A DNA stretch of 64,000 bases from Pardosa pseudoannulata (taxonomy: Eukaryota; Arthropoda; Arachnida; Araneae; Lycosidae), in contig CM063509.1 in the NCBI GenBank assembly GCA_032207245.1, forward strand, positions 703,774-767,773. The letters run 5' to 3'. This document shows positions 1 through 64,000 of the stretch, piece after piece; the first letter of the stretch is position 1, and the number at the start of each line of letters is the position of its first letter. The notes beneath the pieces were generated by a model. That model ran no database searches. It was not told the origin of the DNA and worked only from the letters and a program-made list of their open reading frames with translations. A program made the position numbers and the translations under genes.

Positions 1-345
1 TAAAGACGAAGAGATTGATACTATATTTATTATAATTCATTCTGTTTATAAGAGCAGAATCGCGAACGTGTTTATTTTCTGTAGTTGAATTTTGCGAATT
101 TTCCGCTGTTTTCGGAAATATACCCAAATAACTCCTCCATTTTCTGTTGAAACATGGAACAATGCATATCACCGTGTAGGTCTCTTAAAGACGAAGAGAT
201 TGATACTATATTTATTATAATTCATTCTGTTTATAAGAGCAGAATCGCGAACGTGTAAATTTTCTGTAGTTGAATTTTGCGAAATTTCCGCTGTTTTCGG
301 AAATATACCCAAATAACTCCTCCATTTTCTGTTGAAACATGGAAC

Positions 346-356
346 AATGCTGTTTA
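346..356 (+). repeat. Deletion joint in a satellite monomer
   Basis: The normal run GGAACAATGC is followed directly by TGTTTATAAG instead of ATATCACCGTG. About 70 bp of the next monomer (the GTCTTTTAAAGAC palindrome and following AT-rich part) is missing. The joint is a simple internal deletion. Confidence 0.85.
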
Positions 357-480
357 TAAGAGCAGAATCGCGAACGTGTTAATTTTCTGTAGTTGAATTT
401 TGCGAATTTTAAGATGTTTTCGGAAATATACCCAAATAACTCCTCCATTTTCTGTTGAAACATGGAACAATGCATATCAC

Positions 481-3400
481 CGTTTAGGTCTCTTAAAGAC
501 GAAGATATTGATACTATATTTATTATAATTCATTCTTTTTATAAGAGCAGAATCGCGAACGTGTAAATTTTCTGTAGTTGAATTTTGCGAATTTTCCGCT
601 GTTTTCCGAGATATATCAAAATAACTCCTCCAATTTCTGTTGAAACATGGATTAATGCATATCAGCGTGTAGGTCTTTTAAAGACGAAGAGATTGATACT
701 ATATTTATTATAATTCATTATGTTTATAAGAGCAGAATCGCGAACGTTTAAATTCTCTGTAGTTGAATATTGCGAATTTTCCGCTGTTTTCGGAAATATA
801 CCCAATTAACTCCTCCATTTTCTGTTGAAACATGGAATAATGCATATCAGCGTGTAGGTCTTTTAAAGACGAACAGATTGATACTATATTTATTATAATT
901 CATTATGTTTATAAGAGCAGAATCGCGAACGTTTAAATTTTCTGTAGTTGAATTTTGCGAATTTTCCGCTGTTTTCTTAAATATACCTAAATAACTCCTC
1001 CATTTTCTGTTGACACATGGAACAATGCTTATCACCGTGTGGGTCTTTTAAAAACGAAGAGATTGATACTATATTTATTATAATTCATTATGTTTATAAG
1101 AGCAGAATCGCGAACGTGTAAATTTTCTTTATTTTAATTTTGCGATTTTTCCGCTGTTTTTGGAAATATAAAAAAATAACACCTCAATTTAATGTTGAAA
1201 CATGGAACAATGCATATGACCGTGTAGGTCACTTAAAGACGAAGAGATTGATACTATATATATTATAATTCATTCTGTTTATAAGAGCAGAATCGCGAAC
1301 GTGTAAATTTTCTGTAGTTGAATTTTGCGAATTTTCCGCTGTTTTCGGAAATATACATAAATAACTCCTCCATTTTCTGTTGAAACATGGAACAATGCAT
1401 ATCACCGTGTATGTCTCTTAAAGACGAAGAGATTGATACTATATTTATTATAATTCATTCTGTTTATAAGAGCAGAATCGCGAACGTGTAAATTTTCTGT
1501 AGTTGAATTTTGCGAATTTTCCGCTGTTTTCGGAAATATACCCAAATAACTCCGCCATTTTCTGTTGAAACATGGAACAATGCATATCACCGTGTAGGTC
1601 TTTTAAAGACGAAGAGTTTGATACTATATTTTTTATAATTCATTATGTTTATAAGAGCAGAATCGCGAACGTGTAAATTTTCTGTAGTTGAATTTTGCGA
1701 ATTTTCCGCTGTTTTCGGAAATATACCCAAATAACTCCTCCATTTTCTGTTGAAACATGGAACAATGCATATCACCGTGTAGGTCTTTTAAAGTCGAAGG
1801 GATTGATACTATATTTATTATAATTCATTATGTTTATAAGAGCAGAATCGCGAACGTGTAAATTTTCCGTAGTTGAATTTTGCGAATTTTCCGCTGTTTT
1901 CGGAAATATACCCAAATAACTCCTCCATTTTCTGTTGAAACATGGAACAATGCATATCACCGTGTAGGTCTCTTAAAGACGAAGAGATTGATACTATATT
2001 TATTATAATTCATTCTGTTTATAAGAGCAGAATAACGAACGTGTAAATTTTCTGTAGTTGAATTTTGCGAATTTTCCGCTGTTTTCCGAAATATATCAAA
2101 ATAACTCCTCCATTTTCTGTTGAAACATGGAACAATGCATATCACCGTGTAGGTCTCTTAAAGACGAAGAGATTGATACTATATTTATTATAATTCATTC
2201 TTTTTATAAGAGCAGAATCGCGAACGTGTAAATTTTCTGTAGTTGAATTTTGCGAATTTTCCGCTGTTTTCCGAGATATATCAAAATAACTCCTCCAATT
2301 TCTGTTGAAACATGGATTAATGCATATCAGCGTGTAGGTCTTTTAAAGACGAAGAGATTGATACTATATTTATTATAATTCATTATGTTTATAAGAGCAG
2401 AATCGCGAACGTGTAAATTTTCTGTATTTGAATTTTGCTAATTTTCCGCTGTTTTCGGAAATATACACAATTAACTCCTCCATTTTCTGTTGAAACATGG
2501 AATAATGCATATCAGCGTGTAGGTCTTTTAAAGACGAACAGATTGATACTATATTTATTATAATTCATTATGTTTATAAGAGCAGAATCGCGAACGTTTA
2601 AATTCTCTGTAGTTGAATATTGCGAATTTTCCGCTGTTTTCTTAAATATACCTAAATAACTCCTCCATTTTCTGTTGACACATGGAACAATGCTTATCAC
2701 CGTGTGGGTCTTTTAAAAACGAAGAGATTGATACTATATTTATTATAATTCATTATGTTTATAAGAGCAGAATCGCGAACGTGTAAATTTTCTTTATTTT
2801 AATTTTGCGATTTTTCCGCTGTTTTTGGAAATATAAAAAAATAACACCTCAATTTAATGTTGAAACATGGAACAATGCATATGACCGTGTAGGTCACTTA
2901 AAGACGAAGAGATTGATACTATATATATTATAATTCATTCTGTTTATAAGATCAGAATCGCGAACGTGTGAATTTTCTGTAGTTGAATTTTGCGAATTTT
3001 CCGCTGTTTTCGGAAAGATACATAAATAACTCCTCCATTTTCTCTTGAAACATGGAACAATGCATATCACCGTGTATGTCTCTTAAAGACGAAGAGATTG
3101 ATACTATATTTATTATAATTCATTCTGTTTATAAGAGCAGAATCGCGAACGTGTAAATTTTCTGTAGTTGAATTTTGCGAATTTTCCGCTGTTTTCGGAA
3201 ATATACCCGAAAAGCTCCTCCATTTTCTGTTGAAACATGGAACATTGCATATCACCGTGTAGGTCTTTTAAAGTCGAAGGGATTCATACTATATTTATTA
3301 TAATTCATTACGTTTATAAGAGCAGAATCGCGAACGTGTAAATTTTCCGTAGTTGAATTTTGCGAATTTTCCGCTGTTTTCGGAAAGATACCCAAATAAC

Positions 3401-3810
3401 TCCTCCATTTTCTCTTGAAACATGGAACAATGCATATCACCGTGTATGTCTCTTAAAGACGAAGAGATTGATACTATATTTATTATAATTCATTCTGTTT
3501 ATAAGAGCAGAATAACGAACGTGTAAATTTTCTGTAGTTGAATTTTGCGAATTTTCCGCTGTTTTCCGAAATATATCAAAATAACTCCTCCATTTTCTGT
3601 TGAAACATGGAACAATGCATATCACCATGTAGGTCTTTTAAAAACGAAGTGATTGATACTATATTTATTATAATTCATTATGTTTATAAGAGCAGAATCG
3701 CGAACGTGTAAATTTTCTGTAGTTGAATTTTGCGAATTTTCCGCTGTTTTCGGAAATATACCCAAATAACTCCTCCATTTTCTGTTGAAACATGGAACAA
3801 TGCATATCAC
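481..3810 (+). repeat. Nine-monomer higher-order repeat (1665-bp offset), two copies
   Basis: Rare variants recur exactly 1665 bp (9 x 185) apart. GAACAGATTG is at 871 and 2536; the CCGAGATATATCA form with CTTTTTATAAG occurs in the monomers near 490 and 2155; the type-B monomer is near 1130 and 2795; and the TGTATGTCTCTT form is near 1408 and 3073. The first six monomers of the two copies correspond at this offset. After that the match shifts by one monomer: the AATAACGAAC plus CCGAAATATATCA unit is at about 1960 in copy 1 but about 3440 in copy 2, an offset of 8 monomers. This fits unequal exchange of single monomers after the 9-mer was duplicated. Confidence 0.8.
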
Positions 3811-4740
3811 CGTGTAGGTCTTTTAAAAACGAAGAGATTGATACTATATTTATTATAATTCATTATGTTTATAAGAGCAGAATCGCGAACGTGTAAATTT
3901 TCTGTAGTTGAATTTTGCGAATTTTCCACTTTTTTCGGAAATATACCCAAATAACTCCTCCATTTTCTGTTGAAACATGGAACATTGCATATTACCGTGT
4001 AGGTCTTTTAAAGACGAAGAGTTTGATACTATATTTTTTATAATTATGTTTATAAGAGAAGAATAGCGAACGTGTAAATTTTCTGTAGTTGAATTTTGCG
4101 AATTTTCCGCTGTTTTCGGAAATATACAGAAATAACTCCTCAATTTTCTGTTGAAACATGGAACAATGCATATCACAGTGTAGGTCTTTTAAAAACGAAA
4201 AGATTGATACTATATTTATTATAATTCATTATGTTTTTAAGAGCAGAATCGCGAACGTGTAAATTTTCTGTAGTTGAATTTTGCGAATTTTCCGCTGTTT
4301 TCGGAAATATACCCAAATAACTCCTCCATTTTCTGTTGAAACATGGATTAATGCATATCAGCGTGTAGGTCTTTTAAAGACGAAGAATTTGATACTATAT
4401 TTTTTATAATTTATTCTGTTTTTAAGAGCAGAATCGCGAACGTGTAAATTTTCTGTAGTTGAATTTTGCGAATTTTCCGCTGTTTTCGGAAATATACCCA
4501 AATAACTCCTCCATTTTCTGTTGAAACATGGAACATTGCATATCACCGTGTAGGTCTCTTAAAGACGAAGAGATTGATACTATATTTATTATAATTCATT
4601 TTGTTTATAAGAGCAGAATCGCGAACGTGTAAATTTTCTGTAGTTGAATTTTGCGAATTTTCCGCTGTTTTCGGAAATATACCCAAATAACTCCTCCATT
4701 TTCTGTTGAAACATGGAACAATGCATATCACCGTGTAGGT

Positions 4741-4945
4741 CTTTTAAACTGTTTTCCGAAATATACCCAAATAACTCTTATGTTTATAAGAGCAGAATCG
4801 CGAAAGTGTAAATTTTCTGTAGTTGAATTTTGCGAATTTTCCGCTGTTTTCGGAAATATACCCAAATAATTCCTCCATTTTCTGTTGAAACATGGAACAA
4901 TGCATATCACCGTGTAGGTCTTTTAAAGACGAAGAGATTCAATGC
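4741..4945 (+). repeat. Chimeric satellite monomers (module replacement)
   Basis: After AGGTCTTTTAAA the expected ACGAAGAGATTGATAC segment is replaced at 4749-4777 by a piece from elsewhere in the monomer (CTGTTTTCCG through AAATAACTC), which then joins TTATGTTTATAAG. A second break at about 4940 joins GAAGAGATTC to AATGCATATCAC, giving a monomer stub of about 35 bp. Confidence 0.85.
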
Positions 4946-5754
4946 ATATCACCGTGTAGGTCTTTTAAAGACGAAGAGATTGATACTATATTTATTATAA
5001 TTCATTACGTTTATAAGAGCAGAATCGCGAACGTGTAAATTTTCTGTAGTTGAATTTTGCGAATTTTCCGCTGTTTTCGGAAATATACCCAAATAACTCC
5101 TCCATTTTCTGTTGAAACATGGAACAATGCATATCACCGTGTAGGTCTCTTAAAGACGAAGAGATTGATACTATATTTATTATAATTCATTCTGTTTATA
5201 AGAGCAGAATCGCGAAAGTGTAAATTTTCTGTAGTTGAATTTTGCGAATTTTCCACTGTTTTCGGAAATATACGCAAATAACTCCTCCATTTTCTGTTGA
5301 AACATGGAACAATGCATATCACCGTGTAGGTCTCTTAAAGACGAAGAGATTGATACTATATTTCTTATAATTCATTCTGTTTATAAGAGCAGAATCGCGA
5401 ACGTGTAAATTTTCTGTAGTTGAATTTTGCGAATTTTCCGCTGTTTTCGGAAATATACCCAAATAACTCCTCCATTTTCTGTTGAAACATGGAACAATGC
5501 ATATCACCGTGTAGGTCTTTTAAAGACGAAGAGATTGATACTATATTTATTATAATTCATTACGTTTATAAGAGCAGAATCGCGAACGTGTAAATTTTCT
5601 GTAGTTGAATTTTGCGAATTTTCCGCTGTTTTCGGAAATATACCCAAATAACTCCTCCATTTTCTGTTGAAACATGGAACAATGCATATCACCGTGTAGG
5701 TCTTTTAAAGACGAAGGGAATGATACTATATTTATTATAATTCATTATGTTTAT

Positions 5755-5970
5755 AAGAGCAGATTGATACTATATATATTATAATTCATTCTGTTTATAA
5801 GAGCAGAATCGCGAACGTGTAAATTTTTGTAGTTGAATTTTGCGAATTTTCCGCTTTTTTCGGAAATATACCCAAATAACTCCTCCATTTTCTGTTGAAA
5901 CATGGAACATTGCATATTACCGTGTAGGTCTTTTCCGCTGTTTTCGGAAATATACCCAAATAACTCTATT
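5755..5970 (+). repeat. Rearranged satellite monomers
   Basis: At about 5761 AAGAGCAG joins ATTGATACTATA, returning to an earlier point of the monomer through a shared AG. At 5935-5966 the segment CCGCTG through AAATAACTC follows AGGTCTTTT directly and then joins TATTTTTTATAATTC. This is the same replacement class as at 4749-4777 and about 15999-16045. Confidence 0.85.
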
Positions 5971-6439
5971 TTTTATAATTCATTATGTTTATAAGAGCAG
6001 AATCGCGAACGTGTAAATTTTCTGTAGTTGAATTTTGCGAATTTTCCGCTGTTTTCGGAAATATACCCAAATAACTCCTCCATTTTCTGTTGAAACATGG
6101 AACAATGCATATCACCGTGTAGGTCTCTTAAAGACGAAGAGATTGATACTATATTTATTATAATTCATTGTGTTTATAAGAGCAGAATCGCGAAAGTGTA
6201 AATTTTCTGTAGTTGAATTTTGCGAATTTTCCGCTGTTTTCGAAATATACCCAAATAACTCCTCCATTTTCTGTTGAAACATGGAACAATGCATATCACC
6301 GTGTAGGTCTCTTAAAGACGAAGAGATTGATACTATATTTATTATAATTCATTCTGTTTATAAGAGCAGAATCGCGAAAGTGTAAATTTTCTGTAGTTGA
6401 ATTTTGCGAATTTTCCGCTGTTTTCGGAAATATACCCAA

Positions 6440-6505
6440 ATAACTCCTTATATTTATTATAATTCATTATGTTTATAAGAGCAGAATCGCGCCGTGTAGG
6501 TCTTT
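6440..6505 (+). repeat. Two rearrangement joints in the satellite
   Basis: At about 6448 AAATAACTCC runs into TTATATTTATTATAATTC, skipping the end of one monomer and the start of the next. At about 6491 CAGAATCGCG joins CCGTGTAGG, skipping most of a monomer. Both joints share only a base or a few bases with the lost sequence. Confidence 0.85.
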
Positions 6506-7089
6506 TAAAGACGAAGAGATTGATACTATATTTATTATAATTCATTATGTTTATAAGAGCAGAATCGCGAACGTGTAAATTTTCTGTAGTTGAATTTTGC
6601 GAATTTTTCCGCTGTTTTCGGAAATATACCCAAATAACTCCTCCATTTTCTGTTGAAACATGGAACAATGCATATCACCGTGTAGGTCTCTTAAAGACGA
6701 AGAGATTGATTCTATATTTATTATAATTCATTCTGTTTATAAGAGCAGAATCGCGAAAGTGTAAATTTTCTGTAGTTGAATTTTGCGAATTTTCCGCTGT
6801 TTTCGGAAATATACCCAAATAACTAATTCATTTTCTGTTGAAACATGGAACAATGCATATCACCGTTTAGGTCTCTTAAAGACGAAGAGATTGATACTAT
6901 ATTTATTATAATTCATTCTGTTTATAAGAGCAGAATCGCGAACGTGTAAATTTTCTGTAGTTGAATTTTGCGAATTTTCCGCTGTTTTCGGAAATATACC
7001 CAAATAACTCCTCCATTTTCTGTTGAAACATGGAACAATGCATATCACCGTGTAGGTCTTTTAAAGACGAAGAGATTGATACTATATTT

Positions 7090-7165
7090 ATTATATGTAG
7101 GTCTTTTAAAGACGAAGAGATTGATACTATATATTATAATTCATTCTGTTTATAAGAATTTTCTG
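7090..7165 (+). repeat. Rearranged satellite monomers
   Basis: ATTTATTATAT joins GTAGGTCTTTT at about 7096, restarting the monomer early. At about 7158 TTTATAAG joins AATTTTCTGTAG, which deletes the GAGCAGAATCGCGAACG segment. Confidence 0.85.
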
Positions 7166-9072
7166 TAGTTGAATTTTGCGAATTTTCCGCTGTTTTCGGA
7201 AATATACCCAAATAACTAATTCATTTTCTGTTGAAACATGGAACAATGCATATCACCGTTTAGGTCTCTTAAAGACGAAGAGATTGATACTATATTTATT
7301 ATAATTCATTCTGTTTATAAGAGCAGAATCGCGAAAGTGTAAATTTTCTGTAGTTGAATTTTGCGAATTTTCCGCTGTTTTCGGAAATATACCCAAATAA
7401 CTCCTCCATTTTCTGTTGAAACATGGAACAATGCATATCACCGTGTAGGTCTCTTAAAGACGAAGAGATTGATACTATATTTATTATAATTCATTATGTT
7501 TATAAGAGCAGAATCGCGAACGTGTAAATTTTCTGTAGTTGAATTTTGCGAATTTTCCGCTGTTTTCGGAAATATACCCAAATAACTCCTCCATTTTCTG
7601 TTGAAACATGGAACAATGCATATCACCGTGTAGGTCTTTTAAAGACGAAGAGATTGATACTATATTTATTATAATTCATTTGTTTATAAGAGCAGAATCG
7701 CGAACGTGTAAATTTTCTGTAGTTGAATTTTGCGAATTTTCCGCTGTTTTCGGAAATATACCCAAATAACTCCTCCATTTTCTGTTGAAACATGGAACAA
7801 TGCATATCACCGTGTAGGTCTTTTAAAGACGAAGAGATTGATACTATATTTATTATAATTCAATACGTTTATAAGAGCAGAATCGCGAACGTGTAAATTT
7901 TCTGTAGTTGAATTTTGCGAATTTTCCGCTGTTTTCGGAAATATACCCAAATAACTCCTCCATTTTCTGTTGAAACATGGAACAATGCATAGCACCGTGT
8001 AGGTCTCTTAAAGACGAAGAGATTGATACTATATTTATTATAATTCATTACGTTTATAAGAGCAGAATCGCGAACGTGTAAATTTTCTGTAGTTGAATTT
8101 TGCGAATTTTCCGCTGTTTTCGGAAATATACCCAAAAAACTCCTCCATTTTCTGTTGAAACATGGAACAATGCATATCACCGTGTAGGTCTTTTAAAGAC
8201 GAAGAGATTGATACTATATTTATTATAATTCATTCTGTTTATAAGAGCAGAATCGCGAACGTGTAAATTTTCTGTAGTTGAATTTTGCGAATTTTCCGCT
8301 GTTTTCGGAAATATACCCAAATAACTCCTCCATTTTCTGTTGAAACATGGAACAATGCATATCACCGTGTAGGTCTTTTAAAGACGAAGAGATTGATACT
8401 ATATTTATTATAATTCATTATGTTTATAAGAGCAGAATCGCGAACGTGTAAATTTTCTGTAGTTGAATTTTGCGAATTTTCCGCTGTTTTCGGAAATATA
8501 CCCAAATAACTCCTCCATTTTCTGTTGAAACATGGAACAATGCATATCACCGTGTAGGTCTTTTAAAGACGAAGAGATTGATACTATATTTATTATAATT
8601 CATTATGTTTATAAGAGCAGAATCGCGAACGTGTAAATTTTCTGTAGTTGAATTTTGCGAATTTTCCGCTGTTTTCGGAAATATACCCAAATAACTCCTC
8701 CATTTTCTGTTGAAACATGGAACAATGCATATCACCGTGTAGGTCTCTTAAAGACGAAGAGATTGATACTATATTTATTATAATTCATTCTGTTTATAAG
8801 AGCAGAATCGCGAACGTGTAAATTTTCTGTAGTTTAATTTTGCGAATTTTCCGCTGTTTTCGGAAATATACCCAAATAACACCTCCATTTTCTGTTGAAA
8901 CATGGAACAATGCATATCACCGTGTAGGTCTTTTAAAGACGAAGAGATTGATACTATATTTATTATAATTCATTCTGTTTATAAGAGCAGAATCGCGAAC
9001 GTGTAAATTTTCTGTAGTTGAATTTTGCGAATGTTCCGCTGTTTTCTAAAATATACCCAAATAACTCCTCCA

Positions 9073-9308
9073 CATTCTTGAAACAGAAATGAAGCACAGA
9101 AACTCGGCTTTCTGTTTCCGGTATTTAATATCACATAACGTATCCTCGGACAGATTACGCTCAATGCAGACATCTGTTGTCTTTTCTGCTTGTTTGTTGC
9201 TTGGTACAGTTGGTATTTTCAAATATGTGAAATCTATGGAAAACGAAAGAGAATGGCCATTTAGTTTGCATTTTTTAACAATGCTTTCTTCCGTCAGAAT
9301 GGAAGAAA
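9073..9308. other. Single-copy flank at the satellite/transposon junction
   Basis: Sequence changes abruptly from satellite to non-repetitive DNA with somewhat higher GC than the rest of the non-satellite part. The + strand is open from 9089 to 9337 (82 codons) and the minus strand is open from 9405 to 9046 without a convincing start, the latter running into the satellite. I recognise neither translation. If the Harbinger element starts here, this would be its 5' terminal region, but I saw no clear terminal inverted repeat or target duplication. It may equally be host DNA. Confidence 0.5.
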
Positions 9309-9414
9309 ATGACAAAAAAGCACAGATTTTTTCGTAAGTTTCGAGAGAGAGAAAATACAATCCATAACACCCTGGTTGGATCTTCGTACGATTGATCAGG
9401 AGTTTTTATTTTGA
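9309..9414 (+). pseudogene. Possible first-exon remnant of the Harbinger transposase
   Basis: From an ATG at 9309 the frame reads a basic stretch containing HRFFRKFRERE (9324-9356), then HNTLV, before a TGA at 9393-9395. Neighbouring frames give DQEFLF just afterwards. In PIF/Harbinger transposases the N-terminal part typically has an aromatic-basic stretch followed by an ERE-like motif and a His-x-Leu-Val-like segment, then an acidic and Phe-rich stretch. The order here fits but needs a frameshift near 9390. A consensus-like splice donor GTAAGT lies at 9415, with another at 9334. The assignment rests on resemblance to family patterns and on its position upstream of firmer transposase sequence; the start is uncertain. 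Confidence 0.4.
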
Positions 9415-9511
9415 GTAAGTATACAATTCTTTTAAAAAAAAATGTTCTCTATTTTTTATATTTCGCCATAGAAATTTATAACACACTAATATTGTACACT
9501 AATATTGCTTT

Positions 9512-9630
9512 ATGAGGATGACGCCAGATGTGTTTGACGAAATTTAAAACTGTAACCCCCCTCATCGAAAAGAAAAATACATATTGGAGAAGAATATACC
9601 AGCAGATGCCAGACTTGCATTGACATTAAT
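9512..9630 (+). pseudogene. Frame-damaged 5' exon of the Harbinger transposase
   Basis: Three consecutive blocks in shifting frames read as the N-terminal part of a PIF/Harbinger transposase. They are RMTPDVFDEI (9515-9544, ended by TAA at 9545), TPLIEKKNTYWRR (9555-9593) and NIPADARLALTL (9593-9628). This is the conserved stretch before the helix-turn-helix (x-RMTP-x-x-F-D-E, then the RLALTLRFLATG run), and the next family residues, RFLATG, are found at the start of the exon at 10340. The spacing between blocks fits three single-base losses, two between 9544 and 9555 and one near 9593, which together restore the original frame. No GT donor sits at the expected boundary after 9630; the sequence there is AATTATATTT. 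It is either a decayed exon or intact sequence carrying homopolymer-type sequencing errors. Confidence 0.7.
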
Positions 9631-10339
9631 TATATTTGTGTAGTTTTATGCTATGCAATAATTTCACAACTTTTTATTTCTTAGAAACTGTGAGATTTAA
9701 ATTAAAACAAACAATATTACATCTTGCATTATATAAAATATTTAATTTTAATATTAACCCTATATAATTACAATGAGAGTATATTTAGAGAATAATACAT
9801 TTGCTGTTTTTTAAAGTTATTTTAATTAAATAAAAAAAAAATGATCATTTTGTTTTTAAAATGGTAAGGAGCTGATAATGGAAACTAATATGAAATACAT
9901 TATTTTGATTCATTCTGAATGCTTAAACATGAATCAATAAAATATTTCAGAGTTTAAAACCCTGAGATAAACTGCACAATATCTATGGTTTCTATAGTAT
10001 CTTTGTAAAAAATTATCTTGTTATAAGCAATACTGCTTCCAACCATAAAAAATAAATTATCTCCCCCATTTAAATTCTAGAATATTTTGTAATGAATTAT
10101 GATAGCATTTACTTATTAATGATAAAGAGCTAATAATATAAACTAAAAACCAATGCACATTAGTTGGATTTATTATGTATGCTTAAGTTGTGGCTTAAAC
10201 ATGAATCAGAATCAAATTCAAATATTTCACTTTAAACTCTGAGATAAATTGCACAAATTATCTGTTTCTATAGTAATTCAATATATTCATATATCTTTGT
10301 AGAAATTTTATTTTAATTAGATGTTAATATGATTTACAG
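9631..10339 (+). other. Putative transposase intron, AT-rich, no gene
   Basis: About 700 bp of AT-rich sequence separates the two transposase segments, with stops in all + frames; one at 10314-10316 lies in frame just before the downstream exon. The 3' end, ATATGATTTACAG at 10327-10339, is a good splice acceptor, and splicing there would give a phase-2 junction inside the Arg codon of RFLATG. The donor side is not convincing. The interval also contains a diverged internal duplication, listed separately. Confidence 0.55.
9861..10310 (+). repeat. Diverged tandem duplication inside the putative intron
   Basis: Two related stretches, about 9861-10018 and 10119-10310, share blocks in the same order. 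Examples are the ATGGTAAGGAGCTGATAAT and ATGATAAAGAGCTAATAAT forms, GCTTAAACATGAATCA, and CCTGAGATAAACTGCACAA against CTCTGAGATAAATTGCACAA followed by TTTCTATAGTA. Offsets run from 258 bp to 272 bp because of indels. The copies are clearly older than the satellite homogenisation. No coding capacity is seen. Confidence 0.7.
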
Positions 10340-11288
10340 ATTTCTTGCAACTGGGGAAACATACAGAAGCCTCAGTTTTGCCTTCAGGATTGGAAGGCAA
10401 ACAATTCAAAAAATTGTGCCAGAAACTTGTGAGGCAATATGGAACTCCTTTAAATTAAAATATATGCCATTTCCTAAACATGCAGAGGAGTGGAAAAAAA
10501 TTGCTGCAAATTTTAATGAGAAGTGGCAACTTCCACACTGTTGTGGAAGTATTGATGGCAAACATGTCATAAGAGAAAGCCCAAAAAACTCTGGAAGCCT
10601 GAATTTTAATTATAAAGGGACTTTCAGCAGTGTTCTATTAGCCCTATCTGATGCAAATTATAAATTTATAATGGTTGACTATGGGCATTATGGTAGTGAA
10701 TCTGATGGTGGAATTTTTAGAAAAACCTTATTTGGTAACTTAGTTATAAATAATGAGTTAAAATTTCCACCACCAGATTTATTACCAAATTCTAGCAAAT
10801 TATGCCCTTATTTTATTGTTGGAGATGAGGCATTCCCACTGAGGAATAACCTCCTGAGACCCTATCCCAGACGTTCCCATTTTTTATCTGAGGAAAAGAT
10901 TTATAACTACAGGTTAAGTAGAGGCAGGCGTGTTGTGGAAAATGCTTTTGGTATATTAGCAGCACGATTTAGAATTTTCAGACGACCACTGAATTATAGT
11001 GATTCTGCTGCTAAAAGCATGGTGCTTGCCTCTTGCATTCTCCACAACATGCTGATAGAAAAATCAGATGCTTACTGCCCTACTGACTTTGTAGATTATG
11101 AAGATAAATATCACCAATTACATAGGGGAACATGGAGGAATGATGGGGACAAAGTGTCTCTTAAAAAACTTAGCAGCAATATGTATCAGAAAGAAGCAAA
11201 ATTGCTACGAGACAATTATAAAAATTACTTGTGCAACGAAGGTGCAGTTCCGTGGCAATATAAAGCAACTCAGCCGCAGTGCTTATAG
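10340..11288 (+). CDS. PIF/Harbinger transposase, catalytic exon (DDE nuclease)
   Basis: This is the main exon of a HARBI1/ALP1-like DDE transposase. The open frame can be read from an ATG at 10329 (319 codons), but that ATG is probably intronic because TTTACAG at 10333-10339 is a splice acceptor and the family motif RFLATG spans the junction. Numbering from 10329, residues 4-40 hold the helix-turn-helix part (RFLATGETYRSLSFAFRIGR). GSIDGKHV carries Asp76, VDYGHYGSESDGGIF carries Asp126, VGDEAFPL carries Asp166 and RVVENAFGILAARFRIFRRP carries Glu204. Asp76, Glu204 and one of Asp126 or Asp166 form the expected catalytic triad. CILHNML and a C-terminal GAVPWQ are also typical of the family, so the 3' end is complete. 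The exon has no internal stop or frameshift, in contrast to the damaged 5' exons. It should act in the nucleus, excising and inserting its element. Cell function is doubtful because the 5' part is broken. Confidence 0.92.
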
Positions 11289-12101
11289 ATGAATATTTTT
11301 TCTTTTATTTGGTACGAAGAGATTGATACTATATTTATTATAATTCATTATGTTTATATTTCATATTTAATTATACTATATTTATTATAATTCATTATGT
11401 TTATAAGGCATATTATAAACATTTAATTTTAATTGTGTAAATATTAACTTTCTTCTTAATGCAGCTGCATCTTATGTTTAATTTAACGAAGAGTTTGATA
11501 CTATATTTTTTATAATTTATTCTGTTTATAAGAACTTGTATTGTTTTCTGATTCAGCCTTTGGACCCTGACTTTATATATATAAATTAGGTCTTTTAAAG
11601 ACGAAGGGATTGATTCTATATTTTCTATAATTCATTATGTTTATAAGATGTCTCTGTAAATTTGTCCAGCCACAAAATCTCAGATTTGAAGGAATGTTTT
11701 TTTATATTTTTGTGTGATATATATAACAAAAGTATTTCATTAAAGACGAAGATTGATACTATATTTTTTATAATTCATTATGTTTATAAGAGCATTTTTT
11801 AAAGAAAAGATATGATTAAAAAATATTTTAATAAAAGTATTAAAACAACATATGCTTGTAAATATATTTTGATTTCATACTACTAACATAAAATAATAAA
11901 TTTTCACATCAATTTGGATCTTGACTTTGCTGTTTATATATATAAATTATTACACCTACAATGTCTCTGTTAATTTGTACAGCCACAAAATCTCAGATTT
12001 GAAGGAATGTAATTCATTATGTTTATAAGAGCAGATGTGTGATATAAATTAATAAAAATATTTCATAACTCTGTTTTCCGAAATATGTCAAAATAACTCC
12101 T
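11289..12101 (+). repeat. Transposon spacer peppered with satellite patches
   Basis: Beginning 25 bp after the transposase stop, fragments of the 185-bp satellite are embedded in other AT-rich sequence. The patches are at 11314-11358, 11373-11407, 11486-11533, 11587-11648, 11741-11794, 12010-12035 and 12071-12101. Six of the seven come from the same part of the monomer, between GTCTTTTAAAG and TTTATAAGAGCAG, all in forward orientation; the last is the CTGTTTTCCG to AACTCC part. The other sequence belongs to the ~300-bp unit listed next. No gene is seen. Patch edges can be wrong by a few bases because of shared bases at the joints. Confidence 0.85.
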
Positions 12102-12780
12102 ATTAAAACAACATATGCTTGTAAATATATTTTGATTTCATACTACTAACATAAAATAATAAATTTTCACATCAATTTGGATCTTGACTTTGCTGTTTAT
12201 ATATAAAATTACACCTACAATGTCTCTGTTAATTTGTACAGCCACAAAATCTCAGATTTGAAGGAATGTTTATTTAGTAATGTTTGTTATATTTTTGTGT
12301 GATATAAATTAATAAAAATATTTCATAACTGTATAACTGTTCTTCTTTGGTTTAATTTTTTTAAAGAAAAGATATGATTAAAAAATATTTTAATAAAAGT
12401 ATTAAAACAACATATGCTTGTAAATATATTTTGATTTCATACTACTAACATAAAATAATAAATTTTCACATCAATTTGGATCTTGACTTTGCTGTTTATA
12501 TATATAAATTATTACACCTACAATGTCTCTGTTAATGTACAGCCACAAAATCTCAGATTTGAAGGAATGTTTATTTAGTAATGTTTGTTATATTTTGTGT
12601 GATATAAATTAATAAAAATATTTCATAACTGTATAACTGTCTTCTTTGGTTTAATTTTTTTAAAGAAAAGATATGATTAAAAAAATATTTTAATAAAGTA
12701 TTAAAACAACATATGCTTGTAAAATATTTTGATTTCATACTACTAACATAAAATAATAAATTTTGCATAAAATCAAAATA
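11540..12780 (+). repeat. ~300-bp tandem unit, about four copies
   Basis: The word CAGCCACAAAATCTCAGATT occurs at 11667, 11980, 12239 and 12540, giving offsets of 313, 259 and 301 bp. Around it, the copies share GGATCTTGACTTTGCTG, ATTACACCTACAATGTCTCT, GTGTGATATAAATTAATAAA, AAAGAAAAGATATGATTA and ACAACATATGCTTGTAAATA. The two downstream copies are nearly intact and resemble each other closely. The two upstream copies have internal stretches exchanged for satellite sequence, which explains the unequal offsets. No coding capacity; the 65-codon minus-strand frame at 12571-12768 is low-complexity. Confidence 0.85.
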
Positions 12781-13194
12781 GTATTACTAGTATAATGATT
12801 CATCATTTTATTATAAACAATGTTCTGTTGAAAAATATTAAATCTAGCAGTAATAAATGTATTGAAATTACAGGTATTAAGTCCTGGTGCTTTTAAGTCC
12901 TGTACATGTTTGTAGTTAGATGCTATTGCATATATAACTATTTATTTTTAAAAGGATAACATATTTGCAGTAAACTATGTTCAGAAATAAATCAATTACA
13001 AAGTAGAAAAAAAATATATGAAATTAAAATATTTCTTTACTGAAAGTTTCTTTCTTTTCTGTAATAAGATAAAGTAAAAATAATGACCCTTTTTTAAAGT
13101 TAATGCATTAACAGAACCTCTAACATTTGTAAAGAAATAAGCATAAAGAAATACATAAGAAATTATTTTATTTTGCTGTTTCTCTTGATCTAAT
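12781..13194. other. AT-rich non-coding stretch, 3' side of the minus-strand gene
   Basis: About 410 bp of AT-rich sequence with no open frame of note, no satellite fragment and no RNA gene that I can see. From the minus-strand gene's viewpoint this is its 3' untranslated or downstream region, so the transposase and this gene end tail to tail. Confidence 0.6.
13167..13172 (-). promoter_or_regulatory. Candidate polyadenylation signal for the minus-strand gene
   Basis: Read on the minus strand, AATAAA occurs about 22 bp after the stop codon at 13195. Position and sequence suit a polyadenylation signal, but such hexamers are frequent in AT-rich DNA. Confidence 0.35.
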
Positions 13195-13423
13195 TCAAAT
13201 TTTGAATAATATTTTCAATTGAATTTTAGCTTCTCGCCTTCTTTTTTTGGACAAGTCTCGCAGCCTGCAAGAGAGAAGTTCACAGAACTTGCCTGCTGTG
13301 TCCTCTTCAGGCTTTTTTTTAAAATAGCTTGAAATTGTTCTCGTTGTTTCCAACAGCTGGGTTGAGAAAGAGCTTGAACTGGGATCTTCCGATCTCTTCC
13401 TCTTACCCAGATATTTAGTGGAT
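13195..13423 (-). CDS. BESS-like last exon, probable Harbinger accessory protein
   Basis: The minus strand reads 75 codons after a splice-acceptor-like GATTTTTAG whose AG is at 13425-13424, in the same phase 2 as the transposase junction. The product starts STKYLGKRKRSEDP, with a nuclear-localisation-like KRKR. It is followed by a Ser/Thr-rich linker and ends with GKFCELLSCRLRDLSKKRRR plus a lysine/leucine tail. The end matches the pattern of BESS motifs and of C-termini of MADF or Myb/SANT-like proteins: Phe, Leu-Leu, Leu-x-x-Leu, a basic run, then alternating hydrophobics. Harbinger elements usually carry such a second gene, whose product binds the transposase and DNA. The local base composition is less AT-rich than the flanks, as for coding DNA. 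The DNA-binding N-terminal exons were not found in the rearranged sequence above 13423, so the gene looks incomplete. A host MADF gene is the alternative. Confidence 0.6.
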
Positions 13424-13469
13424 CTAAAAATCAAAAACTTTATTAGTGACGCATGTAGGAAAAAGTGTG

Positions 13470-13515
<46 letters not shown>
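13470..13515. repeat. (AT)n microsatellite
   Basis: About 46 bp of alternating A and T with one interruption (ATATAAATAT). It lies just upstream of the minus-strand BESS-like exon, in its presumed intron, and produces the Tyr-Ile run seen when that strand is translated. Confidence 0.95.
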
Positions 13516-13516
<1 letters not shown>

Positions 13517-13660
13517 TCATATAAAGTGGACACTGTGACTATTTATGTTGGTAACATTAGTATTAGTTACTTTAATATTTATAAACATAGACTTCTTTAG
13601 TTTCAAATTAAATTTTTTTTCTAACATACTTAAAAGTTTTCTGGGTTTTTTTTTTATTTT
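13516..13660. other. AT-rich stretch ending in a splice-acceptor-like tract
   Basis: No satellite and no convincing open frame. The last 16 bases, a run of T followed by ATTTTAG (up to 13660), form a good + strand splice acceptor directly before the exon-like 40-bp repeat at 13661. Confidence 0.5.
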
Positions 13661-13700
13661 AGAGTATAATGACAAGAAGCATCAGATATTCTACAATGAT
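13661..13700 (+). pseudogene. Exon-like fragment, copy 1 of a 40-bp repeat
   Basis: The 40 bp are identical to 13902-13941. Read on the + strand from the acceptor they can encode YNDKKHQIFYND, which has the look of protein-coding sequence but which I cannot assign to a family. Copy 1 runs straight into satellite sequence at about 13700. A related downstream piece, CATCATATACAATTTTGAAA at 13723-13742, reads on as a short open stretch. The fragment may be part of a host gene exon or of the missing accessory gene. Confidence 0.4.
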
Positions 13701-13901
13701 TTTAAAGACGAAGAGATTGATACATCATATACAATTTTGAAAATTTAAGAAACACAAATGTGTTTTGAAACTCACTGTTGATCGCGAACGTGTAAATTTT
13801 CTGTAGTTGAATTTTGCGAAAAGGTAAATTTTCTGTAGTTGAATTTTGCGAATAATTTTTTTTCGATACTATATTTATTATAATTCATTATGTTTATAAG
13901 T

Positions 13902-13962
13902 AGAGTATAATGACAAGAAGCATCAGATATTCTACAATGATCCAAGTGTTTTACACACTTTT
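13902..13962 (+). pseudogene. Exon-like fragment, copy 2 of a 40-bp repeat
   Basis: The first 40 bp equal 13661-13700. Copy 2 continues further, encoding about eight more residues (PSVLHTF) before satellite sequence takes over at about 13963. After that satellite patch ends at about 14029, CTGGATGATAGCATCATATA resumes the non-satellite reading, and CATCATATACAATTTT (14040-14055) again matches copy 1. So one original sequence was duplicated and both copies were interrupted by satellite at different points. Confidence 0.45.
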
Positions 13963-14944
13963 AAATTTTGCGAATTTTCCGCTGTTTTCGGAAATATACC
14001 CAAATAACTCCTCCATTTTCTGTTGAAACTGGATGATAGCATCATATACAATTTTTAAAGACGAAGAGATTGATACTATATTTATTATAATTCATTATGT
14101 TTATAAGAGCAGAATCGCGAACGTGTAAATATATAATATAAATAAAACATCGCTGTTTTCGGAAATATACCCAAATAACTCCATTGATACTATATTTATT
14201 ATAATTCATTATGTTTATAATTTGAAATGCAATGTGATTTATTAAATGCAAATAACTACAACACTTCTAAATAATTTAAATAAATTTACTTCCAGAATCT
14301 GGATACTCAATTATTAATTCATACAAAAAACAATAAATTCCGCTGTTTTCGGAAATATACCCAAATAACTCCTCCATTTTCTGTTGATTAGAATTAAATT
14401 TTCTGTATTTTAATTTTGCGATGCTGATTCCTTTAGCGAATTTTCCGCTGTTTTTGGAAATATACCTTTACTATATTTATTATAATTCATTATGTTTATA
14501 AGAGCAGAATCGATAAGAGCAAATGCACATCTTCTGTAGTTGAATTTTGCGAATTTTTCCGCTGTTTTCGGAAATATACCCAAATAACCGTATCACAATT
14601 CGCGAAAGTGTAAATTTTTTTTTTTTTTTATTTTGCGATTTTTCCGTTGTTTTTGGAAGTATAACCAAATAACTCCTCAATTTACTGTTGAAACATTTTC
14701 AATATTTTTGATAAGATATTTCTTCGTGTTAAAATTTACAGCTTCTTTTAATGAAAGCTTACAACAACTGATAATTTATTATAATTCATTATGTTTATAA
14801 GATCATAAGATTCATGCAAACAAGTAGGTCTTTTAAAGACGAAGAGATTGATACTATATTTATTATAATTCTGGCCACTTAGGTATATATATATCTGCAC
14901 TTGCAGCTCCACTGTACGAATTTTCTTTTGTTTTTTTTTTCTCT

Positions 14945-15212
14945 GTATTTTCTTTATTTTAATTTTGCGATTTTTTTTCCGCTTTGTTTTAGGAAATATA
15001 ACCCAAATAACACCTCAATTTTAATGTTGAAACATGGAACCAAATGCAGTGACCGTGTGGTCACTTAAAGACGAAGAGATTTGAGACTATATCGTATTAT
15101 AATTCATTCTGTTTATAAGAGCAGAATCGCGAACGTGTGAATTTTCTGTAGTGAATTTTGCGAATTTTCCGCTGTTTTCGAGAAGATTACATAAATAACT
15201 CTCCATTTTCTC
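14945..15212 (+). repeat. Indel-rich satellite copy (type-B then type-A)
   Basis: About one and a half monomers with an unusually high density of single-base insertions and deletions, for example GGAAATATAACCC, ATGGAACCAAATGC, GAGATTTGAGAC and TATATCGTATTATAATTC. Neighbouring copies seldom show such indels. The piece starts with the type-B variant (TTTATTTTAATTTTGCG) and continues with TAAATAACTC. It could be the oldest satellite at the array edge or uncorrected read error. Confidence 0.8.
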
Positions 15213-15330
15213 ATTAAATGATGACATGCTTTAACAATATAGCCAGAATGCATATCACCGTGTAGGTCTCCTAAAGACGATCACAGAACGGAAAACGTCG
15301 ACAGAAACAGAAAAAGTTCAACATTTTCTT

Positions 15331-17719
15331 GTAGGTCTTTTAAAGACGAAGAGATTGATCCATTTTCTGTTGAAACATGGAACAATGCATATCACCGTGT
15401 AGGTCTTTTAAAGACGAAGAGATTGATACTATATTTATTATAATTCATTCCAAATAACTCCTCCATTTTCTGTTGTGAATTTTCTGTAGTTGAATTTTGC
15501 GAATTTTCCGCTGTTTTCGGAAATATACCCAAATAACTCCTCCATTTTCTGTTGAAACACGGAACAATGCATATCACCGTGTAGGTCTCTTAAAGACGAA
15601 GAGATTGATACTATATTTATTATAATTCATTTTGTTTATAAGAGCAGAATCGCGAACGTGTAAATTTTCTTTATTTTAATTTTGCGAATTTTCCGCTGTT
15701 TTCGGAAATATACCCAAATAACTCCTCCATTTTCTGTTGAAACATGGAACAATGCATATCACCGTGTAGGTCTTTTAAAGACGAAGAGTTTGATACTATA
15801 TTTTTTATAATTCATTATGTTTATAAGAGCAGAATAGCGAACGTGTAAATTTTCTGTAGTTGAATTTTGCGAATTTTCCTTTCGTGTAAATTTTCTGTAG
15901 TTGAATTTTGCGAATTTTCCGCTGTTTTCGGAAATATACCCAAATAACTCCTCCATTTTCTGTTGAAACATGGAACAATGCATATCACCGTGTAGGTCTT
16001 TTTTGCGAATTTTCCGCTGTTTTCGGAAATATACCCAAATAACTCTTATAATTCATTCTGTTTATAAGAGCAGAATCGCAAACGTGTAAATTTTCTGTAG
16101 TTGAATTTTGCGAATTTTCCGCTGTTTTCGGAAATATACCCAAATAACTCCTCCATTTTCTCTTGAAACATGGAACAATGCATATCACCGTGTAGGTCTT
16201 TTAAAGACGAAGAGATTGATACTATATTTATTATAATTCATTATGTTTATAAAGAGATTGATACTATATTTATTATAATTCATTCTGTTTATAAGAGCAG
16301 AATAACGAACGTGTAAATTTTCTGTAGTTGAATTTTGCGAATTTTCCGCTGTTTTCCGAAATATATCAAAATAACTCCTCCATTTTCTGTTGAAACATGG
16401 AACAATGCATTTTCCGCTGTTTTCGGAAATATACCCAAATAACACCGTGTAGGTCTTTTAAAGACGAAGAGATTGATACTATATTTATTATAATTCATTC
16501 TGTTTATAAGAGCAGAATCGCGAACGTGTAAATTTGCTGTAGTTGAATTTTGCGAATTTTCCGCTGTTCTCGGAAATATAAGAGATTGATACTATATTTA
16601 TTATAATTCATTCTGTTTATAAGAGCAGAATCGCCATCATGTAAATTTTCTGTAGTTGAATTTTGCGAATTTTCCGCTGTTTTCGGAAATATACCCAAAT
16701 AACTCCTCCATTTTCTGTTGAAACATGGAACAATGCATATCACCGTGTAGGTCTTTTAAAAACGAAGAGATTGATACTATATTTATTATAATTCATTATG
16801 TTTATAAGAGCAGAATCGCGAACGTGTAAATTTTCTGTAGTTGAATTTTGCGAATTTTCCGCTGTTTTCGGAAATATACCCAAATAACTCCTCCATTTTC
16901 TGTTGAAACATGGAACAATGTGTAAATTTTCTGTAGTTGAATTTTGCGAATTTTCCGCTGTTTTTGGAAATATACCCAAATAACACATCAATTTAATGTT
17001 GAAACATGGAACAATGCATATCACCGTGTAGGTCTCTTAAAGACGAGCAGAATCGCGAACGTGTAAATTTTCTGTAGTTGAATTTTGCGAATTTTCCGCT
17101 GTTTTCGGAAATATACCCAAATAACTCCTCCATTTTCTGTTGAAACATGGAAAATTGCATATCACCGTGTAGGTCTTTTAAAGACGAAGAGTTTGATACT
17201 ATATTTTTTATAATTCATTATGTTTATAAGAGCAGAATCGCGAACGTGTAAATTTTCTGTAGTTGAATTTTGCGAATTTTCCGCTGTTTTCGGAAATATA
17301 CCCAAATAACACCTCCATTTTCTGTTGAAACATGGAACAATGCATATCACCGTGTAGGTCTCTTAAAGACGAAGAGATTGATACTATATTTTTTATAATT
17401 CATTTTGTTTATAAGAGCAGAATCGCGAACGTGTGAATTTTCTGTAGTTGAATTTTGCGAATTTTCCGCTGTTTTCGGAAATATACCCAAATAACTCCTC
17501 CATTTTCTGTTGAAACATGGAACAATGCATATCACCGTGTAGGTCTTTTAAAGACGAAGAGATTGACACTATATTTATTATAATTCATTCTGTTTATAAG
17601 AGCAGAATCGCGAAAGTGTATATTTTTTTTTTTATTTTGCGATTTTTCCGTTGTTTTTGGAAGTATAACCAAATAACTCCTCAATTTAATGTTGAAACAT
17701 GGAACAATGCATATCACCG
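15331..17719 (+). repeat. Scrambled left edge of satellite block 2
   Basis: Nearly every monomer here is truncated, chimeric or of odd length. Examples are GATTGATC joined to CATTTTCTGTTG (15359), TTCCTTTCGTGTAAATTTTC (about 15879), TTTATAAAGAGATTGATAC (about 16250), ACAATGCATTTTCCGCTG (about 16410) and AAATATAAGAGATTGATAC (about 16578). At about 15999-16045 the TTGCG to AACTC module sits directly after AGGTCTTTT and joins TTATAATTC. The monomer near 17615-17690 is a rare type-B form, with CCGTTG and GGAAGTATAACC, shared with 14601-14696. No gene is present. Confidence 0.9.
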
Positions 17720-18594
17720 TTTAGGTTTCTTAAAGACGAAGATATATTTATTATAATTCATTATGTTTATAAGAGCAGAATCGCGAACGTGTAAATTTTC
17801 TGTAGTTGAATTTTGCGAATTTTCCGCTGTTTTCGGAAATATACCCAAATAACTCCTCCATTTTCTGTTGAAACATGGAACAATGCATATCACCGTGTAG
17901 GTCTTTTAAAAACGAAGAGATTGATACTATATTTATTATAATTCATTATGTTTATAAGAGCAGAATCGCGAACGTGTAAATTTTCTGTAGTTGAATTTTG
18001 CGAATTTTCCGCTGTTTTCGGAAATATACCCAAATAACTCCCTATATTTATTATAATTGATTATGTTTAGAGATTGATACTATATTTATTATAATTCATT
18101 CTGTTTATAAGAGCAGAATCGCGAAAGTGTAAATTTTCTGTAGTTGAATTTTGCGAATTTTCCGCTGTTTTCGGAAATATACCCAAATAACTCCTCCATT
18201 TTCTGTTGAAACATGGAACAATGCATATCACCGTGTAGGTCTCTTAAAGACGAAGAGATTGATACTATATTTATTATAATTCATTCTGTTTATAAGAGCA
18301 GAATCGCGAAAGTGTAAATTTTCTGTAGTTGAATTTTGCGAATTTTCCGCTGTTTTCGGAACTATACCCAAATAACTCCTCCATTTTCTGTTGAAACATG
18401 GAACAATGCATATCACCGTGTAGGTCTTTTAAAGACGAAGAGATTGATACTATATTTATTATAATTCATTCTGTTTATAAGAGCAGAATCGCGAACGTGT
18501 AAATTTTCTGTAGTTGAATTTTGCGAATTTTCCGCTGTTTTCGGAAATATACCCAAACAACTCCTGCATTTTCTGTTGAAACATGGAACAATGC

Positions 18595-18630
18595 ATATCA
18601 CCGTGTAGGTCTGTTGAAACATGGAACAAT
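18595..18630 (+). repeat. Short partial duplication in the satellite
   Basis: CACCGTGTAGGTCT is followed by GTTGAAACATGGAACAATGC and a second CACCGTGTAGGTCT. The tail of the monomer (about 36 bp) is repeated. The joint shares GGTCTGTT-like bases, consistent with slippage or template switching. Confidence 0.8.
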
Positions 18631-21600
18631 GCATATCACCGTGTAGGTCTCTTAAAGACGAAGAGATTGATACTATATTTATTATAATTCATTCTGTTTA
18701 TAAGAGCAGAATCGCGAAAGTGTAAATTTTCTGTAGTTGAATTTTGCGAATTTTCCGGAACGTGTAAATTTTCTTTATTTTAATTTTGCGATTTTTTCCG
18801 TCCATTTTCTGTTGAAACATGGAACAATGCATATCACCGTGTAGGTCTCTTAAAGACGAAGAGATTGATACTATATTTATTATAATTCATTCTGTTTATA
18901 AGAGCAGAATCGCGAAAGTGTAAATTTTCTGTAGTTGAATTTTGCGAATTTTCCGCTGTTTTCGGAAATATACCCAAATAACTCCTCCATTTTCTGTTGA
19001 AACATGGCACAATGCATATCACCGTGTAGGTCTCTTAAAGACGAAGAGATTGATACTATATTTATTATAATTCATTCTGTTTATAAGAGCAGAATCGCGA
19101 AAGTGTAAATTTTCTGTAGTTGAATTTTGCGAATTTTCCGCTGTTTTCGGAAATATACCCAAATAACTCCTCCATTTTCTGTTGAAACATGGAACAATGC
19201 ATATCACCGTGTAGGTCTTTTAAAGACCAAGAGATTGATACTATATTTATTATAATTCATTATGTTTATAAGAGCAGAATCGCGAACGTGTAAATTTTCT
19301 GTAGTTGAATTTTGCGAATTTTCCGCTGTTTTCGGAAATATACCCAAATAACTCCTCCATTTTCTGTTGAAACATGGAACAATGCATATCACCGTGTAGG
19401 TCTTTTAAAGACGAAGAGATTGATACTATATTTATTATAATTCATTATGTTTATAAGAGCAGAATCGCGAACGTGTAAATTTTCTGTAGTTGAATTTTGC
19501 GAATTTTCCGCTGTTTTCGGAAATATACCCAAATAACTCCTCCATTTTCTGTTGAAACATGGAACAATGCATATCACCGTGTAGGTCTTTTAAAGACGAA
19601 GAGATTGATACTATATTTAGAATCGCGAACGTGTAAATTTTCTGTAGTTGAATTTTGCGAATTTTCCGCTGTTTTCGGAAATATACCCAAATAACTCCTC
19701 CATTTTCTGTTGAAACATGGAACAATGCATATCACCGTGTAGGTCTTTTAAAGACGAAGAGATTGATACTATATTTATTATAATTCATTATGTTTATAAG
19801 AGCAGAATCGCGAACGTGTAAATTTTCTGTAGTTGAATTTTGCGAATTTTCCGCTGTTTTCGGAAATATACAAATAACTCCTCCATTTTCTGTTGAAACA
19901 TGGAACAATGCATATCACCGTGTAGGTCTTTTAAAGACGAAGAGATTGATACTATATTTATTATAATTCATTATGTTTATAAGAGCAGAATCGCGAACGT
20001 GTAAATTTTCTGTAGTTGAATTTTGCGAATTTTCCGCTGTTTTCGGAAATATACCCAAATAACTCCTCCATTTTCTGTTGAAACATGGAACAATGCATAT
20101 CACCGTGTAGGTCTCTTAAAGACGAAGAGATTGATACTATATTTATTATAATTCATTCTGTTTATAAGAGCAGAATCGCGAACGTGTAAATTTTCTGTAG
20201 TTGAATTTTGCGAATTTTCCGCTGTTTTCCGAAATATATCAAAATAACTCCTCCATTTTCTGTTGAAACATGGAACAATGCATATCACCGTGTAGGTCTT
20301 TTAAAGACGAAGGGATTGATACTATATTTATTATAATTCATTATGTTTATAAGAGCAGAATCGCGAACGTGTAAATTTTCTGTAGTTGAATTTTGCGAAT
20401 TTTCCGCTGTTTTCGGAAATATACCTAAATAACTCCTCCATTTTCTGTTGAAACATGGAACAATGCATATCACCGTGTAGGTCTTTTAAAGACGAAGAGA
20501 TTGATACTATATTTATTATAATTCATTCTGTTTATAAGAGCAGAATCGCGAACGTGTAAATTTTCTTTATTTTAATTTTGCGATTTTTCCGCTGTTTTTG
20601 GAAATATACAAAAATAACTCCTCAATTTAATGTTGAAACATGGAACAATGCATATCACCGTGTATGTCTCTTAAAGACGAAGAGATTGATACTATATTTA
20701 TTATAATTCATTCTGTTTATAAGAGCAGAATCGCGAACGTGTAAATTTTCTGTAGTTGAATTTTGCGAATTTTCCGCTGTTTTCGGAAATATACCTAAAT
20801 AACTCCTCCATTTTCTGTTGAAACATGGAACAATGCATATCACCGTGTAGGTCTTTTAAAGACGAAGAGATTGATACTATATTTATTATAATTCATTCTG
20901 TTTATAAGAGCAGAATCGCGAACGTGTAAATTTTCTGTAGTTGAATTTTGCGAATTTTCCGCTGTTTTCGGAAATATACCCAAATAACTCCTCCATTTTC
21001 TGTTGAAACATGGAACAATGCATATCACCGTGTAGGTCTTTTAAAGACGAAGAGATTGATACTATATTTATTATAATTCATTATGTTTATAAGAGCAGAA
21101 TCGCGAACATGTAAATTTTCTGTAGTTGAATTTTGCGAATTTTCCGCTGTTTTCGGAAATATACCCAAATAACTCCTCCATTTTCTGTTGAAACATGGAA
21201 CAATGCATATCACCGTGTAGGTCTTTTAAAGACGAAGAATTTGATACTATATTTTTTATAATTTATTTCTGTTTTATAAAGAGAAGCAGAATCGCGAACG
21301 TGTAAATTTTCTGTAGTTGAATTTTGCGAATTTTCCGCTGTTTTCGGAAATATACCCAAATAACTCCTCCATTTTCTGTTGAAACATGGAACAATGCATA
21401 TCACCCTGTAGGTCTTTTAAAGACGAAGAGATTGATACTATATTTATTATAATTCATTATGTTTATAAGAGCAGAATCGCGAACGTGTAAATTTTCTGTA
21501 GTTGAATTTTGCGAATTTTCCGCTGTTTTCGGAAATATACCTTAATAACTCCTCCATTTTCTGTTGAAACATGGAACAATGCATATCACCGTGTAGGTCT

Positions 21601-22140
21601 TTTAAAGACGAAGAGATTGATACTATATTTATTATAATTCATTCTGTTTATAAGAGCAGAATCGCGAAAGTGTAAATTTTCTGTAGTTGAATTTTGCGAA
21701 TTTTCCGCTGTTTTCGGAAATATCCCAAAATAACTCCTCCATTTTCTGTTGAAACATGGAACAATGCATATCACCGTGTAGGTCTTTTAAAGACGAAGAG
21801 GTTGATACTATATTTATTATAATTCATTATGTTTATAAGAGCAGAATCGCGAACGTGTAAATTTTCTGTAGTTGAATTTTGCGAATTTTCCGCTGTTTTC
21901 GGAAATATACCCAAATAACTCCTCCATTTTCTGTTGAAACATGGAACAATGCATATCACCGTGTAGGTCTTTTAAAGACGAAGAGATTGATACTATATTT
22001 ATTATAATTCATTATGTTTATAAGAGCAGAATCGCGAACGTGTAAATTTTCTGTAGTTGAATTTTGCGAATTTTCCGCTGTTTTCGGAAATATACCCAAA
22101 TAACTCCTCCATTTTCTGTTGAAACATGGAACAATGCATA

Positions 22141-22325
22141 TCACCGTGTAGGTCTTTTAAAGACGAAGAGATTGATACTATATTTATTATAATTCATTAT
22201 GTTTATAAGAGCAGAATCGCGAACGTGTAAATTTTCTGTAGTTGAATTTTGCGAATTTTCCGCTGTTTTCGGAAATATACCCAAATAACTCCTCCATTTT
22301 CTGTTGAAACATGGAACAATGCATA
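22141..22325 (+). repeat. Representative 185-bp satellite monomer
   Basis: This unit matches the commonest monomer form, and the copies starting at 21771, 21956, 22141 and 22326 are nearly or fully identical to each other. I counted 60 G or C bases out of 185. Internal symmetry: a 13-bp palindrome GTCTTTTAAAGAC at 22152-22164; an AT-rich dyad ATAATTCATTAT just after it; the 6-bp palindrome TCGCGA; and a hairpin at 22257-22275 with 6-bp arms TTTCCG/CGGAAA around a 7-nt loop. Variable positions that recur through the array are TCTTTTAAAG or TCTCTTAAAG, CATTATG, CATTCTG or CATTACG, and GAACGTG or GAAAGTG. Confidence 0.95.
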
Positions 22326-25300
22326 TCACCGTGTAGGTCTTTTAAAGACGAAGAGATTGATACTATATTTATTATAATTCATTATGTTTATAAGAGCAGA
22401 ATCGCGAACGTGTAAATTTTCTGTAGTTGAATTTTGCGAATTTTCCGCTGTTTTCGGAAATATACCCAAATAACTCCTCCATTTTCTGTTGAAACATGGA
22501 ACAATGCATATCACCGTGTAGGTCTCTCAAAGACGAAGAGATTGATACTATATTTATTATAATTCATTCTTTTTATATAGAGCAGAATCGCGAACGTGTA
22601 AATTTTCTGTAGTTGAATTTTGCGAATTTTCCGCTGTTTTCGGAAATATACCCAAATAACTCCTCCATTTTCTGTTGAAACATGGAACAATGCATATCAC
22701 CGTGTAGGTCTTTTAAAGACGAAGAGATTGATACTATATTTATTATAATTCATTATGTTTATAAGAGCAGAATCGCGAACGTGTAAATTTTCTGTAGTTG
22801 AATTTTGCGAATTTTCCGCTGTTTTCGGAAATATACCCAAATAACTCCTCCATTTTCTGTTGAAACATGGAACAATGCATATCACCGTGTAGGTCTTTTA
22901 AAGACGAAGAGATTGATACTATATTTATTATAATTCATTATGTTTATAAGAGCAGAATCGCGAACGTGTAAATTTTCTGTAGTTGAATTTTGCGAATTTT
23001 CCGCTGTTTTCGGAAATATACCCAAATAACTCCTCCATTTTCTGTTGAAACATGGAACAATGCATATCACCGTGTAGGTCTTTTAAAGACGAAGTGATTG
23101 ATACTATATTTATTATAATTATGTTTATAAGAGCAGAATCGCGAACGTTTAAATTTTCTGTAGTTGAATTTTGCGAATTTTCCGCTGTTTTCGGAAATAT
23201 ACCCAAATAACTCCTCCATTTTTCTGTTGAAACATGGAACAATGCATATCACCGTGTAGGTCTCTTAAAGACGAAGAGATTGATACTATATTTATTATAA
23301 TTCATTCTGTTTATAAGAGCAGAATCGTGAAAGTGTAAATTTTCTGTAGTTGAATTTTGCGAATTTTCCGCTGTTTTCGGAAATATACCCAAATAACTAG
23401 TCAATTTAATGTTGAAACATGGAACAATGCATATCACCGTGTAGGTCTCTTAAAGACGAAGAGATTGATACTATATATTTTATAATTCATTATGTTTATA
23501 AGAGAAGAATATTGAAAGTGTAAATTTTCTGTAGTTGAATTTTGCGAATTTTCCGCTGTTTTCGGAAATATACCCAAATAACTCCTCCATTTTCTGTTGA
23601 AACATGGAACAATGCATATCACCGTGTAGGTCTTTTAAAGACGAAGAGATTGATACTATATTTATTATAATTCATTCTGTTTATAAGAGCAGAATCGCAA
23701 ACGTGTTAATTTTCTGTAGTTGAATTTTGCGAATTTTCCGCTTTTTTCGGAAATATACCCAAATAACTCCCCCATTTTCTGTTGAAACATGGAACAATGC
23801 ATATCACCGTGTAGGTCTCTTAAAGACGAAAAGATTGATACTATATTTATTATAATTCATTCTTTTTATAAGAGCAGAATCGCGAACGTGTAAATTTTCT
23901 GTAGTTGAATTTAGCGAATTTTCCGCTGTTTTCCGAGATATATCAAAATAACTCCTCCATTTTCTGTTGAAACATGGAACAATGCATATCACCGTGTAGG
24001 TCTTTTAAAAACGAAGAGATTGATACTATATTTATTATAATTCATTATGTTTATAAGAGCAGAATCGCGAACGTGTAAATTTTCTGTAGTTGAATTTTGC
24101 GAATTTTCCGCTGTTTTCGGAAATATACCCAAATAACTCCTCCATTTTCTGTTGAAACATGGAACAATGCATATCACCGTGTAGGTCTCTTAAAGACGAA
24201 GAGATTGATACTATATATATTATAATTCATTCTGTTTATAAGAGCAGAATCGCGAAAGTGTAAATTTTCTGTAGTTGAATTTTGCGAATTTTCCGCTGTT
24301 TTCGGAAATATACCCAAATAACTCCTCCATTTTCTGATGAAACATGGAACAATGCATATCACCGTGTAGGTCTCTTAAAGACGAAGAGATTGATACTATA
24401 TTTATTATAATTCATTCTGTTTATAAGAGCAGAATCGCGAAAGTGTAAATTTTCTGTAGTTGAATTTTGCGAATGTTCCGCTGTTTTCGGAAATATACCC
24501 AAATAACTCCTCCATTTTCTGTTGAAACATGGAACAATGCATATCACCGTGTAGGTCTTTTAAAGACGAAGAGATTGATACTATATTTATTATAATTCAT
24601 TATGTTTATAAGAGCAGAATCGCGAACGTGTAAATTTTCTGTAGTTGAATTTTGCGAATTTTCCGCTGTTTTCGGAAATATACCCAAATAACTCCTCCAT
24701 TTTCTGTTGAAACATGGAACAATGCATATCACCGTGTAGGTCTCTTAAAGACGAAGAGATTGATACTATATTTATTATAATTCATTCTTTTTATAAGAGC
24801 AGAATCGCGAACGTGTAAATTTTCTGTAGTTGAATTTTGCGAATTTTCCGCTGTTTTCCGAAATATATCAAAATAACTCCTCCATTTTCTGTTGAAACAT
24901 GGAACAATGCATATCACCGTGTAGGTCTTTTAAAGACGAAGAGATTGATACTATATTTATTATAATTCATTCTGTTTATAAGAGCAGAATCGCGAAAGTG
25001 TAAATTTTCTGTAGTTGAATTTTGCGAATTTTCCGCTGTTTTCTTAAATATACCTAAATAACTCCTCCATTTTCTGTTGAAACATGGAACAATGCATATC
25101 ACCGTGTAGGTCTCTTAAAGACGAAGAGATTGATACTATATTTATTATAATTCATTCTGTTTATAAGAGCAGAATCGCGAAAGTGTAAATTTTCTGTAGT
25201 TGAATTTTGCGAATTTTCCGCTGTTTTCGAAATATACCCAAATAACTCCTCCATTTTCTGTTGAAACATGGAACAATGCATATTACCGTGTAGGTCTTTT

Positions 25301-28300
25301 AAGGACGAAGAGTTTGATACTATATTTTATATAATTTATTCTGTTTATAAGAGCAGAATCGCGAACGTGTAAATTTTCTGTAGTTGAATTTTGCGAATTT
25401 TCCGCTGTTTTCGGAAATATACCCAAATAACTCCTCCATTTTCTGTTGAAACATGGAACAATGCATATCACCGTGTAGGTCTTTTAAAGACGAAGAGATT
25501 GATACTATATTTATTATAATTCATTCTGTTTATAAGAGCAGAATCGCGAACGTGTAAATTTTCTGTAGTTGAATTTTGCGAATTTTCCGCTGTTTTTGGA
25601 AATATACCCAAATAACTCCTCCATTTTCTGTTGAAACATGGAACAATGCATATCACCGTGTAGGTCTCTTAAAGACGAAGAGATTGATACTATATTTTTC
25701 ATAATTCATTATGTTTATAAGAAGCAGAATCGCGAACGTGTAAATTTTCTGTAGTTGAATTTTGCGAATTTTCCGCTGTTTTCGGAAATATACCCAAATA
25801 ACTCCTCCATTTTCTGTTGAAACATGGAACAATGCATATCACCGTGTAGGTCTTTTAAAGACGAAGAGATTGATACTATATTTATTATAATTCATTATGT
25901 TTATAAGAGCAGAATCGCGAACGTGTAAATTTTCTGTAGTTGAATTTTGCGAATTTTCCGCTGTTTTCGGAAATATACCCAAATAACTCCTCCATTTTCT
26001 GTTGAAACATGGAACAATGCATATCACCGTGTAGGTCTTTTAAAGACGAAGAGATTGATACTATATTTATTATAATTCATTATGTTTATAAGAGCAGAAT
26101 CGCGAACGTGTAAATTTTCTGTAGTTGAATTTTGCGAATTTTCCGCTGTTTTCGGAAATATACCTAAATAACTCCTCCATTTTCTGTTGAAACAAGGAAC
26201 AATGCATATCACCGAGTAGGTCTCTTAAAGGCGAAGAGATTGATACTATATTTATTATAATTCATTCTGTTTATAAGATCAGAATCGCGAAAGTTTAAAT
26301 TTTCTGTAGTTGAATTTTGCGAATTTTCCGCTGTTTTCGGAAATATACCCAAATAACTCCTCCATTTTCTGTTGAAACATGGAACAATGCATATCACCGT
26401 GTAGGTCCCTTAAAGACGAAGAGATTGATACTATATTTATTATAATTCATTCTGTTTATAAGAGCAGAATCGCGAACGTGTTAATTTTCTGTAGTTGAAT
26501 TTTGCGAATTTTAAGATGTTTTCGGAAATATACCCAAATAACTCCTCCATTTTCTGTTGAAACATGGAACAATGCATATCACCGTGTAGGTCTCTTAAAG
26601 ACGAAGAGATTGATACTATATTTATTATAATTCATTCTTTTTATAAGAGCAGAATCGCGAACGTGTAAATTTTCTGTAGTTGAATTTTGCGAATTTTCCG
26701 CTGTTTTCCGAGATATATCAAAATAACTCCTCCATTTTCTGTTGAAACATGGAACAATGCATATCACCGTGTAGGTCTTTTAAAAACGAAGAGATTGATA
26801 CTATATTTATTATAATTCATTATGTTTATAAGAGCAGAATCGCGAACGTGTAAATTTTCTGTAGTTGATTTTTGCGAATTTTCCGCTGTTTTCGGAAATA
26901 TACCCAAATAACTCCTCCATTTTCTGTTGAAACATGGAACAATGCATATCACCGTGTAGGTCTTTTAAAAACGAAGAGATTGATACTATATTTATTATAA
27001 TTCATTATGTTTATAAGAGCAGAATCGCGAACGTGTAAATTTTCTTTATTTTAATTTTGCGATTTTTCCGCTGTTTTTGGAAATATACCTAAATAACTCC
27101 TCCATTTTCTGTTGAAACATGGAACAATGCATATCACCGTGTAGGTCTCTTAAAGACGAAGAGATTGATACTATGTTTATTATAATTCATTATGTTTATA
27201 AGAGCAGAATCGCGAACGTGTAAATTTTCTGTAGTTGAATTTTGCGAATTTTCCGCTGTTTTCGGAAATATACCCAAATAACTCCTCCATTTTCTGTTGA
27301 AACATGGAACAATGCATATCACCGTGTAGGTCTTTTAAAGACGAAGAGATTGATACTATATTTATTATAATTCATTTGTTTATAAGAGCAGAATCGCGAA
27401 CGTGTAAATTTTCTGTAGTTGAATTTTGCGAATTTTTCCGCTGTTTTCGGAAATATACCCAAATAACTCCTCCATTTTCTGTTGAAACATGGAACAATGC
27501 ATATCACCGTGTAGGTCTTTTAAAGACGAAGAGATTGATACTATATTTATTATAATTCATTATGTTTATAAGAGCAGAATCGCGAACGTGTAAATTTTCT
27601 GTAGTTGAATTTTGCGAATTTTCCGCTGTTTTCGGAAATATACCCAAATAACTCCTCCATTTTCTGTTGAAACATGGAACAATGCATATCACCGTGTAGG
27701 TCTTTTTTTTAAAGACGAAGGGATTCATACTATATTTATTATAATTCATTACGTTTATAAGAGCAGAATCGCGAACGTGTAAATTTTCTGTAGTTGAATT
27801 TTGCGAATTTTCCGCGGTTTTCGGAAATATACCCAAATAACTCCTACATTTTCTGTTGAAACATGGAACAATGCATATCACCGTGTAGGTCTTTTAAAGA
27901 CGAAGGGATTCATACTATATTTATTATAATTCATTCTGTTTATAAGAGCAGAATCGCGAACGTGTAAATTTTCTGTAGTGGAATTTTGCGAATTTTCCGC
28001 TGTTTTCGGAAATATACCCAAATAACTCCTCCATTTTCTGTTGAAACATGGAACAATGCATATCACCGTGTAGGTCTCTTAAAGACGAAGAGATTGATAC
28101 TATATTTATTATAATTCATTTCCTGTTTATAAGAAGCAGAATCGCGAACGTGTAAATTTTCTGTAGTTGAATTTTGCGAATTTTCCGCTGTTTTCGGAAA
28201 TATACCCAAATAACTCCTCCATTTTCTGTTGAAACATGGAACAATGCATATCACCGTGTAGGTCTTTTAAAGACGAAGAGATTGATACTATATTTATTAT

Positions 28301-28839
28301 AATTCATTCTGTTTATAAGAGCAGAATCGCGAACGTGGGAATTTTCTGTAGTTGAATTTTGCGAATTTTCCGCTGTTTTCGGAAATATACCCAAATAACT
28401 CCTCTATTTTCTGTTGAAACATGGAACAATGCATATCACCGTGTAGGTCTTTTAAAAACGAAGAGATTGATACTATATTTATTATAATTCATTATGTTTA
28501 TAAGAGCAGAATCGCGAAAGTGTAATTTTTCTGTAGTTGAATTTTGCGAATTTTCCGCTGTTTTCGGAAATATACCCAAATAACTCCTCCATTTTCTGTT
28601 CAAACATGGGTTAATGCATATCACCGTGTAGGTCTTTTAAAGACAAAGAGATTGATAATATATTTATTATAATTCATTATGTTTATAAGAGCAGAATCGC
28701 GAACGTGTAAATTTTCTGTAGTTGAATTTTGCGAATTTTCCGCTGTTTTCGGAAATATACCCAAATAACTCCTCCATTTTCTGTTGAAACATGGAACAAT
28801 GCATATCACCGTGTAGGTCTTTTAAAGACGAAGAGTTTG

Positions 28840-28860
28840 ATACCGCTGTTTTCGGAAATA
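28840..28860 (+). repeat. Deletion joint next to the hairpin
   Basis: GAGTTTGATA joins CCGCTGTTTTCGG, removing about 100 bp of the monomer. The break lies in or beside the left arm of the TTTCCG/CGGAAA hairpin, like several joints in block 1 and in the mosaic. Confidence 0.8.
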
Positions 28861-29460
28861 TACCCAAATAACTCCTCCATTTTCTGTTCAAACATGGGTT
28901 AATGCATATCAGCGTGTAGGTCTTTTAAAGACTAAGAGTTTGATACTATATTTTTTTAATTTATTCTGTTTATAAGAGCAGAATCGCGAACGTGTAAATT
29001 TTTGTAGTTGAATTTTGCGAATTTTCCGCTGTTTTCGGAAATATACCCAAATAACTCCTCCATTTTCTGTTGAAACATGGAACATTGCATATTACCGTGT
29101 AGGTCTTTTAAAGACGAAGAGTTTGATACTATATTTTTTATAATTATGTTTATAAGAGAAGAATAGCGAACGTGTAAATTTTCTGTAGTTGAATTTTGCG
29201 AATTTTCCGCTGTTTTCGGAAATATACCCAAATAACTCCTCCATTTTCTGTTGAAACATGGAACAATGCATATCACCGTGTAGGTCTTTTAAAAACGAAG
29301 AGATTGATACTATATTTATTATAATTCATTATGTTTATAAGAGCAGAATCGCGAACGTGTAAATTTTCTGTAGTTGAATTTTGCGAATTTTCCGCTGTTT
29401 TCGGAAATATACCCAAATAACTCCTCAATTTTATGTTGAAACATGGAACAATGCATATCA

Positions 29461-31681
29461 CCGTGTAGGTCACTTAAAGGCGAAGTGATTGATACTATAT
29501 TTATTATATTTCATTCTGTTTATAAGAGCAGAATCGCGAACGTGTTAATTTTCTGTAGTTGAATTTTGTGAATTTTCCGCTGTTTTCGGAAATATACCCA
29601 AATAACTCCTCCATTTTCTGTTGAAACATGGAACAATGCATATCACCGTGTAGGTCTCTTAAAGACGAAGAGATTGATACTATATTTATTATAATTCATT
29701 CTTTTTATAAGAGCAGAATCGCGAACGTGTAAATTTTCTGTAGTTAGATTTTGCGAATTTTCCGCTGTTTTCGGAAATATACCCAAATAACTCCTCCATT
29801 TTCTGTTGAAACATGGAACAATGAATATCACCGTGTAGGTCTTTTAAAGACGAAGGGAATGATACTATATTAATTATAATTCATTATGTTTATAAGAGCA
29901 GAATCGCGAACGTGTAAATTTTCTTTATTTTAATTTTGCGATTTTTCCGCTGTTTTTGGAAATATACCCAAATAACACCTCAATTTAATGTTGAAACATG
30001 GAACAATGCATATGACCGTGTAGGTCACTTAAAGACGAAGAGATTGATACTATATATATTATAATTCATTCTGTTTATAAGATCAGAATCGCGAACGTGT
30101 GAATTTTCTGTAGTTGAATTTTGCGAATTTTCCGCTGTTTTCGGAAAGATACATAAATAACTCCTCCATTTTCTCTTGAAACATGGAACAATGCATATCA
30201 CCGTGTATGTCTCTTGAAGACGAAGAGATTGATACTATATTTATTATAATTCATTCTGTTTATAAGAGCAGAATAGCGAACGTGTAAATTTTCTGTAGTT
30301 GAATTTTGCGAATTTTCCGCTGTTTTCGGAAATATACCCAAATAACTCCTCCATTTTCTGTTGAAACATGGAACAATGCATATCACCGTGTAGGTCTTTT
30401 AAAAACGAAGAGATTGATACTATATTTATTATAATTCATTATGTTTATAAGAGCAGAATCGCGAACGTGTAAATTTTCTGTAGTTGAATTTTGCGAATTT
30501 TCCGCTGTTTTCGGAAATATACCCAAATAACTCCTCAATTTTATGTTGAAACATGGAACAATGCATATCACCGTGTAGGTCTCTTAAAGACGAAGTGATT
30601 GATACTATATTTATTATAATTCATTCTGTTTATAAGAGCAGAATCGCGAACGTGTTAATTTTCTGTAGTTGAATTTTGTGAATTTTCCGCTGTTTTTTCG
30701 AAATATACCCAAATAACTCCTCCATTTTCTGTTGAAACATGGAACAATGCATATCACCGTGTAGGTATCTTAAAGACGAAGAGATTGATACTATATTTAT
30801 TATAATTCATTCTTTTTATAAGAGCAGAATCGCGAACGTGTAAATTTTCTGTAGTTAGATTTTGCGAATTTTCCGCTGTTTTCGGAAATATACCCAAATA
30901 ACTCCTCCATTTTCTGTTGAAACATGGAACAATGAATATCACCGTGTAGGTCTTTTAAAGACGAAGGGAATGATACTATATTTATTATAATTCATTATGT
31001 TTATAAGAGCAGAATCGCGAACGTGTAAATTTTCTTTATTTTAATTTTGCGATTTTTCCGCTGTTTTTGGAAATATACCCAAATAACACCTCAATTTTAT
31101 GTTGAAACATGGAACAATGCATATCACCGTGTAGGTCACTTAAAGACGAAGAGATTGATACTATATTTATTATAATTCATTCTGTTTATAAGAGCAGAAT
31201 CGCGAACGTGTAAATTTTCTGTAGTTGAATTTTGCGAATTTTCCGCTGTTTTCGGAAAGATACATAAATAACTCCTCCATTTTCTGTTGAAACATGGAAC
31301 AATGCATATCACCGTGTAGGTCTCTTAAAGACGAAGAGATTGATACTATATTTATTATAATTCATTCTGTTTATAAGAGCAGAATCGCGAACGTGTAAAT
31401 TTTCTGTAGTTGAATTTTGCGAATTTTCCGCTGTTTTCGGAAATATACCCAAATAACTCCTCCATTTTCTGTTGAAACATGGAACAATGCATATCACCGT
31501 GTAGGTCTTATAAAACGAAGAGATTGATACTATATTTATTATAATTCATTATGTTTATAAGAGCAGAATAGCGAACGTGTAAATTTTCTGTAGTTGAATT
31601 TTGCGAATTTTCCGCTGTTTTCGGAAATATACCCAAATAACTCCTCCATTTTCTGTTGAAACATGGAACAATGCATATCAC
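29461..31681 (+). repeat. Six-monomer higher-order repeat (1110-bp unit), two copies
   Basis: 29461-30570 and 30571-31681 correspond monomer by monomer. Shared marks are GTTAATTTTC with GAATTTTGTGAATT, TAGTTAGATTTTGCG (29741 and 30852), CAATGAATATC (about 29820 and 30931), GAAGGGAATGATAC, a type-B monomer, AAAGATACATAAATAAC and ATCTCTT/TCTCTT forms. The offset is 1110 bp, becoming 1111 after one extra T at about 30695. A related run appears again at about 45900-47540. Confidence 0.8.
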
Positions 31682-34600
31682 CGTGTAGGTCTTTTAAAGA
31701 CGAAGAGATTGATACTATATTTATTATAATTCATTATGTTTATAAGAGCAGAATCGCGAACGTGTAAATTTTCTGTAGTTGAATTTTGCGAATTTTCCGC
31801 TGTTTTCGGAAAGATACCCAAATAACTCCTCCATTTTCTCTTGAAACATGGAACAATGCATATCACCGTGTATGTCTCTTAAAGACGAAGAGATTGATAC
31901 TATATTTATTATAATTCATTCTGTTTATAAGAGCAGAATCGCGAACGTGTAAATTTTCTGTAGTTGAATTTTGCGAATTTTCCGCTGTTTTCGGAAATAT
32001 ACCCAAATAACTCCTCCATTTTCTGTTGAAACATGGAACAATGCATATCACCGTGTAGGTCTTTTAAAAACGAAGAGATTGATACTATATTTATTATAAT
32101 TCATTATGTTTATAAGAGCAGAATCGCGAACGTGTAAATTTTCTGTAGTTGAATTTTGCGAATTTTCCGCTGTTTTCGGAAATATACCCAAATAACTCCT
32201 CCATTTTCTGTTGAAACATGGAACAATGCATATCACCGTGTAGGTCTTTTAAAGACGAAGAGATTGATACTATATTTATTATAATTCATTATGTTTATAA
32301 GAGCAGAATAGCGAACGTGTAAATTTTCTGTAGTTGAATTTTGCGAATTTTCCGCTGTTTTCGGAAATATACCCAAATAACTCCTCCATTTTCTATTGAA
32401 ACATGGATTAAGGCATATCAGCGTGTAGGTCTTTTAAAGACGAAGAATTTGATACTATATTTTTTATAATTTATTCTGTTTATAAGAGCAGAATAGCGAA
32501 CGTGTAAATTTTCTGTAGTTGAATTTTGCGAATTTTCCGCTGTTTTCGGAAATATACCCAAATAACTCCTCCATTTTCTGTTGAAACATGGAACATTGCA
32601 TATCACCGTGTAGGTCTTTTAAAGACGAAGAGTTTGATACTATATTTATTATAATTCATTCTTTTTATAAGAGCAGAATCGCGAACGTGTAAATTTTCTG
32701 TAGTTGAATTTTGCGAATTTTCCGCTGTTTTCGGAAATATACCCAAATAACTCCTCCATTTTCTGTTGAAACATGGAACAATGCATATCACCGTGTAGGT
32801 CTTTTAAAGACGAAGGGAATGATACTATATTTATTATAATTCATTATGTTTATAAGAGCAGAATCGCGAACGTGTAAATTTTCTGTAGTTGAATTTTGCG
32901 AATTTTCCGCTGTTTTTGGAAATATACCCAAATAACACCTCAATTTAATGTTGAAACATGGAACAATGCATATCACCGTGTAGGTCTTTTAAAGACGAAG
33001 AGATTGATACTATATTTATTATAATTCATTCTGTTTATAAGAGCAGAATCGCGAACGTGTAAATTTTCTGTAGTTGAATTTTGCGAATTTTCCGCTGTTT
33101 TCGGAAAGATACATAAATAACTCCTCCATTTTCTCTTGAAACATGGAACAATGCATATCACCGTGTAGGTCTCTTAAAGACGAAGAGATTGATACTATAT
33201 TTATTATAATTCATTCTGTTTATAAGAGCAGAATCGCGAACGTGTAAATTTTCTGTAGTTGAATTTTGCGAATTTTCCGCTGTTTTCGGAAATATACCCA
33301 AATAACTCCTCCATTTTCTGTTGAAACATGGAACAATGCATATCACCGTGTAGGTCTTTTAAAAACGAAGAGATTGATACTATATTTATTATAATTCATT
33401 ATGTTTATAAGAGCAGAATCGCGAACGTGTAAATTTTCTGTAGTTGAATTTTGCGAATTTTCCGCTGTTTTCGGAAATATACCCAAATAACTCCTCCATT
33501 TTCTGTTGAAACATGGAACATTGCATATTACCGTGTAGGTCTTTTAAAGACGAAGAGTTTGATACTATATTTTTTATAATTATGTTTATAAGAGAATAAT
33601 CGCGAACGTGGGAATTTTCTGTAGTTGAATTTTGCGAATTTTCCGCTGTTTTCGGAAATATACCCAAATAACTCCTCCATTTTCTGTTGAAACATGGATT
33701 AATGCATATCAGCGTGTAGGTCTTTTAAAGACGAAGAATTTGATACTATATTTTTTATAATTTATTCTGTTTATAAGAGCAGAATCGCGAACGTGTAAAT
33801 TTTCTGTAGTTGAATTTTGCGAATTTTCCGCTGTTTTCGGAAATATACCCAAATAACTCCTCCATTTTCTGTTGAAACATGGAACAATGCATATCACCGT
33901 GTAGGTCTTTTAAAGACGAAGAGATTGATACTATATTTATTATAATTCATTATGTTTATAAGAGCAGAATCGCGAACATGTAAATTTTCTGTAGTTGAAT
34001 TTTGCGAATTTTCCGCTGTTTTCGGAAATATACCCAAATAACTCCTCCATTTTCTGTTGAAACATGGAACAATGCATATCACCGTGTAGGTCTTTTAAAG
34101 ACTAAGAGTTTGATACTATATTTTTTATAATTTATTCTGTTTATAAGAGCAGAATCGCGAACGTGTAAATTTTCTGTAGTTGAATTTTGCGAATTTTCCG
34201 CTGTTTTCGGAAATATACCCAAATAACTCCTCCATTTTCTGTTGAAACATGGAACATTGCATATCACCGTGTAGGTCTTTTAAAGACGAAGAGTTTGATA
34301 CTATATTTTTTATAATTATGTTTATAAGAGAAGAATAGCGAACGTGTAAATTTTCTGTAGTTGAATTTTGCGAATTTTCCGCTGTTTTCGGAAATATACC
34401 CAAATAACTCCTCCATTTTCTGTTGAAACATGGAACAATGCATATCACCGTGTAGGTCTCTTAAAGACGAAGAGATTGATACTATATTTATTATAATTCA
34501 TTATGTTTATAAGAGCAGAATCGCGAAAGTGTAAATTTTCTGTAGTTGAATTTTGCGAATTTTCCGCTGTTTTCGGAAATATACCCAAATAACTCCTCCA

Positions 34601-37600
34601 TTTTCTGTTGAAACATGGAACAATGCATATCACCGTGTAGGTCACTTAAAGACGAAGAGATTGATACTATATTTATTATAATTCATTCTGTTTATAAGAG
34701 CAGAATCGCGAAAGTGTAAATTTTCTGTAGTTGAATTTTGCGAATTTTCCGCTGTTTTCGGAAATATACCCAAATAACTCCTCCATTTTCTGTTGAAACA
34801 TGGAACAATGCATATCACCGTGTAGGTCTTTAAAAAACGAAGAGATTGATACTATATTTATTATAATTCATTCTTTTTATAAGAGCAGAATCGCGAACGT
34901 GTAAATTTTCTGTAGTTGAATTTTGCGAATTTTCCGCTGTTTTCGGAAATATACCCAAATAACTCCTCCATTTTCTGTTGAAACATGGAACAATGCATAT
35001 CACCGTGTAGGTCTTTTAAAGACGAAGAGATTGATACTATATTTATTATAATTCATTATGTTTATAAGAGCAGAATCGCGAACGTGTAAATTTTCTGTAG
35101 TTGAATTTTGCGAATTTTCCGCTGTTTTCGGAAATATACCCAAATAACTCCTCCATTTTCTGTTGAAACATGGAACAATGCATATCAACGTGTAGGTCTC
35201 TTAAAGACGAAGAGATTGATACTATATTATTATAATTCATTCTGTTTATAAGAGCAGAATCGCGAACGTGTAAATTTTCTGTAGTTGAATTTTGCGAATT
35301 TTCCGCTGTTTTCGGAAATATACATAAATAACTCCTCCATTTTCTGTTGAAACATGGAACAATGCATATCACCGTGTAGGTCTTTTAAAGACGAACAGAT
35401 TGATACTATATTTATTATAATTCATTCTGTTTATAAGAGCAGAATCGCGAACGTGTAAATTTTCTGTAGTTGAATTTTGCGAATTTTCCGCTGTTTTCGG
35501 AAATATACCCAAACAACTCCTCCATTTTCTGTTGAAACATGGAACAATGCATATCACCGTGTAGGTCTTTTAAAGACGAAGAGATTGATACTATATTTAT
35601 TATAATTCATTATGTTTATAAGAGCAGAATCGCGAACGTGTAAATTTTCTGTAGTTGAATTTTGCGAATTTTCCGCTGTTTTCGGAAATATACCCAAATA
35701 ACTCCTCCATTTTCTGTTGAAACATGGAACAATGCATATCACCGTGTAGGTCTTTTAAAGACGAAGAGATTGATACTATATTTATTATAATTCATTCTGT
35801 TTATAAGAGCAGAATCGCGAACGTGTAAATTTTCTGTAGTTGAATTTTGCGAATTTTCCGCTGTTTTCGGAAATATACCCAAATAACTCCTCCATTTTCG
35901 GCTGAAACATGGAACAATGCATATCACCGTGTAGGTCTTTTAAAGACGAAGAGATTGATACTATATTTATTATAATTCATTCTGTTTATAAGAGCAGAAT
36001 CGCGAACGTGTAAATTTTCTGTAGTTGAATTTTGCGAATTTTCCGCTGTTTTCGGAAATATACCCAAATAACTCCTCCATTTTCTGTTGAAACATGGAAC
36101 AATGCATATCACCGTGTAGGTCTTTTAAAGACGAAGAGATTGATACTATATTTATTATAATTCATTATGTTTATAAGAGCAGAATCGCGAACGTGTAAAT
36201 TTTCTTTATTTTAATTTTGCGAATTTTCCGCTGTTTTTGGAAATATACCCAAATAACTCCTCCATTTTCTGTTGAAACATGGAACAATGCATATCACCGT
36301 GTAGGTCTTTAAAAAACGAAGAGATTGATACTATATATTATAATTCAATAAGTTTATAAGAGCAGAATCGCGAACGTGTAAATTTTCTGTAGTTGAATTT
36401 TGCGAATTTTCCGCTGTTTTCGGAAAGATACATAAATAACTCCTCCATTTTCTGTTGAAACATGGAACAATGCATATCACCGTGTAGGTCTCTTAAAGAC
36501 GAAGAGATTGATACTATATTTATTATAATTCATTCTGTTTATAAGAGCAGAATCGCGAACGTGTAAATTTTCTGTAGTTGAATTTTGCGAATTTTCCGCT
36601 GTTTTCGGAAATATACCCAAATAACTCCTCCATTTTCTGTTGAAACATGGAACAATGCATATCACCGTGTAGGTCTTTTAAAGACGAAGATTTTGATACT
36701 ATATTTTTTATAATTCATTATGTTTATAAGAGCAGAATCGCGAACGTGTAAATTTTCTGTAGTTGAATTTTGCGAATTTTCCGCTGTTTTCGGAAATATA
36801 CCCAAATAACTCCTCCATTTTCTGTTGAAACATGGAACAATGCATATCACCGTGTAGGTCTTTTAAAGACGAAGAGATTGATACTATATTTATTATAATT
36901 CATTATGTTTATAAGAGCAGAATCGCGAACGTGTAAATTTTCTGTAGTTGAATTTTGCGAATTTTCCGCTGTTTTCGGAAATATACCCAAATAACTCCTC
37001 CATTTTCTGTTGAAACATGGAACAATGCATATCACCGTGTAGGTCTTTTAAAGACGAAGAGATTGATACTATATTTATTATAATTCATTATGTTTATAAG
37101 AGCAGAATCGCGAACGTGTAAATTTTCTGTAGTTGAATTTTGCGAATTTTAAGCTGTTTTCGGAAATATACCCAAATAACTCCTCCATTTTCTATTGAAA
37201 CATGGATTAATGCATATCAGCGTGTAGGTCTTTTAAAGAGGAAGAATTTGATACTATATTTTTTATAATTTATTCTGTTTATAAGAGCAGAATAGCGAAC
37301 GTGTAAATTTTCTGTAGTTGAATTTTGCGAATTTTCCGCTGTTTTCGGAAATATACCCAAATAACTCCTCCATTTTCTGTTGAAACATGGAACATTGCAT
37401 ATCACCGTGTAGGTCTTTTAAAGACGAAGAGTTTGATACTATATTTTTTATAATTCATTATGTTTATAAGAGCAGAATTGCGAACGTGTAAATTTTCTGT
37501 AGTTGAATTTTGCGAATTTTCCGCTGTTTTCGGAAATATACCCAAATAACTCCTCTATTTTCTGTTGAAACATGGAACAATGCATATCACCGTGTAGGTC

Positions 37601-40600
37601 TTTTAAAAACGAAGAGATTGATACTATATTTATTATAATTCATTCTGTTTATAAGAGCAGAATCGCGAAAGTGTAAATTTTCTGTAGTTGAATTTTGCGA
37701 ATTTTCCGCTGTTTTCGGAAATATACCCAAATAACTCCTCCATTTTCTGTTCAAACATGGAACAATGCATATCACCGTGTAGGTCTTTTAAAGACGAAGA
37801 GTTTGATACTATATTTTTTATAATTTATTCTGTTTATAAGAGCAGAATCGCGAACGTGTAAATTTTCTGTAGTTGAATTTTGCGAATTTTCCGCTGTTTT
37901 CGGAAATATACCCAAATAACTCCTCCATTTTCTGTTGAAACATGGAACAATGCATATCACCGTGTAGGTCTTTTAAAGACGAAGAGTTTGATACTATATT
38001 TTTTATAATTATGTTTATAAGAGAAGAATCGCGAACGTGTAAATTTTCTGTAGTTGAATTTTGCGAATTTTCCGCTGTTTTCGGAAATATACCCAAATAA
38101 CTCCTCCATTTTCTGTTGAAACATGGAACAATGCATATCACCGTGTAGGTCTTTTAAAGACGAAGAGATTGATACTATATGTATTATAATTCATTATGTT
38201 TATAAGAGCAGAATCGCGAACGTGTAAATTTTCTGTAGTTGAATTTTGCGAATTTTCCGCTGTTTTCGGAAATATACCCAAATAACTCCTCCATTTTCTG
38301 TTGAAACATGGAACAATGCATATCACCGTGTAGGTCTCTTAAAGACGAAGTGATTGATACTATATTTATTATAATTCATTCTGTTTATAAGAGCAGAATC
38401 GCGAAAGTGTAAATTTTCTGTAGTTGAATTTTGCGAATTTTCCGCTGTTTTCGGAAATATACCCAAATAACTCCTCCATTTTCTGTTGAAACATGGAACA
38501 ATGCATATCACCGTGTAGGTCTCTTAAAGACGAAGAGATTGATACTATATTTATTATAATTCATTCTTTTTATAAGAGCAGAATCGCGAACGTGTAAATT
38601 TTCTGTAGTTGAATTTTGCGAATTTTCCGCTGTTTTCGGAAATATACCCAAATAACTCCTCCATTTTCTGTTGAAACATGGAACAATGCATATCACCGTG
38701 TAGGTCTTTTAAAAACGAAGAGATTGATACTATATTTATTATAATTCATTATGTTTATAAGAGCAGAATCGCGAACGTGTAAATTTTCTGTAGTTGAATT
38801 TTGCGAATTTTCCGCTGTTTTTGGAAATATACCCAAATAACTCCTCCATTTTCTGTTGAAACATGGAACAATGCATATCACCGTGTAGGTCTCTTAAAGA
38901 CGAAGAGATTGATACTATATTTATTATAATTCATTATGTTTATAAGAGCAGAATCGCGAAAGTGTAAATTTTCTGTAGTTGAATTTTGCGAATTTTCCGC
39001 TGTTTTCGGAAATATACCCAAATAACTCCTCCATTTTCTGTTGAAACATGGAACAATGCATATCACCGTGTATGTCTCTTAAAGACGAAGAGATTGATAC
39101 TATATTTATTATAATTCATTCTGTTTATAAGAGCAGAATCGCGAACGTGTAAATTTTCTGTAGTTGAATTTTGCGAATTTTCCGCTGTTTTCGGAAATAT
39201 ACCCAAATAACTCCTCCATTTTCTGTTGAAACATGGAACAATGCATATCACCGTGTAGGTCTTTTAAAAACGAAGAGATTGATACTATATTTATTATAAT
39301 TCATTATGTTTATAAGAGCAGAATCGCGAACGTGTAAATTTTCTGTAGTTGAATTTTGCGAATTTTCCGCTGTTTTCGGAAATATACCCAAATAACTCCT
39401 CCATTTTCTGTTGAAACATGGAACAATGCATATCACCGTGTAGGTCACTTAAAGACGAAGTGATTGATACTATATTTATTATAATTCATTCTGTTTATAA
39501 GAGCAGAATCGCGAAAGTGTAAATTTTCTGTAGTTGAATTTTGCGAATTTTCCGCTGTTTTCGAAATATACCCAAATAACTCCTCCATTTTCTGTTGAAA
39601 CATGGAACAATGCATATTACCGTGTAGGTCTTTTAAGGACGAAGAGTTTGATACTATATTTTATATAATTTATTCTGTTTATAAGAGCAGAATCGCGAAC
39701 GTGTAAATTTTCTGTAGTTGAATTTTGCGAATTTTCCGCTGTTTTCGGAAATATACCCAAATAACTCCTCCATTTTCTGTTGAAACATGGAACAATGCAT
39801 ATCACCGTGTAGGTCTTTTAAAGACGAAGAGATTGATACTATATTTATTATAATTCATTCTGTTTATAAGAGCAGAATCGCGAACGTGTAAATTTTCTGT
39901 AGTTGAATTTTGCGAATTTTCCGCTGTTTTCGGAAATATACCCAAATACCTCCTCCATTTTCTGTTGAAACATGGAACAATGCATATCACCGTGTAGGTC
40001 TCTTAAAGACGAAGAGATTGATACTATATTTATTATAATTCATTCTGTTTATAAGAGCAGAATCGCGAAAGTGTAAATTTTCTGTAGTTGAATTTTGCGA
40101 ATTTTCCGCTGTTTTCGGAAATATACCCAAATAACTCCTCCATTTTCTGTTGAAACATGGAACAATGCATATCACCGTGTAGGTCTTTTAAAGACGAAGA
40201 GATTGATACTATATTTATTATAATTCATTCTGTTTATAAGAGCAGAATCGCGAACGTGTGAATTTTCTGTAGTTGAATTTTGCGAATTTTCCGCTGTTTT
40301 CGGAAATATACCCAAATAACTCCTCCATTTTCTGTTGAAACATGGAACAATGCATATCACCGTGTAGGTATTTTAAAAACGAAGAGATTGATACTATATT
40401 TTTTATAATTCATTATGTTTATAAGAGCAGAATCGCGAACGTGTAAATTTTCTGTAGTTGAATTTTGCGAATTTTCCGCTGTTTTCGGAAATATACCCAA
40501 ATAACTCCTCCATTTTCTGTTGAAACATGGAACAATGCATATCACCGTGTAGGTCTCTTAAAGACGAAGAGATTGATACTATATTTATTATAATTCAATA

Positions 40601-40904
40601 CGTTTATAAGAGCAGAATCGCGAACGTGTAAATTTTCTGTAGTTGAATTTTGCGAATTTTCCGCTGTTTTCGGAAATATACATAAATAACTCCTCCATTT
40701 TCTGTTGAAACATGGAACAATGCATATCACCGTGTAGGTCTTTAAAAGACGAAGAGATTGATACTATATTTATTATAATTCATTATGTTTATAAGAGCAG
40801 AATCGCGAACGTGTAAATTTTCTGTAGTTGAATTTTGCGAATTTTCCGCTGTTTTCGGAAATATACCCAAATAACTCCTCCATTTTCTGTTGAAACATGG
40901 AACA

Positions 40905-41650
40905 ATGCTTATCACCGTGTAGGCCTTTTAAAGACGAAGGGATTGATACTATATTTATTATAATTCATTATGTTTATAAGAGCAGAATCGCGAAAGTGTA
41001 AATTTTCTGTAGTTGAATTTTGCGAATTTTCCGCTGTTTTCGGAAATATACCCAAATAACTCCTCCATTTTCTGTTGAAACATGGAACAATGCATATCAC
41101 CGTGTAGGTCACTTAAAGACGAAGAGATTGATACTATATATATTATAATTCATTCTGTTTATAAGAGCAGAATCGCGAAAGTGTAAATTTTCTGTAGTTG
41201 AATTTTGCGAATTTTCCGCTGTTTTCGGAAATATACCCAAATAACTCCTCCATTTTCTGTTGAAACATGGAACAATGCATATCACCGTGTAGGTCTTTTA
41301 AAGACGAAGAGATTGATACTATATTTATTATAATTCATTCTGTTTATAAGAGCAGAATCGCGAACGTGTAAATTTTCTGTAGTTGAATTTTGCGAATTTT
41401 CCGCTGTTTTCGGAAATATACCCAAATAACTCCTCCATTTTCTGTTGAAACATGGAACAATGCTTATCACCGTGTAGGCCTTTTAAAGACGAAGGGATTG
41501 ATACTATATTTATTATAATTCATTATGTTTATAAGAGCAGAATCGCGAAAGTGTAAATTTTCTGTAGTTGAATTTTGCGAATTTTCCGCTGTTTTCGGAA
41601 ATATACCCAAATAACTCCTCCATTTTCTGTTGAAACATGGAACAATGCAT
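40905..41650 (+). repeat. Three-monomer duplication (555-bp offset)
   Basis: The rare sequence GCTTATCACCGTGTAGGCCT occurs at about 40908 and 41463, exactly 3 x 185 bp apart. Each is followed by GAAGGGATTG and a GAAAGTG monomer and then a GGTCACTTAAAG monomer. This is a recent local tandem duplication of three monomers. Confidence 0.8.
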
Positions 41651-44600
41651 ATCACCGTGTAGGTCACTTAAAGACGAAGTGATTGATACTATATTTATTA
41701 TAATTCATTCTGTTTATAAGAGCAGAATCGCGAAAGTGTAAATTTTCTGTAGTTGAATTTTGCGAATTTTCCGCTGTTTTCGGAAATATACCCAAATAAC
41801 TCCTCCATTTTCTGTTGAAACATGGAACAATGCATATCACCGTGTAGGTCTCTTAAAGACGAAGAGATTGATACTATATTTATTATAATTCATTCTGTTT
41901 ATAAGAGCAGAATCGCGAAAGTTAAATTTTCTGTAGTTGAATTTTGCGAATTTTCCGCTGTTTTCGGAAATATGCCAAAATAACTCCTCCATTTTCTGTT
42001 GAAACATGGAACAATGCATATCACCGTGTAGGTCTTTTAAAGACGAAGAGATGATACTATATTTATTATAATTCATTCTGTTTATAAGAGCAGAATCGCG
42101 AAAGTGTAAATTTTCTGTAGTTGAATTTTGCGAATTTTCCGCTGTTTTTCGGAAATATACCCAAATAACTCCTCCATTTTCTGTTGAAACATGGAACAAT
42201 GCATATCACCGTGTAGGTCTTTTAAAGACGAAGAGATTGATACTATATTTATTATAATTCATTATGTTTATAAGAGCAGAATCGCGAACGTGTAAATTTT
42301 CTGTAGTTGAATTTTGCGAATTTTCCGCTGTTTTCGGAAATATACCCAAATAACTCCTCCATTTTCTGTTGAAACATGGAACAATGCATATCACCGTGTA
42401 GGTCTTTTAAAGACGAAGAGATTGATACTATATTTATTATAATTCATTCTGTTTATAAGAGCAGAATCGCGAACGTGTAAATTTTCTGTAGTTGAATTTT
42501 GCGAATTTTCCGCTGTTTTCGGAAATATACCCAAATAACTCCTCCATTTTCTGTTGAAACATGGAACAATGCATATCACCGTGTAGGTCTTTTAAAGACG
42601 AAGAGATTGATACTATATTTATTATAATTCATTATGTTTATAAGAGCAGAATCGCGAACGTGTAAATTTTCTGTAGTTGAATTTTGCGAATTTTCCGCTG
42701 TTTTCGGAAATATACCCAAATAACTCCTCCATTTTCTGTTGAAACATGGAACAATGCATATCACCGTGTAGGTCTTTTAAAGACGAAGAGATTGATACTA
42801 TATTTATTATAATTCATTATGTTTATAAGAGCAGAATCGCGAACGTGTAAATTTTCTGTAGTTGAATTTTGCGAATTTTCCGCTGTTTTCGGAAATATAC
42901 CCAAATAACTCCTCCATTTTCTGTTGAAACATGGAACAATGCATATCACCGTGTAGGTCTCTTAAAGACGAAGAGATTGATACTATATTTATTATAATTC
43001 ATTATGTTTATAAGAGCAGAATCGCGAACGTGTAAATTTTCTGTAGTTGAATTTTGCGAATTTTCCGCTGTTTTCGGAAATATACCCAAATAACTCCTCC
43101 ATTTTCTGTTGAAACATGGAACAATGCATATCACCGTGTAGGTCTTTTAAAGACGAAGAGATTGATACTATATTTATTATAATTCATTATGTTTATAAGA
43201 GCAGAATCGCGAACGTGTAAATTTTCTGTACTTGAATTTTGCGAATTTTCCGCTGTTTTCGGAAATATACCCAAATAACTCCTCCATTTTCTGTTGAAAC
43301 ATGGAACAATGCATATCACCGTGTAGGTCTTCTAAAGACAAAGTGATTGATACTATATTTATTATAATTATGTTTATAAGAGCAGAATCGCGAACGTGTA
43401 AATTTTCTGTAGTTGAATTTTGCGAATTTTCCGCTGTTTTCGGAAATATACCCAAATAACTCCTCCATTTTCTGTTGAAACATGGAACAATGCATATCAC
43501 CGTGTAGGTCTTTTAAAGACGAAGAGATTGATACTATATTTATTATAATTCATTCTGTTTATAAGAGCAGAATCGCGAACGTGTAAATTTTCTGTAGTTG
43601 AATTTTGCGAATTTTCCGCTGTTTTCGGAAATATACCCAAATAACTCCTCCATTTTCTGTTGAAACATGGAACAATGCATATCACCGTGTAGGTCTCTTA
43701 AAGACGAAGAGATTGATACTATATTTATTATAATTCATTCTGTTTATAAGAGCAGAATCGCGAAAGTGTAAATTTTCTGTAGTTGAATTTTGCGAATTTT
43801 CCGCTGTTTTCGGAAATATACCCAAATAACTCCTCCATTTTCTGTTGAAACATGGAACAATGCATATCACCGTGTAGGTCTTTTAAAGACGAAGAGATTG
43901 ATACTATATTTATTATAATTCATTCTGTTTATAAGAGCAGAATCGCGAAAGTGTAAATTTTCTGTAGTTGAATTTTGCGAATTTTCCGCTGTTTTCGGAA
44001 ATATACCCAAATAACTCCTCCATTTTCTGTTGAAACATGGAACAATGCATATCACCGTGTAGGTCACTTAAAGACGAAGAGATTGATACTATATTTATTA
44101 TAATTCATTCTGTTTATAAGATCAGAATCGCGAACGTGTAAATTTTCTGTAGTTGAATTTTGCGAATTTTCCGCTGTTTTCGGAAATATACCCAAATAAC
44201 TCCTCCATTTTCTGTTGAAACATGGAACAATGCATATCACCGTGTAGGTCTCTTAAAGACGAAGAGATTGATACTATATTTATTATAATTCATTCTGTTT
44301 ATAAGAGCAGAATCGCGAAAGTGTAAATTTTCTGTAGTTGAATTTTGCGAATTTTCCGCTGTTTTCGGAAATATACCCAAATAACTCCTCCATTTTCTGT
44401 TGAAACATGGAACAATGCATATCACCGTGTAGGTCTTTTAAAGACGAAGAGATTGATACTATATTTATTATAATTCATTATGTTTATAAGAGCAGAATCG
44501 CGAACGTGTAAATTTTCTGTAGTTGAATTTTGCGAATTTTCCGCTGTTTTCGGAAATATACCCAAATAACTCCTCCATTTTCTGTTGAAACATGGAACAA

Positions 44601-45899
44601 TGCATATCACCGTGTAGGTCTCTTAAAGACGAAGAGATTGATACTATATTTTTTATAATTATGTTTATAAGAGAAGAATAGCGAATGTGTAAATTTTCTG
44701 TAGTTGAATTTTGCGAATTTTCCGCTGTTTTCGGAAATATACCCAAATAACTCCTCCATTTTCTGTTGAAACATGGAACAATGCATATCACCGTGTAGGT
44801 CTCTTAAAGACGAAGAGATTGATACTATATTTTTTATAATTTATTCTGTTTATAAGAGCAGAATCGCGAACGTGTAAATTTTCTGTAGTTGAATTTTGCG
44901 AATTTTCCGCTGTTTTCGGAAATATACCCAAATAACTCCTCCATTTTCTGTTGAAACATGGAACAATGCATATCACCGTGTAGGTCTTTTAAAGACGAAG
45001 AGTTTGATACTATATTTTTTATAATTCATTATGTTTATAAGAGCAGAATCGCGAACGTGTAAATTTTCTGTAGTTGAATTTTGCGAATTTTCCGCTGTTT
45101 TCGGAAATATACCCAAATAACTCCTCCATTTTCTGTTGAAACATGGAACAATGCATATCACCGTGTAGGTCTTTTAAAGACGAAGAGATTGATACTATAT
45201 TTATTATAATTCATTATGTTTATAAGAGCAGAATCGCGAACATGTAAATTTTCTGTAGTTGAATTTTGCGAATTTTCCGCTGTTTTCGGAAATATACCCA
45301 AATAACTCCTCCATTTTCTGTTGAAACATGGAACATTGCATATCAGCGTGTAGGTCTTTTAAAGACTAAGAGTTTGATACTATATTTTTTTAATTTATTC
45401 TGTTTATAAGAGCAGAATCGCGAACGTGTAAATTTTTTGTAGTTGAATTTTGCGAATTTTCCGCTGTTTTCGGAAATATACCCAAATAACTCCTCCATTT
45501 TCTGTTGAAACATGGAACAATGCATATCACCGTGTAGGTCTTTTAAAGACGAAGAGTTTGATACTATATTTTTTATAATTATGTTTATAAGAGCAGAATC
45601 GCGAACGTGTAAATTTTCTGTAGTTGAATTTTGCGAATTTTCCGCTGTTTTCGGAAATATACCCAAATAACACCTCAATTTAATGTTGAAACATGGAACA
45701 ATGCATATGACCGTGTAGGTCACTTAAAGACGAAGAGATTGATACTATATTTTTTATAATTCATTATGTTTATAAGAGAAGAATAGCGAACGTGTAAATT
45801 TTCTGTAGTTGAATTTTGCGAATTTTCCGCTGTTTTCGGAAATATACCCAAATAACTCCTCCATTTTCTGTTGAAACATGGAACAATGCATATCACCGT

Positions 45900-47560
45900 G
45901 TAGGTCACTTAAAGGCGAAGTGATTGATACTATATTTATTATATTTCATTCTGTTTATAAGAGCAGAATCGCGAACGTGTAAATTTTCTGTAGTTGAATT
46001 TTGCGAATTTTCCGCTGTTTTCGGAAATATACCCAAATAACTCCTCCATTTTCTGTTGAAACATGGAACAATGCATATCACCGTGTAGGTCTCTTAAAGA
46101 CGAAGAGATTGATACTATATTTATTATAATTCATTCTGTTTATAAGAGCAGAATCGCGAACGTGTAAATTTTCTGTAGTTGAATTTTGCGAATTTTCCGC
46201 TGTTTTCGGAAATATACCCAAATAACTCCTCCATTTTCTGTTGAAACATGGAACAATGAATATCACCGTGTAGGTCTTTTAAAGACGAAGGGAATGATAC
46301 TATATTTATTATAATTCATTACGTCTATAAGAGCAGAATCGCGAACGTGTAAATTTTCTGTAGTTGAATTTTGCGAATTTTCCGCTGTTTTCGGAAATAT
46401 ACCCAAATAACTCCTCCATTTTCTGTTGAAACATGGAACAATGCATATCACCGTGTAAGTCTCTTAAAGACGAAGAGATTGATACTATATTATTATAATT
46501 CATTCTGTTTATAAGAGCAGAATCGCGAAAGTGTAAATTTTCTGTAGTTGAATTTTGCGAATTTTCCGCTGTTTTCGGAAATATACCCAAATAACTCCTC
46601 CATTTTCTGTTGAAACATGGAACAATGCATATCACCGTGTAGGTCTCTTGAAGACGAAGAGATTGATACTATATTTATTATAATTCATTCTGTTTATAAG
46701 AGCAGAATCGCGAAAGTGTAAATTTTCTGTAGTTGAATTTTGCGAATTTTCCGCTGTTTTCGGAAATATACCCAAATAACTCCTCCATTTTCTGTTGAAA
46801 CATGGAACAATGCATATCACCGTGTAGGTCTTTTAAAGACGAAGAGATTGATACTATATTTATTATAATTCATTATGTTTATAAGAGCAGAATCGCGAAC
46901 GTGTAAATTTTCTGTAGTTGAATTTTGCGAATTTTCCGCTGTTTTCGGAAATATACCCAAATAACTCCTCAATTTTATGTTGAAACATGGAACAATGCAT
47001 ATCACCGTGTAGGTCACTTAAAGGCGAAGTGATTGATACTATATTTATTATATTTCATTCTGTTTATAAGAGCAGAATCGCGAACGTGTTAATTTTCTGT
47101 AGTTGAATTTTGTGAATTTTCCGCTGTTTTTTCGAAATATACCCAAATAACTCCTCCATTTTCTGTTGAAACATGGAACAATGCATATCACCGTGTAGGT
47201 ATCTTAAAGACGAAGAGATTGATACTATATTTATTATAATTCATTCTGTTTATAAGAGCAGAATCGCGAACGTGTAAATTTTCTGTAGTTGAATTTTGCG
47301 AATTTTCCGCTGTTTTCGGAAATATACCCAAATAACTCCTCCATTTTCTGTTGAAACATGGAACAATGAATATCACCGTGTAGGTCTTTTAAAGACGAAG
47401 GGAATGATACTATATTTATTATAATTCATTATGTTTATAAGAGCAGAATCGCGAACGTGTAAATTTTCTTTATTTTAATTTTGCGATTTTTCCGCTGTTT
47501 TTGGAAATATACCCAAATAACACCTCAATTTAATGTTGAAACATGGAACAATGCATATCA
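45900..47560 (+). repeat. Second locus of the 1110-bp higher-order repeat
   Basis: GGTCACTTAAAGGCGAAGTG with ATTATATTTCATTCTG occurs near 45903 and 47012. CAATGAATATC occurs near 46254 and 47364, and GAAGGGAATGATAC near 46289 and 47398, all about 1110 bp apart. The second copy also carries TTTTTTCGAAATATAC (near 47127) and GTAGGTATCTT (near 47196), otherwise seen together only at 30694-30770. The run therefore shares descent with the locus about 16.4 kb away. Confidence 0.75.
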
Positions 47561-50500
47561 CCGTGTAGGTCTTTTAAAGACGAAGAGATTGATACTATAT
47601 TTATTATAATTCATTCTGTTTATAAGAGCAGAATCGCGAACGTGTAAATTTTCTGTAGTTGAATTTTGCGAATTTTCCGCTGTTTTCGGAAATATACCCA
47701 AATAACTCCTCCATTTTCTGTTGAAACATGGAACAATGCATATCACCGTGTAGGTCTCTTAAAGACGAAGAGATTGATACTATATTTATTATAATTCATT
47801 CTGTTTATAAGAGCAGAATCGCGAACGTGTAAATTTTCTGTAGTTGAATTTTGCGAATTTTCCGCTGTTTTCGGAAATATACCCAAATAACTCCTCCATT
47901 TTCTGTTGAAACATGGAACATTGCATATCACCGTGTAGGTCTTTTAAAGACGAAGATTTTGATACTATATATTTTATAATTCATTATGTTTATAAGAGAA
48001 GAATAGCGAACGTGTAAATTTTCTGTAGTTGAATTTTGCGAATTTTCCGCTGTTTTCGGAAATATACCCAAATAACTCCTCCATTTTCTGTTGAAACATG
48101 GAACAATGCATATCACCGTGTAGGTCTTTTAAAGACGAAGAGATTGATACTATATTTATTATAATTCATTATGTTTATAAGAGCAGAATCGCGAACGTGT
48201 AAATTTTCTGTAGTTGAATTTTGCGAATTTTCCGCTGTTTTCGGAAATATACCCAAATAACTCCTCCATTTTCTGTTGAAACATGGAACAATGCATATCA
48301 CCGTGTATGTCTCTTAAAGACGAAGATATTGATACTATATTTATTATAATTCATTCTGTTTATAAGAGCAGAATCGCGAACGTGTAAATTTTCTGTAGTT
48401 GAATTTTGCGAATTTTCCGCTGTTTTCGGAAATATACCCAAATAACTCCTCCATTTTCTGTTGAAACATGGAAGAATGCATATCAACGTGTAGGTCTTTT
48501 AAAGACGAAGAGATTGATACTATATTTATTATAATTCATTCTGTTTATAAGAGCAGAATCGCGAAAGTGTAAATTTTCTGTAGTTGAATTTTGCGAATTT
48601 TCCGCTGTTTTCGGAAATATACCCAAATAACTCCTCCATTTTCTGTTGAAACATGGAACATTGCATATCACCGTGTAGGTCTTTTAAAGACGAAGAGTTT
48701 GATACTATATATTTTATAATTCATTATGTTTATAAGAGAAGAATAGCGAACGTGTAAATTTGCTGTAGTTGAATTTTGCGATTTTTCCGCTGTTTTCGGA
48801 AATATACCCAAATAACTCCTCCATTTTCTGTTGAAACATGGAAAAATGCATATCACCGTGTAGGTCTTTTAAAAACGAAGAGATTGATACTATATTTATT
48901 ATAATTCAATATGTTTATAAGAGCAGAATCGCGAACGTGTAAATTTTCTATAGTTGAATTTTGCGAATTTTCCGCTGTTTTCGGAAATATACCCAAATAA
49001 CTCCTCCATTTTCTGTTGAAACATGGAACAATGCATATCACCGTGTAGGTCTTTTAAAGACGAAGATTTTGATACTATATTTTTTATAATTCATTATGTT
49101 TATAAGAGAAGAATAGCGAACGTGTAAATTTTCTGTAGTTGAATTTTGCGAATTTTCCGCTGTTTTCGGAAATATACCCAAATAACTCCTCCATTTTCTG
49201 TTGAAACATGGAACAATGCATATCACCGTGTAGGTCTTTTAAAGACGAAGAGATTGATACTATATTTATTATAATTCATTCTGTTTATAAGAGCAGAATC
49301 GCGAAAGTGTAAATTTTCTGTAGTTGAATTTTGCGAATTTTCCGCTGTTTTCGGAAATATACCCAAATAACTCCTCCATTTTCTGTTGAAACATGGAACA
49401 ATGCATATCACCGTGTAGGTCTTTTAAAGACGAAGATATTGATACTATATTTATTATAATTCATTCTGTTTATAAGAGCAGAATCGCGAACGTGTAAATT
49501 TTCTGTAGTTGAATTTTGCGAATTTTCCGCTGTTTTCGGAAATATACCCAAATAACTCCTCCATTTTCTGTTGAAACATGGAACAATGCATATCACCGTG
49601 TAGGTCTTTTAAAGACGAAGAGATTGATACTATATTTATTATAATTCATTATGTTTATAAGAGCAGAATCGCGAAAGTGTGAATTTTCTGTAGTTGAATT
49701 TTGCGAATTTTCCGCTGTTTTCGGAAATATACTCAAATAACTCCTCCATTTTCTGTTGAAACATGGAACAATGCATATCACCGTGTAGGTCTTCTAAAGA
49801 CAAAGTGATTGATAATATATTTATTATAATTATGTTTATAAGAGCAGAATCGCGAACGTTTAAATTTTCTGTAGTTGAATTTTGCGAATTTTCCGCTGTT
49901 TTCGGAAATATACCCAAATAACTCCTCCATTTTCTGTTGAAACATGGAACAATGCATATCAGCGTGTAGGTCTTTTAAAGACGAAGAGATTGATACTATA
50001 TTTTTTATAATTCATTCTGTTTATAAGAGCAGAATCGCGAACGTGTAAATTTTCTGTAGTTGAATTTTGCGAATTTTCCGCTGTTTTCGGAAATATACCC
50101 AAATAACTCCTCCATTTTCTGTTGAAACATGGAACAATGCATATCACCGTGTAGGTCTTTTAAAGACGAAGAGATTGATACTATATTTATTATAATTCAT
50201 TATGTTTATAAGAGCAGAATCGCGAACGTGTAAATTTTCTGTAGTTGAATTTTGCGAATTTTCCGCTGTTTTCGGAAATATACCCAAATAACTCCTCCAT
50301 TTTCTGTTGAAACATGGAACAATGCATATCACCGTGTAGGTCTCTTAAAGACGAAGAGATTGATACTATATTTATTATAATTCATTCTGTTTATAAGAGC
50401 AGAATCGCGAACGTGTAAATTTTCTGTAGTTGAATTTTGCGAATTTTCCGCTATTTTCGGAAATATACCCAAATAACTCCTCCATTTTCTGGTGAAACAT

Positions 50501-53500
50501 GGAACAATGCATATCACCGTGTAGGTCTCTTAAAGACGAAGAGATTGATACTATATTTATTTTAATTTATTCTGTTTATAAGAGCAGAATCACGAACATG
50601 TAAATTTTCTGTAGTTGAATTTTGCGAATTTTCCGCTGTTTTCGGAAATATACCTAAATAACTCCTCCATTTTCTGTTGAAACATGGAACAATGCATATC
50701 ACCGTGTAGGTCTTTTAAAGACGAAGAGTTTGATACTATATTTTTTATAATTATGTTTATAAGAGAGAATCGCGAACGTGTAAATTTTCTGTAGTTGAAT
50801 TTTGCGAATTTTCCGCTGTTTTCGGAAATATACCCAAATAACTCCTCCATTTTCTGTTGAAACATGGAACAATGCATATCACCGTGTAGGTCTTTTAAAG
50901 ACGAAGAGATTGATACTATATTTATTATAATTCATTATGTTTATAAGAGCAGAATCGCGAACGTGTAAATTTTCTGTAGTTGAATTTTGCGAATTTTCCG
51001 CTGTTTTCGGAAATATACCCAAATAACTCCTCCATTTTCTGTTGAAACATGGAACAATGCATATCACCGTGTAGGTCTTTTAAAGACGAAGAGATTGATA
51101 CTATATTTATTATAATTCATTATGTTTATAAGAGCAGAATCGCGAACATGTAAATTTTCTGTAGTTGAATTTTGCGAATTTTCCGCTGTTTTCGGAAATA
51201 TACCCAAATAACTCCTCCATTTTCTGTTGAAACATGGAACAATGCATATCACCGTGTAGGTCTCTTAAAGACGAAGAGATTGATACTATATTTATTATAA
51301 TTCATTCTGTTTATAAGAGCAGAATCGCGAAAGTGTAAATTTTCTGTAGTTGAATTTTGCGAATTTTCCGCTGTTTTCGGAAATATACCCAAATAACTCC
51401 TCCATTTTCTGTTGAAACATGGAACAATGCATATCACCGTGTAGGTCTTTTAAAGACGAAGAGATTGATACTATATTTATTATAATTCATTATGTTTATA
51501 AGAGCAGAATCGCGAACGTGTAAATTTTCTGTAGTTGAATTTTGCGAATTTTCCGCTGTTTTCGGAAATATACCCAAATAACTCCTCCATTTTCTGTTGA
51601 AACATGGAACAATGCATATCACCGTGTAGGTCTCTTAAAGACGAAGAGATTGATACTATATTTATTATAATTCATTCGGTTTATAAGAGCAGAATCGCGA
51701 AAGTGTAAATTTTCTGTAGTTGAATTTTGCGAATTTTCCGCTGTTTTCGGAAATATACCCAAATAACTCCTCCATTTTCTGTTGAAACATGGAACAATGC
51801 ATATCACCGTGTAGGTCTTTTAAAGACGAAGAGATTGATACTATATTTTTATAATTCATTATGTTTATAAGAGCAGAATCGCGAACGTGTAAATTTTCTG
51901 TAGTTGAATTTTGCGAATTTTCCGCTGTTTTCGGAAATATACCCAAATAACTCCTCCATTTTCTGTTGAAACATGGAACAATGCATATCACCGTGTAGGT
52001 CTTTTAAAGACGAAGAGATTGATACTATATTTATTATAATTCATTATGTTTATAAGAGCAGAATCGCGAACGTGTAAATTTTCTGTAGTTGAATTTTGCG
52101 AATTTTCCGCTGTTTTCGGAAATATACCCAAATAACTCCTCCATTTTCTGTTGAAACATGGATTAATGCATATCAGCGTGTAGGTCTTTTAAAGACGAAG
52201 AGTTTGATACTATATTTTTTTAATTTATTCTGTTTATAAAAGCAGAATCGCGAAGGTGTAAATTTTTGTAGTTGAATTTTGCGAATTTTCCGCTGTTTTC
52301 GGAAATATACCCAAATAACTCCTCCATTTTCTGTTGAAACATGGAACATTGCATATTACCGTGTAGGTCTTTTAAAGACGAAGAGTTTGATACTATATTT
52401 TTTATAATTATGTTTATAAGAGAAGAATAGCGAACGTGTAAATTTTCTGTAGTTGAATTTTGCGAATTTTCCGCTGTTTTCGGAAATATACCCAAATAAC
52501 TCCTCCATTTTCTGTTGAAACATGGAACAATGCATATCACCGTGTAGGTCTTTTAAAGACGAAGAGATTGATACTATATTTATTATAATTCATTATGTTT
52601 ATAAGAGCAGAATCGCGAACGTGTAAATTTTCTGTAGTTGAATTTTGCGAATTTTCCGCTGTTTTCGGAAATATACCCAAATAACTCCTCCATTTTCTGT
52701 TGAAACATGGAACAATGCATATCACCGTGTAGGTCTTTTAAAGACGAAGAGATTGATACTATATTTTTTATAATTCATTCTGTTTATAAGAGCAGAATCG
52801 CGAACGTGTAAATTTTCTGTAGTTGAATTTTGCGAATTTTCCGCTGTTTTCGGAAATATACCCAAATAACTCCTCCATTTTCTGTTGAAACATGGAACAA
52901 TGCATATCACCGTGTAGGTCTTTTAAAGACGAAGAGATTGATACTATATTTATTATAATTCATTATGTTTATAAGAGCAGAATCGCGAACGTGTAAATTT
53001 TCTGTAGTTGAATTTTGCGAATTTTCCGCTGTTTTCGGAAATATACCCAAATAACTCCTCCATTTTCTGTTGAAACATGGAACAATGCATATCACCGTGT
53101 AGGTCTTTTAAAGACGAAGAGATTGATACTATATTTATTATAATTCATTATGTTTATAAGAGCAGAATCGCGAACATGTAAATTTTCTGTAGTTGAATTT
53201 TGCGAATTTTCCGCTGTTTTCGGAAATATACCCAAATAACTCCTCCATTTTCTGTTGAAACATGGAACAATGCATATCACCGTGTAGGTCTTTTAAAGAC
53301 GAAGAATTTGATACTATATTTTTTATAATTTATTCTGTTTATAAGAGCAGAATCGCGAACGTGTAAATTTTCTGTAGTTGAATTTTGCGAATTTTCCGCT
53401 GTTTTCGGAAATATACCCAAATAACTCCTCCATTTTCTGTTGAAACATGGAACAATGCATATCACCGTGTAGGTCTTTTAAAGACGAAGAGATTGATACT

Positions 53501-56144
53501 ATATTTATTATAATTCATTCTGTTTATAAGAGCAGAATCGCGAAAGTGTAAATTTTCTGTAGTTGAATTTTGCGAATTTTCCGCTGTTTTCGGAAATATA
53601 CCCAAATAACTCCTCCATTTTCTGTTGAAACATGGAACAATGCATATCACCGTGTAGGTCTTTTAAAGACGAAGAATTTGATACTATATTTTTTATAATT
53701 TATTCTGTTTATAAGAGCAGAATCGCGAACGTGTAAATTTTCTGTAGTTGAATTTTGCGAATTTTCCGCTGTTTTCGGAAATATACCCAAATAACTCCTC
53801 CATTTTCTGTTGAAACATGGAACAATGCATATCACCGTGTAGGTCTTTTAAAGACGAAGAGATTGATACTATATTTTTTATAATTCATTATGTTTATAAG
53901 AGCAGAATCGCGAACGTGTAAATTTTCTGTAGTTGAATTTTGCGAATTTTCCGCTGTTTTCGGAAATATACCCAAATAACTCCTCCATTTTCTGTTGAAA
54001 CATGGAACAATGCATATCACCGTGTAGGTCTTTTAAAGACGAAGAGATTGATACTATATTTATTATAATTCATTATGTTTATAAGAGCAGAATCACGAAC
54101 GTGTGAATTTTCTGTAGTTGAATTTTGCGAATTTTCCGCTGTTTTCGGAAATATACCCAAATAACTCCTCCATTTTCTGTTGAAACATGGAACAATGCAT
54201 ATCACCGTGTAGGTCTTTTAAAGATGAAGAGATTGATACTATATTTATTATAATTCATTCTGTTTATAAGAGCAGAATCGCGAACGTGTAAATTTTCTGT
54301 AGTTGAATTTTGCGAATTTTCCGCTGTTTTCGGAAATATACCCAAATAACTCCTCCATTTTCTGTTGAAACATGGAACAATGCATATCACCGTGTAGGTC
54401 TTTTAAAGACGAAGAGATTGATACTATATTTATTATAATTCATTATGTTTATAAGAGCAGAATCGCGAACGTGTAAATTTTCTGTAGTTGAATTTTGCGA
54501 ATTTTCCGCTGTTTTCGGAAATATACCCAAATAACTCCTCCATTTTCTGTTGAAACATGGAACAATGCATATCACCGTGTAGGTCTCTTAAAGACGAAGA
54601 GATTGATACTATATTTATTATAATTCATTCTGTTTATAAGAGCAGAATCGCGAACGTGTAAATTTTCTGTAGTTGAATTTTGCGAATTTTCCGCTGTTTT
54701 CGGAAATATACCCAAATAACTCCTCCATTTTCTGTTGAAACATGGAACAATGCATATCACCGTGTAGGTCTTTTAAAAACGAAGTGATTGATACTATATT
54801 TATTATAATTCATTATGTTTATAAGAGCAGAATCGCGAACGTGTAAATTTTCTGTAGTTGAATTTTGCGAATTTTCCGCTGTTTTCGGAAATATACCCAA
54901 ATAACTCCTACATTTTCTGTTGAAACATGGAACAATGCATATCACCGTGTAGGTCTTTTAAAGACGAAGAGATTGATACTATATTTATTATAATTCATTA
55001 TGTTTATAAGAGCAGAATCGCGAACGTGTAAATTTTCTGTAGTTGAATTTTGCGAATTTTCCGCTGTTTTCGGAAATATACCCAAATAACTCCTCCATTT
55101 TCTGTTGAAACATGGAACAATGCATATCACCGTGTAGGTCTTTTAAAGACGAAGAGATTGATACTATATTTATTATAATTCATTATGTTTATAAGAGCAG
55201 AATCGCGAACGTGTAAATTTTCTGTAGTTGAATTTTGCGAATTTTCCGCTGTTTTCGGAAATATACCCAAATAACTCCTCAATTTTCTGTTGAAACATGG
55301 AACAATGCATATCACCGTGTAGGTCTTTTAAAGACGAAGAGATTGATACTATATTTATTATAATTCATTCTGTTTATAAGAGCAGAATCGCGAACGTGTA
55401 AATTTTCTGTAGTTGAATTTTGCGAATTTTCCGCTGTTTTCGGAAAGATACCCAAATAACTCCTCCATTTTCTGTTGAAACATGGAACAATGCATATCAC
55501 CGTGTAGGTCTCTTAAAGACGAAGAGATTGATACTATATTTATTATAATTCATTCTGTTTATAAGAGCAGAATCGCGAACGTGTAAATTTTCTGTAGTTG
55601 AATTTTGCGAATTTTCCGCTGTTTTCGGAAATATACCCAAATAACTCCTCCATTTTCTGTTGAAACATGGAACAATGCATATCACCGTGTAGGTCTTTTA
55701 AAGACGAAGAGATTGATACTATATTTATTATAATTCATTATGTTTATAAGAGCAGAATCGCGAACGTGTAAATTTTCTGTAGTTGAATTTTGCGAATTTT
55801 CCGCTGTTTTCGGAAATATACCCAAATAACTCCTCCATTTTCTGTTGAAACATGGAACAATGCATATCACCGTGTAGGTCTCTTAAAGACGAAGAGATTG
55901 ATACTATATTTATTATAATTCATTCTGTTTATAAGAGCAGAATCGCGAACGTGTAAATTTTCTGTAGTTTAATTTTGCGAATTTTCCGCTGTTTTTGGAA
56001 ATATACCCAAATAACACATCAATTTAATGTTGAAACATGGAACAATGCATATCACCGTGTAGGTCTCTTAAAGACGAAGAGATTGATACTATATTTATTA
56101 TAATTCATTATGTTTATAAGAGCAGAATCGCGAACGTGTAAATT

Positions 56145-56218
56145 TTCTTTATTTTAATTTTGCGATTTTTCCGCTATTTTTGGAAATATACCCAAATAAC
56201 ACCTCAATTTAATGTTGA
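56145..56218 (+). repeat. Type-B monomer cut by the gap
   Basis: The last sequence before the gap is a type-B monomer (TTTATTTTAATTTTGCG, CCGCTATTTTTGG, CACCTCAATTTAATG) that stops at AATGTTGA. It is the diverged form also seen near 1130, 2795, 20565, 29925, 31035 and 47470. Confidence 0.9.
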
Positions 56219-56318
56219 NNNNNNNNNNNNNNNNNNNNNNNNNNNNNNNNNNNNNNNNNNNNNNNNNNNNNNNNNNNNNNNNNNNNNNNNNNNNNNNNNN
56301 NNNNNNNNNNNNNNNNNN
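56219..56318. other. Assembly gap (100 N)
   Basis: Exactly 100 N, the conventional placeholder for a gap of unknown size. The satellite is forward on its left and reverse on its right. Open frames crossing it are meaningless. Confidence 0.99.
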
Positions 56319-59300
56319 ACACGTTCGCGATTCTGCTCTTATAAACAGAATGAATTATAATAAATATAGTATCAATCTCTTCGTCTTTAAAAGACCTACA
56401 CGGTGATATGCATTGTTCCATGTTTCAACAGAAAATGGAGGAGTTATTTGGACATATTTCCGAAAACAGCGGAAAATTCGCAAAATTCAACTACAGAAAA
56501 TTTACACGTTCGCGATTCTGCTCTTATAAACATAATGAATTATAATAAATATAGTATCAATCTCTTCGTCTTTAAAGACCTACACGGTGATATGCATTGT
56601 TCCATGTTTCAACAGAAAATGGAGGAGTTATTTGGGTATATTTCCGAAAACAGCGGAAAATTCGCAAAATTCAACTACAGAAAATTTACACGTTCGCGAT
56701 TCTGCTCTTATAAACAGAATGAATTATAATAAATATAGTATCAATCTCTTCGTCTTTAAAAGACCTACACGGTGATATGCATTGTTCCATGTTTCAACAG
56801 AAAATGGAGGAGTTATTTGGGTATATTTCCGAAAACAGCGGAAAATTCGCAAAATTCAACTACAGAAAATTTACACGTTCGCGATTCTGCTCTTATAAAC
56901 GTAATGAATTGTAATAAATATATTATCAATCCTTTCGTCTTTAAAAGACCTACACGGTGATATGCATTTTTCCATGTTTCAACAGAAAATGGAGGAGTTA
57001 TTTGGGTATATTTCCGAAAACAGCGGAAAATTCGCAAAATTCAACTACAGAAAATTTACACGTTCGCGATTCTGCTCTTATAAACAGAATAAATTATATA
57101 AAATATAGTATCAAACTCTTCGTCTTTAAAAGACCTACACGGTGATATGCATTGTTCCATGTTTCAACAGAAAATGGAGGAGTTATTTGGGTATATTTCC
57201 GAAAACAGCGGAAAATTCGCAAAATTCAACTACAGAAAATTTACACGTTCGCGATTCTGCTCTTATAAACAGAATGAATTATAATAAATATAGTATCAAT
57301 CTCTTCGTCTTTAAGAGACCTACACGGTGATATGCATTGTTCCATGTTTCAACAGAAAATGGAGGAGTTATTTGGGTATATTTCCGAAAACAGCGGAAAA
57401 TTCGCAAAATTCAACTACAGAAAATTTACACGTTCGCGATTCTGCTCTTATAAACAGAATGAATTATAATAAATATAGTATCAATCTCTTCGTCTTTAAA
57501 AGACCTACACGGTGATATGCATTGTTCCATGTTTCAACAGAAAATGGAGGAGTTATTTGGGTATATTTCCGAAAACAGCGGAAAATTCGCAAAATTCAAC
57601 TACAGAAAATTTACACGTTCGCGATTCTGCTCTTATAAACATAATGAATTATAATAAATATAGTATCAATCTCTTCGTCTTTAAAAGACCTACACGGTGA
57701 TATGCATTGTTCCATGTTTCAACAGAAAATGGAGGAGTTATTTGGGTATATTTCCGAAAACAGCGGAAAATTCGCAAAATTCAACTACAGAAAATTTACA
57801 CGTTCGCGATTCTGCTCTTATAAACATAATGAATTATAATAAATATAGTATCAATCTCTTCGTCTTTAAGTAACCTACACGGTGATATGCATTGTTCCAT
57901 GTTTCAACAGAAAATGGAGGAGTTATTTGAATATATTTCCGAAAACAGCGGAAAATTCGCAAAATTCAACTACAGAAAATTTACACGTTCGCGATTCTGC
58001 TCTTATAAACAGAATGAATTATAATAAATATAGTATCAAACTCTTCGTCTTTAAAAGACCTACACGGTGATATGCATTGTTCCATGTTTCAACAGAAAAT
58101 GGAGGAGTTATTTGGGTATATTTCCGAAAACAGCGGAAAATTCGCAAAATTCAACTACAGAAAATTTACACGTTCGCGATTCTGCTCTTATAAACAGAAT
58201 AAATTATAATAAATATAGTATCAATCTCTTCGTCTTTAAGAGACCTACACGGTGATATGCATTGTTCCATGTTTCAACAGAAAATGGAGGAGTTATTTGG
58301 GTATATTTCCGAAAACAGCGGAAAATTCGCAAAATTCAACTACAGAAAATTTACACGTTCGCGATTCTGCTCTTATAAACAGAATGAATTATAATAAATA
58401 TAGTATCAATCACTTCGTCTTTAAAAGACCTACACGGTGATATGCATTGTTCCATGTTTCAACAGAAAATGGAGGAGTTATTTGGGTATATTTCCGAAAA
58501 CAGCGGAAAATTCGCAAAATTCAACTACAGAAAATTTACACGTTCGCGATTCTGCTCTTATAAACATAATGAATTATAATAAATATAGTATCAATCTCTT
58601 CGTCTTTAAAAGACCTACACGGTGATATGCATTGTTCCATGTTTCAACAGAAAATGGAGGAGTTATTTGGGTATATTTCCGAAAACAGCGGAAAATTCGC
58701 AAAATTCAACTACAGAAAATTTACACGTTCGCGATTCTGCTCTTATAAACATAATGAATTATAATAAATATAGTATCAAACTCTTCGTCTTTAAAAGACC
58801 TACACGGTGATATGCATTGTTCCATGTTTCAACAGAAAATGGAGGAGTTATTTGGGTATATTTCCGAAAACAGCGGAAAATTCGCAAAATTCAACTACAG
58901 AAAATTTACACGTTCGCGATTCTGCTCTTATAAACATAATGAATTATAATAAATATAGTATCAATCTCTTCGTTTTTTAAAGACCTACACGGTGATATGC
59001 ATTGTTCCATGTTTCAACAGAAAATGGAGGAGTTATTTGGGTATATTTCCGAAAACAGCGGAAAATTCGCAAAATTCAACTACAGAAAATTTACACTTTC
59101 GCGATTCTGCTCTTATAAACAGAATGAATTATAAAAAATATAGTATCAAAATCTTCGTCTTTAAAAGACCTACACGGTGATATGCATTGTTCCATGTTTC
59201 AACAGAAAATGGAGGAGTTATTTTGACATATTTCGGAAAACAGCAGAAAATTCGCAAAATTCAACTACAGAAAATTTACACGTTCGCAAATCTGCTCTTA

Positions 59301-62300
59301 TAAACAGAATGAATTATAATAAATATAGTATCAATCCCTTCGTCTTTAAGAGACCTACACGGTGATATGCATTGTTCCATGTTTCAACAGAAAATGGAGG
59401 AGTTATTTGGGTATATTTCCGAAAACAGCGGAAAATTCGCAAAATTCAACTACAGAAAATTTACACGTTCGCGATTCTGCTCTTATAAACATAATGAATT
59501 ATAATAAATATAGTATCAATCTCTTCGTCTTTAAAAGACCTACACGGTGATATGCATTGTTCCATGTTTCAACAGAAAATGGAGGAGTTATTTGGGTATA
59601 TTTCCGAAAACAGCGGAAAATTCGCAAAATTCAACTACAGAAAATTTACACGTTCGCGATTCTGCTCTTATAAACATAATGAATTATAATAAATATGGTA
59701 TCAATCTCTTCGTTTTTTAAAGACCTACACGGTGATATGCATTGTTCCATGTTTCAACAGAAAATGGAGGAGTTATTTGGGTATATTTCCGAAAACAGCG
59801 GAAAATTCGCAAAATTCAACTACAGAAAATTTACACGTTCGCGATTCTGCTCTTATAAACATAATGAATTATAAAAAATATAGTATCAAACTCTTCGTCT
59901 TTAAAAGACCTACACGGTGATATGCATTGTTCCATGTTTCAACAGCAAATGGAGGAGTTATTTGGTATATTTCCGAAAACAGCGGAAAATTCGCAAAATT
60001 CAACTACAGAAAATTTACATGTTCGCGATTCTGCTCTTATAAACATAATGAATTATAATAAATATAGTATCAATCTCTTCGTCTTTAAAAGACCTACACG
60101 GTGATATGCATTGTTCCATGTTTCAACAGAAAATGGAGGAGTTATTTGGGTATATTTCCGAAAACAGTAGAAAATTCGCAAAATTCAACTACAGAAAATT
60201 TACACTTTCGCGATTCTGCTCTTATAAACAGAATGAATTATAAAAAATATAGTATCAAACTCTTCGTCTTTAAAAGACCTACACGGTGATATGCATTGTT
60301 CCATGTTTCAACAGAAAATGGAGGAGTTATTTGGGTATATTTCCGAAAACAGCGGAAAATTCGCAAAATTCAACTACAGAAAATTGACACTTTCGTGATT
60401 CTGCTCTTATAAACATAATGAATTATAATAAATATAGTATCAATCTCTTCGTCTTTAAAAGACCTACACGCTGATATGCATTAATCCATGTTTCAACAGA
60501 AAATGGAGGAGTTATTTGGGTATATTTCCGAAAACAGCGGAAAATTCGCAAAATTCAACTACAGAAAATTTACACGTTCGCGATTCTGCTCTTATAAACA
60601 TAATGAATTATAATAAATATAGTATCAATCTCTTCGTTTTTTAAAGACCTACACGGTGATATGCATTGTTCCATGTTTCAACAGAAAATGGAGGAGTTAT
60701 TTGGGTATATTTCCGAAAACAGCGGAAAATTCGCAAAATTCAACTACAGAAAATTTACACGTTCGCTATTCTGCTCTTATAAACATAATGAATTATAAAA
60801 AATATAGTATCAAACTCTTTGTCTTTAAAAGACCTACACGGTGATATGCATTGTTCCATGTTTCAACAGAAAATGGAGGAGTTATTTGGGTATATTTCCG
60901 AAAACAGCGGAAAATTCGCAAAATTCAACTACAGAAAATTTACACTTTCGCGATTCTGCTCTTATAAACAGAATGAATTATAATAAATATAGTATCAATC
61001 TCTTCGTCTTTAAAAGACCTACACGGTGATATGCATTGTTCCATGTTTCAACAGAAAATGGAGGAGTTATTTGGTATATTTCCGAAAACAGCGGAAAATT
61101 CGCAAAATTCAACTACAGAAAATTTACACTTTCGCGATTCTGCTCTTATAAACAGAATGAATTATAATAAATATAGTATCAATCTCTTCGTCTTTAAGAG
61201 ACCTACACGGTGATATGCATTGTTCCATGTTTCAACAGAAAATGGAGGAGTTATTTTGGTATATTTCCGAAAACAGCGGAAAATTCGCAAAATTCAACTA
61301 CAGAAAATTTACATGTTCGCGATTCTGCTCTTATAAACAGAATAAATTATAAAAAATATAGTATCATTCTCTTCGTCTTTAAGAGACCTACACGGTGATA
61401 TGCATTGTTCCATGTTTCAACAGAAAATGGAGGAGTTATTTGGGTATATTTCCGAAAACAGCGGAAAATTCGCAAAATTCAACTACAGAAAATTTACACT
61501 TTCGCGATTCTGCTCTTATAAACATAATGAATTATAATAAATATAGTATCAATCTCTTCGTCTTTAAAAGACCTACACGCTGATATGCATTAATCCATGT
61601 TTCAACAGAAAATGGAGGAGTTATTTGGGTATATTTCCGAAAACAGCGGAAAATTCGCAAATATCAACTACAGAAAATTTACACGTTCGCGATTCTGCTC
61701 TTATAAACATAATGAATTATAATAAATATAGTATCAATCTCTTCGTATTTAAAGACCTACACGGTGATATGCATTGTTCCATGTTTCAACAGAAAATGGA
61801 GGAGTTATTTGGGTATATTTCCGAAAACAGCGGAAAATTCGCAAAATTCAACTACAGAAAATTTACACGTTCGCGATTCTGCTCTTATAAACATAATGAA
61901 TTATAATAAATATAGTATCTCTTCGTCTTTAAGAGACCTACACGGTGATATGCATTGTTCCATGTTTCAACAGAAAATGGAGGAGTTATTTGGGTATATT
62001 TCCAAAAACAGCGGAAAAATCGCAAAAATAAAGAAAATTTACACTTTCGCGTTTCTGCTCTTAAAAACATAATGAAATATAATAAATATAGTATCAATCT
62101 CTTCGACTTTAAAAGACCTACACGGTGATATGCATTGTTCCATGTTTCAACAGAAAATGGAGGAGTTATTTGGGTATATTTCCGAAAACAGCAGAAAATT
62201 CGCAAAATTCAACTACAGAAAATTTACACGTTCGCGATTCTGCTCTTATAAACAGAATGAATTATAATAAATATAGTATCAAACTCTTCGTCTTTAAAAG

Positions 62301-64000
62301 ACCTACACGGTGATATGCATTGTTCCATGTTTCAACAGAAAATGGAGGAGTTATTTGGGTATATTTCCGAAAACAGCGGAAAATTCGCAAAATTCAACTA
62401 CAGAAAATTTACACGTTCGCGATTCTGCTCTTATAAACAGAATGAATTATAATAAATATAGTATCAATCTCTTCGTCTTTAAAAGACCTACACGGTGATA
62501 TGCATTGTTCCATGTTTCAACAGAAAATGGAGGAGTTATTTGGGTATATTTCCGAAAACAGCGGAAAATTCGCAAAATTCAACTACAGAAAATTTACACG
62601 TTCGCGATTCTGCTCTTATAAATGTAATGAATTATAATAAATATAGTATCAATCACTTCGTCTTTAAAAGACCTACACGGTGATATGCATTGTTCCATGT
62701 TTCAACAGAAAATGGAGGAGTTATTTGGGTATATTTCCGAAAACAGCGGAAAATTCGCAAAATTCAACTACAGAAAATTTACACGTTCGCGATTCTGCTC
62801 TTATAAACAGAATGAATTATAATAAATATAGTATCAATCTCTTCGTCTTTAAAAGACCTACACGATGATATGCATTGTTCCATGTTTCAACAGAAAATGG
62901 AGGAGTTATTTGGGTATATTTCCGAAAACAGCGGAAAATTCGCAAAATTCAACTACAGAAAATTTACACGTTCGCGATTCTGCTCTTATAAACAGAATGA
63001 ATTATAATAAATATAGTATCAATCTCTTCGTCTTTAAAAGACCTACACGGTGATATGCATTGTTCCATGTTTCAACAGAAAATGGAGGAGTTATTTGGGT
63101 ATATTTCCGAAAACAGCGGAAAATTCGCAAAATTCAACTACAGAAAATTTACACGTTCGCGATTCTGCTCTTATAAACATAATGAATTATAATAAATATA
63201 GTATCAATCCCTTCGTCTTTAAAAGACCTACACGGTGATATGCATTGTTCCATGTTTCAACAGAAAATGGAGGAGTTATTTAAATATATTTCCGAAAACA
63301 GCGGAAAATTCGCAAAATTCAACTACAGAAAATTTACACGTTCGCGATTCTGCTCTTATAAACAGAATAAATTATATAAAATATAGTATCAAACTCTTCG
63401 TCTTTAAAAGACCTACACGGTGATATGCATTGTTCCATGTTTCAACAGAAAATGGAGGAGTTATTTGGGTATATTTCCGAAAACAGCGGAAAATTCGCAA
63501 AATTCAACTACAGAAAATTTACACGTTCGCGATTCTGCTCTTATAAACAGAATGAATTATAATAAATATAGTATCAAAATCTTCGTCTTTAAAAGACCTA
63601 CACGGTGATATGCATTGTTCCATGTTTCAACAGAAAATGGAGGAGTTATTTGGGTATATTTCCGAAAACAGCGGAAAATTCGCAAAATTCAACTACAGAA
63701 AATTTACACGTTCGCGATTCTGCTCTTATAAACAGAATGAATTATAATAAATATAGTATCAATCTCTTCGTCTTTAAGAGACCTACAAGGTGATATGCAT
63801 TGTTCCATGTTTCAACAGAAAATGGAGGAGTTATTTGGTTATATTTCCGAAAACAGCGGAAAATTCGCAAAATTCAACTACAGAAAATTTACACGTTCGC
63901 GATTCTGCTCTTATAAACATAATGAATTATAATAAATATAGTATCAATCTCTTCGTCTTTTAAAGACCTACACGGTGATATGCATTGTTCCATGTTTCAA
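56319..64000 (-). repeat. Satellite array block 3, inverted, about 41 copies
   Basis: The same 185-bp monomer in reverse complement (landmarks CGGTGATATGCATTGTTCC, TTCCGAAAACAGCGGAA and CGTTCGCGATTCTGC). Spacing is regular, with small exceptions near 59930-59970, 61060-61080, 61910-61925 and 62020-62110, the last being a reverse-strand partly type-B monomer. The copies resemble the homogeneous core of block 2. The + strand open frames here are the same spurious frames seen on the minus strand before the gap. The array continues past the window end. Confidence 0.97.

Follow-up and report, generated by a model that had tools for sequence, protein, structure and literature searches.

The window, that is, the whole 64-kb stretch of DNA that was analysed, consists mostly of an AT-rich satellite with a 185-bp monomer, which forms two arrays on the plus strand and a third one in the reverse orientation (Table 1). 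The orientation changes across a 100-N gap, and this reversal may be a true inversion or may reflect faulty scaffolding. The two plus-strand arrays enclose a block of non-satellite DNA, in which an ORF for a PIF/Harbinger-type transposase was found; among the 120 listed of its 6037 relatives, the best was from the scorpion Centruroides vittatus (66% identity), and an arachnid is thus the likely host. A 5' coding part (9509-9628) contains a stop and a middle that matches the Centruroides protein poorly, and may, as judged by eye, contain small frame shifts. About 700 bp of AT-rich DNA separates this part from the main ORF, and a diverged internal repeat was observed there at 9921-10334 (a 16-bp word at 9921 and 10193, and a 12-bp word at 9988 and 10264). 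PIF/Harbinger transposons have terminal inverted repeats and a 3-bp target duplication. No inverted pair was detected within 9086-15400 at E 0.001, the best inverted match between 9000-10400 and 11288-15400 being AT-rich with an E-value of 0.047.

On the 3' side of the transposase ORF, a 299-bp unit is repeated head to tail. The first-pass annotation had counted four copies of about 300 bp; the count is five (c1-c5), of which c1 is diverged and c5 is truncated. Copies c2, c3, and c5 had no substitutions relative to c4 in about 609 aligned bases and differed from it by about eight distinct indels, and c1 differed from c3 by five substitutions in about 90 aligned bases. A sixth copy, much more diverged, may lie at 12765-12900, the score of which was reached by 3 of 500 shuffles. 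No relatives were found for the 299-bp unit in plasmid records, for a 37-base satellite word in bacterial/archaeal or viral contigs, or for the transposase in viral contigs; these collections are without animal genomes, and the results have little weight.

Table 1. Positions of the repeats, patches, and coding region in the window (satellite coordinates refer to the 185-bp monomer)
Feature	Position	Strand	Description
Satellite array, left	1-9085	+	185-bp monomer; 11 phase jumps
Non-satellite block between the two plus-strand arrays	9086-13699		
PIF/Harbinger-type transposase ORF	10329-11288	+	319 aa; DDE_Tnp_4, 2.1e-25
Patch P1	11314-11358	+	satellite 89-133; 45/45 to consensus, 71.4 bits
Patch P2	11373-11407	+	satellite 101-135; 35/35 to consensus, 55.9 bits
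Patch P3	11486-11533	+	satellite 89-136; 91.7% to consensus; 48/48 to one monomer ending at 37841
Unit copy c1	11534-11739	+	diverged, interrupted by P4; 11534-11586 and 11649-11739 match the unit (0/500 shuffles each)
Patch P4, inside c1	11587-11648	+	satellite 75-136; 85.2 bits; three edits from nearest monomers
Patch P5, between c1 and c2	11740-11794	+	satellite 83-139; 74.4 bits; two edits from nearest monomers
Unit copy c2	11795-12070	+	interrupted by P6; zero substitutions vs c4
Patch P6, inside c2	12010-12035	+	satellite 116-141; 26/26, 42.0 bits
Patch P7, between c2 and c3	12071-12101	+	satellite 4-34; 87.1% to consensus; 31/31 to one inverted-array monomer at 59213
Unit copy c3	12101-12356	+	unpatched inside; zero substitutions, five indels vs c4
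Unit copy c4	12357-12655	+	intact 299-bp reference
Unit copy c5	12656-12764	+	truncated; zero substitutions, three indels vs c4
Mixed border	13700-15358	+	18 satellite segments interleaved with other DNA
Satellite array, right	15359-56218	+	18 phase jumps before 20 kb (15359-20000), 2 after (20000-56218)
Gap of 100 N	56219-56318		array orientation reverses across the gap
Satellite array, inverted	56319-64000	reversed	0 phase jumps

Satellite patches in and around the unit copies

The patches were defined as BLAST matches to the 185-bp array consensus with a reporting cut-off of E 0.01. Seven segments (26-62 bp; 37.4-85.2 bits) were obtained within about 790 bp (11314-12101), all on the plus strand. 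Among 300 dinucleotide shuffles of 9086-13699, the highest score was 34.3 bits and none attained 37, and on the minus strand of the real block no satellite match exceeded 28.1 bits. Every satellite piece reported by BLAST in 8501-20000 was on the plus strand, in the same orientation as the flanking arrays, and the capture of free fragments would not give such a pattern.

According to the first-pass annotation, satellite replaces unit sequence at 12010-12035, 12071-12101, and 11741-11794, and is not plainly inserted there. Comparison with the intact copies bore out both statements and added a fourth site at 11589-11648. The unit lost 12 bp and gained 60 bp of satellite at P4 (11589-11648); the corresponding values were 30 bp and 54 bp at P5 (11741-11794), 26 bp and 25 bp at P6 (12010-12035), and 69 bp and 30 bp at P7 (12071-12101). 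Thus, the target sequence is missing from all four of the seven patches at which replacement can be read, the unit flanks are kept at each of them, and the lost and inserted lengths are similar at one (26 bp for 25 bp). For P1-P3 there is no clean copy for comparison, and their surroundings (11289-11313 and 11408-11485) showed no unit match above shuffles, the scores being reached by 435 and 163 of 500, respectively. In the simpler reading of the aligned copies, the satellite would be the derived state, because c3, c4, and, in part, c1 keep unit words at the 12010 site, and because the words lost at the 11740 and 12071 patches are still present where c3 meets c4 and c4 meets c5.

Many monomers are identical to P1, P2, and P6 over the length of the patch. 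P3 and P7 each have four differences from the consensus and are nevertheless exact copies of a single monomer, in the right array for P3 and in the inverted array for P7, the latter being also one edit from five other monomers. Departures of the patches from the consensus are therefore, for the most part, variants already present in the donors, of which there were several. The two rare monomers lie tens of kb from the patches (37841 and 59213), and other copies of them may exist outside the window. Copying of the patches from one another was also considered and rejected, since none of them reproduces another in full; for the nearest pairs (P2-P5, one edit; P2-P1 and P6-P5, two edits each), a partial copy with chance extension is possible. 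The divergence of the patches follows that of the host copy: c2 has no substitutions and P6 and P7, which touch it, are exact, and c1 has five and its P4 is three edits off. The patches and their host copies may therefore have aged together, the numbers being small. Consecutive satellite pieces are out of register with one another: of 26 pairs, 4 came within 15 bp of register, and chance would give 4.4. Among the patches, the P6-P7 pair alone is near register (12 bp off). A single satellite read misaligned across the block was rejected as the source of the pieces on account of this random register.

Joins, array ends, and the favoured part of the satellite

The possible overlap between unit and satellite at the eight readable joins was 2, 1, 1, 0, 1, 0, 0, and 1 bp (mean, 0.75); at the right join of P5, where the reference ended, the overlap of 0 was read directly from the sequence. 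Random joins of unit to satellite gave a sum of 7.0, the observed sum being 6, and 65% of the random sets were equal or better, eight joins being too few to reveal a 1-bp excess of overlap. The words AATGT, CAT, and TTTTTT, which had been regarded as microhomology at the edges, are words of the unit only, and the satellite does not have them at those joins. Similarity between the lost and the inserted DNA was evaluated as the fraction of 2,000 random block segments that were at least as good (0.50 for P6, 0.26 for P7, 0.60 for P5, and 0.74 for P4) and as the corresponding fraction when all 299 unit positions were used instead (0.61, 0.20, 0.79, and 0.85, respectively). Homology-guided gene conversion was rejected because the similarity of donor and replaced DNA was not above the null in any of the four tracts. 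The exchange thus seems to have been guided by neither microhomology nor similarity, and a template switch is possible if a single base, or no base at all, is sufficient for it.

Phase jumps in the arrays were found with a Viterbi walk along the array strand. They crowd the array ends beside the block and are nearly gone deeper in the arrays (2 in 36 kb and 0 in 7.7 kb). Joins between satellite and satellite are blunt (mean overlap, 0.80 for 35 joins and 0.78 at random). Blunt joins are thus found both at the patches and inside the array, and one homology-free process could serve both; with the ends of the arrays so rich in jumps, the patches appear as the outer fringe of a rearrangement that affects the array ends in general and not as an event private to the unit. 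Away from the border, the array differs from the consensus by substitutions and few indels. No piece of the block was found in the arrays, in which there is no non-satellite stretch of at least 8 bp in 1-9085 or 15359-64000, the N run excepted; the visible traffic is one-way, from satellite to block.

The region from 13700 to 15699 is rich in small indels. Its satellite pieces include perfect words (50/50 at 14338-14387) beside an indel-rich piece at 14947-15218 (at best 25 edits in 272). A perfect direct duplication of 40-41 bp (13660-13700 and 13901-13941) brackets an insert of about 200 bp, which is composed of four satellite pieces and 57 bp and 11 bp of other DNA; this looks like the fill-in of a staggered break, with filler.

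Six of the seven patches were derived from satellite 75-141, and their right ends lie between 133 and 141. Such clustering of right ends in a 10-bp window was found in none of 3,000 random draws, and when the border pieces were included, 9 of 25 right ends fell in such a window (p 0.0003); the p-values are optimistic, as the cluster was noticed before testing. The left ends of the patches were not clustered (p 0.20), nor were the array-jump ends alone (p 0.31). When the ends of the patches and border pieces were compared with the array-jump ends by rotation, the agreement was suggestive for starts (7/184 rotations) and weak for ends (26/184); with the seven patches alone, the values were 20/184 and 25/184, respectively. 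No significant fold was detected in a search for a hairpin in the favoured part of the satellite (z -1.45 and 0.33), and no CENP-B-box-like motif with one mismatch or fewer was found in the window, where 6.3 were expected by chance.

Explanations of the exchange

The explanation that we favour, at slightly better than even confidence, is that the patches are separate scars of deletion plus filler (delins), left by the repair of breaks or stalled forks beside the satellite array. In each event, 12-69 bp of unit DNA (where readable) would be lost, the array would serve as template for 25-60 bp of satellite filler of unchanged polarity, and the repair would rejoin the unit near the point of departure with an overlap of 0-2 bp. 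Polymerase-theta-like end joining and fork jumping to a displaced sister array are the candidate pathways. The exchanges, their blunt joins and fixed polarity, the variety of donors, and the rearranged array ends are seen directly in the sequence; the pathway, the order of events, and the correctness of the assembly are inferred. The four exchanges read against intact copies, the exact correspondence of P3 and P7 to single rare monomers, and the 40-41 bp duplication argue for the delins reading, as do the uniform strand of all pieces, the blunt joins at patches and within the array, the crowding of phase jumps beside the block, and the parallel divergence of patches and host copies. Against it, the inserts are 25-62 bp long and the arrays lie more than 1 kb away, which is outside the usual range of POLQ inserts; the right ends are clustered at satellite 133-141, which plain filler does not predict; and the arrays hold no block DNA, though pairing with a displaced sister would allow exchange in both directions.

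The main rival, which we regard as unlikely but take seriously, is a fault of assembly or consensus, in which reads of satellite and block were mixed at the border of the array and the mosaic is unreal. The indel-only differences of c2, c3, and c5 from c4 resemble residual long-read error; the border mixes perfect words with the piece of 25 edits in 272 in an indel-rich environment; the 5' part of the transposase has its stop and badly matching middle; the gap and the array reversal are present in the same scaffold; and all pieces share the orientation of the array. However, slippage in AT-rich DNA also yields indel-only differences, as does real decay, and at a distance from the border the array mostly shows substitutions with few indels. 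Such a fault is also difficult to reconcile with pieces that are out of register, with lost and inserted DNA that are dissimilar and joined without a shared anchor word, and with donors that are distinct rare monomer variants. The satellite words could alternatively be ancestral in the unit and have been lost by c3 and c4, but this is scarcely credible: the 12010 site holds unit words and not satellite in c3, c4, and part of c1, and the two satellite-bearing unit borders carry different parts of the satellite (83-139 and 4-34).

Replacement with the flanks kept is what microhomology-guided template switching or patchy gene conversion, as advanced in the first-pass annotation, would produce; with overlap at the chance level and lost DNA unlike the inserted satellite, we consider this very improbable. 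Somewhat less improbable, though still doubtful, is cut-and-replace, in which an activity resembling transposition would carry short segments of the satellite as units; this has been suggested for satellites of molluscs and nematodes. The origin of six of seven patches in satellite 75-141, the position of their right ends (133-141; 0/3,000 draws, in a test chosen post hoc), and the adjoining DDE transposase are consistent with it, and similar events have been published (PMC5139131, PMC3694981). On the other hand, the left ends are unclustered, the lengths agree in one of four cases only, a target duplication is impossible at P4-P7, where target DNA is lost, and the favoured part has neither a significant fold nor, anywhere in the window, a CENP-B-box-like motif within one mismatch. 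There is a slim chance that the part of about 65 bp (approximately 75-141) is a small mobile unit, orientation-locked and homology-free, which repeatedly swaps into neighbouring DNA; if so, it would be the outcome about which the oyster study only speculated (PMC5139131), and in the present case the sister copies still show what stood there before.

The exit of satellite fragments from arrays is usually guessed from end products in which the ancestral state is missing. Here, clean and patched copies stand side by side, and the loss, the gain, the donor, and the joins can be read base by base. If the mosaic is confirmed by reads, it would argue that homology-free repair rather than gene conversion erodes satellite borders, and the direction of exchange at array edges would become testable.

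Comparison with known systems

A literature search covering titles and abstracts, with most subscription papers outside its scope, yielded no report that we recognised in which satellite patches take the place of pieces of a tandem repeat and the ancestral state is readable. The deletion-plus-filler reading can be compared with polymerase-theta delins, which likewise combine a deletion with a templated insert and have an overlap of about one base (PMC5068794, PMC2895639); at the present joins, the mean of 0.75 bp is not above chance. In C. elegans, one nucleotide primes POLQ delins, few inserts are reverse complements, the inserts are mostly shorter than 25 bp, and the templates, where mapped, are mostly a few bases away (PMC5068794); the mostly direct orientation is shared with the patches. 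The complex inserts of Drosophila with wild-type mus308 occur in both orientations and average 5.5 nucleotides (PMC2895639), whereas no reported piece is inverted in the present case. Unlike these published events, the present patches number seven in 790 bp, with the arrays more than 1 kb away (PMC5068794, PMC2895639).

Abrupt joins between unrelated repeats, attributed to illegitimate recombination, are also known from the satellites of cactophilic Drosophila (Kuhn et al. 2009); there, switches from array to array are reported to have occurred via tracts of local similarity, whereas short patches were exchanged here. In Meloidogyne, as in the window, part of one repeat has given way to a second repeat that is highly divergent from it; there, whole monomers are swapped at a shared 17-bp CENP-B-box-like motif, whereas here fragments are exchanged and the joins share 0-2 bp (PMC3694981).

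The flanks of the oyster satellite Cg170, where "cut and replace" was described for pieces of 19-64 bp beside arrays, offer the nearest published parallel (PMC5139131). There, as in the window, satellite pieces alternate with unrelated DNA near arrays and among DNA transposons, and their ends are abrupt, with replacement instead of insertion and with no motif described at the sites (PMC5139131). In Cg170, however, it is parts of satellite monomers that have given way to unrelated DNA, leaving array-continuous remnants, whereas here satellite replaces parts of another repeat; the pieces are not in-register remnants of monomers, the register being random, the lost and inserted lengths are similar in one of four cases, and clean copies reveal the earlier state (PMC5139131). 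The oyster authors only speculated on the invasion of other sequences by excised pieces (PMC5139131). By analogy, the patches described here may be viewed as the mirror image of the cut-and-replace events at the edges of mollusc satellites.
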